From positions 1 through 64,000 of the forward strand of contig JAPLOA010000075.1 in NCBI GenBank assembly GCA_026400835.1: a stretch of DNA of 64,000 nucleotides, written 5' to 3'. Positions 1 through 64,000 of the stretch are shown here, piece by piece. Position numbers and translations under genes: made by a program. How positions within the stretch are numbered: the first letter of the stretch is position 1; the number at the start of each line of letters is the position of its first letter. A model generated the notes under the pieces. It worked only from the letters and a program-made list of their open reading frames with translations. It was not told where the DNA came from and did no database searches. This DNA is from Planctomycetales bacterium (GTDB taxonomy: Bacteria > Planctomycetota > Planctomycetia > Planctomycetales > Planctomycetaceae).

Positions 1-1497
1 GAGAGACTGGATATTCTTTTGATGAGTGTTAAATGTCAGACGATACGCCTCCTCATTGCGCACATTTCTGCGTTGGCCTCGCTGGCGAACATTGGCCCCT
101 GGATTCAGCAAACCATCATGTGCGATCGTTCCGTTTGGAAGCACCTTGAGCCACGAACGTTCGGCTTCTGTTGTAATGGCTTCCAGAGTCTGCCAACGCG
201 TCGTCTCGGGTTGACTTGCTAATTCCTTATCACGCCATGCAGTAAAGCGAGCGGGCAGCTCCTTTGCCGCAAAATCGTTGAGTGCTGAAACCAATGGTTC
301 GTGATCAAGCTTGTGTTTTTCAAGGGCTTTCTCCGTCGCAGCTTCATCAAGATCCAATGTCCGCGGACCGTGAACGGTCGTGGCCAGCGATGCGGCCAAT
401 GCATAATAGTCCTGATGTGGAATCGGATCGTACTTGTGATCGTGACATCGAACACAGCCCATTGTCAGCCCGAGCATCGAACCTCCAATAGTCATCATCA
501 TGTCATCGAGCTGATCGTAGCGAATACGCTCGACGGTCTTTGCGGTAATCTGCCCGGGATAGGGGCCAGCGACGAGAAACCCGGTCGCGGCTGCTCCATT
601 GATGTCATCTGGTTGCAGGATATCTCCCGCCAACTGCATCCTGACAAACTGGTCATAAGGCATGTCATTATTCAGCGAACGAATCACCCAGTCACGGTAG
701 TGATACGCTCCCGGACGGAACCCATCGAATTCGTAACCGCCACTCTCCGCAAATCGCGCCGTGTCCAGCCAATGTCGAGCCCAGCGTTCTCCGTAGGCGG
801 GTTTTGCGAGCAGTTCGTCGACGACCTTTTCGAACGCGTTCGGTGACGAATCCGCCACGAATGCCATCACCTGTTCCGGCGCAGGGGGTAAGCCGATCAG
901 ATCAAAGTACGCGCGTCGAATGAGCTTCTCCTTCGCGGCCGGATGATTTGGCTTCAATTCATTCGCTTCCTGCGCTTGCCGGATGAATCCATCAATCGGC
1001 TTATGAGAATCGGGAAGTGTCACTTCCTTCAACGGCTGAAACGACCACCACTGTTTGCCTTCCTCAAGGTTGATCTCGCGCTTTGGTTTGACAGGAGCTT
1101 CGCCTTCACGAGGATCCGGTGCACCCAGATCAATCCATTTCGCGAAGTCAGCGATCACTTCATCAGATAACTTGCCGGTGGGGGGCATCTCCATGCCATC
1201 ATATTTCATTGCCTTGAGCAGCAGACTTTCAGCGGAGTTGCCCTTTATCAATGCGGGACCAGTCTCGCCACCAGCCGCAACACCGGCCGCAGAATCCAGA
1301 AACAATCCCCCCTGAAGCTTCTTTTGAGTCTGTGCCTCCACGGAATGGCAGCCGTAACAATGTTCGACCAGAACAGGTCGAATCTTCTGCTCAAAGAACT
1401 TGACGCCCTCTTCATCGGCCGCAATCGTCGTCGTGGAAACGACCATGACCAGGGCAGGCATGATTAGAGTCATGGTGCGTGATATCATTGAACTCAT
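1..1497 (-). CDS. PSCyt1/DUF1549 cytochrome-type planctomycete protein, C-terminus cut by window edge
   Basis: I translated the minus strand from the ATG at 1497; the frame stays open to base 1, so 499 residues are visible and the C-terminus lies outside the window. A hydrophobic export signal (residues about 1-25) is followed by a CYGCH haem c motif (C-x-x-C-H) typical of the PSCyt1 domain. The DUF1549 (PSCyt2) region then follows, with RRAYFDLIGLPP, ERWARHWLDTARFAES and a second haem-like GCVRCHDHKYDP motif. Family members usually end with a DUF1553 domain, which would be off the left edge. These proteins are abundant in planctomycetes and are presumed periplasmic; their reaction is not established. 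The next minus-strand gene upstream ends 122 bases away, so shared transcription is possible but not shown. Confidence 0.9.
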   Translation of the reverse strand, partial: MSSMISRTMTLIMPALVMVVSTTTIAADEEGVKFFEQKIRPVLVEHCYGCHSVEAQTQKKLQGGLFLDSAAGVAAGGETGPALIKGNSAESLLLKAMKYDGMEMPPTGKLSDEVIADFAKWIDLGAPDPREGEAPVKPKREINLEEGKQWWSFQPLKEVTLPDSHKPIDGFIRQAQEANELKPNHPAAKEKLIRRAYFDLIGLPPAPEQVMAFVADSSPNAFEKVVDELLAKPAYGERWARHWLDTARFAESGGYEFDGFRPGAYHYRDWVIRSLNNDMPYDQFVRMQLAGDILQPDDINGAAATGFLVAGPYPGQITAKTVERIRYDQLDDMMMTIGGSMLGLTMGCVRCHDHKYDPIPHQDYYALAASLATTVHGPRTLDLDEAATEKALEKHKLDHEPLVSALNDFAAKELPARFTAWRDKELASQPETTRWQTLEAITTEAERSWLKVLPNGTIAHDGLLNPGANVRQRGQRRNVRNEEAYRLTFNTHQKNIQSL

Positions 1498-1619
1498 GGC
1501 AGGAAACCAGTGGCAGGGCGGGGAAGGCAGGACAAATTCTTTTCGGCAGGATATCCCGATCCGTTTCAGAATAAAGGTCTTTTCAAACGGATAGGGACGC
1601 CAGACTTTAGATTCTGATC

Positions 1620-2582
1620 TCAGGCCGTCGGCAGTCGAAACAGTTTCTTCGAGTTTTCATACAGGATTTTTCGCTCGACAGTCTTCGATGTGCTCAATCT
1701 GCGGATTGCAGCAACCGTCTGTGATCCCTGACAGGCTGATCCTTGCCCAACTCGATCATCGCAATCACTGCCGTACAACACTTTGTCCTGATGTCGCTCC
1801 AGAAATCCACGAGCATGATCTTCATCGCGAGTCAGCGCGTTGAGTCCTGAACCGGCGGACATGTCCGCAAAAATGTTCGGGTAGTCTGCCAGGTAACGAT
1901 CCGTCAATCCACCGGCCGTGACCTTTCCTTTGGGATAGAGCATATTCTGATCGGTATGATTCTTATCGATGTTCGCCCACCACGTCTGAGCATGTCCAAT
2001 AAACATGGTCTTCGGAAATTTTTCGAACATCTTGTAAATACGCTCGAACCCCATATTGTATGTGCCGTGCTGCAAATGCATCAGGATCGGAACATTAAAC
2101 TCAGCGGCCAGTTGATAAAGAAGCTGGCTCTCTTTGGAGTCGCATTCAACGCTGAATTTCTGTTCGCCAATGATCACTCCACCAAGTTCCAGATACTTTG
2201 AAATCTCCATACGAGCTTCGGCAAGGTCGGTGACTTCATTCGCGCCAAAGAAAAACTCACCGGTATACTGTCTTGCCATCGCGATCGCAGTATCATTTCC
2301 TCCGGCACCAACTCCGCCGAGAGTGTTGTGCTTTCCATCACCGGTAGAAGCCGTCTTTACAGAAGATCCTGCCGGAAGCAGAATCGTTTGAGTGACCCCC
2401 ATCGTTCTTTGGTGTGCAATAAGCTGTTCCGGCGTGCGAGCACGGTAAGTCGTGTGTTGATGAATATCGATAATCGGCTCGGCCGGGTTGCGCTCGTCGC
2501 CATGAGCACCTGCGTTCAACAAACTTAATGCAGCAGCCGTACTTGATGACGCCAAAAAGCAACGACGAGAAATACCGTTCAT
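1620..2582 (-). CDS. Tat-exported amidohydrolase (PF04909-like)
   Basis: This 320-residue protein begins with SRRCFLASSSTAAALSLL, a twin-arginine signal of the kind common on planctomycete enzymes. The mature part looks like a metal-dependent TIM-barrel hydrolase. The first strand carries DIHQH (His41 and His43, the HxH metal ligands). Later come PILMHLQHGT, MFIGHAQTWW and the late aspartate in LYGSDCDD, in the order expected for the amidohydrolase_2 family. Members hydrolyse or decarboxylate cyclic and aromatic compounds; the substrate here cannot be read. The length is normal. Location is inferred to be periplasmic. It lies between the PSCyt protein and an amino acid decarboxylase on the same strand. 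Confidence 0.85.
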   Translation of the reverse strand: MNGISRRCFLASSSTAAALSLLNAGAHGDERNPAEPIIDIHQHTTYRARTPEQLIAHQRTMGVTQTILLPAGSSVKTASTGDGKHNTLGGVGAGGNDTAIAMARQYTGEFFFGANEVTDLAEARMEISKYLELGGVIIGEQKFSVECDSKESQLLYQLAAEFNVPILMHLQHGTYNMGFERIYKMFEKFPKTMFIGHAQTWWANIDKNHTDQNMLYPKGKVTAGGLTDRYLADYPNIFADMSAGSGLNALTRDEDHARGFLERHQDKVLYGSDCDDRVGQGSACQGSQTVAAIRRLSTSKTVERKILYENSKKLFRLPTA

Positions 2583-2740
2583 GACAGACTCCGAACAGTT
2601 GGAAACAACAGGGAGTGAGTCTCAGACGTGATGTGAATCTCAGACTCAATCGTTTTTTGATTGGTGGCAGACTGGAGGATCGTCCGCAAGGATCCGGAAT
2701 GCAAGTCTTCCTCGTTTTGCTTAACGGTTCGTCTCTGAAG

Positions 2741-4174
2741 TTACGGTGTCTGCAACACGGCCGCCTGCAAAGCATGCCAAAGTTGTTCCACATGAGCCCG
2801 CTCTGTTTGCTCGGCTCCGACGGAAACTCGAACCATCCAACGCCCCTCGAGAATTGCCGGAGTCAGATAGGTATAGCCCGATCGATTCAATTGATTAACC
2901 CAATTCAACGTGAACTGATCAAGCGACTCACCGGATATTCCAACGGGCTCGTATCTCAAACAGACAGTCTGTAATGAAACGGGGGCCAGTACCTTCCAGC
3001 CCGGCGTCTTGCGAACCTCTTCAGCCAACCAGCGAGCGTTCTCGATGTCTCGCCGCAATCGCTGCTGCAGACCAGTGACTCCCTGCTCACGAATCAGGAA
3101 CCAAAGTTTGAGAGCCCGAAAGCGACGCCCGAGCGGAAGCCCCCAATCGCGGTAGTTTTTGACTTGTCCGTCTGCGGAGGTTTGCAGGTAACTGGGATTC
3201 GTCGACATCACTCGAATCAAATGTTGTGAATCTCTGACGAAGTACACGGAACAATCGAAAGCAACTCCCAGCCACTTGTGTGGGTTGAGCACAATCGAAT
3301 CGGCACACTCAATTCCGTCCAACAGGCTGCGGAACTCCGGCAATATCATCGCTGAACCAGCCATGGCTGCATCGACATGCAGCCAAAGCCCGTGATGAGT
3401 TGTCACTTTCGCGATGGCCAGAATTGGATCGATCGCAGTCGTGGTTGTCGTCCCTGTTGTCGCTACGACAGCACAAGGAATCCTTCCAGCGGCCTTATCT
3501 TTTTCAATCGCGAGTCCCAGCGCATCGGGCTTCATGGCAAAGGAACTGTCATGTGCCACGACTCGAATGTTGGCCCGACCAAACCCAGCCAGCAATGCAG
3601 CTTTGTCGACAGAACTGTGACTATGAGCTGTCACATAAACAACCAACGGATCTTTTTCGCTCTGAAGTCCAGCTCGTGCCAGGCTGTAGTCCGTCGTACG
3701 TTCTCGCGCGGAGAGTAGAGCGATCAAAGTGCTGGTCGACGCGGTATCCTGAATCACTCCATCCCACGCAGAAGATAAACCGACCATCTGCCTCAACCAA
3801 TCGTTTGCCACTTCTTCGATCTCTGTCAGAGCCGGGCTGGACTGCCAGGCAAGACCGAGCACTCCCAGGCCTGTGCTCAGGAAGTCTCCAAGGACGCTGG
3901 CCAGTGAGCTGTTCGCAGGGAAGTATCCAAAGAATCTGGGATGTTGCCAAAGCGAAAGTCCCGGCAGGACAACTCGATCAAGATCACTGAGAATCGAATC
4001 GAAAGATTCTGCATGCTCCGGCGGTGAGCCCGGCAACATCGCTCGCACTTCTCCGGGTGCCGTTTTCGCCATCACGGGCAATGTCTCAAGCCTGGTTCGA
4101 TAGTCAGCAATCCAGTCGACGACAGCGTGACCATACTTTCGAAATTCCTCGGGAGACATCAACTTGCTCGGCAT
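2741..4174 (-). CDS. PLP-dependent amino acid decarboxylase (group II, aromatic-type)
   Basis: The protein has 477 residues from the ATG at 4174, matching the usual size of aromatic-L-amino-acid decarboxylases. I chose that start because MPSKLMSPEEFRKYGHAVVDWIADY is the normal N-terminus of the family, whereas the longer frame (to 4507) runs into the divergent gene at 4344. Family features are visible: the HPRFFGYFPA substrate-side loop, the LHVDAAMAGSA cofactor aspartate, and LNPHKW with the PLP lysine near residue 300. It would decarboxylate an aromatic or similar amino acid in the cytoplasm; tryptophan, tyrosine, DOPA or glutamate cannot be told apart. Assignment to the family is firm and the substrate is open. 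Confidence 0.92.
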   Translation of the reverse strand: MPSKLMSPEEFRKYGHAVVDWIADYRTRLETLPVMAKTAPGEVRAMLPGSPPEHAESFDSILSDLDRVVLPGLSLWQHPRFFGYFPANSSLASVLGDFLSTGLGVLGLAWQSSPALTEIEEVANDWLRQMVGLSSAWDGVIQDTASTSTLIALLSARERTTDYSLARAGLQSEKDPLVVYVTAHSHSSVDKAALLAGFGRANIRVVAHDSSFAMKPDALGLAIEKDKAAGRIPCAVVATTGTTTTTAIDPILAIAKVTTHHGLWLHVDAAMAGSAMILPEFRSLLDGIECADSIVLNPHKWLGVAFDCSVYFVRDSQHLIRVMSTNPSYLQTSADGQVKNYRDWGLPLGRRFRALKLWFLIREQGVTGLQQRLRRDIENARWLAEEVRKTPGWKVLAPVSLQTVCLRYEPVGISGESLDQFTLNWVNQLNRSGYTYLTPAILEGRWMVRVSVGAEQTERAHVEQLWHALQAAVLQTP

Positions 4175-4343
4175 CGGGGGGATTCGTGACTGGAAACCGC
4201 TTCCGGAGTATAACTGCATTGAGCATCGGGTAACATGAATCGAGAATGCCTCCCACGGAGGACATGCAAAGCTCTTCGATTGTTGCCAGAACCTCCGGGA
4301 CTCTCCCGACCGACAAAACGCATCACACAGGAAATCAGCCTCT

Positions 4344-5102
4344 ATGAACTTTCCGAATCTCCTGTTTGTGCTGGCCTGCTTTGCATCGACAACGGCGTTT
4401 GGTCTGTTCGACGAGCCAAAGATCAAACGCAGTACCTCGACGATCGAAGGCTGGAACCTCCATGTTGACAATAAACTCCTAAGAGAACAAAAGGCAGCTA
4501 CGGCCAAAGCCCAGGAGCTGCTGAAGGCTCAATTGCAGGAGATCACTCGTGTCGTGCCGTCAGATGCCGTGGCTGAACTTCAAAAAGTGCCGCTGTATTT
4601 TTCACCTGAGTACCCGGATTCACAGCAGCGAGCAGAATATCATCCCGGAGCTGGCTGGCTGAAGGACAATAACCGCGATCCCGTGATGGCAAAGGCGGTA
4701 GAATTCACCAACATTCAGATCTTCGAACGTGAAACCAAACGCATGCCTAACTTTGCTCTGCATGAGTTGGCTCACGCTTATCACGATCGATTTCTTCCAG
4801 ATGGGTTCGCAAACAAGGACGTTCAAGCTGCCTTCGAAAGAGCCCGCGCAGCAGGACTCTACGACGAGGTTGAACAACGATTCGGAGATGGCCGATCAGC
4901 TCGAGTGAAGGCGTATGCTATGACAAACCCCATGGAATACTTCGCCGAATGCAGCGAAGCCTTCTTTTCGACAAATGACTTCTTCCCGTTCAACAAGGAA
5001 GAATTACAAAAGCACGATCCAGAGATGTTCGAACTGTTGCATAAACTCTGGAAATGCCCAAAGGAGAAGAAAGCCACAACGCCCGGCGAAGATACTCGCT
5101 GA
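4344..5102 (+). CDS. secreted HExxH zinc metallopeptidase-like protein
   Basis: This 252-residue protein opens with a Sec signal peptide (MNFPNLLFVLACFASTTAFG). The middle has the zinc motif HELAHAYHD (His140, Glu141, His144). About 55 residues later comes EYFAECSEAFF (Glu198/Glu202), which probably supplies the third zinc ligand in a downstream glutamate, as in lethal-factor-like or gluzincin peptidases. It should therefore be an exported zinc protease or related hydrolase. The target is unknown. It is divergent from the decarboxylase, and the 169-base gap between the two starts must hold both promoters. No close family name can be assigned from memory. Confidence 0.75.
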   Translation: MNFPNLLFVLACFASTTAFGLFDEPKIKRSTSTIEGWNLHVDNKLLREQKAATAKAQELLKAQLQEITRVVPSDAVAELQKVPLYFSPEYPDSQQRAEYHPGAGWLKDNNRDPVMAKAVEFTNIQIFERETKRMPNFALHELAHAYHDRFLPDGFANKDVQAAFERARAAGLYDEVEQRFGDGRSARVKAYAMTNPMEYFAECSEAFFSTNDFFPFNKEELQKHDPEMFELLHKLWKCPKEKKATTPGEDTR

Positions 5103-5135
5103 GCCTCAAGTCAACGGGCAATCAGCCTAATCTGC

Positions 5136-5855
5136 TCACTGAGTCAATCGGGCAAAGATCTCATTGACGTCAGACGAAGACAGCGCCGGCAGTTCAATGA
5201 CCATACCTGTCTCAGTCCATTCCGCAGGTCGAGTACGAGCAATCGCACGGCCGTTCAGAATCACGACCAGTTCTTTCGCAGCCATCACTTCGGGAGTTCT
5301 TAGACGTGCGCATCCAGACTCGGAAAGATGCAACGTCAGTCGTGCAGGCTGCTGAAACTCATCTCCTCGGAATACGGAAAAATCGGCCGCTTTCAGGAGA
5401 GGTTCAGTGTCCGCGATAACTTTCGAGCCATCAGGCAAAGTCAGCGACAGACTGCCCGTGTCTTCCGAGGAACTTATTGCATGAAGCTCAAGCGTCGAAG
5501 TCGCTGCGACATACTCTCCCCGCAATCTTGGGAACAGGTAGAGATAAACTGTGCCAAGAATCGCAACAAAGACCAGGATCGCTGCCATGAGTGTCCAAGC
5601 CGATCCACTCGAGCGTGAATTTTCAACGACGACATGATCGGCAGACGGCACTACTCCCGCTGAACTGTTTAAGGCCATGACGTTGATGTCCGCCTCGGCC
5701 GTCGCCAGATCGCACCCGATGATTTCACGATAACGCTTCACGACCTGATCACGATGACTGGTCGCGAGTAGCTCCATGATTTCACGCTGTTGCTGAAGGC
5801 TGAGATTCATAGTGACCGTATTCGTGGCGATTGTGCCACTGGATGCATTCTGCAT
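5136..5855 (-). CDS. membrane-anchored protein with ribosomal L7/L12 C-terminal-like segment
   Basis: The 239-residue product starts with a cytoplasmic segment that resembles the C-terminal domain of ribosomal protein L7/L12: residues about 20-60, including QVVKRYREIIGCDLATAEAD, match the L7/L12 pattern of a helix followed by a turn and a second helix. One transmembrane helix follows (about 92-113, WTLMAAILVFVAILGTVYLYLF). The remaining 120 residues look like a beta-rich extracytoplasmic domain (SLSLTLPDGSKVIADTEPLL). A second possible ATG lies at 5810. No enzyme motif is visible and the function is unknown. The stop lies 33 bases from the end of the convergent metallopeptidase. Confidence 0.65.
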   Translation of the reverse strand: MQNASSGTIATNTVTMNLSLQQQREIMELLATSHRDQVVKRYREIIGCDLATAEADINVMALNSSAGVVPSADHVVVENSRSSGSAWTLMAAILVFVAILGTVYLYLFPRLRGEYVAATSTLELHAISSSEDTGSLSLTLPDGSKVIADTEPLLKAADFSVFRGDEFQQPARLTLHLSESGCARLRTPEVMAAKELVVILNGRAIARTRPAEWTETGMVIELPALSSSDVNEIFARLTQ

Positions 5856-6072
5856 TTATGAAGATTAAGATGGGTGTCCGGTTGCTGTCGAAAGCCGAAC
5901 CAAACCCAGTTCGACTCTAGCAAAATTCCACTGACACCGCGAGGTTCGCCGACGCCCATTGACTTCGATCCTTTCCGTACTTCGGACTGCTGCAGCCCGC
6001 TGCAGCTTTCCGCTCTACAGCCTGCTGTGGAGCATACCGCTGGATCTCCAACGCCTGTCCAGCCCGTTATTT

Positions 6073-6111
6073 GGCAGCAGGCTGCCTGCACCAAAGCGGC
6101 AGCAGGCTGCC
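6073..6111. repeat. two copies of a 14-bp palindromic GGCAGCAGGCTGCC element
   Basis: GGCAGCAGGCTGCC occurs at 6073-6086 and again at 6098-6111, and each copy can fold on itself (GGCAGC/GCTGCC). Related GC-rich palindromes (CTGCAGC and ACAGCCTGCTGT) lie just upstream at about 5988-6033. The cluster fills the gap between the end of the ThuA-like gene and the start of the L7/L12-like gene. It looks like a small REP-type extragenic palindromic repeat, perhaps with a terminator-like role. No T-run follows it. Confidence 0.6.
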
Positions 6112-6133
6112 GCAGTCCAAGAGGGCATGAAGC

Positions 6134-7045
6134 TTAGTCCGCGATTGACTTGCCAAGCCACAACGCTGCATTCGTGATGATTCGAAGTGGCAGTTCCTGT
6201 TTGTAGACGGGATAGGTTTCGTGGCCCGGCCGAAAATAGAACACTCGACCATTTCCGATCTTCCAGATGAGACCACTGCGAAAGCTTTCGCCCGCTTCCC
6301 ACGTCTCTTTGAAAAGAACTTCATCAGGCTCCGGCACATGAAACGGATCCGCATACATCTCAGTCTGAGGGATCTCGAATGAAGCAGGCAGTCCAGCCGC
6401 CACAGGATGGTCGGACTTCAATACCTTTACGGTGCTGGGTTTGCCATCAGGCCGATAAGAGGGAAACACACAATTCGGCAGATCAATTCGAACCGAGAGC
6501 GCGTTGCCTCGGCGTTTTGCGTAATACGCTGGCGTTACGATTGAATCTGCCGTCGGGACAAATCGACCCTCGGGTGCGATAAACTCAAACTGAACCGGTG
6601 GCCCGGAAGGAGGATCCGGATAACGCCGTCTAGCGTCCTCACGAGTTCGCTCGTTCATTGCTTCGACAAATGGATTGGCCCAGTGAGCGGAGTGAAGAGC
6701 GATCAGGGCCAGTCGTCCGTCTTTGATTCTGGCAACGATTTCGCGCGACACTTCCGTAGAAATCTCATCGTGTCGCACATGCCCCCACCAGATCAGTACA
6801 TCGGTGTTGTCCAGCAGAGTTGAGGGCAGACCTTTATCAGGCTGGCTAAGGTTCGCCGAGATGACTCGCAAGCCGGGCTGCTTTGTCAGATGTTCTGCAA
6901 TCGCATTGCCCAGAAAATTCTCGTAAGCCTGTTTTTGTGCCGGCTGCTGCTCATCCCACACCACAACTCGAACAACGGGATCTTGTCCATAGCCAGCCAC
7001 CGGCGTCAAAAGGACCAATGCAAGAAGCAGGGCAGGGCATTTCAT
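6134..7045 (-). CDS. ThuA-like domain protein, secreted
   Basis: The 303-residue protein has a signal peptide (MKCPALLLALVLLTPVAGYGQ) and then a single ThuA-like domain (PF06283, trehalose-utilisation family, class I glutamine-amidotransferase-like fold). Visible signatures are VRVVVWDEQQP at the first strand, DVLIWWGHVRHDEIS, LALIALHSAHW where the family has its GxH/GLHxG turn, and GRVFYFRPGHETYP near the end. Planctomycetes carry many such secreted ThuA proteins, generally tied to carbohydrate degradation, though the reaction is unproven. The nearby divergent gene trmN6 starts 231 bases away. Confidence 0.88.
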   Translation of the reverse strand: MKCPALLLALVLLTPVAGYGQDPVVRVVVWDEQQPAQKQAYENFLGNAIAEHLTKQPGLRVISANLSQPDKGLPSTLLDNTDVLIWWGHVRHDEISTEVSREIVARIKDGRLALIALHSAHWANPFVEAMNERTREDARRRYPDPPSGPPVQFEFIAPEGRFVPTADSIVTPAYYAKRRGNALSVRIDLPNCVFPSYRPDGKPSTVKVLKSDHPVAAGLPASFEIPQTEMYADPFHVPEPDEVLFKETWEAGESFRSGLIWKIGNGRVFYFRPGHETYPVYKQELPLRIITNAALWLGKSIAD

Positions 7046-7276
7046 TGTTTAACATTCCTGACAGGTTGATTTGAGACCAGACGGGCGTCAGCGGAGTCTA
7101 TCTCTGTAAACCTTCTTTACCATCAGGATCGTCGAAAACTGCCAAACCCAATGATGACCGATGCTCGGTCTCCTTTCAGCCCTGTTTGATAAACATTGAC
7201 GAAACAAACCCAGAATCAAATACTTACAGAACTCACCAGAATTGATTCGTGAGCTTCGATCTGAGACGCTCATGAG

Positions 7277-8002
7277 ATGAAGAGTATTTTTCGCTTTAAA
7301 CAATTTGTGGTTCACCAGGATCGCTGTGCGATGAAGATCGGCATGGATGGCATTCTGCTGGGAGCATGGGCGCAGGCTGAACAGCCTGAACGAATCCTCG
7401 ACATCGGCACTGGTACGGGGCTGATCGCCCTGATGATGACTCAGCGGTTTCCGAGTGCGATCGTCGACGCCGTGGAGATTGAGCCAAATGCTGCGGAACA
7501 GGCAGCTAGAAACTTTTCTGCAAGCTCATGGCCGGAGCGACTGAACCTGCATCACCAGTCAATCCAAAGTTTTGCTTTCAGCGGTCTGCATGACAAGGCC
7601 TACTCACTGATCGTCTCTAATCCTCCCTGGTTTGTTGACTCACTAAAATCGAATGAGAGCAGTCGCAATCTGGCTCGCCATACGGATTCCTTGAGTCACG
7701 ACGAGTTGCTGAATTCTGTAAGGCTGCTGCTGCACAGGTCCGGCCGCTTTGCCGTTGTGCTGCCGTTTGATGAATCAACTTCTTTTGTTCACTCAGCCCA
7801 TGAGCGGAATCTTTTCTGTCGCCGCCAATGTCTTATCCGATCGAAACCGGGCCTGTCCCCCCACCGTATCCTGCTGGAGTTCGAAACAGTGCCTGCGGAA
7901 TCTCCAATGATCCCGCAGGAGCTGACTATCGAAAACGAACAGCACCATGACTATACGGAATCATTTCGGGAGCTCACACGTGACTTCTATCTGCGATTCT
8001 GA
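7277..8002 (+). CDS. trmN6: tRNA1(Val) adenine-37-N6 methyltransferase (TrmN6/YfiC family)
   Basis: The 241-residue length and motifs fit TrmN6. The N-terminus FRFKQFVVHQDRCAMKIGMD matches the family's F-x-Q-F opening and KxxTDG-like region. The SAM-binding strand ILDIGTGTGLIALMM is at residues 40-54, the acidic EIEPNA at 68-72, and the N6-adenine signature NPPW at 115-118. The enzyme would methylate A37 of tRNA1(Val) in the cytoplasm. The exact tRNA substrate is inferred from family membership; a related N6-methyltransferase role is the main alternative. The gene stands alone, divergent from the ThuA-like gene. Confidence 0.88.
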   Translation: MKSIFRFKQFVVHQDRCAMKIGMDGILLGAWAQAEQPERILDIGTGTGLIALMMTQRFPSAIVDAVEIEPNAAEQAARNFSASSWPERLNLHHQSIQSFAFSGLHDKAYSLIVSNPPWFVDSLKSNESSRNLARHTDSLSHDELLNSVRLLLHRSGRFAVVLPFDESTSFVHSAHERNLFCRRQCLIRSKPGLSPHRILLEFETVPAESPMIPQELTIENEQHHDYTESFRELTRDFYLRF

Positions 8003-8089
8003 AGACTATGCATCGGATGCTTTCCGTGGTAACTTTTCAACAGCGAAGTTCCAGGGCATTTCCTTTCATTCAAAACCGTAGGCAGCACC

Positions 8090-8413
8090 ATGATCCTTAC
8101 GAACACAGAAACGGTAACCGGTTACGAAATCACTGAGATGAAGGGCCTTGTACAGGGAAACACGGTCCGCACAAAACATGCGGGACGTGACATTGCCGCA
8201 GGGCTCAAGAATCTCGTTGGAGGCGAACTGAAAGGTTACACGGAGCTGTTGACTGAATCCCGACGAGAAGCCGTACAGCGAATGATGGCACAAGCTCAGC
8301 AACTGGGAGCGGATGCCGTTATCAACGTGCGGTTCACCACCAGCGCTGTGACGGCGGGAGCTGCGGAGCTGTACGCCTATGGAACAGCAGTCATGTTGCG
8401 GAAGATCGGCTGA
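8090..8413 (+). CDS. YbjQ/UPF0145 family protein
   Basis: This 107-residue cytoplasmic protein fits the YbjQ (DUF74, UPF0145) family along its whole length. It opens with MILTNTETVTGYEI, contains the conserved GGELKGYTELLTESRREAVQRM helix, and continues with LGADAVINVRF before the glycine-rich end. The family forms pentameric beta-helical assemblies; heavy-metal binding has been suggested but no firm function is known. It is followed 28 bases later by a longer paralog with a membrane anchor, so the pair is probably cotranscribed. Confidence 0.92.
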   Translation: MILTNTETVTGYEITEMKGLVQGNTVRTKHAGRDIAAGLKNLVGGELKGYTELLTESRREAVQRMMAQAQQLGADAVINVRFTTSAVTAGAAELYAYGTAVMLRKIG

Positions 8414-8441
8414 ATCTCTTTTTTAAGCTGGAGTCGACTTC

Positions 8442-8918
8442 ATGGAACTCATTTTTTCTCTGTTATTCTTCGCGGTTCCCCTGGTTGTCTGCGGGATGAT
8501 TATTGGCCGCTCAGTCGAAAAGAATCATTTTGCTCAGCTGGATCAGAAGGAAGCCGCCAATCGTGATTTCCTCGTGACGAACCTGAAGACATTTCCTGGG
8601 GCCGTCTCAGGAGTTCAGGATCCAACCATCGTGATGTCGGAGGTTGTGATTGGCAGCGATTATCTGAAGAGCTGGCTTGCCGGCTGGCGAGGCTTTTTTG
8701 GCGGAGAAATCAAATCTCTGCAGACACTTCAGGTCCGGGCCAAACGAGAAGCAATCGTTCGTCTTATCGATCAAGCTCGGCAGCAGGGATTTAATGCAAT
8801 CTGTAACCTGCGTGTTAACTCGGCCAACATCACCGGCGTTGCCAAGTCCAAAAACAGCCTGCCAATGGCCGTCGTCATTGCCACAGCAACCGCCTACGTC
8901 GCTCGTCCAAGCAAATGA
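8442..8918 (+). CDS. membrane-anchored YbjQ-like paralog
   Basis: The 158-residue product starts with one transmembrane helix (MELIFSLLFFAVPLVVCGMII), followed by a YbjQ-type domain. Residues about 45-155 match the upstream YbjQ protein: MSEVVIGSDYLKSWLAGWRG, then GGEIKSLQTLQVRAKREAIVR and GFNAICNLRV. The family core is usually about 105 residues, so the extra N-terminal 45 residues are the anchor and linker. It probably arose by duplication of the neighbouring gene or shares an ancestor with it. The role is unknown; the tandem pairing suggests a soluble and a membrane-bound form working together. Confidence 0.82.
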   Translation: MELIFSLLFFAVPLVVCGMIIGRSVEKNHFAQLDQKEAANRDFLVTNLKTFPGAVSGVQDPTIVMSEVVIGSDYLKSWLAGWRGFFGGEIKSLQTLQVRAKREAIVRLIDQARQQGFNAICNLRVNSANITGVAKSKNSLPMAVVIATATAYVARPSK

Positions 8919-9019
8919 AGAAGGTCGAGATCGCAGGCATTGCGGGAACATCGTCGCCGTGACTCAACCGAGACGACATTAACAGTCACTCTTCCTTGTG
9001 GGCGAAGCCTGGTTATACC

Positions 9020-9832
9020 ATGCCGGAACAAACACGTCCCGAAGATGATGAGTCTCCATTCAAGCCTCCCGCTATCCCGGGTGCGAACCAGGCGAGCACC
9101 GCAGATCCATCGGTGTTCGCCGAGCCATGGATGAAGTCCGCAATTCATCATGGCGATGTCAACGACAGTCCCGTAATTGACACAAACTCATTCACTCGGC
9201 CCGAGGTTGATCATTCCGTCTGGGACGAACCCGGACTCTCACGATCCCTTTCTGGAGAAGCACCAGACCATGCGGTGACGTGGTTCGGTTACTATCTCCA
9301 AATGAGGGAATCGACATCAGTGAAAATGTCGTGGCTGATCACTATCGTGACAGCGATCATTGGCGGTCCCCTGGCAATTCCGGGAACACTGGTCGAGGGT
9401 GCAACACAGTCGGGACTTCTGACCATCATCGCGATCGGCCCGACGATCGAAGAGATAATGAAGATCGCCTTACCACTCTGGATTGTTGAGAAGCGTCCAT
9501 GGCTGTTTCGTTCCTCGACTCAGATTCTGATCTGCTGCTTTGCGTCCGGTCTTGCCTTTGCGGCAGTGGAGAACGTTATTTATCTGCGGTTTTATATTCC
9601 AAATCCAACGGTCAGCCTCGCCCAATGGCGATGGACGATCTGCGTGCTTCTGCATTCGTCTTGCTCACTGCTGGCCGGAGTTGGAGTCATGCGGATGTGG
9701 AAATCGTTTCAGGCGGAAAAAACAACCCCTCAGATTTCTTACCTGGGGACGGCCTTGTTGTCTGCGATCATTCTGCATGGAAGCTACAACGCGATCGCGA
9801 CGTTTCTCGAAACAGTTGGCTTCGCGTTCTGA
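9020..9832 (+). CDS. PrsW-like intramembrane protease (CPBP/PrsW clan)
   Basis: I chose the ATG at 9020 (270 residues) over a TTG eight codons upstream. About 90 hydrophilic residues come first. Several membrane helices then carry the PrsW signatures: GPTIEEIMK (Glu144-Glu145, Lys148), GLAFAAVENVIY (Glu184, Asn185), LLHSSCSLLAG (His212) and ILHGSYNA (His253). These EExxK, FxxxEN and H motifs define a glutamic-type intramembrane protease family that includes PrsW, which cleaves the anti-sigma factor RsiW in Bacillus. No anti-sigma or sigma gene is nearby, so the substrate is unknown. The long acidic N-terminal tail is unusual. Confidence 0.85.
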   Translation: MPEQTRPEDDESPFKPPAIPGANQASTADPSVFAEPWMKSAIHHGDVNDSPVIDTNSFTRPEVDHSVWDEPGLSRSLSGEAPDHAVTWFGYYLQMRESTSVKMSWLITIVTAIIGGPLAIPGTLVEGATQSGLLTIIAIGPTIEEIMKIALPLWIVEKRPWLFRSSTQILICCFASGLAFAAVENVIYLRFYIPNPTVSLAQWRWTICVLLHSSCSLLAGVGVMRMWKSFQAEKTTPQISYLGTALLSAIILHGSYNAIATFLETVGFAF

Positions 9833-10028
9833 TTCATACTTTCGATTCCCCAGCCAATATGATCAGCTCAGAATCGTCGAACAACTTGAAATACGCGTAT
9901 GGACCATCGAGACAAGACAGCGGGATAACGCGAGCAACGCTTCGGACTAGACAAAGAGCACACCCCGGTCGTTACACTCCGTGAGTTCATGTCATAAGGC
10001 TAATGATTCACAGGATGCGAGGAAGGCG

Positions 10029-11327
10029 ATGAAACGATTCGTGTGTTGCACCAGTTTGATTTTGTCAGTTCTACTGATCTGCCACGACGTTGAGGCACAA
10101 TCCGGAAGTCGTTCGAGTCGCAGCAAGAAGTCGGCAACGGCGGCGAAACCAACGGCCCTCGCAGCGGGTGACTGGAATCAGTTCCGCGGTCCACAACGTG
10201 ACAATCTGAGTCCGGAATCAGGACTTGCGGACAAGTGGCCGGAAGGCGGCCCGGAACTTGTGCAGACAATCTCAGGAATCGGTGAAGGTTATGCCTCCGT
10301 TTCTTTGGTTGGCGAGTTGATGTACACGATGGGCAATGTCGATGGAGGCGAACAAGTCATCGCACTGAATCGTAAAACAGGAGAAATCGTCTGGAAAACT
10401 CGAAACGGCGATGAATATCAGGAAGGGCAGGGCAACGGTCCTCGCGGAACGCCTACCGTCATTGATGGCATGGTCTATTCTCTTGGAGGCAATGGCGATC
10501 TTAGTTGCATCAAAGCTGACAACGGCAAAATAGTCTGGCAGGTCAACATCCTGAAAGCTTTTGGCGGTGGCAATATCACCTGGGGTATCAGTGAGTCCGT
10601 GCTGATCGATGATGGCAAAGTCATCTGCTCTCCTGGTGGCAGCGATGCAACAGTCGTCGCCCTGGATGCTAAGTCCGGGAACGTAATTTGGAAAAGCAAG
10701 GTCCCTGAACAGCCGGCAGCTTCCTATGCATCACCAGTCGCCATGACGATCGGAAAGATTAAACAATATGTCATCTTCACGTCGAAAGGCATCTGCGGAG
10801 TGCGCGCAGACGACGGTGAGCCATTATGGGGACAGAATGCCTCTTCCAACGGAACTGCGAATTGTGCGACCCCATTGGTTGTTGACAACTATGTTTTCAG
10901 CTCCTCCGATTACGGCACTGGTGCTGAATTGGTGCAGTTGACTCCTTCAGGAAAATCCGTCCAGGCGAAACAGGTCTACTTCACGAAAGACATGAAAAAC
11001 CATCATGGTGGAATGGTGCTGCTGGATGGCCACATCTTTGGCTCAAACGGGGACATGCTGTCCTGCGTGGAACTCAAGACCGGGAAGCCGACATGGCGAG
11101 AACGCAGCATGAAAGGCTCGGTTGTCTATGCCGACAAGAAGATTGTGTTCCGTAACGAAAATGGGCCTGTCGTACTTCTGGCGGCTGACACGCAGAAATA
11201 CACAGAACTTGGTCGCTTCGATCAGCCAGAACGCAGCAATCGCCCTGCATGGGCTCATCCGGTCATCGCCGACGGGAAACTGTATCTGCGTGATATGGAT
11301 AAGCTGTTGGTTTACAATCTGAAGTAA
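10029..11327 (+). CDS. secreted PQQ-like beta-propeller protein
   Basis: From the ATG at 10029 the product has 432 residues, starting with a signal peptide (MKRFVCCTSLILSVLLICHDVEAQ). The frame opens upstream at 9981, but only the internal ATG gives a signal peptide. The rest is a chain of PQQ-type propeller blades: WNQFRGPQRDNLSPESGL, then repeats such as GEIVWKTRNGDE, GKIVWQVNIL, GNVIWKSKV and GEPLWGQNA. These resemble the BamB/quinoprotein family, but no catalytic PQQ-ligand set is evident. Periplasmic location is inferred and function unknown. A strong terminator lies 54 bases downstream. Confidence 0.87.
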   Translation: MKRFVCCTSLILSVLLICHDVEAQSGSRSSRSKKSATAAKPTALAAGDWNQFRGPQRDNLSPESGLADKWPEGGPELVQTISGIGEGYASVSLVGELMYTMGNVDGGEQVIALNRKTGEIVWKTRNGDEYQEGQGNGPRGTPTVIDGMVYSLGGNGDLSCIKADNGKIVWQVNILKAFGGGNITWGISESVLIDDGKVICSPGGSDATVVALDAKSGNVIWKSKVPEQPAASYASPVAMTIGKIKQYVIFTSKGICGVRADDGEPLWGQNASSNGTANCATPLVVDNYVFSSSDYGTGAELVQLTPSGKSVQAKQVYFTKDMKNHHGGMVLLDGHIFGSNGDMLSCVELKTGKPTWRERSMKGSVVYADKKIVFRNENGPVVLLAADTQKYTELGRFDQPERSNRPAWAHPVIADGKLYLRDMDKLLVYNLK

Positions 11328-11380
11328 CTTCCATCTGGCTCGACAAGAAAGAGCTTGCTTCAAGACAAGTTCACAACTTT

Positions 11381-11416
11381 GGGGCTGCGAGGACTTCAAG
11401 TCACGCAGCCCCTTTC
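11381..11416 (+). terminator. intrinsic terminator after the PQQ propeller gene
   Basis: A perfect 9-bp stem pairs GGGGCTGCG (11381-11389) with CGCAGCCCC (11404-11412), and is followed by TTTCTATTT. It lies 54 bases past the stop at 11327. The T-rich tail is on the plus strand, so it should end the plus transcript before the convergent DUF3050 gene. Confidence 0.8.
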
Positions 11417-11420
11417 TATT

Positions 11421-12233
11421 TCAGCATGTTGAATCAAGCTGATGGAGTACTCCGTCCCACAACTGGATTCGCAGTTCAATAGCTCGACGCGCCGCTGCGA
11501 TCGCTGCATTCGTTTTCTCGTCGCTATCGCACAGTGAATTCACCAGCCTCAGAGCCAATGGGCCGTGCTGATCGCCGTCAAGTTCAATATGACGACGCAC
11601 GTAGTAAGCAAAGCGAGGCGCACTGATTGCGGACGGCTCAAACCCCTGCAAGAGTCGCTCAAACATCTCGGGAATGATATCCTCGCGGCCAAAGCAAAAC
11701 ACTGAGGCAACTTCTGCTGTCAGTCCCTTCGATGCGATATCGAAGGTGAACCCCACGAAATCCTGAACGGTTTCAGAGGGCGCGAGTTCGGCTAAAGCAT
11801 CAGCGGCAACAGCTCTGTTCTTGAGTCGGTCCACGAACGACAGCAAAGGCGTCACATCTGAGCCGACATCACGCATTGCCCTCATGTAGAGTTCGAAGTG
11901 ACTGGCGAAAGAGCCATCACCATCTTCATCGCTTTCCTCAGCCAGCACGATCTCATTGATGAATCGAGAAAGCTCAGGATTCGTCGCAGGCACCCACGGC
12001 ACTTCAACACAACAAAGTTCACGCTGAAGTCGCTTAAGCAGCCACATGAAATCCAAAACGGCAAATCCATGATGCTGCATGAAAACTCGAAGTTGGGCCA
12101 GGGTTTCAATCCGATTGTAGATCGGATGGTTTAACAGCCTATGCTTCAGGTCAGCAATGCTGGACTGGATCAGTTCAACGGGGGAAGGCTCTGGTGAGGT
12201 GACACATGGTGTAGTCGGAGATAGCGTGGTCAT
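11421..12233 (-). CDS. DUF3050 family protein (haem-oxygenase-like fold)
   Basis: This 270-residue helical protein matches DUF3050. It has the opening helix with LLNHPIYNRIETLAQLRVFMQHH, WLLKRLQRELCCVEVPW, NEIVLAEESDEDGDG, SHFELYMRAM and the later RHIELDGDQHGPLALRL. The spaced histidine and acidic residues in these segments are those that line a helical pocket in haem-oxygenase-like proteins. Whether it binds haem or a di-iron centre cannot be decided here. It is soluble and cytoplasmic, with no signal peptide. It converges on the PQQ propeller gene and is probably monocistronic. Confidence 0.85.
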   Translation of the reverse strand: MTTLSPTTPCVTSPEPSPVELIQSSIADLKHRLLNHPIYNRIETLAQLRVFMQHHGFAVLDFMWLLKRLQRELCCVEVPWVPATNPELSRFINEIVLAEESDEDGDGSFASHFELYMRAMRDVGSDVTPLLSFVDRLKNRAVAADALAELAPSETVQDFVGFTFDIASKGLTAEVASVFCFGREDIIPEMFERLLQGFEPSAISAPRFAYYVRRHIELDGDQHGPLALRLVNSLCDSDEKTNAAIAAARRAIELRIQLWDGVLHQLDSTC

Positions 12234-12667
12234 AAAATTTCAAATATGAAAATCACTCAGGCAGGGAGTCAGGGAGAGAATTTCGAACTCAATGCAGATC
12301 AGTGCTTGCTTTCCTGTCTTAGATGGAACACAGGGGAATTCAAAGAGCCTGATCCCATCGCAACCATGTTTTCTCGAACAATACAGCAATTTGACTCTGT
12401 TAGTTTCCCGTTTGTGATGGCAATCAGCCCACCTTGCGTGCGGAAACTGGTGCGTTTCAGGCCTTGAGTCTGCAAAACGGCCCCGTACAGGTGTTCCGAA
12501 GATTCCGGTTCCAGGGGTTAAGCCGAACTACGGATTTCCTTCATGGTGGAGTTTGCCGATTCCGTTGAGCTTGACACGGCACGTCGAAACCTGAATCCTA
12601 ATGTTGAATGTCATGTTGCATTTCGGCAACAACGGCATCCCGCCGCGATTCAACCTGAGGACTCTCC
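12234..12667. other. 434-bp intergenic region
   Basis: This gap separates two divergent genes (DUF3050 and the cytochrome/WD40 protein) and must contain both promoters. No open frame resembles a protein family, and no repeat or RNA fold is obvious. Confidence 0.6.
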
Positions 12668-15154
12668 ATGCCTCGTTTATCCTTCCGACAGCTTATCATC
12701 ACGACCCTCCTTGGGTTTTCACTCTGTTTTCCGAGCACGGTTTCTTCCGTCAATGCTCAGGAAGCTCCGCTCTCCGGGGCTGCAAAAGTCCGGCAGGACA
12801 TTGAGCAGCAGCGACTGAAGAAGCAGGAAACAGAAAAACAATTTACGCTCAAGCAGGGTGCGGCCACTGTTGCCGCACAGCGTGCGCAGGAGATCCAAAA
12901 GCAACTGCAGGAAGCACAGGATCGAGCGACTGCCGAAGCAATAGAAGCAAAATCACTGCAGGACCAGACAGCAGCGATTGAGAAACAAATCGCCGATATG
13001 ACGGCAGCGCTTCCACAGCACGACGCGGCGGATGTCCTTGTTGCGAATGCTGACAAGGTTACGTTAAGACTGACAGCTCTGCTGGAAGTTCAGAAGCAGC
13101 TTCAAACTCAGCTTGCAACACTTCGAAAATCCTCAGTCGAATGGCGAAGCAAGGCGACTGATGCAGAACAACAGATTGCCGCAATCACAGCCCAGCGTCC
13201 GGAACTGGACAAAAAAATCTTAGAAACAAAGACGGCTGCAGACGCCGCGAATACGACTGTCGCAAATGCTCAGATAGCTTTGACGGCTGCTCAGACAACC
13301 GTTGACACCGTCAATACAACACTGACTCAGGAAGAAGAACGACTGAAGTCGGCAACAGCATCGGTCGGTACTCTTGCCAATTCAGTTGCGTCATTGGAAA
13401 AATCTTTGGCAACTCTGCGAGAAGCCGCAAAGCTCACAGGTATTGATTCGACAGCCGCAATTCAGGGTTTGGAAAAAGCCATCGCTGACTTCGCACCGCT
13501 GAAGGCAAACACCGACGCTCTTGTTGCTCAGGTTATGGCTCGTCGCGATGAGCAGGGCAAGTTGCTGGTAGCTGCCAAAGCTGAAATGGAAAAGAAAACA
13601 GCCGAGCATTCGGCTGCCGTTGCTGCTGCTGCACCTCTGAGTACCGCAGCCACCGCCGCTACTGAAGCATTGGCGGCTGCAAATTCCCGCGACGCTGCAA
13701 TGAAGACTCAGAAGATCGAGGGTGACGCGTGGCAAAAAGCTCTCCAGGCTCAATTGACTGGACTCGAGCCATCACTTCAGAAACTGAACGCGGAACTTCA
13801 GATCATCAACAGCGAATCGTTGATCGCGAGGAAGCAGGCAGAATCTGCTCTCGAACCACTTGGGCGTTTCATTTCATTTTCTCGGCATGTGGCGCCAATC
13901 TTTGCCGAGCGTTGTATTGCATGCCATAACACTCGAAGCCCGGGTGGCCGACTGAATCTGGATTCCTTTGCAGCACTCAGCAAGGGCGGAGAAGCAGGAC
14001 CAGCCCTCACTGCCCACAAGAGTGCCGAATCGTTGCTGTTGACAATGATTCAGGATGGATCAATGCCGAAAGATGCTGATCCTCTGAAACCTGAAGAGAT
14101 TGCGATCGTTAAGCAGTGGATTGATGTCGGTGCTCCACTGGACGCAGGCGTTTCGGTAACAGCCGATTTGTTTGACGTTATGCCTGAACGATCTCAACCA
14201 CTGCCGCCGAACGAATATCGCGTCGCGATTCCTGTCACGGCCGTCGCGTTCAATGCAGATGGTTCTCAACTCGCCTCTTCCGGATACCATGAGGTGTTGG
14301 TCTGGAATACCGCCGATGGGACTCTGGTTCGACGCATTTCAAACGTCGCGGAACGAATTTACGATGTTGAGTTCAGTGCCGATGGGGCAACTCTGGCTGT
14401 CGCTGCAGGGACTCCCGGACAACTGGGCGAAGTCAAACTGTTCTCTGCTGCTGATGGAGCCCTGGTGCGAACCCTGGTGCGTTCACGCGACGCCGTTTTT
14501 GCTCTCAGCTTCAGCCCTAACGGGCAGCAGATTGCCTGTGCTGGTGCAGATCGATCAATCTACGTGGTCAACGCAGCAACTGGCGAGCAGACAACTCATA
14601 TCGAAGACCATGCTGACTGGGTTATGGACATCAACTGGTCTCCGAACGGACAACGCCTGGTGAGCAGTAGCCGCGACAAAACCTGTAAAGTCTTTGATGC
14701 AGCGACTGGCAACCCTGTCATCACTTTCCCTGGCCATGGCGAACCCGTCTACACGGCTGCATTTCTTGCCGATGGCACGACAGTTGTCAGCGGCGGGGGT
14801 GATAAGCGACTGCGAGTCTGGAATTCGGCCGATGCAAAAGAAGTTCGAGCCATCGGTGGATTTGGTGGGGATGTGTTCCGTGTTCAGATTCTTCCGGGCG
14901 ATATCATCCTTTCAGCCAGCGGAGACCGAGCCGTCCATGAGAATAAAGCTGCTGACGGAGGAGAGATCCGAAAGTTTGCCGGGCACAATGACTGGGTTTA
15001 CACGCTGAGTGCCAGCGTGGGCAAGAAGATGATTGCTTCGGGAAGCTACGACGGAGAGATTCGTTTGTGGAATTCCGAAGATGGCAAGCTGACAACCTCG
15101 TTTATCGCGATTCCTAAGGGACAGCAGGCGGTCGTAGCCGCTGCAGCCCAGTAA
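12668..15154 (+). CDS. secreted c-type cytochrome/WD40 fusion protein with coiled coil
   Basis: The 828-residue protein has four parts. A signal peptide occupies about residues 1-30. A long alanine- and glutamine-rich coiled coil follows (about 35-395, repeated QKQLQEAQ-type heptads). A PSCyt1-type haem domain has CIACH at Cys416, Cys419 and His420, inside APIFAERCIACHN. The last 300 residues form WD40 blades (SPNGQQIACAGADRSIYVV, SPNGQRLVSSSRDKTCKVF and others). Such cytochrome-propeller fusions are typical of planctomycetes and presumed periplasmic; the partner and reaction are unknown. A strong terminator lies 76 bases downstream, so the gene ends its transcript. Confidence 0.9.
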   Translation: MPRLSFRQLIITTLLGFSLCFPSTVSSVNAQEAPLSGAAKVRQDIEQQRLKKQETEKQFTLKQGAATVAAQRAQEIQKQLQEAQDRATAEAIEAKSLQDQTAAIEKQIADMTAALPQHDAADVLVANADKVTLRLTALLEVQKQLQTQLATLRKSSVEWRSKATDAEQQIAAITAQRPELDKKILETKTAADAANTTVANAQIALTAAQTTVDTVNTTLTQEEERLKSATASVGTLANSVASLEKSLATLREAAKLTGIDSTAAIQGLEKAIADFAPLKANTDALVAQVMARRDEQGKLLVAAKAEMEKKTAEHSAAVAAAAPLSTAATAATEALAAANSRDAAMKTQKIEGDAWQKALQAQLTGLEPSLQKLNAELQIINSESLIARKQAESALEPLGRFISFSRHVAPIFAERCIACHNTRSPGGRLNLDSFAALSKGGEAGPALTAHKSAESLLLTMIQDGSMPKDADPLKPEEIAIVKQWIDVGAPLDAGVSVTADLFDVMPERSQPLPPNEYRVAIPVTAVAFNADGSQLASSGYHEVLVWNTADGTLVRRISNVAERIYDVEFSADGATLAVAAGTPGQLGEVKLFSAADGALVRTLVRSRDAVFALSFSPNGQQIACAGADRSIYVVNAATGEQTTHIEDHADWVMDINWSPNGQRLVSSSRDKTCKVFDAATGNPVITFPGHGEPVYTAAFLADGTTVVSGGGDKRLRVWNSADAKEVRAIGGFGGDVFRVQILPGDIILSASGDRAVHENKAADGGEIRKFAGHNDWVYTLSASVGKKMIASGSYDGEIRLWNSEDGKLTTSFIAIPKGQQAVVAAAAQ

Positions 15155-15229
15155 GGGTTTGCAGGAAGCCAGGCAAAGCGCTGCTCGTTGAATGACAGCG
15201 ACCAACTCCAACATTTCAGATGACAGTCG

Positions 15230-15268
15230 AGCGAAAGTGGAACATCAAGTTTCACTTTCGCTTTTTTG
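15230..15268 (+). terminator. intrinsic terminator after the cytochrome/WD40 gene
   Basis: AGCGAAAGTG (15230-15239) pairs with CACTTTCGCT (15253-15262) as a 10-bp stem with a 13-base loop, directly followed by TTTTTTG. It lies 76 bases after the stop at 15154. The rest of the 302-base gap before the next gene shows no open frame worth calling. Confidence 0.85.
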
Positions 15269-15456
15269 TTTGCCGATCTCCAGCTCCCATTCTCGGTAGC
15301 CCGCATTGCATCCTCCAACGCGGCTTTCAAAACTCAAAATATACGGTTCTGCAGCGTGAGACGGTGTCTTCTGTTTCCTGGCGTGTGTTCGTCGTGTTAT
15401 GCTCTACGCCAGATTTTGAAAATGTATTTCTGCTCTTCAACCAGGCATCAATCCAC

Positions 15457-16752
15457 GTGACAGTCGACTTCGAAACGATTTGGCAGGACCGAGCACAGAT
15501 TCAGGAGACACAGTCACGGCGACTTGTAGAACTGCTGCAAACGATCGTGCCGCGTAACCGCTTCTGGACGAGTAAGTTCAAAGCCGCGGACGTCGATGTC
15601 GCCTCGATCAAAACACTCGATGATCTCCAGAAACTTCCATTGACCAATAAGCAGGAGATCGTCGAAAGCCAGACTGAACAACCGCCCTACGGCGCGAATC
15701 TGACATTTCCCTCAACACGATATCGCCGATTGCATCAGACGTCTGGAACGACGGGCCGACCCATTCGCTGGATGGATACTCAGGAGAGTTGGGATTGGTT
15801 CATGGAATGCTGGCGACAGATCTACACGCTGGCAGCACTGCAGTCGTGGGACCGTCTGTTCTTTCCGTTCTCTTTCGGTCCGTTTATAGGCTTCTGGGCC
15901 GCCTTTGAAGGGGCAGGGCGTTTCGGGAATTTCTGTATTGCTGGCGGTGGAATGTCCACATCCGTACGCCTGCAATGCATGATTGAAAATGAAGCGACCG
16001 TGGTTTGCTGCACGCCAACCTACGCGATGCGTATGGCGGAAGTGGCTGCTCAGGAAGGAATCGACCTGAAAGAAACATCGGTCCGTATGCTGGTCGTCGC
16101 AGGCGAGCCCGGCGGTGCGATCCCCGCGACCCGAGCGCGAATTGAAGACGCGTGGGAAGCCAGAGTGATCGACCACTGGGGAATGACGGAAATTGGGTCG
16201 CTGGGAGTTGAGAGCGAAGACCGTCCTGGTGGTCTGTACTTGCTGGAAACAGAATGCATCGCTGAGATTCTGAATCCCGAAACTCTGACCCCCGTTGCGC
16301 CCAGCGAAGTCGGCGAACTTGTCATCACGAATCTCGGCCGAGTCGGCAGTCCTCTGATCCGTTACAGAACCCGCGATCTGGTCAAAGCGTCGACAACACC
16401 AGACCCCTTTGGCCGCCAGCTCACATGGCTTGAAGGCGGAATTATTGGGCGATCTGACGACATGGTGATTGTACGTGGGAACAACGTTTTCCCTTCGAGC
16501 ATCGAAGCGGTCATCCGGGAGATTCCGGATGTCGCGGAATTTCGAATTGAACTGAAAACCGTCCGGGCTATGCAGGAACTGTGCGTTGCTGTTGAGCCTT
16601 GTACGGAAGTCGCGGAGCAAAGCGTGCAACTGATTGAAACCGTCAAAACAGCGCTCCGGCAGCGACTCGGCTTTGCTATCGATGTCCGCGGTGTTGCCCC
16701 TGGAGAATTGCCTCGATTTGAACTCAAGAGTCGCCGTATCGTTCGAGAATAG
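15457..16752 (+). CDS. phenylacetate-CoA-ligase-like AMP-forming enzyme
   Basis: I chose the GTG at 15457, giving 431 residues, which is the normal length for PaaK-type ligases; the frame extends upstream to 15220, but those residues overlap the terminator and resemble no family. The adenylation loop is RLHQTSGTTGRPIRW. Further conserved blocks are HWGMTEIGSLGVE, GELVITNLGRVGSPLIRYRTRDL and GRSDDMVIVRGNNVFPSSIEAV, the last two being the hinge and C-terminal domain signatures. It should activate an aryl or carboxylic acid to its CoA thioester with ATP in the cytoplasm. The true substrate is unknown. No other phenylacetate genes are in the window. Confidence 0.88.
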   Translation: MTVDFETIWQDRAQIQETQSRRLVELLQTIVPRNRFWTSKFKAADVDVASIKTLDDLQKLPLTNKQEIVESQTEQPPYGANLTFPSTRYRRLHQTSGTTGRPIRWMDTQESWDWFMECWRQIYTLAALQSWDRLFFPFSFGPFIGFWAAFEGAGRFGNFCIAGGGMSTSVRLQCMIENEATVVCCTPTYAMRMAEVAAQEGIDLKETSVRMLVVAGEPGGAIPATRARIEDAWEARVIDHWGMTEIGSLGVESEDRPGGLYLLETECIAEILNPETLTPVAPSEVGELVITNLGRVGSPLIRYRTRDLVKASTTPDPFGRQLTWLEGGIIGRSDDMVIVRGNNVFPSSIEAVIREIPDVAEFRIELKTVRAMQELCVAVEPCTEVAEQSVQLIETVKTALRQRLGFAIDVRGVAPGELPRFELKSRRIVRE

Positions 16753-17003
16753 TTGCTCACCTGATTACCGCCGGAGCAACCGGTACCGAATAAAGAAATG
16801 AGAACTCAGTCGCCCCGGGCAGACGATTTCGAAACGTCAGTGTGACATGATCTGTGCGTGTTCGTCACGTGCGTGTGCGACTCGTAGCGCCACAACGTCG
16901 TGCATCGTGTGCAGGAATGTGCCTGTCAAACGCTGAAGCAATCCGGCATGTGAATTGCCTCGTGAGAAGTATTCCTGATCAACACACTTTTGGAATACTG
17001 CTC

Positions 17004-17855
17004 ATGACACAGATTGCTCCACAGTCGTTCCGACGGATCCTTCATCCCACCGACTTTACACATGGCAGCGAGATTGCATTCGTTCATGCTTTGCGGCTGG
17101 CATGTGCAATCAAGGGCGCTCTCACAATTCTGCATGTCGACAGAGCAGGAAAACACCCTGACTGGGATCAGTACCCATCAGTGCGCGATACATTGGCTCG
17201 CTGGAACCTGCTTCCTCCGGACGCCGAGCGCACAGATGTGGAAAAGCTGGGGGTTCATATTGGAAAGTTGTCAATTCCTGATTCCAGTCCCGCGCACGGT
17301 GTTCTCTCTTATTTGGAGAACCATTCTGCAGACCTGATCGTTCTCGCTACCCACCAACGGCACGGTCTGGATCGATGGATTCACGCCAATGTCGCAGGCA
17401 CCATCAACAGTGGCACTGAGGGAGCGACATTGTTTATTCCTTTTGGGAAGAGTGGCTTTATTGATGAACTCACGGGAGAGAGTCGGCTGCGAAGAATTCT
17501 GATTCCCGTCGACCACGAACCTCATCCAACCGTTGCCGCTCGCGCCGCTGCGGATCTTATCCGAGCGATAAATCCAGACTCATGCGAAATCCAGCTTCTA
17601 TACGCGGGTGATGAGGCTTCAGCTCCGGCTGTGCACCTGATCAATGAGCCCAAAGCCAGCTGGACATGGACGTATCAGACAGGTTCCCCGGTTAATGCGA
17701 TTCTTGAGACGGCTGAGATCCAGAAACCAGACCTGATCGTAATGGCAACCTCGGGAAGACACGGGTTTCTTGACGCACTTCGGGGATCGACGACAGAGCA
17801 AATAATCGGACGTTCACCATGTCCGGTTCTCGCAATTCACCCTCGCTCGACATGA
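17004..17855 (+). CDS. tandem UspA universal stress protein
   Basis: From the ATG at 17004 the protein has 283 residues with two Usp domains. Domain 1 begins FRRILHPTDFTHGSEIAFVHAL. Domain 2 begins LRRILIPVDHEPHPTVAARAA and ends with VMATSGRHGFLDALRGSTTEQIIGRSPCPVLAIHP split over the ATP-binding G-x2-G-x6-G-S motif. The matching region of domain 1 (ATHQRHGLDRWIHANVAGTI) lacks the clean glycine/serine pattern, so only domain 2 is likely to bind nucleotide. The 50-codon upstream extension of the frame has no Usp similarity. Role: stress or energy-related sensing, by family only. Confidence 0.88.
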   Translation: MTQIAPQSFRRILHPTDFTHGSEIAFVHALRLACAIKGALTILHVDRAGKHPDWDQYPSVRDTLARWNLLPPDAERTDVEKLGVHIGKLSIPDSSPAHGVLSYLENHSADLIVLATHQRHGLDRWIHANVAGTINSGTEGATLFIPFGKSGFIDELTGESRLRRILIPVDHEPHPTVAARAAADLIRAINPDSCEIQLLYAGDEASAPAVHLINEPKASWTWTYQTGSPVNAILETAEIQKPDLIVMATSGRHGFLDALRGSTTEQIIGRSPCPVLAIHPRST

Positions 17856-17976
17856 AATCACGTGACGGAAGACCGAGGGGCTGTCTTTTGCTAGAATCGG
17901 GGACAACAAGCATCCCAGCTTCGTCGGAAGTCTTCTCACCACTCCGGCGGACGGATTCAGCAACAGGCCGCCGCGA

Positions 17977-20637
17977 GTGACCCAGACGACTTCCAACCTG
18001 CAGACGATCAACAACCGGCTTCAGCAACGGCGGGCCGCCCTGGCCTTGATGCGGGCTGGCGTCAAGTCCCGACGTGAAACCGGAGAATCAGGGATCGCAT
18101 GCTGCCACTGGTTATCCGACCAGGTTGACGATTTCATCCGTGGAATCGTGACTCAGCAAACAGAGTCCTTCGGAGTTACTCCCGAAGGTTACGCCGTTGT
18201 CGCCGTCGGAGGCAATGGAAGGCAACGCCCAGCGCCGTTCTCAGACGTCGACCTGCTGCTGATCATGGATGCAAGGAAGCAGGATGCCGTGAAACCCTGC
18301 CTTGCGGCCATCGTGCGTGACTGCTGGGATGCGGGCGTCCAACTGGGCTCAAGTATCAGAGTGCCCAGTGATGTGGTGCGGTTCGCGGGTGAAGATGTTC
18401 AGTTCGCAACCTCGCTGATCGAAACTCGTCTGCTTGCCGGCAACGACAAGCTTCTTGAAACAACTTTGCAGCAGGTGCGATCAAAGGTCTTCAGCCACAA
18501 TTCGGAACGACTGATCCTGAGTCTGGTCGCATCACGTAAGGAAGAATGGACGGCTCGAGGAAACTCAGTCAACCAGTTGGAGCCTGACATTAAGCGATCC
18601 CCGGGAGGCTTGCGGGATCTGCACCTTCTGCGCTGGGTCGCTTTCATTCGCCATGGAGATCCCAATCCGGAGGCACTCCGCAAATCGGGTGAAATCAATG
18701 ACGAGGAACTGAGTGAACTCCATACGTCCGACGAATACCTGACCGCACTCCGACTGGACGTCCATGGTCTGACCAATCTGAAGCAGGACGTGCTCACTCG
18801 GGAGCTGCAGCTTCAACTTGCGGCCAATAGATCAGTACAGCCCACCGATCTGTCAAAGCCCGTCGAAGTGTTCATGACGGAATACTTCGGACACACATCG
18901 CGAGTCGCCGCAGTCGCGCGGCGAGTCGCGGAGGTTCCTCGCAAGCCATCACTGCTCATGCGTCTGAAAAACCGCCTGATGCCGCAAAAATCGGCGCAGG
19001 GCTTTTTGATATTTGATGGCATGTTGCAGGTTCCGGAGCAGGATCTGCCTCGCCTGCAGGATCCTCTTGAGATCCTGAACGTTTTTGTCGCCATGGCAGA
19101 GAGCCGATGCAAACTGTCGCCTGAGCTGCGTCAGGAGATCGGGCGACTGTCGACCGGACTTCCGGAAGAACCCAGCCATGAAGTGACAAATCGCTTTCGC
19201 GATGTCTTGCGATTTGCTGATGGTTTACCGGACACTCTTCGTGCGATGTACGAAACCGGCATTCTGGAGTGGCTGATTCCCCCGTTTTCGGGAGTCCGAA
19301 ACCTCCTGCAGTTTAATCAATATCATAGCTTTACGGTGGATGAACACACGCTGAAAGCGATGGATGAAATGACATCCTTCGCTCATGATGAATCACCGGT
19401 CGGATCGGCATACATGGGCGTTCGACACCGTGCCACTTTGCACCTGGCGATGTTGATGCACGATGTTGGCAAGGGCAGGGGAGGTGATCACAGCATTGTC
19501 GGCGAAGCATTGGCCGAGGACGTTGCCGTTCGCCTGCAGATGGCGGCGAATAAAAAGTCCATGCTGATGTTTCTCGTTCGCTATCACCTGATCATGCCGG
19601 ACCTTGCCTTCCGCCGGGATATTACTGACGCCACCGTTCTGGTCGACTTTGCTCGACTCGTCGGAGCGCCGGAACTTCTGCGAATGCTTTATGTGCTGAC
19701 TGTTGCCGATATCCGTGCGGTTGGGCCCGACGTATGGTCTGACTGGAAAGGTGAATTGCTCGCCGATCTTTATAACCGTGCGATTCAGATTCTGAGCGGA
19801 CGGCCCTACAACCATCTGGAACGAGAACGCCTTCAGATGGTGCGAACAGCCGTTCGCGGATCGATCGTCCCAGTCGGAAGCAAGTCAGATCCCGAATCCT
19901 GGGGCAAATGGGCCGACGAACAATTGGATGCATTGCCCCCGTTCTATTTGATGACCGAACAGCCCGACCGCATCGCTCGCGATCTGGACATGATTCAGCA
20001 GCTCAGCGACGCTGAAGTCAAGATCGAAGGCGAATTTGACCCGGAAACAGAAACCGTCAGTTATCGAGTCTTTGCACCTGGCCGATTCGGACACGGGAGC
20101 TTTCATTGCATCGCGGGAATCCTTTCCGGCCTGCGAATGAACATCCATGCCGCTCAGGTCTGCACAACGTCCAATGGTGTTTTGATCGCTTACTTTCGAG
20201 TGACCGACAATGACTTCACGGGACGAGTTCCTCAGTCTCGGATTGAAGACGTGGCCGTTGCGATTGGCGATGTGCTGACAGCAAAAAAATCCATCGAAAG
20301 TGTTTTCCGCCGCAGCGGTCTCTATCGATTCAATCGCAAAAATCCTGTCATCGTCAGACAGGAGCCCAAAGTCGGCATCGACAACGACTGCTCAGAGCGA
20401 TTCACCGTTGTTGACGTTTTCGCAACGGATACTCAGGGGTTGCTCTACACCCTGGCCCACACTCTGTTCAACCATGGCCTGACGGTCCATCTGGCCCGCA
20501 TTGCCACAAATATTGATCAGGTTGTCGACGTATTCTACGTGATGGATGAACATCAGCGCAAACTGGAAGATCCAGAACGAATTGAGAAACTGAAATCGTC
20601 GCTTTTTGAAGAAATTAAACTCATCAGCGGTTCCTGA
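17977..20637 (+). CDS. glnD: [protein-PII] uridylyltransferase/uridylyl-removing enzyme
   Basis: The 886-residue protein has the full GlnD layout. The nucleotidyltransferase domain carries VAVGGNGRQRPAPFSDVD (glycines about 78-81; aspartates 90 and 92). It is followed by the PII-uridylyltransferase helical region (RSPGGLRDLHLLRWVAF). The HD domain has LMHDVGKGRGGDHS (His495, Asp496). Two C-terminal ACT-like regions follow (about 695-745 and 805-880, FTVVDVFATDTQGLLYTL). GlnD modifies and demodifies the PII signal protein in response to glutamine. No PII gene (glnB/glnK) is in the window. The start is GTG at 17977; an in-frame ATG at 18049 is an alternative. Confidence 0.93.
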   Translation: MTQTTSNLQTINNRLQQRRAALALMRAGVKSRRETGESGIACCHWLSDQVDDFIRGIVTQQTESFGVTPEGYAVVAVGGNGRQRPAPFSDVDLLLIMDARKQDAVKPCLAAIVRDCWDAGVQLGSSIRVPSDVVRFAGEDVQFATSLIETRLLAGNDKLLETTLQQVRSKVFSHNSERLILSLVASRKEEWTARGNSVNQLEPDIKRSPGGLRDLHLLRWVAFIRHGDPNPEALRKSGEINDEELSELHTSDEYLTALRLDVHGLTNLKQDVLTRELQLQLAANRSVQPTDLSKPVEVFMTEYFGHTSRVAAVARRVAEVPRKPSLLMRLKNRLMPQKSAQGFLIFDGMLQVPEQDLPRLQDPLEILNVFVAMAESRCKLSPELRQEIGRLSTGLPEEPSHEVTNRFRDVLRFADGLPDTLRAMYETGILEWLIPPFSGVRNLLQFNQYHSFTVDEHTLKAMDEMTSFAHDESPVGSAYMGVRHRATLHLAMLMHDVGKGRGGDHSIVGEALAEDVAVRLQMAANKKSMLMFLVRYHLIMPDLAFRRDITDATVLVDFARLVGAPELLRMLYVLTVADIRAVGPDVWSDWKGELLADLYNRAIQILSGRPYNHLERERLQMVRTAVRGSIVPVGSKSDPESWGKWADEQLDALPPFYLMTEQPDRIARDLDMIQQLSDAEVKIEGEFDPETETVSYRVFAPGRFGHGSFHCIAGILSGLRMNIHAAQVCTTSNGVLIAYFRVTDNDFTGRVPQSRIEDVAVAIGDVLTAKKSIESVFRRSGLYRFNRKNPVIVRQEPKVGIDNDCSERFTVVDVFATDTQGLLYTLAHTLFNHGLTVHLARIATNIDQVVDVFYVMDEHQRKLEDPERIEKLKSSLFEEIKLISGS

Positions 20638-20729
20638 ATCTGCATTGATGCCCCCATCTGCAGGACGCTTGACCGACTCTGGTCCTCAAATCTTCGCGTA
20701 TCGCGTGGATGTGCCCCTCACGAAACGAT

Positions 20730-20768
20730 AAAAAGACCCGTCTGTGAAGTCTCGCTCCACAGAACGGG
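20730..20768 (-). terminator. intrinsic terminator of the DUF1080/GSDH gene
   Basis: On the minus strand CCCGTTCTGTG pairs with CACAGACGGG (one bulged T) around an 11-base loop, followed by TCTTTTTATC. It sits 22 bases after the stop at 20791, the expected position, and separates this gene from the convergent glnD. Confidence 0.78.
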
Positions 20769-20790
20769 ATAGCTGTACTCACCACTTGAT

Positions 20791-22731
20791 CTACGGAGCA
20801 GGATCGAACCTATAGATTCCCTGACCGTTGATCGTCTCCAGCATGTAGTACACCTCACCAGCCTCGTCCTCACCAAACGACAAGACGGGGAAACCTGTAC
20901 TGGCAATGCCCATGTTGCGAGTCACTTTGCCAAGACTCTCGTCATATTTGAGGGCCCAGATCCGACCACTGATGAAGTCTGCATACACATACATTCCCTC
21001 AAGTTCTGGTAATCGAGTCCCCCGGTAGACAAAGCCTCCGGTAATAGACTTGCCAATCTGGTGGTCATATTCCCAGACGGGAGCCTCCGGCGGATCGGCA
21101 ATTTCGACGGTCTTGTTGTTAAACGGATAAGAGGCTTCACGAATACTCCAGCCGTAGTTGCCGCCGCGTTTAACGAGATTCACTTCTTCCCAGAAATCCT
21201 GACCGACGTCTGCAGCCCAAATGTCTCCGGTCTTTCGATCAATGCTCATCCTCCACACGTTACGGAATCCATACGCGTAGATTTCTGGTTGAGCCCCCTC
21301 ACGACTCAGAAACGGGTTATCAGCCGGAATCGCATAGTGCTTTCCATCCTGCTCATGATCGACGTCAATCCGCAGCATCGATCCCATCCAGGTCTTCAGA
21401 TTCTGGCCATGTCCAAGTGGATCGTTTCGACCACCACCATCACCAAGAGCAATGTAGAGATAACCATCTTGACCAAATGCAATCGACCCTCCATTGTGGT
21501 TTGCAAACGGCTGAGGAATCTTCATCACGACCTGCTCACTGGCGGGATCTGCACGATTCGGATCGTTTGCTAACACTTTGAATCGGGAAACGATCGACAT
21601 CCGAGGTTCAGTGGACGAACTGTAGTAGACGTAGAAATATCCGTTTGTCTTGTAGTTCGGATGAAATGCAAATCCCATCAGACCTTCTTCATTGTCTTTT
21701 CGCCAGTCCTGAACTCTGTCGCTCAGGTCAGCAAAAAGAGTTGCCAACTGAGCTTTGGGATCATTGGGAAACATATAAATCGTTCCCCGTTGTGTTGCGA
21801 CGAAGTTTCGATTGCTGCCGTCACCAGCATGAGTCAGCACCATCGGTCGCAAAGTTGTGATCCGCCCGTCTTCGTCAGCCCCCTCAAAGCCTTCCCATTT
21901 CAACTCAGGGAATGCAGCAACGCCCTTTAACGGCAGATGGCCATCAACCGGATCCGTCACACTACCATCAGCGGACAGAACTCGTAATTTGATGTTACGA
22001 AATGCGACGGGATCATTGTGATCCTGCAAACAAATGTGGCCTTTGCCTGCCTTTCCGAATTGAGGAAATGCGGCGAACTTGCTGGCCGCAACTCGCTTGT
22101 TCCATTCCTCATCGCCTTTATGAAAATAGAAGTAGCTGACACCATTAACGGCAACTTCACACTGCTTTGGAGACAGTCGAAGGTAGACATGATTCCATTC
22201 TCCAGCAGGACGAGTCGCATCATCGACGTCAGTCCCTTTGAAGCCCACCTGGTTTTCGAACATCGTCGCCCACTCTGGCTTCACCGGTTTGTAAAGTTGA
22301 TACAACCAGCCAGCCTTCTGTGGATCTCGTCCATCAACGTTGTCCTGAATCTGGACTTCTGGACCGCTGTGCCACGGCTTAGCCTGATCCTCGGTCACAT
22401 GAAACATGATGCCACTGTTGCCACCTTTTGAGATGCGATACTCGAGTGACAATTCAAAGTTTTCATATTGTTCCGTCGTCACGATATCGCCAGCGCCTTT
22501 GCCGACGCGTTCAAGCAGACCGTCTTTGACAACCCAACCGTCACTGATCTTGTCCGACTTGTAGTTCCGCCATCCTTCAGTCGATTTGCCATCGAACAGC
22601 ATTTGCCAGCCACCACGTTTCTCTGACTCCGACAGACCGATCCGAGCCTCATCGGCAAGACCGCGGTTTGCGTGACTGATCGCGATAACGAGCAAAGAAA
22701 CCCTAAGGACGCTTTGCGTGAAAAAATTCAT
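20791..22731 (-). CDS. DUF1080 domain fused to PQQ-dependent sugar dehydrogenase-like propeller
   Basis: Using the ATG at 22731, which starts a signal peptide (MNFFTQSVLRVSLLVIAISH), the protein has 646 residues. Residues about 40-230 are a DUF1080 (3-keto-disaccharide hydrolase, LamG-like) domain: WQMLFDGKSTEGWRNYKSD, FHVTEDQAKPWHSGPEVQI and HVYLRLSPKQCEVAVNG. Residues about 255-640 are a glucose/sorbosone dehydrogenase-type propeller: FAFHPNYKTNGYFYVYYSS, HNGGSIAFGQDGYLYIALGD, GFRNVWRMSIDRKTGDIWAADVGQ. The fusion suggests one exported enzyme that both binds and oxidises or cleaves oligosaccharides. Such fusions are common in planctomycetes; the substrate is unknown. Confidence 0.9.
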   Translation of the reverse strand: MNFFTQSVLRVSLLVIAISHANRGLADEARIGLSESEKRGGWQMLFDGKSTEGWRNYKSDKISDGWVVKDGLLERVGKGAGDIVTTEQYENFELSLEYRISKGGNSGIMFHVTEDQAKPWHSGPEVQIQDNVDGRDPQKAGWLYQLYKPVKPEWATMFENQVGFKGTDVDDATRPAGEWNHVYLRLSPKQCEVAVNGVSYFYFHKGDEEWNKRVAASKFAAFPQFGKAGKGHICLQDHNDPVAFRNIKLRVLSADGSVTDPVDGHLPLKGVAAFPELKWEGFEGADEDGRITTLRPMVLTHAGDGSNRNFVATQRGTIYMFPNDPKAQLATLFADLSDRVQDWRKDNEEGLMGFAFHPNYKTNGYFYVYYSSSTEPRMSIVSRFKVLANDPNRADPASEQVVMKIPQPFANHNGGSIAFGQDGYLYIALGDGGGRNDPLGHGQNLKTWMGSMLRIDVDHEQDGKHYAIPADNPFLSREGAQPEIYAYGFRNVWRMSIDRKTGDIWAADVGQDFWEEVNLVKRGGNYGWSIREASYPFNNKTVEIADPPEAPVWEYDHQIGKSITGGFVYRGTRLPELEGMYVYADFISGRIWALKYDESLGKVTRNMGIASTGFPVLSFGEDEAGEVYYMLETINGQGIYRFDPAP

Positions 22732-22916
22732 CGTGTCATCTTTTCTGACAGAGGTAGTAAACAATGCCGACAATCAGGAGAGGCAGCGATTCATTGTAAT
22801 GTGGCGGGAGTCATGTGTCGCGGGTCGCACTGGCCGTCGTCAATTTTCAGTCGCTGCCAGATGCCAGTAAGTCCTGGCCGGAAGTTGTTCCCGATTTCTG
22901 CAGAAAATGGCCATCC

Positions 22917-24419
22917 ATGAAGCAGACGGACTTCCGAAATACTCGAATCCTGCCCGTCGGCGATATCCGTCGTGCTGGTGCGATTGTCTTCGAGATCACT
23001 GACACCCGTCGATGTGCCTTCGGTGAAGATGCAATTATCTCACGTTCCCTTGCCATCTTTGCGGCTCTGATGCTGACTTTTGGTGGCGTCTTTACCGTTC
23101 GGGATTACGCAAGAACTCAGCCACAGCCTCTGGTCGCATCAGTGGATGCTCCGGACCGTATTTCCAGCCAGCAGCCACAATACCTGAGCAAGGACATTCG
23201 TGACCTGCAGGTGATGCAAGACCGCGTGCTGGCAGACAATCCACTGGAGGACGAGACGGAATTGCCGCTGGGTGAGATTGTTCCTGCGGAATGGCGAGTT
23301 GTTGTGCTTGAACACACCGACCCCAATGGCACTCGTCATATCATCGAACGTGGGATGCCACTTGATGAAATTGAAGCCGATTTCAATGTTGCCATCGCTT
23401 CACCACAAGATGGGGCAATTGAAGCTGAACTCGATCCATCGGCAACAACTGAACTCAACGATCCTCGAGCCAGTCTCTCCGACGCCCCGGTCGATCTCAC
23501 CGGAGCGTCCAGCACTGTTGGGGATGGTCTCGTTGTTTTGACCGGTCACCAGACCGAGCCAATCGCTGCAGATCCTGCCAACCGGGCCTGCAGGGCAGGA
23601 CATTCGAATTATGTTCGAGCGGCCTCAGAACGAATATTCATTGAACGTCGCGGTCTGTCCAGAATCACGACCCAGCCCCTCGCTATCGGCAGCACGATCT
23701 TCGTCGATCTCCCGGAACACGGCATCTCCGCCGACTTTACGGTCCGCGAAATTCGCCCTTGCCCGACACCAAGTGCTGACGACGGCTACCTCGTCACCAC
23801 CAAGTTCATCCACGAGAACGCCGAGATCCTGGATCTGCGGATTCAAGGTTCCGACAACTCCATTGGCACAACCGCCAGCCATCCGTTCTGGAGCGAAGAC
23901 CGTCAGCAGTTTGTCGCAGCAGGAGACCTGCGAGTCGGCGAAAACCTGCAGCTCGCTGACGACACAACTCGCCGCGTCGAATCAATCACCCTTCGCCCCA
24001 ATCGCGAAACCGTATACAACATCGAAGTCGACGGAGAACATGTCTTCTACGTCGGCGAAGGTGGCGTGCTGGTGCACAATGAGTGTCGACGACGGTACAT
24101 AACTTATCGCGGAATTGACCCCACTAATGGAAAGATCTATGTTGGACGAAGCAGCGGTCCAGTTTGGATGAGCGCCAAACAGATCCTCAGCCGAAGATTA
24201 TCCGGCCATCACCGAGGTACGTTAAAGAATGCTGTTGTGGATATGGAAGCTGTTGGGAAAAAATCCGCGAGGTACGCCATTCGTGGACGAGAACAAATGC
24301 TGATGGATAACCTCTCTGCGGCAGGGCGACTGACAGATCAGATTCGAGGAATTTCCATTTCAAACCCTCGCATCAAGAAGTATCTGAATGCGGCAAAATC
24401 ACTCTTTGGATTGCTTTGA
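22917..24419 (+). CDS. Hint-domain polymorphic toxin with C-terminal GIY-YIG-like nuclease
   Basis: The 500-residue protein has one membrane helix (SLAIFAALMLTFGGVF), about 150 acidic residues, then a Hint (intein-like) half with GTTASHPFWS, RVGENLQLADD and YNIEVDGEHVFYVGEGGVLVHN. Its conserved VHN end is near residue 388. After it comes a 110-residue tip with TYRGIDPTNGKIYVGRSS and AIRGREQMLMDN, whose spaced tyrosines, arginine and glutamate resemble the GIY-YIG nuclease pattern. This is the standard pretoxin layout: a Hint release module and a toxin. The usual Cys-led first Hint block is not evident, so self-cleavage is doubtful. A GTG start at 22815 is the alternative. The next gene is a candidate immunity protein. 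Confidence 0.72.
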   Translation: MKQTDFRNTRILPVGDIRRAGAIVFEITDTRRCAFGEDAIISRSLAIFAALMLTFGGVFTVRDYARTQPQPLVASVDAPDRISSQQPQYLSKDIRDLQVMQDRVLADNPLEDETELPLGEIVPAEWRVVVLEHTDPNGTRHIIERGMPLDEIEADFNVAIASPQDGAIEAELDPSATTELNDPRASLSDAPVDLTGASSTVGDGLVVLTGHQTEPIAADPANRACRAGHSNYVRAASERIFIERRGLSRITTQPLAIGSTIFVDLPEHGISADFTVREIRPCPTPSADDGYLVTTKFIHENAEILDLRIQGSDNSIGTTASHPFWSEDRQQFVAAGDLRVGENLQLADDTTRRVESITLRPNRETVYNIEVDGEHVFYVGEGGVLVHNECRRRYITYRGIDPTNGKIYVGRSSGPVWMSAKQILSRRLSGHHRGTLKNAVVDMEAVGKKSARYAIRGREQMLMDNLSAAGRLTDQIRGISISNPRIKKYLNAAKSLFGLL

Positions 24420-24427
24420 GGACCATT

Positions 24428-24874
24428 ATGAAGCGCCATATTGCAAAGGGTATGAACCATCTCGGAAATGTGCATATTATTAAACTCACTGATGGAAGTT
24501 TTGTAGCTGTGCGACGCCACGAGGGAGCAATTGCAGTGTTGCGAAAACTTTTTCGGTCTACTCCCACTTTGGAAGAAGTACTCAACGTGCCGACGGCTTT
24601 TTTCGGGCACACCGTTGAGACGTGTTTCAAGGATGGAAGCTGGCCGAAGATCGGCAAGTGGCCTAACATTCGGAAAGATCAGTTTCGCGATCCTCCGACG
24701 TACACTGAAGACATATTAAGTCCAGGACGTTTTAACATTCTTGGCGGCAGAGACATGGTCCGCGGCACAGTACGCGACACGATCGGATTGGACCCATTTG
24801 TGATGGATGTCGATCCCGAAGACTTCATCAAAAGAATTGAGAAAAAGGTAGAATTCGGGATTATCGAGCCATGA
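24428..24874 (+). CDS. candidate immunity protein for the upstream Hint toxin
   Basis: The small protein of 148 residues starts at ATG 24428, 8 bases after the toxin stop. A TGAGGA Shine-Dalgarno-like stretch overlaps that stop. It has no signal peptide and no membrane helix. It begins MKRHIAKGMNHLGNVHIIKL and continues with DGSFVAVRRHEGAIAVLRKL; I do not recognise a family. The position directly behind a polymorphic toxin, the tight spacing and the small soluble size are what immunity genes look like, and this is inference only. An upstream in-frame TTG at 24416 overlaps the toxin stop. Confidence 0.6.
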   Translation: MKRHIAKGMNHLGNVHIIKLTDGSFVAVRRHEGAIAVLRKLFRSTPTLEEVLNVPTAFFGHTVETCFKDGSWPKIGKWPNIRKDQFRDPPTYTEDILSPGRFNILGGRDMVRGTVRDTIGLDPFVMDVDPEDFIKRIEKKVEFGIIEP

Positions 24875-25267
24875 ATCCTAGCGACGCTTTGTGACAAGAC
24901 ACGCCTTACACAAGAAGTCTGTCCAACCGATAGCGGAAAACGTGGAGCGGCGGATTGGAAGGTCTGAGACATCCGTCGCTGCAAATGCCGCCTGCGCGGT
25001 AGTCGAGCTGTCGGGTACGATTTTTGAGTGACGTTTGGGCCACTGCCGGACTGCGCTCGCGGCCTGTAATCCGGGTGCGTTTGCTTGCGCTGTTATCGGT
25101 AGTCAGGACCAATGGCAATGAACTGCCGCAAACAAGTTCGGTCGGAGTCTCCATCCAGAAATGCAGCATTCGTGCATTCACATATCCTTCGCTGTCACAT
25201 TCATGAATAGATCTCCTGTAAGGCTCCCCTTCTATGTCTCACGTGTTCAGAAGAAGGGCTTGAATCC
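24875..25267. other. intergenic region between the toxin locus and the C1 genes
   Basis: About 390 bases without a convincing gene on either strand; short frames exist but resemble nothing. It could hold remains of an older toxin-locus end, but I see no identifiable fragment. Confidence 0.5.
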
Positions 25268-25300
25268 AACTCCGGTGAGACCGACCGGAGTTGTTTTCTT
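25268..25300 (+). terminator. intrinsic terminator-like hairpin
   Basis: AACTCCGGT (25268-25276) and ACCGGAGTT (25284-25292) form a perfect 9-bp stem with a 7-base loop, followed by GTTTTCTT on the plus strand. The T-rich tail points to plus-strand transcripts from the toxin/immunity locus. It also sits just past the end of the minus-strand small ORF at 25302. Confidence 0.75.
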
Positions 25301-25301
25301 C

Positions 25302-25499
25302 TCAGCTCGAAACGGATTCAGTCACATCGCTCGCAGTGACCAATGCGTAGATTTTTCCAGACACCTCAGCGACATCTGCAGGATGTGTGTCGCGAGAGGC
25401 TGTCAGTCGAACTTCTGATAGTCGGCCATAGAGTGACATCGCCAAAAATTCGCCAATTGCTATGCATTGAAGATCGTCACGCCAATCCTTGCCTATCAC
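25302..25499 (-). CDS. small ORF coupled to beta-RFAP synthase, function unknown
   Basis: This 65-residue frame starts at GTG 25499, inside the last codons of the beta-RFAP synthase gene (23-base overlap), and its stop abuts the hairpin at 25268-25292. It has no family resemblance that I recognise. The sequence begins MIGKDWRDDLQCIAIGEFLA and is short for a domain. Translational coupling and the flush terminator argue that it is real. A fortuitous frame is the alternative. Confidence 0.4.
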   Translation of the reverse strand: MIGKDWRDDLQCIAIGEFLAMSLYGRLSEVRLTASRDTHPADVAEVSGKIYALVTASDVTESVSS

Positions 25500-26472
25500 T
25501 CACTTCCGGACATTCTGTACGCAGCGAGGCTCCGATATTGAGCGGTTCAGCGATGTCGACTCGGAGCTGTGTGCCATCGATATCTGGCGGAATACGATCG
25601 ACAATTGACTGAGCATGTTCGATCGATGAGGCAGGGATGCTGATGCCCGGCCCCCATGATGACTGAGCAGCTCCGTGAATCCCTGCCGCACGCAACATGG
25701 CGACGAGTCTTCTAATCACGGGATGAGCAAAGATATCGCCTTGTTCAGATGCATAAAATCGCCCAACAGCATCACCATACTCTTCAATGCTAACGGAGAA
25801 TCTTTCGAACTCCTCGTTTCGGATCGCCGGCACAAGACAATCATTGATCCGGCTTACCAACGACTCCACCAACGACTTGGACATGATGGTTCGTTGATTA
25901 AAGAACGAGCGTTCTCGATCCCCACAAAGTCCCTGAGCGTTCGATGGCCGAATCAAGACAAATCGCCAAGCTTCAGGCATCGCAATTCGCTCAACTTTTC
26001 TTGGCTGCGAGTCGGTATCGGGTACTCCATGATCAATTAAAAAACCACCATCACGGAATCCAACAGTCCCAATCGCAGATCTCTCCGCACGTTGAGCAAG
26101 ATCCGCCAGCCGATAAGGATCATGGATCGCTCGATGATTAGCCAGAAGTGCTGCGGCCGCAGCAATCGCAAGGCCAAGCTGAGTACCGCCGCCGAGCCCC
26201 GTGTGAAACGGAACTTCAGATTTCACGGACAGTTCAACAGCCGGTAGCGACAGCGTATGACGAATCTTCTGCAAAAACTCAGCAACACGACCTGTCGTCT
26301 CCAAAGATGCTGAGATCTGATCAACAGCAGCCGTAGTATTCCTGATCGCGATTCGCCAGGACGGTTGTCGCAGCATGACTCCAACGCCACCAAATCGCCA
26401 ACCCGTCTGGGGAGTTCCGCAGATCAATCCGAAGTGCAGTCGAGATCCCGTTATTACTTGTACGTTCATCAT
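25477..26472 (-). CDS. beta-ribofuranosylaminobenzene 5'-phosphate synthase (GHMP kinase fold)
   Basis: The 331-residue protein opens with VQVITGSRLHFGLICGTPQT and has the GHMP kinase phosphate loop variant PFHTGLGGGTQLGLAIAAA. It has no kinase role in this branch: beta-RFAP synthase condenses 4-hydroxybenzoate-type acceptors with PRPP in the first committed step of tetrahydromethanopterin synthesis. Planctomycetes have tetrahydromethanopterin-linked C1 genes. Its start overlaps the end of the DUF447 gene by 4 bases, so the two are probably translated together. A general GHMP-family protein is the alternative. Confidence 0.87.
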   Translation of the reverse strand: MMNVQVITGSRLHFGLICGTPQTGWRFGGVGVMLRQPSWRIAIRNTTAAVDQISASLETTGRVAEFLQKIRHTLSLPAVELSVKSEVPFHTGLGGGTQLGLAIAAAAALLANHRAIHDPYRLADLAQRAERSAIGTVGFRDGGFLIDHGVPDTDSQPRKVERIAMPEAWRFVLIRPSNAQGLCGDRERSFFNQRTIMSKSLVESLVSRINDCLVPAIRNEEFERFSVSIEEYGDAVGRFYASEQGDIFAHPVIRRLVAMLRAAGIHGAAQSSWGPGISIPASSIEHAQSIVDRIPPDIDGTQLRVDIAEPLNIGASLRTECPEVSDRQGLA

Positions 26473-27041
26473 ACAGAGCCTTGTTCATGGCCACTGATGA
26501 ATTCGTCCAGCATCGCGAATGCTGACAGTTCCTGCGGCCCTCCTGTTTTTTCAACAGCCGATCGCATCGGGATCAATGCCGACAAAACATCTTCACGAGA
26601 CAGAATATGCAGGCGTGTCGCAAGGATGGCGGCTTCCAATACCGCGTGACGAGCTCGATTGAATCCAAAAAACGGTCGGCGTTCGCCTCGATAGACAATC
26701 GTGGATGGCATTCGACTGCGTGCTTCGGACGCGTCGACATGGTCAACAGTAAACTCAAACCAGCGACAGCAATCTTTCAGCACATAACCATCGGTGACCG
26801 ATGCTCTCACAACATCGGGATTGGTTTCCAGGCGTCCAATTGCGGCCCGGGCAATCACCTCGACCTGATCCACAACATGGAAGACGCCACATCGCATCGT
26901 TGAAAGATTATGAAACGTCGTAGAAGGCTGAAACGGGCGCAGAAGGAGACGCTCGAAATCCCCTTCAATAATCGGCCCCATCGGAGCGACGTTCAGAGAA
27001 CCCGCAGAATCAATGCTGGTAACGATGCCTTCAACAATCAT
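26469..27041 (-). CDS. DUF447 family protein (tetrahydromethanopterin-linked)
   Basis: The 190-residue protein begins MIVEGIVTSIDSAGSLNVAPMGPI, the typical DUF447 opening, and has ARHAVLEAAILATRLHIL and VEKTGGPQE in the C-terminal half. The N-terminal region resembles a flavin-reductase-like beta barrel. DUF447 genes accompany C1-transfer and methanopterin genes in methylotrophs and methanogens, where a role in cofactor synthesis is suspected but not settled. Here it overlaps the beta-RFAP synthase gene by 4 bases, which supports that link. Confidence 0.87.
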   Translation of the reverse strand: MIVEGIVTSIDSAGSLNVAPMGPIIEGDFERLLLRPFQPSTTFHNLSTMRCGVFHVVDQVEVIARAAIGRLETNPDVVRASVTDGYVLKDCCRWFEFTVDHVDASEARSRMPSTIVYRGERRPFFGFNRARHAVLEAAILATRLHILSREDVLSALIPMRSAVEKTGGPQELSAFAMLDEFISGHEQGSV

Positions 27042-27153
27042 GTGACGGAGTGTACAGAATCCTTCGCCAGCGATGTAGGATCAACCGCAAAGAAGTTCTC
27101 GCCCATGAAGCCACGTGGCGTACGGTACATCAATCACGCTTCTGATGGCAGGT

Positions 27154-30100
27154 TTACCGGTTGATGCCCACGTAAAAGCTGAAGACTCGCTCGTCGTCGT
27201 AGGCCTGACTCTTGATCGGAAAGGCAAAGTCGAACGCGAGCGGCACAGGCCCCATCGCGGGAATGACGACTCGCACACCAAAACCCGCAGTCGCTCGAAA
27301 ATTGTCCAGAGTCACTTCCTGTTCGACGGTTCCAAAGTCCGTAAACGCTACGACATTGATCATGTCGTCCGCCGTGACGGGCACTCGATACTCGACCGTT
27401 CCCAAAGCCTGAAACGTGCCGCCGACACCGACATTGCCATCGCGCGGCGTTACACCCCGGAATGAGAAACCTCGAAACGACTGGAAGCCGCCGGCGTAGT
27501 AGCGTTCAAATACCGGAGTATCGTCACCGCTCCAGCCGACATTGCCTGCAACAGTCAGCACTTGCCGACCACTACCGTCTGGTCGATTATAGAGTGTGAA
27601 ATACTGGCGAAACTCAGCTTCGGCTCGCGGGTAGGTGAATTCGTTAAATGCCTGTTCATAGGCAAGATCCGCATAATGACCCTCACTCGGCATGACCGAC
27701 TGGTCACGAGTGTCGTGGGTAATGTTTCCGCGAACCGTGGAGAGAAAGTTTGAGCCCAGATCTTTGGCAATGTCGGCTGGCGTTGGCACGGTCGGATTCC
27801 TCATCTCGACTTCTTCCAGCCTCAGAGCCAGGCCGCTGGACCATTCAGGAGTCCACTGACGTCCCAGGGAGACGCGACCACCAACACGATCTTCACGCCA
27901 GTCCGGGTAGTAGCGATTGAAATAGAATCCGCTCACACCAAAACTGTAATCTGTGTACATGAAGTATGGATCAGTCCAACTGATCGCATAACGACTGACC
28001 TGATTACCAGGAGCCGCTTCTGCACGAAATCGCTGGCCACCGCCACGCCACGCCCGGCCTTCGATAATGTCTGCAAAACTTGTTGGCGGGCGAAACAAAT
28101 CGAAGTTAGATTCGTCCCAAACGAACGAACCAACAACTCCGGCGTCACTATTAACTCCAGCTCCGAACATCAGTCGACCAGTTCGACCTTCGGCTGCGTT
28201 CACGTTGATATCAACCCAGCCGGGAGGAATCGTCTGGAACTGATTTCGATAAGGGCTGCCTTCAAGAATTGGATCTCGATACCCAGGAGTGGCTGGATCT
28301 ACAGGAGCTTGCTGAGAACTCTCAGGGCTCTGCGCGCGAATGATTGGTTCGTCTGTTTCCTGAATACACTGTGACGCGACAAACGTCGGAACTTCCATCG
28401 AGAACAAACTGACCGGCTCCGCGGACCGGAAACCCATCAGATCCGATTCAAAGACGGGTCGAGCAGTCTTGTGCGCGGCAGGCTTCGCCTCAACAGGCGT
28501 GTTGTTCTTCCGACCAAAGGAGTGCCCAACGGCTGGCACAACTGGCGAAGTCATCGGCTGCACAACCGAGGATGATGGCGTTTCGTTTGTGAACAGCGAA
28601 CGAGAAGAGTCTGAACTCAGCCGCTGCTCAGTCGATGTTTCGGATGAGGCAGGGTGACTCGTTAAACCAGGTCGTGAGGAAACGTATTCAATATTTCCAT
28701 CTGACACAGCTCGATCAAGTGAATGAAGGGTGCCTTGAGCCGCGGGATTCTGCTGCACATCTGATCGGTGGCTGGTCATTCCAGCCATCGATGCGGGCTT
28801 GCGTTCGACAGTTTCGTTCGAAAAAGACTCTTTCTCGACCGCGACGATTTCATCTCGCAGTGGATCAACAAAGATAACCTCGCTCCATTCGGAGCCAATT
28901 TCAGTGCTCTCTAAAGCTGAGCGTTGAGCTTCAATGGCAAACTGCTGAGTCCAGTCATCCGGAGCATTAGCAGGGCTCTGACCTCGCCAGGTGCGGCTGA
29001 CAGCAGTCTGGGCAAAACTTGACTGTTCCGGCTCGACGGGTGTCACTTCGAACGCGATCCCGGGTTCGAACAATCCGCTGCCGTTCAGGCGTGAGCGGCC
29101 GCGACGAATCAACTTGGGATTCGCAATATCGCCGGGCTGAACCTGAATTCGATCGAGAACAACAGTCTGCTTCGTATGTGGATAGTCGCCATCATAGGTC
29201 ACATTCACATCGCGTACATACCGTGGACGGTCTTCGTCAATCTCGAAGACAAGATCAACGACACCTTCCTGCTCCGTAAACTGCGGCACTGGATTCACGG
29301 ATGCAAAATAGTGTCCCATTTCGCCATAGTAGCCGAGCATCCTGGTGACGTCTTTGGACAACGGATACGAATTGAATTTTTCGCCAGCCTGCAGCTTTGA
29401 TTCACCCTTCAGCTTATTGGTGGCGATGATGCTGTTGCCCTGAAAGCGGATTTCCCGCACCGTATATCGTCGTCCCTCTTTCACTGTGAAGTGCAGATTG
29501 ACGTCTGACTTATCTTCAGAAAACATCGGTACCCCGGTCACTTCCACATCGAAGTAACCAACGCCTCGATAATACTGTTTGACAGCTTCAATATCTGAAG
29601 GAAGCGTATCGGGATTGTATAGGCCACCAAAAACCAGAAACGCTTCTTTAGAAATCAGATTCTTGCGAAGATCGCCATCGTTCCAGAATTTGTTGCCCTC
29701 AAAGGTTCGTTCTTTTACCTGAACTTTGGGACCTTCGTTGATCCTGAAGACGACTTCACGCTCTCCTGGCTTGCTGCCCTTCACGAGTTCGACTTTGACA
29801 AAGTAGTATCCTTTGTCGTGATATTCCTGCTCAATACGGCGAACGGCTTCCTGATTGGCGACGTGGTCAAACGGACTGCCAGCCTTGAGACCAGTCCAGG
29901 CCTTCAGGTGTTTCTCCTTGACGGCAGACAGATTCATTTTGTTCAGGACGGACGGTTCACGATTGATGATGAACTGCACTCGCTGAACAATTGGCCGTTC
30001 ATGAACTGTGAATACCAGAATAAGCCCGTCCGGAGTTTCATCAAGTCGCTCAGTGACACTGAAAAACCAGCGAGTGCTCATCAAGGAGCGTTTATCTTCT

Positions 30101-30360
30101 CGAATCAACCGTTCTGAAATCGGTCGCTGCGGCTGGGATTGAATTTTCTGCAGAATCACGGATTCCGGGATCGTCTCATTTCCCTCAATGCGAATGTCAG
30201 CGACCGTCACTCCCTCTGATTCCGCTTCCTGCTGTGCAAACGTCATCGCATTACCGACAGCGAAGGTTGCCGAAAGCGTGGCCGCAGCAAGAATGCTCGA
30301 ACAATGCCACTCGCGGAAGAGGCGTCGGATTCGCTGGATCAGCGTTTGCGAATTCGGCAT
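27154..30360 (-). CDS. bamA: BamA/Omp85 outer membrane assembly factor with long insert
   Basis: The 1068-residue protein has a signal region (residues about 20-45), then POTRA domains (VTVADIRIEGNETIPESVI, VQRVQFIINREPSVL, KVQVKERTFEGNKFW, YTVREIRFQGNSII and a fifth ending VTPVEPE), and a C-terminal beta barrel (about 710-1068: GVNSDAGVVGSFVWDESNFD, VGGRVSLGRQWTPEWSSGLAL, YAGGFQSFRGFSFRGVTPR) ending in the family's final strand VFSFYVGINR. About 250 residues of low-complexity serine-, proline- and glutamate-rich sequence (about 445-695) lie between POTRA5 and the barrel. Typical BamA is about 800 residues, so this explains the excess. It should assemble outer membrane proteins. Confidence 0.93.
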   Translation of the reverse strand: MPNSQTLIQRIRRLFREWHCSSILAAATLSATFAVGNAMTFAQQEAESEGVTVADIRIEGNETIPESVILQKIQSQPQRPISERLIREDKRSLMSTRWFFSVTERLDETPDGLILVFTVHERPIVQRVQFIINREPSVLNKMNLSAVKEKHLKAWTGLKAGSPFDHVANQEAVRRIEQEYHDKGYYFVKVELVKGSKPGEREVVFRINEGPKVQVKERTFEGNKFWNDGDLRKNLISKEAFLVFGGLYNPDTLPSDIEAVKQYYRGVGYFDVEVTGVPMFSEDKSDVNLHFTVKEGRRYTVREIRFQGNSIIATNKLKGESKLQAGEKFNSYPLSKDVTRMLGYYGEMGHYFASVNPVPQFTEQEGVVDLVFEIDEDRPRYVRDVNVTYDGDYPHTKQTVVLDRIQVQPGDIANPKLIRRGRSRLNGSGLFEPGIAFEVTPVEPEQSSFAQTAVSRTWRGQSPANAPDDWTQQFAIEAQRSALESTEIGSEWSEVIFVDPLRDEIVAVEKESFSNETVERKPASMAGMTSHRSDVQQNPAAQGTLHSLDRAVSDGNIEYVSSRPGLTSHPASSETSTEQRLSSDSSRSLFTNETPSSSVVQPMTSPVVPAVGHSFGRKNNTPVEAKPAAHKTARPVFESDLMGFRSAEPVSLFSMEVPTFVASQCIQETDEPIIRAQSPESSQQAPVDPATPGYRDPILEGSPYRNQFQTIPPGWVDINVNAAEGRTGRLMFGAGVNSDAGVVGSFVWDESNFDLFRPPTSFADIIEGRAWRGGGQRFRAEAAPGNQVSRYAISWTDPYFMYTDYSFGVSGFYFNRYYPDWREDRVGGRVSLGRQWTPEWSSGLALRLEEVEMRNPTVPTPADIAKDLGSNFLSTVRGNITHDTRDQSVMPSEGHYADLAYEQAFNEFTYPRAEAEFRQYFTLYNRPDGSGRQVLTVAGNVGWSGDDTPVFERYYAGGFQSFRGFSFRGVTPRDGNVGVGGTFQALGTVEYRVPVTADDMINVVAFTDFGTVEQEVTLDNFRATAGFGVRVVIPAMGPVPLAFDFAFPIKSQAYDDERVFSFYVGINR

Positions 30361-30733
30361 GTCAGAGACTCAGATTGAGACGACCACAACCCTGCGGCAG
30401 CGGACGGAGACGGGAATTTGATACAGGCAGGAGAGCAACCTTCGGAGAATCCGGCGTTGCGTCGAAGGATGAAACGTGAATTCAGAAAGGATAAGAACAG
30501 AATGAGATTTGGAAAGGTTTCGTAGCATCGCACATTTTGGCAATTTGACTCAAGACGAGTTTTCGAGAGAACATCGCTGTCAATTTCTTACGACAAAATC
30601 AGCGTCGTACGATCAAAAATGGCGACAGAAAACCGGCAAAAAAATGACAGTCGTGACGTCGTCAAACCGGCGCACTGTCGCCCTTCCAATCCCTTTCGCT
30701 TAATCACAGAAAGGCGGCAGGTCTTGAGCCCGG
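30361..30733. other. 373-bp intergenic region upstream of bamA
   Basis: The region separates bamA from the end of mscS, both on the minus strand, and should contain the bamA promoter. Neither strand has a supported gene, and I found no clear promoter or repeat by eye. Confidence 0.5.
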
Positions 30734-31726
30734 CTAAGCGGCTGCAGCAGCGGCTGCCACTCCAACTTCTGAAATGGTCAGCTCGTTACCAAGATGATGC
30801 ACGAAAACATCTCGCGAAGGGAACGGTATTGTGAAACCACGTTCGTCGAAACCAAGCTTGATTCGTTCGGTTAACTCAAACTTGACTGGATGGTAATCTG
30901 CGCTGGCAACCCAAGGCCGAACAACAAAATTGACGCTGCTCTCGGCCAGCTCGGAAACTGCAATGACTGGCTCCGGATTTCTCAGGACACGAGGATCAGA
31001 CGCAACAAGTCCTTCGAGGAATCGTCGCACAGCCTTCAGGTCATCGTTGTAACTGCAACCGATAACCAGATCTACTCGCCGTACAGGCTCTGCAGACAGA
31101 TTGCGTATGGTTCCGCCCGTGATGGTTGAGTTTGGAAGAATAATCCTGACGTTGTCGGGGGTGAGCAGAATCGTGTTGAAAATCTGGACTTCTACAACAC
31201 TGCCTGTCAAACCGCCTATGTCGATCATATCTCCCACTCGGAACGGTTTGAGAAAAACCAGCATTACACCTGAGGCGATATTCCCAAGCGATCCCTGCAA
31301 CGCCATGCCAATGGCAAATCCTGCTGCGGCCAAAACTGCGCTGAGCGATGTTGTATCAACTCCCAGACATCCCAGTGCGGCAATCCCAACGGCCGTCAGC
31401 ATCATGCTGTAGACCAGGTTTCCCAGAAAGCGGCCAAGCGTTTCATCAATGCGAGCTTTGCGACACGCTTTGACGATCATCGCCGAGGTGACCCTCGCCA
31501 GCATTCGCCCGAAAACAAACACCACCAGTGCCTGCAGGACGCTCGGCCCATGTGTTCGAAGAATATTCAGAACGGCTTCGGTGCTCAGGTTCTGCTTCAC
31601 CTTTTCCCACGTTGATGCAAGAAAATCAGCATTCTGCGGAGAGACTGCCGCTCCCTCATCAGCCAGCATCAGCAGACTGCCTGCAAAATCCATTGCCTGA
31701 GCCTTCATCAATGAAATCCATTTCAA
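30734..31726 (-). CDS. mscS: MscS-family mechanosensitive channel
   Basis: The 330-residue protein fits a short MscS. Hydrophobic helices are at about 55-80 (VLQALVVFVFGRMLARV) and 105-150. The pore-lining TM3 helix is DTTSLSAVLAAAGFAIGMALQGSLGNIASGVML, with the alternating Ala/Gly pattern of MscS. The beta domain RVGDMIDIGGLTGSVVEVQIFNTILLTPDN is followed by the cytoplasmic alpha/beta vestibule (RRVDLVIGCSYNDDL). It would open on membrane tension to relieve osmotic shock. The C-terminus ends in a run of alanines. Two further in-frame ATGs lie within the first 12 codons. Confidence 0.92.
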   Translation of the reverse strand: MKWISLMKAQAMDFAGSLLMLADEGAAVSPQNADFLASTWEKVKQNLSTEAVLNILRTHGPSVLQALVVFVFGRMLARVTSAMIVKACRKARIDETLGRFLGNLVYSMMLTAVGIAALGCLGVDTTSLSAVLAAAGFAIGMALQGSLGNIASGVMLVFLKPFRVGDMIDIGGLTGSVVEVQIFNTILLTPDNVRIILPNSTITGGTIRNLSAEPVRRVDLVIGCSYNDDLKAVRRFLEGLVASDPRVLRNPEPVIAVSELAESSVNFVVRPWVASADYHPVKFELTERIKLGFDERGFTIPFPSRDVFVHHLGNELTISEVGVAAAAAAA

Positions 31727-32118
31727 ACGATCACAGTGACCTCAACAACGCAAATCCTGACGTTGTTTTCTCCTTGCTTGAGAAACCTATTCAAGACTTA
31801 GAGACTTTAAAAAAACATTGAAAATCCGTAAACCTCAAGTCTTTCCAAATCGATCCTTGCCACGCTCCTCAAAACTACTGTATTTCTCAAACTCCCGATT
31901 CCTGCATGCTTGCCCCAACCGACAATTCACGCAGGCTCCACATGCTTCCGCTAAAACTCGTCCAGCCAAAGCCAGCTCAGTGGGCTTATTTGCCTCGGGC
32001 TGCGAGGCGTCCGCGAGGCTGAGTCAGCCAGACCCCGGAACCAACCCATCGTGCGAATTGAGAAACTCTAAAACCCACGACTTGCCGAGTTCCGGATCGG
32101 CTCTCAGAATCCCAGCCT
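31727..32118. other. 392-bp intergenic region between divergent mscS and SpoU-like genes
   Basis: It must carry promoters for both divergent genes. The start of mscS is at 31726 and of the methyltransferase at 32119. No conserved frame, repeat or RNA signature is visible. Confidence 0.5.
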
Positions 32119-32922
32119 ATGTCACACGCAAGAATTGATTCGCTGGAAGACTCCCGTCTTGACGCATTCCGCAGCCTGAAAACTCAAAACCTCCAACGCG
32201 ACAACGGCCTTTTTATTGCCGAGGGTCCAACGGTTGTCGACCGAGTGCTGCGCAGCGGGTTTGAAGTACGCAGTGTGCTGATCAGTGACAGCAAATTTGC
32301 ATCATTCGAGGATCGGCTTCCGCTTGATGTTCCAGTGTATCGCCTGAAGTCTGAACTTGCCGACTCGCTGGTGGGATTCAACTTTCATTGCGGAGTCATG
32401 GCCAGTGTGGTTCGACGCCAGTCGCCGCCTCCGGAAACGTGGCTGCCACCAGCAGGCCCCGCACTGATTCTGGCAGGAGACAGGATCGTGGATCCGGAGA
32501 ACGTCGGTGCTCTCGTTCGTATCGCTTCGGCCTTTGGTGCCTCAGCCGTCATGTTCAGCAAGGGATCGGCCGATGCTTTTTCGCGCCGAGTACTGCGCGT
32601 CTCCATGGGCAACGTTTTGTTTCTTCCCGTGCTCGAACAGGTGGACCTTCCTGCAAGTCTCCAGGATCTCAGAGAACGTCACGGCTTTCAGATCTGCTCA
32701 ACGATCCTTGACTCGAAAGCCCAGTCACTTTCCGCCTATCAGTTTCCGGAGCGCACGATTTTGATCATGGGCAATGAATACGATGGTGTTTCCGCTGAGG
32801 TTCAGATGGCAACTTCAGCAAAGCTGACCATCCCAATGCTTAACGGTACCGACTCGTTGAATGTGGCTGTTTCATCAGGAATCTTCCTGCATCATTATCG
32901 AAGTCAGTATCCGGGCCACTGA
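32119..32922 (+). CDS. SpoU/TrmH-family RNA 2'-O-methyltransferase
   Basis: The 267-residue protein has the SPOUT signature motifs: NVGALVRIASAFGASAVMF (motif 1), IMGNEYDGVSAEV (motif 2) and IPMLNGTDSLNVAVSSGIFLH (motif 3, which forms the knotted SAM site). The N-terminal 95 residues (LDAFRSLKTQNLQRDNGLFI) resemble the substrate-binding domain of RlmB/TsnR-type enzymes. It should 2'-O-methylate a ribose in rRNA or tRNA; the target nucleotide is not readable. Family assignment is strong. Confidence 0.92.
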   Translation: MSHARIDSLEDSRLDAFRSLKTQNLQRDNGLFIAEGPTVVDRVLRSGFEVRSVLISDSKFASFEDRLPLDVPVYRLKSELADSLVGFNFHCGVMASVVRRQSPPPETWLPPAGPALILAGDRIVDPENVGALVRIASAFGASAVMFSKGSADAFSRRVLRVSMGNVLFLPVLEQVDLPASLQDLRERHGFQICSTILDSKAQSLSAYQFPERTILIMGNEYDGVSAEVQMATSAKLTIPMLNGTDSLNVAVSSGIFLHHYRSQYPGH

Positions 32923-33538
32923 TCCTTTAATAGGAAATGCCAGACGCGGCACACTCACCGCTGAGATCTTCTACAAGCTGATATGCATTCGCTGCTTCCA
33001 CTGGATGCGACTGCACTGGTCGTTCTTACTCATCGGAAGTCACCCATGAACAAGAGGCCAGTCAACGCGATCTCTAATGAATCTTAGAAAGGCATTTTTG
33101 TGCCGATTCGCTCTGTTTTACTTACCGCAGATCACTGAACAAGCTCTGCGTGGATATGACGCGTCAAGAGAAATCGTTCGGTGAATCCAGTGAACAAATC
33201 TGATTGACGAGCATCTTCAGAAATTTCCCGGTCTGCTCAGGTGTGATGGACTCTGTCGAGGACGTACCACAGTGCGATACCTTTGCCAGCTTCACAGGTC
33301 GACATGCTCAACGGGACATTTTCCTCGAATGGAGCAAAGCCCGTTGCTGCTTCAAGTCGAAGACCTCCGTTGTGCGCCATACCGTCCGTCCATGTCATCA
33401 GACGTCTCATTTCACTGGCGACATGACCAGGGAAAATCCGTTGAAGCGCAGGAAGAAAAAATCCGAGGCGACGAATGAAATCGACTCTACCAAGGCCCGA
33501 AACGCACTATCGCAGCCCGCCGTACCGCTAAGCGTTCT
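32923..33538. other. 616-bp intergenic region at the end of the polyketide operon
   Basis: This gap lies between the convergent SpoU-like gene and the last gene of the biosynthetic operon. A plus-strand frame crosses it but overlaps the acyltransferase gene in antisense and has no family resemblance. I saw no clear terminator. Confidence 0.5.
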
Positions 33539-35002
33539 TCATGCATCCTGGGAATCCTTGGCTGTCGTTTCCTCGGAAGGAAATGCGAAGTTACATAACT
33601 GGCTCACCAGGGCTGTCGCAAATGTCTGTGTCTCCTCCAATTTCAGAAATCTGGAAGAAGAGCATACAGTCAATGTGAGTCGTCGGCCTGCTTCGCACGT
33701 GGCCACACTGAGCGGAACGTTTCTGGCGCATGGTGCAAAGCCTGTGATGTTCTCCAATACAAGCCCGCCAGCGATCAGCACGCCCTCTCGAACAGTAATC
33801 AGTCGCCTCACACTGCGTGTCATGTCACAAAGACAGGTCCATTGCAGAGAAGGCACGAACCATTCCAGCCACTGGAAAAAATCCAAACCGAACGGAATTC
33901 TGACTGCCGTGGCAAGCCCCTTGATGAACTCAGCACCGACATGATTAGACAGCACATACTGCATTTCACTATGCACTCCCCGCAACAGTTTTGCAGGATC
34001 GTGGCACTCAGAACGGACGCGACGCAGAAATGCAAGACCAAATCGATTCGCAGCTGGCAACGTGCGATCCGACGACCGGCGAAGATCGACCGGATTCAGC
34101 ACAGTTACTTGATGATTGGGACTACGTCCCGGTGACAATCGGGAAAATGTGCTCATGCAACAAACGATCACAAGATCATTCAGAGTAACCTTCCACGCAG
34201 ACAAACGCTCCTGGAGCTGTTGGTATTGTTCGACCGTCAGGATGTGCTCTACACAAAAACTCGTGGACTTGCCGGCAGCCGTAAGTTTTGCCAAAGGCCA
34301 GCGACATGTACGCCCACGAACTGTTGCGAGAAAATTCCTTATCGCATCCCGTATGCTCACCGGAGCGACAGTCGCTGGCAGATGAAACCTGTGACGCTCG
34401 TGCAACTGATCCAGATTAAGTTTTGGCAGTCGATGTGGTGTGCCATTGACTTCGCTGTGATACAAATGCAGCCAGTCAGTAATGATTGCCTGACGGAGAC
34501 CGTTGCCATCTGTCACAGCGTGATGAGCGTCGATGATGCACTTGATGCCATCGTCCATCACCATCAGCCTGGCATGCAAACCTGCCGATTTTCGAAGATC
34601 AATTGTGGTCGACAGTGCCCCGCATTCCGGCTCAAAAATGGATCCTGCCGCCTGGCAAACTTTGATCAGCTCCCCAGCCCCCTGAATCCAGACAAGCTGA
34701 CCGTTCTGTTCGGCAATGCGACATGTGAGGAGCGGATGTCGGCTGATGGAACGCCTTAATGTATCCTGCAGCATATCCAACCGGGCCGTGCCGGAAAGGC
34801 GAACGATCATGCGAATGACCATCGGGCTTTCCGGGGTATCGGAATGAAAAAGAAACTTTTCAAGTGGGGTCAGCGGCAGTGGGAAGACTAACAACTGCTG
34901 TGACCGGCCATCTGAGGCCTCTGGATTGGTTGAAGATCCTGTAGGTGGCCCATCATTACCGATAACTGAGCGGCTCACAGATTGAAACTCCAGATCGCGC
35001 AT
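33539..35002 (-). CDS. condensation/wax-ester-synthase-like acyltransferase
   Basis: From the ATG at 35002 the protein has 487 residues; the frame opens at 35044 but that start lies inside the SDR gene. The active-site motif HHAVTDG (residues 160-166) is the HHxxxDG of the CoA-dependent acyltransferase superfamily (NRPS condensation domains, WS/DGAT, alcohol acyltransferases). Upstream lie LTPLEKFLFHSDTPESPMVI and RHPLLTCRIAEQNGQLVWI, which fit the N-terminal half of such enzymes; NPVDLRRSS resembles the C-terminal structural motif. It would transfer an acyl chain to an alcohol or amine. It is the last gene of the operon, 7 bases after the SDR, so it may esterify the product. Confidence 0.78.
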   Translation of the reverse strand: MRDLEFQSVSRSVIGNDGPPTGSSTNPEASDGRSQQLLVFPLPLTPLEKFLFHSDTPESPMVIRMIVRLSGTARLDMLQDTLRRSISRHPLLTCRIAEQNGQLVWIQGAGELIKVCQAAGSIFEPECGALSTTIDLRKSAGLHARLMVMDDGIKCIIDAHHAVTDGNGLRQAIITDWLHLYHSEVNGTPHRLPKLNLDQLHERHRFHLPATVAPVSIRDAIRNFLATVRGRTCRWPLAKLTAAGKSTSFCVEHILTVEQYQQLQERLSAWKVTLNDLVIVCCMSTFSRLSPGRSPNHQVTVLNPVDLRRSSDRTLPAANRFGLAFLRRVRSECHDPAKLLRGVHSEMQYVLSNHVGAEFIKGLATAVRIPFGLDFFQWLEWFVPSLQWTCLCDMTRSVRRLITVREGVLIAGGLVLENITGFAPCARNVPLSVATCEAGRRLTLTVCSSSRFLKLEETQTFATALVSQLCNFAFPSEETTAKDSQDA

Positions 35003-35009
35003 TTGATTA

Positions 35010-35774
35010 CTACACTCGGATACTGATCCCACCATCCACAACAATGACCTGCCCCTGAATCAATTCACTAAAACGACTTGCCAGAAACAATACCGTTCCT
35101 GCCACGTCAGCCGGCTTGAGCATTCGATCTCGTACAAGTATCTGCTCTTGAACAGATTTCAGCATGCCTTCAGATCCCGGCAACGTCCTGATAGCGTCTG
35201 TAGCAACGATTCCTGGCATTATCGCGTTAACGTTAACACCCGAACGCCCAAGCTCAAACGCCAAATGTCGAACAAGACTTTCCAAAGCTGCCTTGGATGT
35301 CCCAATCAGCCCATAATTGGCAATTCCTCGAATGGACCCATGGCTTGAGATGGCAATGACTCGCGAGATCCCTTCCGTAGACTGAAACAACGGTAAGGCC
35401 GCCTGCGTCAACCAAAGCAGAGGTGCAGCATTCATTCTCATGATCGAATCAAAGCTAGCTGGGGTTGCCTGTGTCAGGGGGCGAAAACCTCCTGCGGCGG
35501 CATTGCTGACAATGATATCCAGCTTGCCAAATTGCTCATCAATGACGTCCATCATAGCTTGCACATCGTCTCGTTCCGAAACGTCAGCCCTTACTGCGAT
35601 CGCCTGACCACCGCAACTCTGGATTGAATTGACTACTTCCTTTGCTCCTTCAGCAGAGTTCAGAAAATTGACAATCACTGAGGCCCCGCAAGCCGCGAGT
35701 GACTCTGCGCATGCACGGCCAATACCCCGAGACGCCCCGGAAACCAGTGCCACTTTTCCATTGAGATCAAACAT
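35010..35774 (-). CDS. SDR oxidoreductase of enoyl-ACP reductase III (FabL)-like type
   Basis: The 254-residue protein is a classical short-chain dehydrogenase with the cofactor motif SGASRGIG (12-19) and VSNAAAGG (89-96). The active-site spacing is unusual for FabG: Tyr154 and Lys161 are separated by six residues (NYGLIGTSK), the Y-x6-K arrangement of FabI/FabL enoyl reductases rather than Y-x3-K. With ISSHGSIR before it and the RGQ-type end (IQGQVIVVDGG), it resembles FabL in length and order. It could therefore supply the enoyl reduction that the megasynthase lacks. Its ATG overlaps the Rieske stop by one base (TAATG). A ketoreductase role remains possible. Confidence 0.82.
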   Translation of the reverse strand: MFDLNGKVALVSGASRGIGRACAESLAACGASVIVNFLNSAEGAKEVVNSIQSCGGQAIAVRADVSERDDVQAMMDVIDEQFGKLDIIVSNAAAGGFRPLTQATPASFDSIMRMNAAPLLWLTQAALPLFQSTEGISRVIAISSHGSIRGIANYGLIGTSKAALESLVRHLAFELGRSGVNVNAIMPGIVATDAIRTLPGSEGMLKSVQEQILVRDRMLKPADVAGTVLFLASRFSELIQGQVIVVDGGISIRV

Positions 35775-36973
35775 TATTTCTGCTCCGAAATCGGCGTATC
35801 GATGAAATGCTCGGGGTGTGATTCAGCGCCCGCAGTGTCGTGTGAAGTCCGTATCCTTTCGCCCATCCGGATCAGTTCTGTCAGGAACTTCTGAAAGGCA
35901 TAGAGACGTTCCTCGCAGCGACCAAACAACGAATGATCGGTCGCGACTTGCTCACCACGCTGAACATGCTGGAAGATCTGAAGATCCTCTTTCAGGACCT
36001 GATGAGACAGCCAGGCCGTGACTCTTGCCCACATTGCTGCAGTCAGCCGCGAAAATGGATTTTTCCTCAATGACTGCCGACCGTATTGCCAAACATTACT
36101 TGACGCGGTTGTACTGCCTGTCGGCCGTACCACCTGGAACAAAGTCAGCGAGTCCGTGTGTGAGACAAGCAGATTTGGAAACACGTGATGGTGTTGATAC
36201 TTCCCCAGAAACGGGGCTCCCATGATCTTCAGCAGGAACTGCTCGTAGAAACGCATGAACCTGTCAATAAGCCGTGGGCCAACAAACGATGTGTAAAATG
36301 ACGTCGAAGACGACGAGAGCGAATGATGGCTTTCTGATTCGCCTGGATCTTCGCCAAATGAATGAGGATGAACCTCCGGAATATGATAGCTTTCCAGAGA
36401 GACTTCCACTGGCACCTTCCAGTTGGAGGGGGCTGATACGTTTAGATGAGCAATCGGCCTCCACACGGCTGAAGAGGTCCACGCTTCAAATCGCTCGAAT
36501 AGGTCTCCCATCCATTCTTTCAGAGAGGGGCCCTCGGGGGCGATTCGCACAAACAGAAGATCGCCGCATTGTTCAAGGGAGAATTTTTTCAAACGAAAGC
36601 GGTCACGATCAAAGTTGGGGAAATTCTTCGCTGCAGGGATCTTTCTGGTGCGACCATCGGCTCCGTACTCCCAGCCATGATAGGGACATTTCAGTTTTTC
36701 GCTCTGGCCAGCCGCAGCGGAAACAAGAGTGCAGTGTCGGTGAGCGCAAACATTCAATAACGCAGACAGTTCTCCCTCAAAGTTTCGCACCACGACCGGG
36801 ATTCTGCCGACTTCTGCAGCCAGATACTGGCCAGGCTTGTTGATCGAAGAGACCAGTCCGACCAGTTGCCAGGTCGTTTCGAAAACGTACTGATTCTCCC
36901 GTGCTAACACCTCCTCCGAACAATAGTCCTGTGGAGTCAACGGCGCCTGAAATGATACGGTTGTTTGGTACAT
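35774..36973 (-). CDS. Rieske [2Fe-2S] non-haem iron oxygenase
   Basis: The 399-residue protein has the Rieske cluster motif CAHRH...CPYHGW (Cys76, His78, Cys96, His99) and the mononuclear iron motif ESYHIPEVH (His197, His202). The remaining catalytic-domain residues match ring-hydroxylating alpha-subunit-type oxygenases that act on single substrates (GbcA/CarAa-like). It needs a separate reductase, which is not in the operon. In context it probably hydroxylates or desaturates the acyl product, but the substrate is inference. It lies 10 bases after the megasynthase and overlaps the SDR start by one base. Confidence 0.87.
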   Translation of the reverse strand: MYQTTVSFQAPLTPQDYCSEEVLARENQYVFETTWQLVGLVSSINKPGQYLAAEVGRIPVVVRNFEGELSALLNVCAHRHCTLVSAAAGQSEKLKCPYHGWEYGADGRTRKIPAAKNFPNFDRDRFRLKKFSLEQCGDLLFVRIAPEGPSLKEWMGDLFERFEAWTSSAVWRPIAHLNVSAPSNWKVPVEVSLESYHIPEVHPHSFGEDPGESESHHSLSSSSTSFYTSFVGPRLIDRFMRFYEQFLLKIMGAPFLGKYQHHHVFPNLLVSHTDSLTLFQVVRPTGSTTASSNVWQYGRQSLRKNPFSRLTAAMWARVTAWLSHQVLKEDLQIFQHVQRGEQVATDHSLFGRCEERLYAFQKFLTELIRMGERIRTSHDTAGAESHPEHFIDTPISEQK

Positions 36974-36983
36974 GAATGGTGGT

Positions 36984-39900
36984 TCAACTGGTTTTTAGCC
37001 AGCCAATTCGATAACCCGTAACGGTCAATAATCGATCTCCGTTATGCCCCTGCAACTGGAAGTTCCAGACGGCCCCGGAATCCGAGAGATTAGTCTGCTG
37101 GATTCGAACGAGACATGGCTCGCCAGGATCAGGCAGACGACCAAATTCGATCTGGTCAAATCGCACTGGAAGACTGGGCTTCTGGTGACGATGCCACGCT
37201 GCATATCCAACGGCGTACAGACACGCATCCATCGTGGAACAAGGCACTGTAAACCCGCGGGCACGAGATCCACCAAACAACTGCACTGGCGCTGAGGAGG
37301 CAATTCGACCAAAAATGGTCTCCCCATCATCTGCGATTTCTCGCAATTCCTGAAGTTCAGGGCCATGATAGATCACGCCCTCGGGGTCAACATATTCTAT
37401 TCGCTTCCAGACAGGATCATGCGGACGCTGAATTACGGCATTCGAAGGCGTCTGCTGAAAGCCGCGGCTGATATCAAATTTCGCCCGGAAGAACTCTCTA
37501 TCTTCCTCGACCATTCGGCCATCACGTCGACGCACATCTGCAAGCAGTCGACATTCGATAGTTCCATCTTCTGCCGGACGTGTCTGCACAGTAACTGCCA
37601 GCGGATCATCCGTAGAGAACCTGATCGCCTGTAACGCACGTGCTTCAATACATACGCCGGGACTTGAATCGCCCGTTCTGACTCGAACAGCTTCCGCCAT
37701 CAGCTCAAGGGCTACTACGAACGGCAGGGTAGGACGCCCCTGAACTCGATGCTGCGACAGGAATCGATCGGTGACTGGATTGAGGGTAACAACACTCGAA
37801 CACACTCCATCCGCATGCTCAGTGAAGCTCGTCGGAATGAGTGGCACCGGCAACGCCTGACCAGCATCTCCGGTGAGCGACAAACGCTCCGCAGGAAAGA
37901 ACTTTCGGAAGTAACTTTCATCAGTGATCAGAACTTCTGCTTCGCTTCCGCCGAATTCGACTTCATTCATGAAGTGCTCAATGCCCTCCCGAGCCGGCAT
38001 GAACTCCATGTCGATCATTTCCAGCGCTAACTTTGCTTCGGGTTTCGTGGCCATGCCAATGTCACCCCAGGCATGCCAGTGAAAGGTAAAGCTCCGAACC
38101 TCGGGACGTTCGCTTCTGTATCGATCGACAATCTTGGCCATCATATCGTTGGCCAGAGAATAGTCCGTGTGGCCATTGGCACCAAACCGACCGCTGATCG
38201 ATCCAAAGGCTACAAAACACTCAAGCGGATCAGTCTGCGTTGCCTGCATCAGTGCGAGCGACCCATCAATCTTCGCCTGCAAACACTTCTCAACTTTGTC
38301 GGGACGTTTTCGATCGAACCGAGCGTCCTGACCAGCTCCTGCTCCATGAATGACGCCGTTCAACGGTCCGAACTGCTCCCGAATTCTTCGAACCGTAAGT
38401 TCCACATCCGAAAAATCTGAAACGTCGCAACAGTGGTATGTGGCTTCAACATTCTGACGGCGACATTCACGCAGAGTGGCGTCAATCTCAATCGCCTTTT
38501 CTGTGTTCCGCCACGCTTCAACAGGATTCTCGCCGCGAGAAGACGCTTCCTGCATTATGCTGCGACGCACGCCGCCACGATCAGATGCCACCATCCGCAC
38601 AAAGTCATCACTTAACTGAGGGGCAGGGGCGGTCCCCAGCATGTGGATCCGCAGGTCATATTTCTTCGCGAGGGTCGTAGCGATCACCGCGGTGATTCCG
38701 CGACCTCCTCCAGAAACGATCCATGTTCCACCCCTGATTATCTGCTTCTTATAGCCAAACGCCGCTTCTTTTAACGGGGCAGCAATCGCCTGAACCGACA
38801 GTCGTTCGGGCTCCTGAGGAGTCACGTTTGACGATCGGAACGCAATCTCCATGTCGTACGACGGAACGGCCAACTCCTGCATAACTCCCGCTGCAATCTC
38901 CGACATGCTCATGCCGGACGCCACATCGACTACCTTCATGGGCGTCGTTCGAAACCCCCGCATCCAGCATTCGATAAGCATCGCCTTCACGAGCCCTCCA
39001 ATGGCCTCTATGCTGCGCACACTTCGCCCGCTGAAGCCGAATTCTCCTCCCAGTTGGGTCACGGAAACAACGCTGGCATCTTCCATTCGGTTGGCATCAA
39101 TAGTCTTTTGCATCCAGAGCTGACAGATTCTGAATGGCGAGGTCAATGCAGCAGACCGACGCGATTTCCAATCAGACTCTGAAAGGCTTTGCGCCGACCG
39201 ATTGTCGAACGCCATTGTCAGAAACAAATGGGGCGTCGGTGTGTGCTGCCAGAGTTCAGTGAGAGTTCTCTCGATCTGCTCGATCGGACCATCGGTATTG
39301 AGCACAAACACTTTTTGCCCAAGCTGTTGTACGCGATCCGCAATCGCGTCCGCGAGAGCGTTGGCACCGAGGATGAGAACGGCTCCTTTGAGCTCAGGAG
39401 TCAGTGGCATGTCTTTCCGCCGAGGTGCAGAAACGACTCGCAATGTGTAACGATTTGTTTTTTGCCCGCTGCTTTCTTTAGGTGCAACGGACGGAGAGTC
39501 ATCGCGATCAGATGTTACAGGCCGCTTTAAAGGCTCCTCAACAGGAATCCTTGTCAGACGATTGGCCGCATGGTCCTGCTCCAAAACCAACGATGCAGCT
39601 AGTCTGACTGACGAGTCTGAAACACCGGCAGCTTCAGCAATCCCCTTAAGATGGGCGACCTCGGAAGCCGACCAGGCTCTGTCCTCAGCGGAAACGTTCT
39701 GCCCGTAGACCATTGATCGCAGGGCTGCGCGAATTTCTGCTTGAAACTTTTGGCCGACAACGGTTCCTGTTGAATGCGCGGTCTCAGTTGACTTGCCACG
39801 ACTGTCTGCCGGAACAAGCCATGCAGACCAGTCCGAAGACAACGCACTGACCGGCGCAACGCCTCGCACCTGCGACGTCGCTGATACAGCAGCCACTCCT

Positions 39901-42900
39901 GGCGGCCTTGCTGCTGCGGGATTCAAGGAAAGCGATGACTCAGGCGGAGTTGAAAATTCGTGCCGACTTCCCCACGAGTTATCAGCACTCTTCACAACAG
40001 GAGGCTCAGCAGGAGTAGCAACCATCGAATGTATGCCCGACGCTTGTGGCCCCTCTTCAGATCCACCTGCATGCGTGATCAGAAACTCACGAATTCCACG
40101 CAATGTTCTGAAACGGGCCTGCGCGATGGATTCCAGTGTCAGTGACTCCAGATTGAACTGTTCACGCATCTCACCAATCAATTGCGCAAGCTTAATACTG
40201 TCCAGTCCCAGATCGGCCTCCAGGTCAGCATCGATATCCACGATGTCACGCGAATATCCCGTCTGATCGACGACATAGTCAATCAGCAGTGCGTCAAGTC
40301 GATCGCTGGACGGAAGCAGGCTGCTGTTGGTTCGCACAGGAACGGAAACCACAGCAGCATGAACTTCCACGGATTGAACTGATGGCTGAACAGGAGAAAA
40401 TACTGTCGCCGTTGGCACCTGTCGAGGCTTGCTGTCGGCCGCAAGCTTCTGCGCGACACGAACGGCGTCATCCAGCGTTCTGACAGAGTCCAGCCGCAAT
40501 GATTCAGGTCGAACAGTCAGACCCATCCATTCGCCGAGTTCTCCCAGAATCTGTGCCTTCTTGATACTGTCAACACCAAGGTCTGCTTCAAGGTCTGCTT
40601 CGAAGTCAATAACTTCCGGAGCATAACCGGTCAGCTCAATGACAAGATCTCGAACGAAGGCTCGCAACTGCGCATCGGAGAATGCTGGTGTGGCGGCAGC
40701 AGCTTGTATTGGAACAGCCGAAGTGACAGCTTCTGACAGCGTTAATGGCTGAAGAACAGGCTGATCGGGTTGCGATGGCTGGCTTACCTGCGATCCCACT
40801 TCAGACGCATCTTTTCGAACAGGCTTCCTGAGGACTCGCCGTGACTTCGTGACATCAATCACTGCTCCGGATGAACCCACGGCAGCAGAACCAGTACTCT
40901 CGGCCACAACGATTTGCGTTGGGAAGACTGATCGAGATCCTGAGTTGTTTACCTGCGGCTTGATTGTATTGCCGGTCACGCATTCCACGACAGCATTCAC
41001 CATTGCCATGCGTTCGATGTAAGACTGTCCGGGAACATCGAGACTCAGACACAAAGCCTGGGAGTCGACAATGTCGCGATTCATGCGAGTCAGCACATCA
41101 TTGGGGCCGACTTCGAGGAATACTCGGAAGCCTTCACCAAGCATCCGCTGAATCGACGGCAGATACATCACTGGCTGCGTCAACTGACGCACAAGGCTTT
41201 GGCGGATCCCCGATGGTTCTGCCAGATATTGGACGCTCGTCGCAGACAGGAATCCACAAACTGGAGGGCGCATCGACACACCGGCCGACATTCGTTCAAA
41301 CGCAATTTCTGCGTCAGCCAGAAGGGGAGTGTGAAATGGAGCCGGAACCGGGATCGACATTGATGCCAGTCCCTGTCGATCCAGCAGTGCCTTGGCACTC
41401 GAAATTCCTTCACGACTGCCCGCAATGACCGTTTGTCTCGATGAATTCAAGTGAGTGACATACGCTGGTAATGCAGCAGACTTCAGGATTGCATCGACTT
41501 CATGAACCGCGGCGCGAACTGAAAGCAAGCCACCCGGAGTTCGCATATGCGACATTACGGCATTGGCTCGGTGTTTGGCCAGCTCGACCGTTTGCGATAA
41601 CGAGGTTACGCTTGATGCAAGCGAAGCGGTAAATTCACCAAAGCTGTGTCCGAGAACTGCATCCGGGCGATGGCCTTCCGCCTTCAATGCTTCCGTCAAC
41701 GCGGCTGTGACTCCCAGAATCCACGCTTGTGCCCACCAGACGTCTTCACCGGGTTTGATCGAGCTATTGCCGAAAGCATCGCTGAGTCTGGGAAGATGGT
41801 TTGACACATAAAGATCATCTACGGCAGCAAGTGTTCGCCTCGCGTGTTCGTTCACAGCGAAAACGGCAGGTGTCTCTGTGTAATGCGATCCTTGCCCGGG
41901 GAACAGCCAGGCAACGCGTGTTGCTTCATTAAATGTCTGCCAAAGAATCACTCGTTCACGATCAAGTACTGCGCGGAATCGGCCAGACTCCGCCGACTTA
42001 ACGGCGGCATTGAGCCGATCTTTAAGTTGCCCGACATCACTGGCCAGAATTACCACACGGAACACGTCGTGCTCTGTGAAGGCAGGACACGAATGGCCAG
42101 TGCCTGAAGGGCTGCGGCTTCGATTGACCTGCGACAACTCGAGAAAGCGATTTGGTGACTGAACGGCCTCTTTCAGCAGCCTCAGCAATTCTGCACCAGA
42201 TGTGCCTCCAAATCGCACGCTGAGTGGCAGGCCGTGGGGTGTTGCAACGGGATTCGTCATGATTCGAGTTACTTGATGAGTCGATAAGTTTTGAGAGAGA
42301 ACCGAGTTATTGTTCTTTGGCGAACTTGCCAGCGGGGGAAGAACCTTTTGCCGAAGCGAGACTTTCAGGTCTGCCTGAATGACGACTCCGTCCACTGTTT
42401 TTGTAGCAACGGGAATCGTTGAGTGCCGTGTCGAGTCTGGTGCATACGACTCCACATCGGTGCCCAATGTTTCTGCTGTGATTCTGACCAGCGAGTGTGC
42501 TCCCGCAAGATAACCTATCTTTCGGACAATGGCGGCGTCGGCAGCATTCAGTGTCTGAATAGCCTCGCGGCACTCTCCGGAACTCAATAACGATCCCTCT
42601 GGAACGCACGAAGTGCGTTGGCCGACTTCGTTGAGGATCCCATAGATCGGCAGTCCAAGCCGCATCGCGTCCGAGAGTCGACAAAGCATCAGAGTCACAA
42701 CGCCTTCGCCCGGGAGAATCTGATGACAATCGTCGGGAACATCGTCGGGACTTCCGGATCTCACGAGCCTTCCAGTCATATCGAGCGATTCAAACGCTGA
42801 CAGGCTCATTGATCGCTGAGCAGAACCGCAAACAACCATGTCGCATGTTTCTGCTCGGAGCTGATCCATCGCGACAGTCAACGCCGCAAGCCCCGAAGTA

Positions 42901-45089
42901 TCGTCGCTATCAAGTGCAGCGGCTCCCCCCATCAGGTCGAATGTTTTGGCAACTCTGGAGGCCAGCGTGCTGGCTGTGAAACTTCCTGTTTCGTCGAGCA
43001 GGGCAGGGCGATTCTTAAGGATAATCTTTCGGAATTCTTCAGTAGTTTTGTCGGCAAGGTCCGAAGAGATCCCTTTGGACAGCATTGATGCCATCATTCG
43101 CTGACAGATTTCAGGCAGCCTCATTCCAACCTGAAGCTGATCTCCGAACTCACCACCAAAGATAGTTCCGATGACAACTCCGACTCGTTGACGATCGACA
43201 GGCCACACGGTCTCTTTTGCGGTTGATTTCTGTGCCGTGGGATTAACAACTTCCGCAATTGATGCCGCAGAATTCGTCATCTCGGCTAAAGCCTGAGCGA
43301 CAGCATCTATCAACATCATTTGAACTGGATTAGCTTGCTGGACCTGCTTCGGCGGAATGCGGTAACGAGCCCCATCGAAGGTGAAGTCATTAATGAAACC
43401 TCCGCGACAATGGGGCGACGAATATGTCAGAGGAGATTCGCCTGAAACAATTCCCGCACCATTTCGCCATCGCTCCACAGGCGCGTCGGAGATAGCGGAA
43501 TGGGGAGATCTCAGGACTGTTCGGAACTCGTGCAGGTTCTTCGCCCCGGCAACGACAATTCCACGACCGACGATGGCAATTGGTTCCGGAACACGAGATT
43601 GCTCGTTCGTTTCAGCGACTCGTTTCATCCCGGGGGCTATTTGTCCGCGATGCTCTTCAATAACAACATGAGCATTCAAACCGCCGATACCGAAAGCACT
43701 CACCGCAGCACGACGTGGCCGCCTTTCCAGTTCTTCTTCAGGCCACGCGGCTCCCGCGGCAACCACTCTTACCGGCGCTGTTGACCAATCATAATTGTGA
43801 TTGGGATGCTCAAATCGCAGGGACGGAGGAATCTGACGACGGCGCATGGCCAGCAGAACTTTGACTACACCAATCAACCCAGCAGCTTCCAGCGTATGAC
43901 CGATGTTGGACTTTACGCTTCCAAGGAGAAGCCGTTGCTGCGGCAATCTGCCATCCGGAAACGCGGGACTTCGATCGGCCAGATATCTCAATGTTTCCAG
44001 CTCGGTCGCATCGCCCAGTTGAGTGCTGGTCGCATGCGCCTCCATGTAGTCGATGTCCAACACTGCAGAATCGACATACGCTCGCTGCAGGGCCAGGACC
44101 TGACCTTCCATTCGTGGAGCCCACAGACTGCGTCCCTTGCCATCCGATGCCATGCCTACGCCACAGACGACGCCTAGAATTGGCAGTGAGAATTGTTCGG
44201 CTTTGTCCTGCGTCGTTATGACAATCGCGACATAACCTTCCGAACTCACAAGACCGCTGGCACCATCGTCAAATGGTCGCGAATCAGTGGCCGTGCAGGC
44301 CTGGGAGTGAGAAAAGAGAATCAGGTTGTCAACATTGTTGTAGGTCGCTCCCCCCACGATCGCACTGTCCAGCCGACCTGCTCGAATCGCGAGTATTGCC
44401 TGAGACAGGGCTACCAGAGATGAAGCACACGCGGCGTCGATTACAGACCGCGGACCAGTGAGGCCCAGAACCCGCGATGCTAACGCTGCTGCCTGATAAG
44501 CATGAAAACTCGGAACAGCACCAATACGACGAGAAGGACGGACTTCTCGAACAGAATGAGCCACTTCAGAAATAATCTGTCGACGAACGTTCTCAGGAAG
44601 CTGACGGAATGCGTCAATATCATCAACGAATGAAAGCGCTTCCTCGATCTGTGTCCCGAGGCTTAGTCCTCCACCGGATTTCGTGCCGCCGGAGTGTCCG
44701 ACGTAAACGCCGGTCCGCTGCAAACGAGAATCTTCCCGTTGCAAAGTCGCATTCCGCCAGGCTGTGGCTGCCACCTCGGCAAACTGCACATGAGCGGCGT
44801 CGAAGAGTGATTCGGTCTGCGAAGGCAGTGGGCAGACTTCTCGATTCAGCGGACGCTCAGGAACGATTCCTCCCAGAGTCGTATATGACTTTCCGGTTTT
44901 CCCTTTTTGTGAGTCAAAATACAGGTCTCGGTCACATCGATCCGGTGGAAGTTGGCCATAGCCCGTTCGTCCGTTGAAAAGCAGGTCAGCAAATTCAGTG
45001 ACGCTGTCCGCTCCGGGAACACGACAGGCAATGCCCACAATAACGACTGGTGATTCAACCCCTGCAGATTCGGAAGGCCTAGCGGACAT
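36984..45089 (-). CDS. PUFA-synthase-like iterative type I polyketide/fatty acid synthase
   Basis: The 2701-residue enzyme starts at the ATG at 45089, which has GGAGG six bases upstream (GTCGGAGGTCGCTT); the frame opens 18 codons earlier. Domain order: KS (about 15-440, active Cys221 in DAACASSL, EAHATST and SNIGHT histidines); a KS-like domain (about 500-900) with Asp730 where the Cys should be; AT (about 1040-1340, GHSFGE, Ser1149); two ACPs with LGVDSIK and LGLDSIK (Ser1508, Ser1631); KR with a PfaA-type structural half (about 1820-2370, GGGRGITA, Tyr2310); and DH (about 2410-2690, QHRVQGRP, His2447). No ER or thioesterase is present. The DSIK ACPs and KR-DH end resemble PUFA synthase PfaA. 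Likely cytoplasmic; the product is unknown. Confidence 0.9.
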   Translation of the reverse strand: MSARPSESAGVESPVVIVGIACRVPGADSVTEFADLLFNGRTGYGQLPPDRCDRDLYFDSQKGKTGKSYTTLGGIVPERPLNREVCPLPSQTESLFDAAHVQFAEVAATAWRNATLQREDSRLQRTGVYVGHSGGTKSGGGLSLGTQIEEALSFVDDIDAFRQLPENVRRQIISEVAHSVREVRPSRRIGAVPSFHAYQAAALASRVLGLTGPRSVIDAACASSLVALSQAILAIRAGRLDSAIVGGATYNNVDNLILFSHSQACTATDSRPFDDGASGLVSSEGYVAIVITTQDKAEQFSLPILGVVCGVGMASDGKGRSLWAPRMEGQVLALQRAYVDSAVLDIDYMEAHATSTQLGDATELETLRYLADRSPAFPDGRLPQQRLLLGSVKSNIGHTLEAAGLIGVVKVLLAMRRRQIPPSLRFEHPNHNYDWSTAPVRVVAAGAAWPEEELERRPRRAAVSAFGIGGLNAHVVIEEHRGQIAPGMKRVAETNEQSRVPEPIAIVGRGIVVAGAKNLHEFRTVLRSPHSAISDAPVERWRNGAGIVSGESPLTYSSPHCRGGFINDFTFDGARYRIPPKQVQQANPVQMMLIDAVAQALAEMTNSAASIAEVVNPTAQKSTAKETVWPVDRQRVGVVIGTIFGGEFGDQLQVGMRLPEICQRMMASMLSKGISSDLADKTTEEFRKIILKNRPALLDETGSFTASTLASRVAKTFDLMGGAAALDSDDTSGLAALTVAMDQLRAETCDMVVCGSAQRSMSLSAFESLDMTGRLVRSGSPDDVPDDCHQILPGEGVVTLMLCRLSDAMRLGLPIYGILNEVGQRTSCVPEGSLLSSGECREAIQTLNAADAAIVRKIGYLAGAHSLVRITAETLGTDVESYAPDSTRHSTIPVATKTVDGVVIQADLKVSLRQKVLPPLASSPKNNNSVLSQNLSTHQVTRIMTNPVATPHGLPLSVRFGGTSGAELLRLLKEAVQSPNRFLELSQVNRSRSPSGTGHSCPAFTEHDVFRVVILASDVGQLKDRLNAAVKSAESGRFRAVLDRERVILWQTFNEATRVAWLFPGQGSHYTETPAVFAVNEHARRTLAAVDDLYVSNHLPRLSDAFGNSSIKPGEDVWWAQAWILGVTAALTEALKAEGHRPDAVLGHSFGEFTASLASSVTSLSQTVELAKHRANAVMSHMRTPGGLLSVRAAVHEVDAILKSAALPAYVTHLNSSRQTVIAGSREGISSAKALLDRQGLASMSIPVPAPFHTPLLADAEIAFERMSAGVSMRPPVCGFLSATSVQYLAEPSGIRQSLVRQLTQPVMYLPSIQRMLGEGFRVFLEVGPNDVLTRMNRDIVDSQALCLSLDVPGQSYIERMAMVNAVVECVTGNTIKPQVNNSGSRSVFPTQIVVAESTGSAAVGSSGAVIDVTKSRRVLRKPVRKDASEVGSQVSQPSQPDQPVLQPLTLSEAVTSAVPIQAAAATPAFSDAQLRAFVRDLVIELTGYAPEVIDFEADLEADLGVDSIKKAQILGELGEWMGLTVRPESLRLDSVRTLDDAVRVAQKLAADSKPRQVPTATVFSPVQPSVQSVEVHAAVVSVPVRTNSSLLPSSDRLDALLIDYVVDQTGYSRDIVDIDADLEADLGLDSIKLAQLIGEMREQFNLESLTLESIAQARFRTLRGIREFLITHAGGSEEGPQASGIHSMVATPAEPPVVKSADNSWGSRHEFSTPPESSLSLNPAAARPPGVAAVSATSQVRGVAPVSALSSDWSAWLVPADSRGKSTETAHSTGTVVGQKFQAEIRAALRSMVYGQNVSAEDRAWSASEVAHLKGIAEAAGVSDSSVRLAASLVLEQDHAANRLTRIPVEEPLKRPVTSDRDDSPSVAPKESSGQKTNRYTLRVVSAPRRKDMPLTPELKGAVLILGANALADAIADRVQQLGQKVFVLNTDGPIEQIERTLTELWQHTPTPHLFLTMAFDNRSAQSLSESDWKSRRSAALTSPFRICQLWMQKTIDANRMEDASVVSVTQLGGEFGFSGRSVRSIEAIGGLVKAMLIECWMRGFRTTPMKVVDVASGMSMSEIAAGVMQELAVPSYDMEIAFRSSNVTPQEPERLSVQAIAAPLKEAAFGYKKQIIRGGTWIVSGGGRGITAVIATTLAKKYDLRIHMLGTAPAPQLSDDFVRMVASDRGGVRRSIMQEASSRGENPVEAWRNTEKAIEIDATLRECRRQNVEATYHCCDVSDFSDVELTVRRIREQFGPLNGVIHGAGAGQDARFDRKRPDKVEKCLQAKIDGSLALMQATQTDPLECFVAFGSISGRFGANGHTDYSLANDMMAKIVDRYRSERPEVRSFTFHWHAWGDIGMATKPEAKLALEMIDMEFMPAREGIEHFMNEVEFGGSEAEVLITDESYFRKFFPAERLSLTGDAGQALPVPLIPTSFTEHADGVCSSVVTLNPVTDRFLSQHRVQGRPTLPFVVALELMAEAVRVRTGDSSPGVCIEARALQAIRFSTDDPLAVTVQTRPAEDGTIECRLLADVRRRDGRMVEEDREFFRAKFDISRGFQQTPSNAVIQRPHDPVWKRIEYVDPEGVIYHGPELQELREIADDGETIFGRIASSAPVQLFGGSRARGFTVPCSTMDACLYAVGYAAWHRHQKPSLPVRFDQIEFGRLPDPGEPCLVRIQQTNLSDSGAVWNFQLQGHNGDRLLTVTGYRIGWLKTS

Positions 45090-46647
45090 AAGCGACCTCC
45101 GACTTGCTGCTGACCTGACTCGCATGTCGCTGAACGGCCGCAATCAGTTTTGAAAAGCTTTCAATCAAGCCTGTTGATGGACCAAGCTGAAGGGTGCGGT
45201 CCTGAAGTGCGTGGTGATCATGATAAAAATCTGATTCAGTCAACAACACTCCTGCCGCTGACGCCTGTGCAACCGTCTTATGACCCGTTGTCAGTTCCCC
45301 AAAGACTGTGGAGGAAACAATTATGCGAGAAGGCGCGTTTCCGGCGTGAGCAGTTCTGACAGTCCAGCCGCGTCTGTTTTCTTCAACAACCCACTGTCCA
45401 CCGCAGGGTCCACAGACTTCGATACCGAAAACGCTGGCTGGCAACAAATCCGCCTGATCCATGCTTCGATCGCAATCGAATCTGAACTGATCCCACGCGG
45501 AAGGAGTTAGCCGCAGCACAGTCGGTGGTACTCCCGGTCTAGTCTGTCGCATGCAAAAGTCGCGAAGACGTTCCACTGTCAGTTGCGGCAAATCTGCTTC
45601 TTTGCAGAGTTGCATGGCGTAAACAGTGTTTGTGCGGTCAAACACCGGATCATCCTTGAAGTAAGGCTTAAACGCCGCCACAAATGGCGCGGCCTGTTCA
45701 TCAATCTGTGCCATCGCCTCGACTCGTCGCGATGGCAATTTCACACCACCTTCAAGGACGGCAGCCCGAAAACCATCTTCCAGTTCCGAAGCGGATGTTC
45801 CAGCGGCACTGGTGAGGTGATAGGTGTCGCCGTGAAGAGCAGGGCGACGGTAAATCTCCGCGATCATCGTCGCGACCCAGTCGACAGTCACAATATTCTT
45901 ACGTTCATGGCCACTGAAACCCAGACGTCGAAACCAATCACCTCGCTCCGGAAGTCCAAAACGTTGACTCAGCGCCTGAAACATCACGAATGCACTGTTG
46001 ATCGTTTGATCCGACCTCATGCTGGTTGTTGGGTGCAGATCAATGACAATTGAAGGCCGATAAACCGTGAGCGAGGTGATCTGCTGTGACTGACGCAGCA
46101 TTTGCTCCGACATCGTTTTGCTGCGTTCATAGTCGTTGCCAAACTCCTGTCCGACGTTTGACTCTCGTTCCAGAATGCAACCTGTTCTCAATCCCGCGAT
46201 ATAGGCTGTTGATACATAGTGCCACTCATTGATTCCTGCAGAGGAAGCTAATTCGAGCAGATTCCGGGTTCCGTCCACATTCGTTCGATAGGGCTCATTA
46301 TCCGGATGCTCACTGGCTGGCTTGAAAAGGAGATTTGCTGCGGAGTGAATGACGCTTCCACAGTTCGCGTTTAACCAGGCATGATCCGTCCCTGACAACC
46401 CAAGTCCCGCAGAACAGAGTTCTCCGTCGAGCACCACCGGACGAACAAACAAGCGGTGGAATCGTTCTTCAAGCCTGCGCATCAGCGATTCGATGCGTTC
46501 CTGCGCCGACTGCCGACGATTGCCGCGGACAAGGACAGCCACGGGCAATTCACAGCTTAATAGTCGCGCAAGGACGAGCCCGCCGACGAGGCCTGTCGCT
46601 CCTGTCAGCAATACGAATGGCCGATCTTGACCAGCACTCTTGAGCAT
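45079..46647 (-). CDS. NAD(P)-dependent thioester/fatty acyl reductase with extra C-terminal domain
   Basis: The first gene of the operon encodes 522 residues. The Rossmann motif TGATGLVG (15-22) opens an extended SDR. STAYIAG and YERSK (Tyr173, Lys177) are the active site. The pattern (CGSVIHSAANL, NVDGTRNLLELA, FDRTNT) matches thioester reductase and fatty acyl reductase domains such as HglB/HetM or FAR. It would release the acyl chain from ACP as aldehyde or alcohol. Residues about 390-522 form an extra domain (VCGPCGGQWVVEENRRGW) that might be SCP2-like, with low certainty. The stop overlaps the megasynthase start by 11 bases. Confidence 0.83.
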   Translation of the reverse strand: MLKSAGQDRPFVLLTGATGLVGGLVLARLLSCELPVAVLVRGNRRQSAQERIESLMRRLEERFHRLFVRPVVLDGELCSAGLGLSGTDHAWLNANCGSVIHSAANLLFKPASEHPDNEPYRTNVDGTRNLLELASSAGINEWHYVSTAYIAGLRTGCILERESNVGQEFGNDYERSKTMSEQMLRQSQQITSLTVYRPSIVIDLHPTTSMRSDQTINSAFVMFQALSQRFGLPERGDWFRRLGFSGHERKNIVTVDWVATMIAEIYRRPALHGDTYHLTSAAGTSASELEDGFRAAVLEGGVKLPSRRVEAMAQIDEQAAPFVAAFKPYFKDDPVFDRTNTVYAMQLCKEADLPQLTVERLRDFCMRQTRPGVPPTVLRLTPSAWDQFRFDCDRSMDQADLLPASVFGIEVCGPCGGQWVVEENRRGWTVRTAHAGNAPSRIIVSSTVFGELTTGHKTVAQASAAGVLLTESDFYHDHHALQDRTLQLGPSTGLIESFSKLIAAVQRHASQVSSKSEVAYVR

Positions 46648-47317
46648 GTATCCGTTCTTTTCGCCTGAATTCCGGGCTTCATTGCCGGCAAGGTTGTCAC
46701 AAATTCGCAGCGTCTACACAAATTCTTAGTGAGTCATACTGCCGGGACATAACCCCACCGCGTCTATGCCGTTGCATCTTGAGAAGCCCACCCTGGGAAA
46801 CGCACGGAAAAACTAGCCCAACTCACTTCGTGGCGGCGAAAACACCCGTTTTTTCGGGACAGTCTGCCTGTATCAAACCCTGAAAGGGTCGAATTGTGGC
46901 AATTATTCGGGTCGGTGGAAGCGAGTCAACGCAGCTTAGCCAGACTTGGTGGCCCAGGTTGGCAGCATACCTAACCTCGCAACACCTCATCGTTGGAGCT
47001 GAAACAAAAGAATACTGAACAAAAGTACATTCCCACAATCGACGGTTGTGTCTCGGTGTCAACGCCATCTGATCAATTCACGTTTCGGCCGGCAGTCGAC
47101 TGCGCCGCGGCAATTGCCTTCGCCTTCACCGAGTGAAGTCTTCAGGAATTACCTGACAGCGGACGGCGCCAGGCTGAACAGACCATTTACTCTGGCGCAG
47201 TGCCAGGAGAACCTCTTTCTTTCCTGGCCCAAAAAACCTACGAATCTATTGCCGCAGCCCGCATTGAGGAGAACAAACTCAGGTTCAATCAGACAGTATG
47301 GAGTTGGGAATCGGGTT
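46648..47317. other. 670-bp region between the polyketide operon and the large PQQ gene
   Basis: Both flanking genes are on the minus strand, so this holds the operon promoter and the 3' end of the large PQQ gene. Short frames on either strand have no recognisable product. No terminator-like hairpin with a T-run was seen. Confidence 0.5.
46698..46725. promoter_or_regulatory. 9-bp direct repeat upstream of the biosynthetic operon
   Basis: CACAAATTC occurs at 46698-46706 and 46717-46725, 19 bases from start to start (about two helical turns), 51 to 78 bases before the start of the first operon gene at 46647. This could be a transcription factor site near the operon promoter. Two copies of 9 bp in 28 bases may still be chance. 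Confidence 0.35.
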
Positions 47318-50300
47318 TCACGGTCCGGAGAAGCACAGGACTCTTCCATCAAGAGTCGTGAGAAACAGCATCCCCTGAGCCCCAACCAATCCGTCCCATG
47401 ACGGTAAGGTTTCAAGCTCAACAGTGTGCAGTGTCTCTCCGGTCTCAGCGTCGACAGCCACAAGGATTCCTCCCTGTTGACCTTCCAGGGCAGAATCCTG
47501 TGCTCCGAGAAGCTTCTGGACTTCCTGATCTTTCTCTGTCAATTTCTGAAACGTCGCTTCTTCGTCGATGATATCCGGCGGACCGACAATGAATAGATGC
47601 AAGCCAGCGAGCACCATGCCTCTGACGTAAATCGGGACGTCCGTCTTCCAGCGTGGTTCAATCAACGAAATAGCTGCGTTCTGTGCATGTGCGTTCCCCT
47701 TCGCTGCATTCCTGCCTTTCTTCGCGCCCGGTGACTGTTTAGCAGTCAGTTGGGCTCCCTGGCCCATTTTTCCGTTCACGACTTTCACACCCATCAATGT
47801 GCCGTTGTTTCGGTAGACCGACATGTCACGTGCAGTGCCATCATCGAAAGTCACCACCAGAGCAGGGTCGCTGGATAATTCAGAATCGTCCTTGAATCTT
47901 TGCGCAACAGCCGCATCGTCAACAGCAGTGAAGTAAAGTCGCAGTTCGTCGATGATTCCGACAAACTGAAACGGCTGGCCATAGTCACCAACAGATCCGC
48001 CGAGGTCACCGCCAATCTCGAGTCCTTGAGCAGGATCTTTTGTCAGTAATCCGGATGCTCTGCCTTCACCCACCAGCTCTCCGTCCACGTAAAGTCGCAT
48101 CTCCTTCTCTGCGGTCAGCACACCAACGATGTGATGCCACCCGCCGACGATGCGTTTCGTTCCGGAGACTGTGGAGAGAGTTGAATCAGTACGCACATGG
48201 AAAGTCGGCTTGCCCGTTTCCATCGTTAAAGCGAATCCTTCCGCAGGACCACCACGAGCGACAATCACACCATTGGGATTCGTTGTCGTCATCCACGCTT
48301 CAACTGTGATTGGCTTACCGGTTGGGTCGAGACCTGGGCTGCGGGGAAACTGAACATAGGACGCCGGTTCTGCGGCGCCAGGGTCTGTTTGTTTTCCAAA
48401 GTTCTCCGGTACCTCCGGAGGTTCTGGTGCCGCAGAGTAAAGCTGCCGCTCCAGTGTCGTCGTCCAGCGGAAGTACTCGGGCTTTCGACCGTAACCGAAA
48501 ACATAACCATTGCCATTGACCATAATATCACCCGTGGGCGCGAAGCGACCGGCCTGATAATAACCTCCATGACCTCCCGCGAAACTTCGGCCGTAAACCC
48601 AATAAGATCGATGGAACCAACTGTCGTCCAGAAATCCCATCGGGGCAAATAGATGGACGCCTTCCCCTCGCTGAGCCGATCCCTGCTTGACAAAGTCTCC
48701 TGAGATGGGGCCAATCTCCACTCGATTTCCATCGGAATCAAACTTCTGCGAACGCATGTAAACAAATTTCTCGTCGCCGCTCAGGATGTCCGGTAATCCG
48801 ACAGGCATCTGGAGTATCTGAAGTTTCTCCTGCATGTTGTTACCCGTTTCCGGATTTGTCTCATCCATGATGGTCTCTGACAACTGCTTTCCCGTTACAA
48901 GATCCAGTCGGACAAGGCGAAGACCCCCATCCAGAAAATTGGATCGCCCGGCGACAGCCCAGACGACATTGTCACGGATCAACACACTACCGTGAACAGG
49001 CCAGAGCGATTCCAGTTGTTCAAAAGCCATCGCTCGACGATCCAGCGGAGCGACGCGATACTTCCATGCCAGTTGGCCATCCTGAGCCCGAAGGTTGTAA
49101 ACCCAACCATCGGTGCAACCGAAAACAACTTGCCCGCGTTCGATTGTTGGCGGTGAGTCAATTCTTGCTCCGGCTATAAATGTCCAGAGACTGCCGCCAT
49201 TTTTCTGATCCAGAGCATGCAGAGTGTGAGAGTCCGTCTGCGCAACAAAAACCATCCCATCCGCGACAACTGGTGAGGTGAGCTTTCCACCGAGCTTGAT
49301 ATCCCACTTGATTCCGACCTCCGCAGGAATCTCCTGACGTGAAGTCCCGGTCCGTTTTTGATCATGCCGAAACGTAGGCCAGTCGTCCTTGCCTGAGTAG
49401 TCAACTGCTGGAGGCAGAAGTTCACTGTACGCGGGGCCTTTTTCAAGTCGGCCTTCTTCAGGAACTTTGCCGGGAATGGGGCGTGTTTTTGCCATCGGAG
49501 CCAGCGCATTAAAGCCGTAGAGCTTAGCCTCCGGATAACAGGCGCAGTTGTGAGGCGGCGTATAAGTCAGTCCATTGCAGGGCATTACGCCGTAAAGACA
49601 ACCACCACGAACCCAATGATGGATATCCCAGTGCTCATTTTTGAAATCAACGAATTCCACCCCGGTGCGTGATGGGATCAGGAAGTTATTGGTCGCTTTT
49701 GAGATATAGCAACGATGATGAAACCAATAGGTGTCAATGTCTGGTGCAAATGACTTTTTGACTTCTCCCGAGCGTGGATCGCGGCCTGTGAAAACTCCTG
49801 TGTCCTTTCCTGAAGTTGTCGGCGCACACCAGACAAGCTCATCGACGACCATCAGATCCTGAGGCGACTGGTATCCGGAATTCGGGTGCTCGGCTTCCCA
49901 AAGCTGTTTTCCAGTGGCGGTGTCCACACTGATCATGCGCCCGTCGCCTCCTGCGTAAAGCACGACATCCTTATAGAGCACAAGTCGCGGGCCAAAGTTA
50001 AATGTGAACTGTTTTCGACGAGTGACCGGTTCTGTCGTCCATCGCAATTCCCCGGTTTTCTGATCCAGCGCATTCAGACTTTCACCGTCGTGGAAGTAGA
50101 CGCTTTCACCATCGGCCGACAATGTCAGAGGAGCAATTCCGGTTTGCTTCGCCCATAGCTTCTTCCCGGTCGAGGCTTCGAACGCCATCACCACACGAGG
50201 TTCTTCGTTCCAGAAGAACTCCTGATTGACTTTCGCCTGATCTCCAACCCGGCCATTGGCAGGAGCATAATCCGCAAGTTCTGCTTTGCCTTTTCGGACA

Positions 50301-51238
50301 ACGATAAAGAGGAGACCATTCGTATGGATGATCTCTTCTGTTGCATCCGTGCCTTCGTAAGTTCTCAACTCTTTTCCAGTGGCTGCGTCCATGGCAATGG
50401 TCGGAGATTCAAACCCCAGCGGTGCGTAAACCTCGTCAGCGGAAGAAACAAGTCGTCGCGACAATTGGGTTGGTCCACTCTTAAGTGGCCACAGATGGTT
50501 CTGCCATTCCGCTATGTCTCGCTTCCAGAGAATGGTCCCGTTGAAGGCATCTCGTGAAATCAACTTCCACTTCGAGGGCAACTGAACAGAGATTCGACTT
50601 CCTTCATCCATGATGTAGAACATGCGACCGTTTGTGGAAACAAGGGCGCTCATACTGGCCATTCGGTCGTGGTGACGAGACCACCGGGGACTACCGACCC
50701 ACTGCAGGTGTCGAGGAGAATTGACGACATCATCGTGAGCAACAGCATTGCCTGTCGCGTCATGCAGATAATGGGACCATTCATCAATGTTGTCCGGACG
50801 CGGCTTAACAGTCCTCTGCCAGTTGCCATCCGTACCTCGCTTCAATACGACTCCGTTCGGCACTAGCACACGCAGGATTTCGTCATCAGAAACACGCCCC
50901 TGATTCTCGACGACGATCAGATTGACAAGGTTGTCAATATACGGCAGCGCTTCACCCACAAACTGCAGTACAGAGACATTGCCATACTTACCTGTCGCCG
51001 CTATGGCCTTTCTGGCGGCATCGGTCTCTGCGGTCCCTTCAATCAAAGCCTGAACCTGAATCGAGTCGCCCGATCGCAGCGCTGCGGTGAGTTCCCCATT
51101 GGTCGCGCCGAGGTGAACAAAGAAGCCTCCGCTGATCTTTGCGGCAGTCAGGATTTCATTGGCGTCCTCTAAACTGGAAGCCTCTGAAAAACTCACTTTG
51201 GCCGACAGGATCAGCAGAGCAAGGATAGTTCTTAACAT
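47318..51238 (-). CDS. very large secreted PQQ-propeller/LamG protein with methyltransferase-like N-terminus
   Basis: From the ATG at 51238 (GGAG lies 8 bases upstream, and a signal peptide MLRTILALLILSAKVSFSEA follows) the product has 1306 residues. Residues about 20-145 resemble a class I SAM-methyltransferase fold: GGFFVHLGATNGELTAALR, VQALIEGTAETDAARKAI, LVNLIVVEN, EILRVLVPNGVVLKRG. Two PQQ-type propeller regions follow (WPTFRHDQKRTGTSRQEIP; GGSLWTFIAGARIDSPPTI and others). A LamG/concanavalin domain (about 965-1140, VEAWMTTTNPNGVIVARGG, GWHHIVGVLTAEKEMRLYVDG) and a last blade complete it. It is probably periplasmic or cell-surface. The methyltransferase fold in an exported protein is odd and likely non-catalytic. 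Confidence 0.82.
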   Translation of the reverse strand: MLRTILALLILSAKVSFSEASSLEDANEILTAAKISGGFFVHLGATNGELTAALRSGDSIQVQALIEGTAETDAARKAIAATGKYGNVSVLQFVGEALPYIDNLVNLIVVENQGRVSDDEILRVLVPNGVVLKRGTDGNWQRTVKPRPDNIDEWSHYLHDATGNAVAHDDVVNSPRHLQWVGSPRWSRHHDRMASMSALVSTNGRMFYIMDEGSRISVQLPSKWKLISRDAFNGTILWKRDIAEWQNHLWPLKSGPTQLSRRLVSSADEVYAPLGFESPTIAMDAATGKELRTYEGTDATEEIIHTNGLLFIVVRKGKAELADYAPANGRVGDQAKVNQEFFWNEEPRVVMAFEASTGKKLWAKQTGIAPLTLSADGESVYFHDGESLNALDQKTGELRWTTEPVTRRKQFTFNFGPRLVLYKDVVLYAGGDGRMISVDTATGKQLWEAEHPNSGYQSPQDLMVVDELVWCAPTTSGKDTGVFTGRDPRSGEVKKSFAPDIDTYWFHHRCYISKATNNFLIPSRTGVEFVDFKNEHWDIHHWVRGGCLYGVMPCNGLTYTPPHNCACYPEAKLYGFNALAPMAKTRPIPGKVPEEGRLEKGPAYSELLPPAVDYSGKDDWPTFRHDQKRTGTSRQEIPAEVGIKWDIKLGGKLTSPVVADGMVFVAQTDSHTLHALDQKNGGSLWTFIAGARIDSPPTIERGQVVFGCTDGWVYNLRAQDGQLAWKYRVAPLDRRAMAFEQLESLWPVHGSVLIRDNVVWAVAGRSNFLDGGLRLVRLDLVTGKQLSETIMDETNPETGNNMQEKLQILQMPVGLPDILSGDEKFVYMRSQKFDSDGNRVEIGPISGDFVKQGSAQRGEGVHLFAPMGFLDDSWFHRSYWVYGRSFAGGHGGYYQAGRFAPTGDIMVNGNGYVFGYGRKPEYFRWTTTLERQLYSAAPEPPEVPENFGKQTDPGAAEPASYVQFPRSPGLDPTGKPITVEAWMTTTNPNGVIVARGGPAEGFALTMETGKPTFHVRTDSTLSTVSGTKRIVGGWHHIVGVLTAEKEMRLYVDGELVGEGRASGLLTKDPAQGLEIGGDLGGSVGDYGQPFQFVGIIDELRLYFTAVDDAAVAQRFKDDSELSSDPALVVTFDDGTARDMSVYRNNGTLMGVKVVNGKMGQGAQLTAKQSPGAKKGRNAAKGNAHAQNAAISLIEPRWKTDVPIYVRGMVLAGLHLFIVGPPDIIDEEATFQKLTEKDQEVQKLLGAQDSALEGQQGGILVAVDAETGETLHTVELETLPSWDGLVGAQGMLFLTTLDGRVLCFSGP

Positions 51239-51518
51239 TTGGGGCACTCCGCGAAAGCAGTGGGGCTCAGTGTGGCGATCATGGCTCAGCGTCACGTCCA
51301 TGGAATGTACCAAACCGGCTCAATCTGCGGGAGAGAATGACTCAACGGCAGATCGGCAGAATCGCAAGGAAACGAAATTCCAGACTGTCACGGAGCAGAT
51401 GTTTGCCTGCTGAATCAGCAATATTCAGAGACTGGAACCTTGTTTGCTTATCGGTGCGTGAGCGGAAGTGCGGATCACTTCCAACTGGTCAGGTATCGCT
51501 GCAGACAGGAGCAAATTT

Positions 51519-51992
51519 ATGGGATTCCGAGCAAATCTGTTGGTTGTTGGGCTCGTCGTTGTCGGCACATGTGCCGCTAACTGTGACAAGGACGCACTTC
51601 TTAGTGATGAAGTGACTCCGATTCCTGTTCGCGATGAAAGCAAGAGGTTGTCGGAAAAGAATCCCAGAACAGAAGATCTCATGGCTGCCAAGCTGGATCA
51701 TGCGGAGCAGATTCTGGCAGGGTTAGTTACGCACGACTTCGAGAAGATTGCCAGATCTGCAGAATCACTCAAGCTGGTCAGCTTGAAACATCCTTCCGGC
51801 TGGAAGAAGGAAACCGATGACAAGGATGTCTATGGGCACTTCCGGATGGAGTTTATGAGACAGGCCGCAAGACTTGAGCGAGAGGCGAACAATCGAAACC
51901 TCGCAGGAGCCGCCTACTTTCAGCAGAGCCTGACAGCAACATGCATTGCCTGTCACGACTATATGCGGGACGAAGATCTCAAGTCAAAATAG
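51519..51992 (+). CDS. small c-type cytochrome (CIACH), first of three paralogs
   Basis: The 157-residue product starts at ATG 51519 with a hydrophobic export signal (MGFRANLLVVGLVVVGTCAA). The haem site CIACHDYMR is near the C-terminus (142-150). A predicted helical stretch (AAKLDHAEQILAGLVTHDFE) precedes it. A CxxCH at the C-terminal end of a helical bundle is the layout of cytochrome c'-type proteins. The cysteine in VVGTCAA might also act as a lipobox, unproven. The same segments recur in the genes at 52378 and 53306, on the other strand. The role is likely electron transfer or gas binding in the periplasm. Confidence 0.75.
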   Translation: MGFRANLLVVGLVVVGTCAANCDKDALLSDEVTPIPVRDESKRLSEKNPRTEDLMAAKLDHAEQILAGLVTHDFEKIARSAESLKLVSLKHPSGWKKETDDKDVYGHFRMEFMRQAARLEREANNRNLAGAAYFQQSLTATCIACHDYMRDEDLKSK

Positions 51993-52005
51993 TCCTTGCA
52001 AGGCA

Positions 52006-52278
52006 TCAGGCATTGGTCACGCGGATGTCATTGCGAATCCGATATTGAGGAGCGAGTTCGCGTGCCAGTTCCTGCGCCTGCTGTTTGCGATACCATGACG
52101 CAACTTCACCAAAGAGTTGAACCTGATCGTCCGAGACATGAACCCGCGCGGACATCTGCATCTCACGTTGAAGACGACGTTCCAGGCAAACCGCCAGAAT
52201 AATGTCTCGGTCTGATTTTTGATTATTGTTCTCAGCCGAGGAATCAGCAGCGACGAGGCGAAGCATGGCAAAACACAT
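52006..52278 (-). CDS. BON-domain protein
   Basis: The 90-residue protein has one BON domain along most of its length: DRDIILAVCLERRLQREMQM, the VHVSDDQVQLFGEVASWYRKQQA turn, and RNDIRV at the end. BON domains bind phospholipid or act as periplasmic stress modules. No convincing signal peptide is visible at the N-terminus (MCFAMLRLVAADSS), so the location is unclear; an internal ATG at 52266 is an alternative start. It sits convergently with the cytochrome at 51519 and in the same orientation as the next cytochrome. Confidence 0.75.
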   Translation of the reverse strand: MCFAMLRLVAADSSAENNNQKSDRDIILAVCLERRLQREMQMSARVHVSDDQVQLFGEVASWYRKQQAQELARELAPQYRIRNDIRVTNA

Positions 52279-52377
52279 CCCTTGCGACTAACACGGATTC
52301 GATCCTCCTGATGCTCTGAAAACAACCGCCACGTTCGTTGGCAGCGTCATGAAATCTAAGCCTGAGCATTCTCCGGA

Positions 52378-52872
52378 TCAGCGCCCGGCAACTGTCTGGC
52401 TGCGATCGAGATGTCTAAGTGCGACACTGGAGCTTCTGACATGAGCATGACAGTTGGCACATGTCATGGTGAGCCGCATGAATCCCAGCGACACGCCCTC
52501 GGAATCTTCGGCTTCTGCCATACGATCAAGAAACTCGGTGGCCGTGACAAAATCGGCCGTGTCCTGCACAAATCTCGCGCTGGCCATCCGCTCCCAAACT
52601 TCATGACGACTCAGATCCGACATTTCAGCCGAGGACTTGCGAATCAATTCAAAGTCTCCCCGCGAAACGCCCTCCAATGCTCTTTGCGCCGCGGCCAGCT
52701 TTCGTGCCATAAACTTCTCCATGGCACGCTCATCAGCCGGAGCGGCAATCTCATCCTGCACTGCTGCGGATGTCCCTTTGCTGAACGGTTCAACAAGTGT
52801 AATGACCGCAGAACACATCATCAGGGCGACTACGCCGGACTGAAGACCACCAATTGGGGATAAGCGAAACAT
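52378..52872 (-). CDS. small c-type cytochrome (CANCH), second paralog
   Basis: The ATG at 52872 has GGAG six bases before it, so I prefer it to 52902; the product has 164 residues. A hydrophobic segment (GGLQSGVVALMMCSAVITL) is followed by a helical middle (MARKLAAAQRALEGVSRGDFELI) like that of the other two paralogs, and the haem motif CANCHAHVR at 138-146. The shared pattern is K-L-x-x-A near the start, (L/V)xxxDFE, and CxxCHxxxR at the end. A signal anchor or cleaved signal is inferred. It probably acts in the periplasm. Confidence 0.75.
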   Translation of the reverse strand: MFRLSPIGGLQSGVVALMMCSAVITLVEPFSKGTSAAVQDEIAAPADERAMEKFMARKLAAAQRALEGVSRGDFELIRKSSAEMSDLSRHEVWERMASARFVQDTADFVTATEFLDRMAEAEDSEGVSLGFMRLTMTCANCHAHVRSSSVALRHLDRSQTVAGR

Positions 52873-53305
52873 CAAACTCTCCATGGTCGTTTTCTGGAAC
52901 ATTGATTTACAGAGAAGATCTTATTCTGTGCGCGGCCACGATCGAGGCTATCCTCCAAAAAGTATTCCTCGAACAGTCGGCTTTAACTCACAACATGCCG
53001 AGAATAAGCATCTGGCTGTGCTGCGAGATGCTTCAAAACACAGACTGCACTACGTCCGCCCGACGACATAACGATGAGCCTACAGAGGATTCGGCGACGA
53101 ATTGCATTTGGTGTGCCGAAAGAATTTGGGAGCTCTGAACGGCCGAGATTGAGGAAAAACTCAGGTATTGAGGAATCTGGAGCGGAAAGATTTACAAAGC
53201 TCGCTACTTCAAAGCTTCAAAGTCGAGCTCGCCGGAATTCAATCCCTGCGTACCGCTGAGTGATCTGAATAGAATCGCGATCCGCTGACTTACGAAACAG
53301 GGTAC
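52873..53305. other. 433-bp region between the second and third cytochromes
   Basis: Both flanking genes are on the minus strand, so the promoter of the second paralog should be here. Short plus-strand frames lack recognisable features, and no hairpin with a T-run was found. Confidence 0.5.
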
Positions 53306-53824
53306 CTACTTGTTTCCATCAGCGAACACAGCGTTGCGGACCCATTCGTGGCATTTCAGGCACTTCATAGTAACATTGACCCACGCCATTGATGTGCCAT
53401 CCATGTTGTTGTCCTCGGCTTCCTTCTGCAGTTCTTCAACTGCGCTCACAAACTCTGTGCTGTATCGCCGGTACATCATATCGTTCGAGACACGCCATGT
53501 TTCCTGGATGCTCATTTTCTTGAGCGACGCCGAGCCTTCCGAGACCATTTTCAGATCTTCTGTACAAAGCCCTTCCAAAATCAAATTCGATGCCTGAAGC
53601 TTCTGTCTCATGAACCGCGACAGGGCCGTGGCTGGTTCGTCTTTCTTGTCAGCTGAAGGCGGATCATTCGGAGGTGACTTCCGGGTGATCGAATTGTCGT
53701 CCTGGGCTGACGCTGACGTCGTTAAGCCTAGCGTGCGGCTGAAAGAGAACAGCAGAACAAGAAGGACTACGACAATCAGCAGCAATATCGTCGACACCTT
53801 TGCAGAACGAGAAAACTTAGTCAT
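53306..53824 (-). CDS. small c-type cytochrome (CLKCH), third paralog
   Basis: The ATG at 53824 is preceded by AAGGGG about 6 bases upstream, and the resulting 172-residue protein opens with a strong membrane segment (STILLLIVVVLLVLLFSF). An acidic and proline-rich linker follows, then the helical domain (FMRQKLQASNLILEGLCTEDLK) and the haem site CLKCHEWVR at 155-163. It aligns with the other two paralogs in spacing from the first helix to the CxxCH. The frame extends upstream to 53989, but no signal peptide fits there. Likely a membrane-anchored periplasmic cytochrome. Confidence 0.76.
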   Translation of the reverse strand: MTKFSRSAKVSTILLLIVVVLLVLLFSFSRTLGLTTSASAQDDNSITRKSPPNDPPSADKKDEPATALSRFMRQKLQASNLILEGLCTEDLKMVSEGSASLKKMSIQETWRVSNDMMYRRYSTEFVSAVEELQKEAEDNNMDGTSMAWVNVTMKCLKCHEWVRNAVFADGNK

Positions 53825-54101
53825 CACATATCCCCTTAGGCAGAAAAAGTACCACCAACCCGTCTGGCTCGATCCCCGCAAACTTCGCGCCGCAGTTTCG
53901 GCCAGTGAATTTCTCGTGTATAAGTTAGTTCCACTCTGACGAAATGTGCGATGTGGCGCGCTTTGCTGTGCAGATTCTTTTTCTTCCACACGTGGCAGGC
54001 ACTATTCGACGATCACCTCTCTCTTGCCATATTCAGGCGGGAAATAAGAGGTTTCGTTACAGTCAGGGATTCGCATCGGTTTTGTAGTAAGGATCTTCAG
54101 C

Positions 54102-54986
54102 ATGGAAGATTTGACGGCCGCCATCATTCTGATGGCCGTATTATCAATCGCCATCTTCTTTTCGTTCCGAATGGCTCTGTCAAATGCTCCAGAGCGTTTA
54201 CTGGACGGTATTGCAGCTGTCCTGGTAATCCTCGTTGGCGTTTACGTGCGACTAGTCTGGGGACAGTTATGGATTGTCCGCTGGATACCTTTCTCATCCG
54301 TCATCATTCTTTCGAATTGGTTTCCTTTGATCCTCGCTGCGTTGGCATCAGTGCTTTGGTTGCGTACCAAGACTCAGTCGATCCTTCGCCGGCTGCCAGT
54401 TCAGTCACTGCTGATTGCAGGTGCGATCTGGTCGGTCGTATATGTGATCCCCGATAAGCCACCTGCCTGTGGAAATTCGTGGATCGAGCCATCCCCCTTT
54501 GTGCGATACCGTATTTGCAGGCAAACTACCCAGCATACATGTTCGGCTGCCGCGGCTGCAACGATTCTCAATGCACTTGGTATCGAAGCATCTGAAGCGG
54601 AGCTGGCGGCGCTTTGTTTAACAAAGCAGGGGACAACGTGGCTGGGGCTCTACCATGGCCTTGCCGTGAAACTCCGTGGCACAGGATTTCGCGCGGAGTT
54701 CTTTGAGTGCAGGACCAGCGAACTTCCCGAGATTGTCTCGGAGTTCCCGGCTTTACTGTGTTGCGAACTCAGTGATGCAGTGGATGCAGAATATCCGCAC
54801 TATTACGCCATCGATGGATGGAGACCTGGCGTTAAGCATTCAACGGTTCTGTTCGAAACGGCCGATGGTCGGCATCTCATTGGAGATCCATCACAGATCG
54901 AGCCAGAGATCTGGACTGACGCCGATATGGACAATCTCTGGACCGGCAAAGGGCTCCGAATCGTGCAAGAAAAACACGATAACTGA
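54102..54986 (+). CDS. membrane protein with C39-like cysteine peptidase domain
   Basis: The 294-residue protein has four hydrophobic helices in the first 115 residues (5-25, 36-58, 65-86 and 100-117). A C39-like papain-type domain follows. The signature RQTTQHTCSAAAAATILNALG holds the oxyanion Gln144 and catalytic Cys147; later come GVKHSTVLFE with His near 246 and GDPS near 262 for the Asp. C39 peptidases cleave leader peptides at double glycines, but here the transporter ATPase is absent, so it may act as a stand-alone membrane protease. The DnaK-like gene converges on it. Confidence 0.8.
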   Translation: MEDLTAAIILMAVLSIAIFFSFRMALSNAPERLLDGIAAVLVILVGVYVRLVWGQLWIVRWIPFSSVIILSNWFPLILAALASVLWLRTKTQSILRRLPVQSLLIAGAIWSVVYVIPDKPPACGNSWIEPSPFVRYRICRQTTQHTCSAAAAATILNALGIEASEAELAALCLTKQGTTWLGLYHGLAVKLRGTGFRAEFFECRTSELPEIVSEFPALLCCELSDAVDAEYPHYYAIDGWRPGVKHSTVLFETADGRHLIGDPSQIEPEIWTDADMDNLWTGKGLRIVQEKHDN

Positions 54987-55010
54987 TGCTCAATCATCGC
55001 AAAATCTCGT

Positions 55011-55052
55011 TGCAGTGCGTTGCCGCGATAACCAAGCTCCTGACGCACTGCA
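55011..55052. other. 10-bp inverted repeat between convergent genes
   Basis: TGCAGTGCGT (55011-55020) and ACGCACTGCA (55043-55052) are perfectly complementary, with a 22-base loop. It lies in the 80-base gap between the ends of the C39-like gene and the Hsp70 gene. There is no T-run, so if it ends transcription it is not a standard intrinsic terminator. Confidence 0.5.
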
Positions 55053-55066
55053 CCATGCAGGCCTGT

Positions 55067-56977
55067 TTACTCGTTGCCGTCGACAAGATCCCAGAATTCA
55101 GCTTCATTCGGATCGGGCTTTCGGGCATGGCGTCCCGCTGTTTTTTGCGCAGACCGGGATGGCTCCGGCGCACTCTTTCGTACTGGATTTTTGTTGGTCG
55201 TACTCTCCTCCGCTTTCTTTGACGCTGCGGATGGCTTTGCTCCGGAGATAACTGCTCTCGCATCAAACTCCGGCGGCTGCGATGAGTTCAAAATCCCGCG
55301 CTGGATTGGATTTGATTTCTCGTGAGTCTGCGAAGATGTGGTTGATGGTCGCGGCATGCTCTTTCTGCCTGCAACTTCCTGCAGGTTATCCACAGGGAGA
55401 TTATCACTGGCAATCGAATGCAGGTCGAGTGCATCGTCGTTGTCCGGCCCCGGTTTTTGCTCCAGTTGTGCGTTGAGGTTTTGCTGACGAATGATTTCCA
55501 CTTCGGCCCTGCATCCACTGACTGGTTCACGCGCCGAAACATGAACTCGAGCCTGATGGTCGTAACTGATGGTCACTTCAATCTGAGTGCCCTCCGGAAG
55601 ATTGCGCGGCAGATCTTTAATCTCGCAGTCACCAAGGACAGATGGTGGACGATCCGAACCAGCACCGCTCTCCACGATCTTCACATGAACACGATTCTGG
55701 TCTGCCACAACCGTTCCGAAGATATGAGTCTTTGCGACGGGCAGGGGAGTATTCGCCTCAATCAGATAGTGGGGAACTCGCTGGCCATTCTCGGCTCGAA
55801 TCAGAATCCCAAGTGCTCTTGCATTAACGCTGTGCTGCTTGACCTTGGCCAATCGAGACGACGCTGTGCTGTTGAACACGGTTCGTGCATACTGATCGTT
55901 CGAAAGGAGCATCCCCGCATAATACGCCGCACCATGGGCGATCGACTGGTCCGGCGAAAGAGACGAGTTTAATGTGCGGCCACTCAGCTTTTTCAGACTC
56001 TCCTTGATCATCGGCATCCGTGATGCACCACCGGTCGTGAGCACAACGTCAATATGCGCCCAGCCAAATTTGTTGTCCTTGAGAATTCGTCGAGTAATCT
56101 CTTCGGATCTCCGGATGAGTTTTCTGCTGAGTGTCTCAAACTCGGTTTGTTCAATCTGATAGGTTTTGCGATGTCCTTCATGCTGCACAGTCACAGCAGC
56201 CCTCGGTCGAACCGAAAGGCTGCGTTTTGCCTGTTCAGCTTCCAACGTCAGAAACTGGAGACTGCTGCGATTCGAACGTGGGTCTTCACGAAAGTCGGCA
56301 ATGAACTTTTCGGCAGCGGCATCCACAAGGACTTTTGTAAAGTCAAGACCGCCCAGTTCCAGATCGCCATCCGACGCCACCACACGAACTTCATTTGTCT
56401 TGTACTTTACGATGGCAAGATCGAGTGTCCCACCGCCAAGGTCGTAGACAAGAAGTTGCTGGTCAATGGCGAGTTCAGTGAATGCCAGACCTTCGTTTCC
56501 CAGTACGTGACAGAGAGCTGCCGCGACGGGTTCGTTAATCATCTCAATACGTTCCAGACCGGCGGCATGTCCAGCCAACAGTGTTGCATGACGCTGTGAA
56601 TCGCTGAACTGGGCCGGCACAGTGATCACGGCATTATGTATTTCGCCGATCTGATCCTGTGCGGCAGAAATCAATTTCCGCAGAATGAGTCCTGAGATAT
56701 GCACTGGCGAGTATCGTATGTCGCCAATTCTCCAGAACTTCTGAGCATTCCCCATGTAGCGTTTGGCGTGCTGCACGACACGGTCCGGACTGGCAATAGC
56801 GTTTCGAATGGCCTCAGTACCCACAATAGGCTGGTCGCCATCGAAGAAGACCGCCGATGGCGTCGATAGCTCACCTTCCTGGTTCGGAATTGTGACTGGC
56901 TGTCCATGCTCATTAAGCGACGCAATGCACGAATATGTGGTGCCAAGGTCGATGCCGACTGCATATGTCTGTTTCAT
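55067..56977 (-). CDS. divergent DnaK (Hsp70) with no recognisable lid
   Basis: The 636-residue protein begins with a complete Hsp70 ATPase domain (GIDLGTTYSCIASLN, LAIDQQLLVYDLGGGTLDLAIV, VLTTGGASRMPMIKESL, IAHGAAYYAGML). A shortened substrate-binding beta region follows (residues about 390-510). Beyond 510 the normal helical lid is replaced by a low-complexity tail rich in Ser, Pro, Gln and charged residues, ending PDPNEAEFWDLVDGNE. There is no EEVD-like end. It is probably a paralog of the main housekeeping DnaK, and may serve a specialised client or be co-chaperone independent. No grpE or dnaJ gene is nearby. Confidence 0.87.
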   Translation of the reverse strand: MKQTYAVGIDLGTTYSCIASLNEHGQPVTIPNQEGELSTPSAVFFDGDQPIVGTEAIRNAIASPDRVVQHAKRYMGNAQKFWRIGDIRYSPVHISGLILRKLISAAQDQIGEIHNAVITVPAQFSDSQRHATLLAGHAAGLERIEMINEPVAAALCHVLGNEGLAFTELAIDQQLLVYDLGGGTLDLAIVKYKTNEVRVVASDGDLELGGLDFTKVLVDAAAEKFIADFREDPRSNRSSLQFLTLEAEQAKRSLSVRPRAAVTVQHEGHRKTYQIEQTEFETLSRKLIRRSEEITRRILKDNKFGWAHIDVVLTTGGASRMPMIKESLKKLSGRTLNSSLSPDQSIAHGAAYYAGMLLSNDQYARTVFNSTASSRLAKVKQHSVNARALGILIRAENGQRVPHYLIEANTPLPVAKTHIFGTVVADQNRVHVKIVESGAGSDRPPSVLGDCEIKDLPRNLPEGTQIEVTISYDHQARVHVSAREPVSGCRAEVEIIRQQNLNAQLEQKPGPDNDDALDLHSIASDNLPVDNLQEVAGRKSMPRPSTTSSQTHEKSNPIQRGILNSSQPPEFDARAVISGAKPSAASKKAEESTTNKNPVRKSAPEPSRSAQKTAGRHARKPDPNEAEFWDLVDGNE

Positions 56978-57157
56978 AATCTGTCTCAGAAATCGTCCTG
57001 CAAGGCTCGACCAAAGCTGCTGGTCAATGCCATCATCCTACTTTCGCGAGATCCGGTTCACTAACAGAAAGTCTCGTGGTCCAGCTGAGTACTCTATAGT
57101 TTTACTGATGTTTGGTCCTGCCGATGCTGTTTTCCGGGCAGAATGGAGCAATTGAAA

Positions 57158-58372
57158 ATGGAAACGACTGTTGCCACGTTTTTCCTGCTGAAAAACAGGC
57201 ATCCCGGCATCATTTTCCGAAATGTTCTCCTCACGATGACACTGCTGCTTTCCGGAATTCGCGCCGCAAACGCCTTCGATCAGAAGTCGACTCTGAAGAC
57301 CGGGAAGTCTTTGAAAATCGCAATGTTGACCAAAGTGAGTTGGTCCAGCGTTAATACTCCGTTGCAAAATCAACTCTCTGATCTGATGAAACAGTCAGAG
57401 GTTGCCGTCGTTCGTGACCGTCGGCTTGATCCCCGCCATCAGATCAGTCTGAACACGGCGTCAGTATCTCGTTGGGAAGTCTTAAAGAATATCTCCGCTG
57501 AAGTGCCTGACTGCGGATGTTGTCTGACGGAACACCTCGCCTGTATCGGTCCTGCGTCGGCAGTTCATCGTATTCCTGTCATGATCGAACTTCGGGAGAA
57601 GGAGATTAATCAATTGCAACGCCAGATGAGGCCGGAGGATCATCGAAAACTGGTCGCACTCATCGACTCAAGCTGGTCAGAATTGGCCGAGCCAAAGTCC
57701 ATTCTTGAAAACTATGCTCGGGCAACTGGCGTTCGAATCACGAATCCGGATTTGATACCTCACGATGTCTGGGCTCGGAGCGACCTGCCTCGCATGACAT
57801 TTGCTGAAGCGGCGACGATCGTATTGAACCAGTTCGACCTCGAGTTTCGGTTGTACGATGATGGCCGCTCGGTCAGTCTCAAGACGATTGATCCTCAAGA
57901 GACTTTTGATCACCGTTACTCTCCGGGGAAAAAGTTTCAGGCGTCCACAACCGAACTCTGGAAGAAACAGTTTCCTGAGATCACTGTGAAGTGGAGCGGA
58001 TCCGTAGCCACCGTGAACACAACTCTGGAGCAACATGGCCAGCTAAATGCGGCTTTATCGGAGTTGTTGAATTCCACCGAAGCAGATAGGAAAAGGCCCG
58101 CAGCCCCGAATTCTTTGCGGACAAAAACATTCACCTTTCGTGCTGAGCGTGCGACGATTGGCGATCTGATTGCCTACTTCCGAGCAAATAAGGTTGTCAT
58201 TGAGGTGACAGACGAAGATCAGGCAGCGATTAAGGCAGTGTTGAAGGAAATCGTCCAACTCAGCGACATCAAAGAGAAGAAAACTGGTGTGGAGTTCTTT
58301 CCGCTTATCTTTGGACGCCATTTTCGCAAGGTCGACGTTCTCGACGATCGAGTGGTTCTCTCTCTGGAATAG
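57158..58372 (+). CDS. secreted protein with STN-like segments, function unknown
   Basis: The 404-residue product starts at ATG 57158 with an export signal (VLLTMTLLLSGIRAANA at about 23-39). The middle has an STN-like pattern (MTFAEAATIVLNQFDLEFRLYDDGRSVSL) of the kind in secretin and TonB N-terminal domains, and a second, weaker match (RATIGDLIAYFRANKVVIEV) occurs near residue 320. I do not recognise a family over the full length. It is likely periplasmic. The hairpin at 58429-58467 ends the transcript just beyond the stop. Confidence 0.65.
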   Translation: METTVATFFLLKNRHPGIIFRNVLLTMTLLLSGIRAANAFDQKSTLKTGKSLKIAMLTKVSWSSVNTPLQNQLSDLMKQSEVAVVRDRRLDPRHQISLNTASVSRWEVLKNISAEVPDCGCCLTEHLACIGPASAVHRIPVMIELREKEINQLQRQMRPEDHRKLVALIDSSWSELAEPKSILENYARATGVRITNPDLIPHDVWARSDLPRMTFAEAATIVLNQFDLEFRLYDDGRSVSLKTIDPQETFDHRYSPGKKFQASTTELWKKQFPEITVKWSGSVATVNTTLEQHGQLNAALSELLNSTEADRKRPAAPNSLRTKTFTFRAERATIGDLIAYFRANKVVIEVTDEDQAAIKAVLKEIVQLSDIKEKKTGVEFFPLIFGRHFRKVDVLDDRVVLSLE

Positions 58373-58426
58373 TGGAAACCACTGGAACGAACCTACTTTT
58401 CAAGATCGCAACCGGAAAACACCAAC

Positions 58427-58467
58427 AAAAAAACGCTGGTTACCGTTTCAGGAAAACCAGCGTTTTT
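58427..58467 (-). terminator. bidirectional terminator between the STN-like gene and tRNA-Cys
   Basis: AAAAACGCTGGTT (58429-58441) pairs with AACCAGCGTTTTT (58455-58467) as a perfect 13-bp stem. On the minus strand, past the tRNA, it is followed by a run of Ts (from 58433 to 58427), which fits termination of the tRNA transcript. The plus strand also ends in TTTTT, so it can terminate the preceding gene. Confidence 0.85.
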
Positions 58468-58470
58468 CGA

Positions 58471-58543
58471 AGGGGAGAGTGGGAGTCGAACCCACGCGTG
58501 ACGGATTTGCAATCCGTTGCCTTAGCCACTTGGCTATCCCCCC
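58471..58543 (-). tRNA. tRNA-Cys (anticodon GCA)
   Basis: The minus-strand sequence folds as a tRNA: acceptor GGGGGGA/UCUCCCC, D-arm AGCC...GGCU, anticodon stem ACGGA/UCCGU around the loop UUGCAAA (anticodon GCA), and T-arm GUGGG UUCGACU CCCAC. Position 73 is U, the discriminator normal for Cys. CCA is not encoded. The 73-base length is standard. Confidence 0.96.
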
Positions 58544-58969
58544 GATTTTATCAATCTGTTTTGGCAAAATGGGTCCCTGTGAGCGACTCAGCTGCTTCGG
58601 AGATTTATATCGAATGTATCGGCAGATGGTCCACTGTCCTGAAGTCAATTCCTGGTGAAAATCTTCGGACTACAGATGTCCCAGAATCTGAGGTTTTTCA
58701 TCTCAGTTCAAGAATCTGAAATCAAGAAGTTTGTGCGGTTTGCGAAGAGTCAAACAGGGCAGAATAAGGACATCCGGGATTCCTGAGGGTTCGTCGATCC
58801 TGGAGTAGAAGGCGTCGTTTTTCGTGAGTAGGATGGCAGGTCGCGATTCCAGCGGGCGTTTTTCAAGAGTGCCTGCGTTCGCGGATTGTTGCATCGAAAT
58901 TGCCGGCTCCGACACCTGATTTTCTCACCGCTCAGGGCCGTTCACTACGCCTGGAAGGACGAAACCATC
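58544..58969. other. 426-bp intergenic region
   Basis: Region between the minus-strand tRNA-Cys and the plus-strand gene at 58970. A 70-codon minus-strand frame (58703-58915) has no recognisable features and is not called. Promoters for both neighbours must lie here. Confidence 0.5.
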
Positions 58970-59764
58970 GTGGCAGAATCTGAAGAACAACTGATTTCAA
59001 AGGCTCGTGATGCCGTCAGCCAGTGTAACTGGGTGGTTGGTGAATGTGCTTCCAAATGGACACAGCGTTATGCGAAGAACCGTACCGATGGTGACTTTGG
59101 CCAGATGGTTGGCCTGAGTGGTGACCAGATCTTCCAGAGACGTCGCGTTTGGGAAGCATTTGGAGAGAACCACAAGAAATATGGCAGTCTCAAATGGTCA
59201 TTTTTCTACGTAGCTCTGAACTGGGATGACGCTGAAGATTGTTTGAGCTGGGCTGAGGAGTCTGATGCCACAGTTGCAGAAATGCGTGCTTGGCGACGTG
59301 CTCAGCGGGGCGAAGATTTGTTCGCAGAGTCTTCTGAAGGATATTCAGAATGGGCTGCTCCACTGGGAATTGACACATCAACGGTGCCATTATCCCGCGT
59401 GGTTGATCCATCCCAGTTCACCCCCAGCGGGATGGGTGATCGAGCTGGCTTTTCGTCCGGTGAGAGAACAGCAGTTGCAACGATGGACACTGTCGCCCGA
59501 GATGCAGGCGAAAACTACGCGCCATTTCGTGCTGACGCGGCTTCTCCGGCACCGCAGATTCGAGACGAAGCACCCGGCGGAGAACGCCAGGAGTTAACTC
59601 CTGAACAGTTCTGGAAGCGTGCGTCCGCGATGCTCGACAAACTTAATAAGGCACTGACGCCAAAGTTGCTGAATGCTCTGGACAAGCAGCCGGAGTCAGT
59701 GCGTGAGCGTCTTAATGATGCTCTGCAGGATATTCGCGAGAAGCTGGAAGGCAACCTTGACTAG
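58970..59764 (+). CDS. hypothetical protein with helical DNA-binding-like N-terminus
   Basis: The likely start is GTG 58970 (264 residues); an upstream ATG at 58886 would add 28 residues of non-conserved-looking sequence. The N-terminal half is helical and charged (SKARDAVSQCNWVVGECASKW, RTDGDFGQMVGLSGDQIFQR, RRRVWEAFGENHKKYG). The second stretch resembles a helix-turn-helix of the kind used by ParB/KorB-like or phage regulators, but this is only a pattern. The middle is disordered. The C-terminus (about 215-264) forms a coiled-coil-like helix (KLNKALTPKLLNALDKQPESV). No family is recognised. Confidence 0.6.
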   Translation: MAESEEQLISKARDAVSQCNWVVGECASKWTQRYAKNRTDGDFGQMVGLSGDQIFQRRRVWEAFGENHKKYGSLKWSFFYVALNWDDAEDCLSWAEESDATVAEMRAWRRAQRGEDLFAESSEGYSEWAAPLGIDTSTVPLSRVVDPSQFTPSGMGDRAGFSSGERTAVATMDTVARDAGENYAPFRADAASPAPQIRDEAPGGERQELTPEQFWKRASAMLDKLNKALTPKLLNALDKQPESVRERLNDALQDIREKLEGNLD

Positions 59765-59775
59765 TTTTCGATCAT

Positions 59776-59808
59776 GGGGAAGGGATGAGTTCACCTCTTC
59801 CCCGCTTT
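59776..59808 (+). terminator. probable terminator after the hypothetical gene
   Basis: GGGGAAG (59776-59782) pairs with CTTCCCC (59797-59803), 12 bases after the stop at 59764, and is followed by GCTTTCG. The T-run is poor, so it is probable rather than certain. Confidence 0.5.
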
Positions 59809-59918
59809 CGTACAGATCAAGTCACAATTCATTGCATGGTAGAAGATGAGGCCGGGTTTCTGCGGGATACATCATTCAAGACCATAGGTTCGATGGTGGC
59901 CGCATCTGGAAAAGTGTT

Positions 59919-61106
59919 ATGGACAAAGAGAATCAGGATAGTCCAAACCAAAGAGAAACCACTGCGGCTGCAAACGGCTGGCTGGTGATTGTCCTGACTG
60001 CTCTTGTTGCTGTGCTGTTGTTGAAGTCCATCTTTGATTCCATTTCGAATCGCCCCAATTACGCTGACACGGATCGAGTAGTGACTCCTCGCGGTGAACT
60101 GGGAGAAGATGAAAAGGCGACTATTGAAGTCTTCGAAAAAGTTGCACCGTCCGTCGTTTACATTAGAACGAAAGGTTATCAACAAACATTTGATGGCAGT
60201 GTGGCCTCGCAGGAGTTTGCATCGGGGACTGGATTTGTCTGGGATGAGAAGGGACATATCATCACGAATCTGCATGTGGTCAAGGACTCATTTCAAAGGC
60301 GTGATTCGCAGCTTGAAGTTCAACTGGCTGATAACCGTATCTTTGACGCTGAGTTTGTCGGAGCCGTATCAAAGCACGACATTGCGGTCCTGAGAATCGA
60401 TGCCGAGCCCTCTCAACTGGTCCCCATCACGATTGGATCATCTGATGATCTTAGGGTAGGTCAGAAGGTGCTCGCGATTGGCAACCCGTTCGGATTCGAT
60501 CGCACGCTCTCCACGGGAGTGATTGGCGGACTAAATCGCACTGTCGGTACAGACGACGAGAATATTCTGGGAGGGATGATTCAGACGGATGCGGCCATCA
60601 ACCCAGGCAATTCAGGTGGTCCGCTTCTTGACAGTGCTGGCCGCCTGATTGGTGTGAACTCTGCGATCGTGAGCACAAGCGGTGCGTCGGCCGGGTTGGG
60701 TTTTGCTGTTGCTGTCAACGATGTCTATCAAGCGGTCGGTCTGGTCTTCAATGAAGCTGCGAGTCCGCCCGCTCCATCAATGGGTGTTGCAATCCTGGAT
60801 ACAGAAACCGCCCGTGAAAATGGGATCCCCGAAAACCTTTTAGCTGGCGGACTGGTTGTTTTGTTCGTTTACCCCGATACGCCTGCTTCGCTATCCGGTC
60901 TGCAGGGGTGTCGACGTCAAGGGAACACCGTTATCCTGGGAGATCAGATTACTGCGATTGATGGACAGCCAACATCGACTTTCGATGAACTGAAAGCTTT
61001 GCTGGGAAATCACAAAGCCGGCGACACGATCACGCTGGATGTCGTCCGAGGCACCCGAAAATTTCAGGTGCCATTGACGCTTGAGGCAAGGAAGGTTCTG
61101 CTTTAA
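59919..61106 (+). CDS. HtrA/DegP-type serine protease
   Basis: The 395-residue protein has an N-terminal membrane anchor (WLVIVLTALVAVLLLKSIF, about 21-39), a trypsin-like domain with catalytic His119 (ITNLHVV), Asp154 (HDIAVLRID) and Ser232 (NPGNSGGPLLD), and one PDZ domain (about 280-390, ending VVRGTRKFQVPLTLEARK). This is the DegS/HtrA layout. It would degrade or sense misfolded envelope proteins in the periplasm. It converges on greA with a 5-base gap, so the two transcripts probably overlap. Confidence 0.92.
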   Translation: MDKENQDSPNQRETTAAANGWLVIVLTALVAVLLLKSIFDSISNRPNYADTDRVVTPRGELGEDEKATIEVFEKVAPSVVYIRTKGYQQTFDGSVASQEFASGTGFVWDEKGHIITNLHVVKDSFQRRDSQLEVQLADNRIFDAEFVGAVSKHDIAVLRIDAEPSQLVPITIGSSDDLRVGQKVLAIGNPFGFDRTLSTGVIGGLNRTVGTDDENILGGMIQTDAAINPGNSGGPLLDSAGRLIGVNSAIVSTSGASAGLGFAVAVNDVYQAVGLVFNEAASPPAPSMGVAILDTETARENGIPENLLAGGLVVLFVYPDTPASLSGLQGCRRQGNTVILGDQITAIDGQPTSTFDELKALLGNHKAGDTITLDVVRGTRKFQVPLTLEARKVLL

Positions 61107-61111
61107 CAGAA

Positions 61112-61585
61112 TTATTCAATCCCGATGATTTCCATTCGCAATTTGCCTCGAGGAATGTCGACTTCAACTTTGTCTCCAACCTTTTTTCCAAGCATCGCGG
61201 TGGCTATCGGGCTGGTTGTCAAAATCTTCATGATATCGCCGTCGTAGTCTTCTTCGCCGGGGCCAACGAGTTCATAAGCCTCTTCAGAACCGTCAGAAAG
61301 ATCTTTGACTTTTACGACGGCGCCGAAGACGACAGAGTCCTTTGGCTTGTCGCTTCGTTCGGCGATATAACAACTCGACAATTTTGACTTAAGCTGATTG
61401 ATCTTGGCCTGCATGTATCCCTGAGTCTCACGAGCAGCGTGATACTCGGCATTCTCTTTCAGATCGCCTTCCTCACGAGCGGTTTTAATGCGTTCCGCGA
61501 TCGCTGGCATGTCCACTTCTTCCATCACACGAATTTCTTCGCGGATTTTGTCATAGCCTTCACGGGAAATGGGTTGTCGTTCCAT
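61112..61585 (-). CDS. greA: transcription elongation factor GreA
   Basis: The 157-residue length is typical. The N-terminal coiled coil has the catalytic acidic tip [12 protein letters not shown], which enters the RNA polymerase channel to stimulate transcript cleavage, and the C-terminal FKBP-like domain ends with [19 protein letters not shown]. It helps stalled RNA polymerase to restart. Confidence 0.95.
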
Positions 61586-61731
61586 AGCGGGACCTCAGGC
61601 GTATCCAGTCTGCGACGACCTGAGTCAGGTCCGTCGATGTTTTCAAAAAGCGCAAAAAACGATCGAAGACACAGACTCTCCGGAGTTTGTTCAACAGGGA
61701 GATTCGGAATCTTCGGCGGTCAGGAAACAGA

Positions 61732-61770
61732 ACGGCGGCTGAAGGGTGCTCCTTCAACCGCCGTGTTTTT
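61732..61770. terminator. imperfect hairpin between Gfo/Idh and greA
   Basis: ACGGCGG-(CT)-GAAGG (61732-61745) pairs with CCTTC-(AA)-CCGCCGT (61751-61764), loop GTGCT, and a GTTTTT tail lies on the plus side. Minus-strand transcription of the Gfo/Idh gene, which ends at 61807, would meet it first. The A-tract on the other side makes it usable in both directions. Confidence 0.68.
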
Positions 61771-61806
61771 CTGTTCGGCCAGTATAGCCCTTAAATTTGA
61801 GTCAGG

Positions 61807-62949
61807 CTACGCAATTTCTTTCCACTGTCCGCATTTCGCGCTGTCCAGAACGGCTTCGCAGACCTTCTGGGTTTCAAGCGCGTCGCGGAAAGTAGGGTTA
61901 CAAGGTTTTCCGGATTCGATGCTGGCGATGAAATCCGCGACTTGATGAACAAAGGTGTGCTCGTAACCGATTTGCAACCCAGGTACCCACCACTTGCCCA
62001 TGTATGGCATGTCGCCGTCCGTGCAGTGTACCTGGTGCCAGCCACGAACAAGGGAATTGTCCGAATAATCAAAATACTCGAGGCGATGCAGGTCATGCAG
62101 GTCCCATTTAATCGACGCTTTCTCGCCGTTGATTTCCAGTGTGTAAAGCGCCTTGTGACCTCGTGCATAACGAGTTGATTCGAACAGTCCGAGCGATCCG
62201 TTGCCGAATCGGCAGAGAAACGCACAAGCATCATCAATCCCGACCTTCTCCACCTTGCCGGTCAGGTTATGTTTTCGCTCCTTGACGAAAGTTTCTGTCA
62301 TTGCGGTGACACTGTTGATTGAGCCATTGAGCCAGATCGCCGTATCAATGCAATGTGCCAACAGGTCTCCCGTTACACCTGATCCCGCTGCCGCAGAATC
62401 AAGTCGCCACAAGCCTGCTCCACCCTGAGGCAGATCTGCATTAATCGTCCAGTCCTGGAGGAAGTTCGCGCGATAATGGAAGATTCTCCCAAGACGGCCC
62501 TCATCAATCAGTTGCTTCGCAAGAGAAACCGCTGGTACGCGACGGTAGTTGTACCAAACCGTGTTTGCGACGCCTGCCTTCTCGATAGCATCTACCATCT
62601 TCCGGCCTTCAACAGGATTCATGGCCAATGGTTTTTCGCAAAGAACCATCTTGCCTGCCTGAGCGGCCGCAATGGCGATTTCAGCGTGGGAGTTGTTGGG
62701 AGTACAGATATCGATTGCATCAATATCTTTGCGTTCAATCAGCTTGCGCCAGTCAGTTTCTGTGGACTCATATTGCCACTGGTCTGCAAATGCCTTGACC
62801 TGTTCTTCGCTGCGACCACAGATTGCCTTGAGAACGGGGCGGTGCTTTAGCTCTGGAAAAAAATCATTGACGCGTTTGTAACCGTTGGAATGGGTACGGC
62901 CCATGAAGCCATAGCCGACAAGGCCGATGTTCAGTGGTTTTAGGGACAT
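61807..62949 (-). CDS. Gfo/Idh/MocA family NAD(P)-dependent oxidoreductase
   Basis: The 380-residue protein starts with the Rossmann motif [18 protein letters not shown], then has [26 protein letters not shown] (the family EKP motif) and [12 protein letters not shown] in the catalytic region. The C-terminal domain contains a Trp-rich IKWDLHDL substrate segment. Family members oxidise or isomerise sugars such as glucose, inositol or amino sugars. The next gene in the same direction upstream is a sugar isomerase, and the two are probably one catabolic unit. No signal peptide is visible, so cytoplasmic. Confidence 0.9.
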
Positions 62950-63053
62950 GGTGGGTGATCCTGCAGTGGGAAAAGAAAAGTGTTTGAGACAAATTGGCCA
63001 ATAAAAATGACTAATGCAACGACATTGGTCATCGTGACTCAGTCAGTGGAGCA

Positions 63054-64000
63054 TCACGCCCAGCCGTGAGCGTCGCGAACTTTGATCATGGTGTCGAGGA
63101 TGGTGTTCCAGGTCTTTGGATTCTCCAGCGTGGCGTTCGGGAACATACAGCCGTCCCAGCAAATGTGCTTAATGCCTCGTTCTGAAGCTCCCTGCAGCCA
63201 GTAACCCGAGCACTTAACGATATCGAGCTTCCCGTTCGGATCGTCAGCCGGACAGTGCTTGCCGGTCTTGTCATGTGATCCCGCGCCGTGGACCTCACCA
63301 TCGTTCTGTGCGACATGGAAGTCGATTGTCCACGGACGGAGTTTGTCAGTCATTATCTTGTAGGCCGCGTAGAATTCATCGGCCGTATGTCCTTCCTTGA
63401 CCAACTGGCTCTCAGGAGCGTTGTAGCCCAGCAAGTAGAGATAAGTGTGAGCCAAGTCCGCCTGGAAGCCCAGTGATTCCGGCATGCCAACTTCTTCAAG
63501 AAGATTCAGCATATCCTTCCAGCTGTGCAGGCCAGCCCAACAGATCTCACCTTCGGCCGCCAGGCGTTGGCCGTGATCCGCGGCGATCTTTGCAGCTTCA
63601 CGAAAAGTACCAGCGATCTTTGATGTGTTGGTCTTTGGGTTCTCACGCCACTTCCCAACGCCAAACTCAGCCGAGTCGATACGAATCACACCGTACTTTC
63701 GTACACCACGCTTTTCGAAAATATTAGCGATGCGACAGGCCATCTTTACGGCACTGATAAACTTCTCACGGGCAGCGTCATCGCCCATCGCGGAATCGCC
63801 AACGGTTCCCGGCCAAACAGGAGCGACCAGCGAACCAACGGAAAATCCATAGCTGGCAATCTGATCCGCAATCTTGTTGAGCTCTGCGTCACTGGCTTCT
63901 GGATTCGTGTGAGGAAAAAACAGGAAGTAGTCGATCCCATCAAACTTCTGGCCACTGACATTGGCTGCAGCCGTGAGCTGCAACATTTTTTCCAGACTGA
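63054..64000 (-). CDS. sugar phosphate isomerase/epimerase (xylose isomerase-like TIM barrel), N-terminus cut
   Basis: The open frame reaches the window's right edge with no earlier stop. An internal ATG at 63986 exists, but family members have another 20-40 residues with the first barrel strand, so the true N-terminus is probably outside the window. The visible part (about 315 residues) has [77 protein letters not shown] and ICWDGCMF. The acidic and histidine residues that bind the metal in AP_endonuc_2-type barrels lie in the last three. It probably works with the downstream Gfo/Idh enzyme in sugar catabolism. Confidence 0.88.

Follow-up and report, generated by a model that had tools for sequence, protein, structure and literature searches.

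A five-gene planctomycete operon with a predicted lipid-type synthase, a reductive release enzyme and an exchanged terminal acyltransferase

Introduction

Among the described systems that build lipid-like chains on a polyketide scaffold, the closest to the locus considered here are the Hgl and Pfa clusters. The Hgl cluster corresponds to type F of Shulse and Allen and is described as including PfaD (PMC8073705); the domain order of HglC starts with KS-CLF-AT (PMC3098273), and HglB is an ACP-TER protein (PMC8064123). The type A PUFA synthase carries four to six ACPs, and the pfa-like planctomycete clusters given in Tables 1 and 2 of the 2011 survey are of types I and J only (PMC3098273). In the same survey, a type R cluster (KS-MAT-CLF-ACP3-6-KR with a PPTase) is assigned to Acidobacteria, Chloroflexi and Elusimicrobia.

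The window analyzed here is a stretch of 64,000 nucleotides from a Planctomycetales bacterium (assembly GCA_026400835.1, contig JAPLOA010000075.1). Judged from its predicted proteins, the gene set at 33539-46647 is a variant related to the Hgl/Pfa “secondary lipid” systems. No planctomycete pathway with this gene set was found in the open-access literature searched, so that the corresponding statement of the preliminary description holds within that literature. Calisto et al. reportedly surveyed planctomycete gene clusters in 2025.

Organization of the operon

The five genes are co-directional, reside on the minus strand (as do all features given below) and follow the order reductase, synthase, Rieske oxygenase, short-chain dehydrogenase/reductase (SDR) and acyltransferase. 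With the likeliest starts, each junction is a gap or an overlap of 1 to 11 bases, and the coordinates and order of the tightly packed, one-strand set described previously are confirmed. The likeliest start codon of the synthase gene is ATG 45089, preceded by GGAGG; this start yields a protein of 2,701 amino acids (not 2,719) and an 11-base overlap with the reductase gene. A gap of 10 bases separates the synthase and Rieske genes, the Rieske and SDR genes overlap by 1 base, and the acyltransferase would start either at ATG 35002, leaving a 7-base gap, or at TTG 35044, giving a 35-base overlap. One sigma-70-like site is found upstream of the putative operon at 46929-46902 (0.2 expected in shuffles), while a terminator scan downstream gave 1 site against 0.8 expected.

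The flanking genes are a PQQ/laminin gene and an MscS gene. Both were found in five cluster-free genomes of the genus (G003, G006, G007, G008 and G010), on different contigs in all five, so that no empty insertion site could be demonstrated; the reading that the operon was inserted between its present neighbors thus could not be shown from these genomes.

The megasynthase

The synthase (36984..45089) is a single polypeptide with the order KS-CLF-AT-ACP-ACP-KR-DH, assigned from Pfam matches and from the domain order of its relatives, whose synthases keep the same arrangement; its start is supported by the ribosome site. The KS domain (43635..45053) harbors DAACASS and both His motifs and is followed by a chain-length-factor-like second KS (CLF, 42189..43586), in which Asp replaces the catalytic Cys (DSDDTSG). 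The AT domain (41025..41915, GHSFGE) precedes two PP-binding stretches, ACP 1 (40464..40676, LGVDSI) and ACP 2 (40095..40307, LGLDSI). The KR domain (38064..38729) is recognized from its motifs and PF08659 (106.8 bits), and the C-terminal DH (37008..37814; PF21089 and PF14765) is of the PKS type, with HxxxGxxxxP and the Asp motif. An ER domain was not detected in the synthase by Pfam.

With the Hgl cluster as published (PMC3098273, PMC8064123, PMC8073705), the locus shares the KS-CLF-AT start, a lipid-type chain, a thioester reductase and, as in some of those clusters, an adjoining SDR. It differs from the published descriptions in that one polypeptide spans KS-CLF-AT-ACP2-KR-DH, PfaD is lacking, and a Rieske oxygenase and a condensation-type acyltransferase are added. 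With the PUFA (Pfa) synthases and types I and J it has KS, CLF, tandem ACPs and KR in common, and the best curated family match is indeed PfaA (TIGR02813), but the score of 584.5 bits lies below the cut-off of 1010.1 bits, the domain order is different, and the two ACPs compare with four to six in type A (PMC3098273). The operon has no PfaD-type reductase, and the three PF03060 matches in the genome all stay below the cut-off. In Pfam, PKS_DH_N and PS-DH were the only families matched by the DH region, with none of the FabA type. PfaC dehydratases, in contrast, are FabA-type. The PfaA-type assignment of the preliminary description is thus ruled out by score, domain order and dehydratase type, and the HglC-like start together with the PKS-type dehydratase indicates that the enzyme is not a PUFA synthase; the broader prediction of a lipid-type iterative synthase is supported. 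Type R, as surveyed (PMC3098273), likewise combines KS, AT, CLF, ACPs and KR in a single large protein, but here CLF precedes AT, a DH is present, and reductase, Rieske, SDR and acyltransferase genes take the place of the adjacent PPTase gene. In the genome, two phosphopantetheinyl transferase matches exceed the cut-off, in line with the pathway proposed below.

Reductive release

The first gene (45079..46647) encodes a thioester (acyl) reductase of 522 amino acids, which matches NAD_binding_4 (PF07993) at 134 bits (cut-off 20.1) and falls below the cut-off of the curated model TIGR01746 (105.5 of 213.35 bits). In Foldseek searches with a structure model of moderate confidence (mean pLDDT 75.1), the best match was the R domain of MxaA (4w4t), followed by an S. 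coelicolor structure (8v1x), and Tyr173-x3-Lys177 is kept in all 43 aligned sequences. The NAD(P)-binding domain begins directly at the N-terminus, and Pfam found no PP-binding match for an ACP. The C-terminal domain is SCP2-like in relatives: among 29 proteins (the window's and 28 of the 33 listed reductase ends, leaving out L063, L087, L112, L120 and L130), 17 matched SCP2 and 12 Alkyl_sulf_C, while the window's own copy matched neither; a profile of this domain finds alkylsulfatase C-termini and SCP2 chains. The HglB/HetM-type release proposed earlier stands as predicted reductive release by a thioester reductase, but the architecture of this family is TER-SCP2, whereas HglB, as published, is ACP-TER (PMC8064123). 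In two relatives the reductase and KS share one reading frame, namely at L063 and at L064, the latter at the end of a contig.

The Rieske oxygenase and the FabL-like reductase

The third gene (35774..36973) encodes a Rieske non-haem iron oxygenase of 399 amino acids (PF00355 and PF00848, Ring_hydroxyl_A). Both the iron-sulfur Cys/His cluster and the 2-His carboxylate site are present, and the Cys-x-His and Cys-x2-His motifs and Glu194, His197, His202 and Glu329-Asp330 are kept in 24/24 aligned sequences.

The SDR (35010..35774, 254 amino acids, adh_short_C2) is a probable trans-acting enoyl reductase. Its best solved relative is B. subtilis FabL (3oic; 179 bits, the runner-up scoring 140), and it has Tyr-x6-Lys, found in 12/12 sequences of a first alignment and, in a larger one, as Tyr154 in 25/26 (one SDR lacks the Tyr) and Lys161 in 26/26. 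This spacing is a mark of FabL and FabI, in agreement with the earlier designation as FabL-like. The Tyr of the ketoreductase pattern Y-x3-K is absent in all 26, which makes a role as second ketoreductase unlikely by motif. The protein is nevertheless distinct from FabL in being tied to a PKS operon and in scoring below the cut-off of the curated model NF005975 (252.9 of 328 bits). Of the 232 SDR-type models that it matches, which include 3-oxoacyl reductases (TIGR01830, 154.5 bits), the 25 listed all stay below their cut-offs. Because of the Tyr-x6-Lys spacing, FabL as nearest solved relative and the lack of a PfaD over the cut-off in the genome, the SDR is probably the missing enoyl reductase.

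Where the synthase end plus 3 kb is available, the SDR is found at 21 of 25 loci and was not found at L075, L087, L108 and L115. Among near relatives, no Rieske gene was detected at L085, no SDR at L087 and neither of the two at L108, from which it follows that neither is strictly required.

The terminal acyltransferase and its exchange

The last gene (33539..35044) encodes an acyltransferase with HHAVTDG, of 501 amino acids from the TTG or 487 from the ATG. Its HHxxxDG motif and condensation-domain-like fold (Foldseek) place it in the Condensation/PapA5 superfamily. A Condensation match is seen in all seven acyltransferases scanned, that of the window itself scoring 26.1 where the gathering score is 30.6, whereas none of the seven matches WS/DGAT (PF03007). 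Of the earlier WS/DGAT-like assignment the HHxxxDG motif remains, while a WS/DGAT identity is rejected. The enzyme resembles PapA5 and NRPS condensation-type acyltransferases in motif and fold, but differs from PapA5 in reaching only 18.8 of 396 bits on the PapA5 model NF006787 and in being encoded last in a reductive lipid operon. HHxxxD[GA] is kept in 31/37 family members, the first His being Gln in five and Asp in one.

Directly downstream, at 33167..33518, there is a broken remnant of an older acyltransferase, a two-piece protein-level match with a stop, closest to the copy at L039/L057; the DNA at 32052-33482 is 89.5% identical to L039. These matches indicate that the last acyltransferase was replaced in the lineage of the window and that the remnant was left behind. 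The remaining four genes kept 94-98% identity through this exchange, a pattern that suggests a cap open to variation and not a bulk store.

Proposed pathway and alternatives

The operon may well encode an iterative, largely reducing “secondary lipid” synthase together with its release and finishing enzymes, as a self-contained set. The KS-CLF pair would condense malonyl units that the AT loads onto the two ACPs, reduction and dehydration would occur in cis at the KR and PKS-type DH, and the SDR would probably supply enoyl reduction in trans, resulting in mostly saturated chains. The CLF-like domain, having lost its active Cys, is probably what makes the chain long. The reductase, whose gene overlaps that of the synthase (the two genes being fused in two relatives), would free the chain from the ACP as an aldehyde or alcohol, in a two- or four-electron step, and its SCP2-like domain may hold the hydrophobic product. 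Presumably thereafter, the Rieske enzyme would perform one oxidation, hydroxylation or desaturation with an electron-transfer partner encoded elsewhere, and the acyltransferase would esterify a hydroxyl to give a capped, oxygenated long-chain lipid.

If the SDR were not the enoyl reductase of the synthase, double bonds or hydroxyls would be kept, and the reductase and Rieske enzyme would act on a polyene or polyhydroxy lipid. This outcome is consistent with a synthase devoid of ER, with the four of 25 loci at which the SDR was not found (two of which, L087 and L108, have the synthase domain order of the window) and with the breadth of SDR models matched, TIGR01830 included, none of the 25 listed at its cut-off. 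It is nevertheless rather unlikely in view of the Tyr-x6-Lys spacing without the ketoreductase Tyr (26/26), the 39-bit lead of FabL, the lack of a PfaD-family protein over the cut-off and the KR already present in the synthase. Distinctly unlikely is an envelope lipid akin to heterocyst glycolipids, in which genes elsewhere would glycosylate and export the alcohol and the acyltransferase would acylate either the sugar or an internal hydroxyl: the 30 neighboring ORFs scanned (part of those in the window) include neither a glycosyltransferase nor an ABC exporter, the reductase has no ACP match, and PfaD, a member of the Hgl cluster as described in PMC8073705, is missing, even though the KS-CLF-AT order resembles that of HglC (PMC3098273), the release that of HglB (PMC8064123), and an hglE-KS cluster has been reported by antiSMASH for a planctomycete (PMC13190842).

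A wax ester is a possible product. For plain storage, the reductase would provide a fatty alcohol to which the acyltransferase joins an acyl-CoA, with the Rieske enzyme and synthase only varying the chain. The thioester-reductase fold, the condensation-type fold with HHxxxDG and a second condensation-type protein on contig C27, whose WS/DGAT match narrowly misses the cut-off (21.6 of 23.6 bits, the best in the genome), are in line with such a role, but wax esters need no dedicated synthase, WS/DGAT is unmatched in the seven acyltransferases and over the cut-off in the genome, and exchange of the acyltransferase beside four conserved genes suggests a variable cap; storage of this kind is very improbable.

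A more specific form of the favored secondary-lipid pathway would lead to very-long-chain alcohols that are esterified and carry oxygen at mid-chain or at the end, of the long-chain diol/keto-ol type, where a PKS with a trans-acting FabL unloads onto an SCP2-like carrier borne by the reductase and the cap is varied by swapping the last gene; we regard this version as speculative and quite improbable. Long-chain diol and keto-ol lipids are known from lake and ocean sediments, and their producers are partly unknown. Were the product an oxygenated long-chain alcohol, the operon would bear on the unresolved sources of these biomarkers. More generally, this family would be a compact pathway, amenable to testing, to a lipid not seen so far, and the ideas of a stand-alone FabL that works for a type I synthase, of a thioester reductase with its own lipid-binding domain and of lipid variation through exchange of the last acyltransferase may be transferable.

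Distribution and kinship

Related predicted gene sets occur in many planctomycetes, and a cultivated one, Bythopirellula polymerisocia Pla144 (L118), has a related synthase. The same five-gene order is present in 9 of 80 named loci, many of which end at contig ends and some of which are contigs already counted among the relatives found by synthase identity; relatives sharing the order have synthases from 97% down to about 40% identical. Recurrence of the order in these nine loci and in diverged relatives argues that the arrangement is not due to chance. The synthase CLF was found in at least 40/170 genomes of the family of the window (23/58 genera) and, in a survey of the phylum, in at least 7/294 genomes; these counts, which include the genome of the window, are lower bounds, as scoring covered the top 5 or 9 first-look candidates of each genome and G017 was scored as a miss yet holds pieces of the cluster.

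Among the plasmid matches listed (20 of 113 and 25 of 1289 records), identity ranged from 22.9 to 29.4%, the sources were Streptomyces, Methylosinus, Beijerinckia and others, and there was no cyanobacterial Hgl sequence; in a plasmid search with the reductase, none of 41 records covered 80% of the query.

Of 83 loci offered for a KS-CLF tree, L063, L094, L107, L108 and L127 did not pass with KS and CLF in one frame and were omitted, L063 being the ninth five-gene locus. In this quick tree, which has several long branches, the window and the other eight five-gene loci are separated from 62 rows of other architectures with an SH-aLRT of 99.

Organization of the operon

Five open reading frames are found on the minus strand exactly at 33539-46647, where the preliminary description had placed a single-strand operon. 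They encode a reductase (522 aa; Pfam NAD_binding_4), a synthase, a Rieske oxygenase (399 aa) and an SDR (254 aa), the latter two also matched by Pfam, and an acyltransferase with the motif HHAVTDG, for which the Condensation match is below the Pfam threshold. The likely start of the synthase is ATG 45089, preceded by GGAGG, which gives an 11-base overlap with the reductase gene. The synthase and Rieske genes are separated by a 10-base gap, the Rieske and SDR genes overlap by 1 base, and, according to which start is used, the acyltransferase gene lies 7 bases behind the SDR gene or overlaps it by 35 bases. A sequence scan yielded a single candidate sigma-70-like site upstream of the operon. 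The named source of relatives with a 95-97% identical synthase is planctomycete MAGs.

The synthase

The synthase is a single chain with the domain order KS-CLF-AT-ACP-ACP-KR-DH, which is shared by near relatives. The Cys and both His motifs of the KS are present, as are the serines of both ACPs and the AT, KR and DH motifs. In the second KS of the window synthase, Asp replaces the Cys (DSDDTSG), and none of 15 relatives has a Cys at this catalytic place (printed alignment, read by eye); the domain fits a chain length factor (CLF). Two relatives, L049 and one synthase of L055, have a Cys one residue later. Two phosphopantetheinyl transferase matches in the window's genome could activate the ACPs.

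The synthase had been described as PfaA-type; the PfaA model is indeed the best curated match, yet its score of 584.5 is far below the cut-off of 1010.1. According to the excerpts of Shulse and Allen 2011 (PMC3098273), HglC is composed of KS-CLF-AT, with which the window synthase also begins. The planctomycete clusters given in these excerpts are types I and J, and none of the domain orders there equals that of the window synthase.

The SDR and enoyl reduction

No ER domain was matched in the synthase by Pfam, and the three PfaD-type (nitronate-monooxygenase family) matches in the genome are all below the cut-off. The nearest solved relative of the SDR is B. subtilis FabL (3oic; 179 bits, runner-up 140). 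Enoyl reductases, FabL and FabI among them, are marked by a Tyr-x6-Lys pair; in the alignment Tyr154 is kept in 25/26 and Lys161 in 26/26 sequences, and all 26 have Ile, Leu or Val at the Y-x3-K position. Of the 25 loci that reach 3 kb beyond the end of the synthase, 21 have an SDR of this family; it was not found at L075, L087, L108 and L115. The simplest reading is that the SDR is a trans-acting enoyl reductase.

Reductase and chain release

Both Foldseek and sequence group the reductase with MxaA-type terminal reductases; MxaA forms alcohols. Within the C-terminal 150 residues, SCP2, Alkyl_sulf_C and SCP2_2 matched 17, 12 and 6, respectively, of 29 members scanned, and none of the three matched the window's own reductase. 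A PDB profile search with the C-terminus returned the C-termini of alkylsulfatases and, as weaker matches, SCP2 proteins. HglB is given in the excerpt of PMC8064123 as an ACP and a reductase, whereas the window-type reductase is followed in relatives by a C-terminal SCP2-like domain.

In L063 (7285-9945) a single reading frame covers the reductase and the KS, the synthase then being split over two frames; in L064 (3-8105, from the contig end) a single frame likewise covers the KS and the end of the reductase. These loci are from separately named assemblies, and the shared frames tie release to the synthase. A stand-alone reductase paralogue is found in one genome of the genus, G000 (contig C10, 7084-8601; L153), and at >400 bits in 16/18 genus genomes overall; no synthase domain is near it in the seven stretches inspected (L153-L159).

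Rieske oxygenase and acyltransferase

In 24/24 aligned sequences the Rieske cluster keeps its ligands and the mononuclear iron site is intact; the operon contains no reductase partner for this enzyme. Near the cluster in G023, the opposite strand carries a second Rieske gene (L044, 2905-4053); L072 and L105 likewise have two.

The acyltransferase had been considered WS/DGAT-like, an assignment that is not borne out: WS/DGAT matched 0/7 members, while Condensation matched 7/7 and PapA_C 1/7. Its model (mean pLDDT 78.8) is closest in Foldseek to NRPS condensation/epimerisation domains, AzeD and PapA5, and a profile search agrees with this placement. Of 37 aligned sequences, 31 retain the HHxxxD[GA] motif; the first His is Gln in five and Asp in one.

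ACYLTRANSFERASE The last gene of the operon

Four of the window's genes share 94-98% identity with those of G004 (L039/L057), whereas the acyltransferases are 51-54% identical. Behind the intact acyltransferase gene, in DNA 89.5% identical to G004, a broken acyltransferase remnant (33167-33518, minus strand) is found, of which two pieces match the G004-type enzyme at 59% and 78% identity. Therefore, the window's lineage either replaced the last gene or acquired a second copy and then lost the original.

Distribution and gene order

The synthase, whole or in part, is found in 7/18 genus genomes (G000, G004, G005, G012, G014, G015 and G017). The CLF is present in at least 40/170 family genomes, in 23/58 genera (E at most 1e-80), and in at least 7/294 genomes of an even draw of the phylum, the window's genome being counted in each case.

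The 80 loci scanned by name are the best of 132 relatives found, and many are cut by contig ends. As read from the gene maps, nine of these best 80 have the reductase-synthase-Rieske-SDR-acyltransferase order on one strand: L057, L059, L062, L063, L064, L065, L066, L067 and L134. Among these, the reductase is fused in L063 and L064 and truncated by the contig end in L065 and L066, and the acyltransferase is farther away in L067. L069 and L101 agree with this order over the available length. The Rieske gene was not found in L085, the SDR in L087, or either in L108; in G012 the acyltransferase is absent from the 2.3 kb of contig behind the SDR, the nearest being on another contig. Across these 80, many of them incomplete, a reductase was seen at 46, an acyltransferase at 39, an SDR at 31 and a Rieske gene at 24.

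In a KS-CLF tree of 79 rows, a branch with SH-aLRT 99 sets apart 62 rows of other architectures. On its other side are the window, eight five-gene loci and the partial L058, L060, L069, L085, L087 and L101, together with L061 and L099, the latter with a different gene order. In an alternative architecture (L073, L077, L079, L081, L082, L083, L089, L117 and L130), the reductase and acyltransferase genes are upstream of the synthase on the opposite strand. Nine of the 80 loci, L057 included, are labeled Candidatus Kuenenia stuttgartiensis; these labels look wrong. L057 belongs to a genome that is grouped with Planctomycetaceae MAGs in the window's genus.

Proposed pathway

The synthase would build a lipid chain iteratively and with reduction, the enoyl reductase being supplied in trans. 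The chain would be released reductively onto the reductase bearing a lipid-carrier-like domain, undergo one oxidation and be capped as an ester; the length of the chain, the site of oxidation, the acceptor and the acyl donor are matters of inference. Excerpts of earlier studies report antiSMASH hglE-KS clusters in planctomycetes (PMC13190842; PMC11123730). None of the terms sought occurs in a review on secondary metabolism in planctomycetes (PMC12078418), and a study of type III PKS from planctomycetes (PMC10896814) contains, among the terms sought, only "long-chain", used for alkylresorcinols. The operon is therefore a variant of the Hgl/Pfa (heterocyst glycolipid/PUFA synthase) secondary-lipid kind, uncharacterised in the literature searched.

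Other features of the window

The plus strand encodes, at 22815-24419, a protein of 534 aa whose sole Pfam match at 1e-5 is a Hint-type (PT-HINT) domain. At 25477-27041 (minus strand) a GHMP-kinase-like gene adjoins a DUF447 gene.
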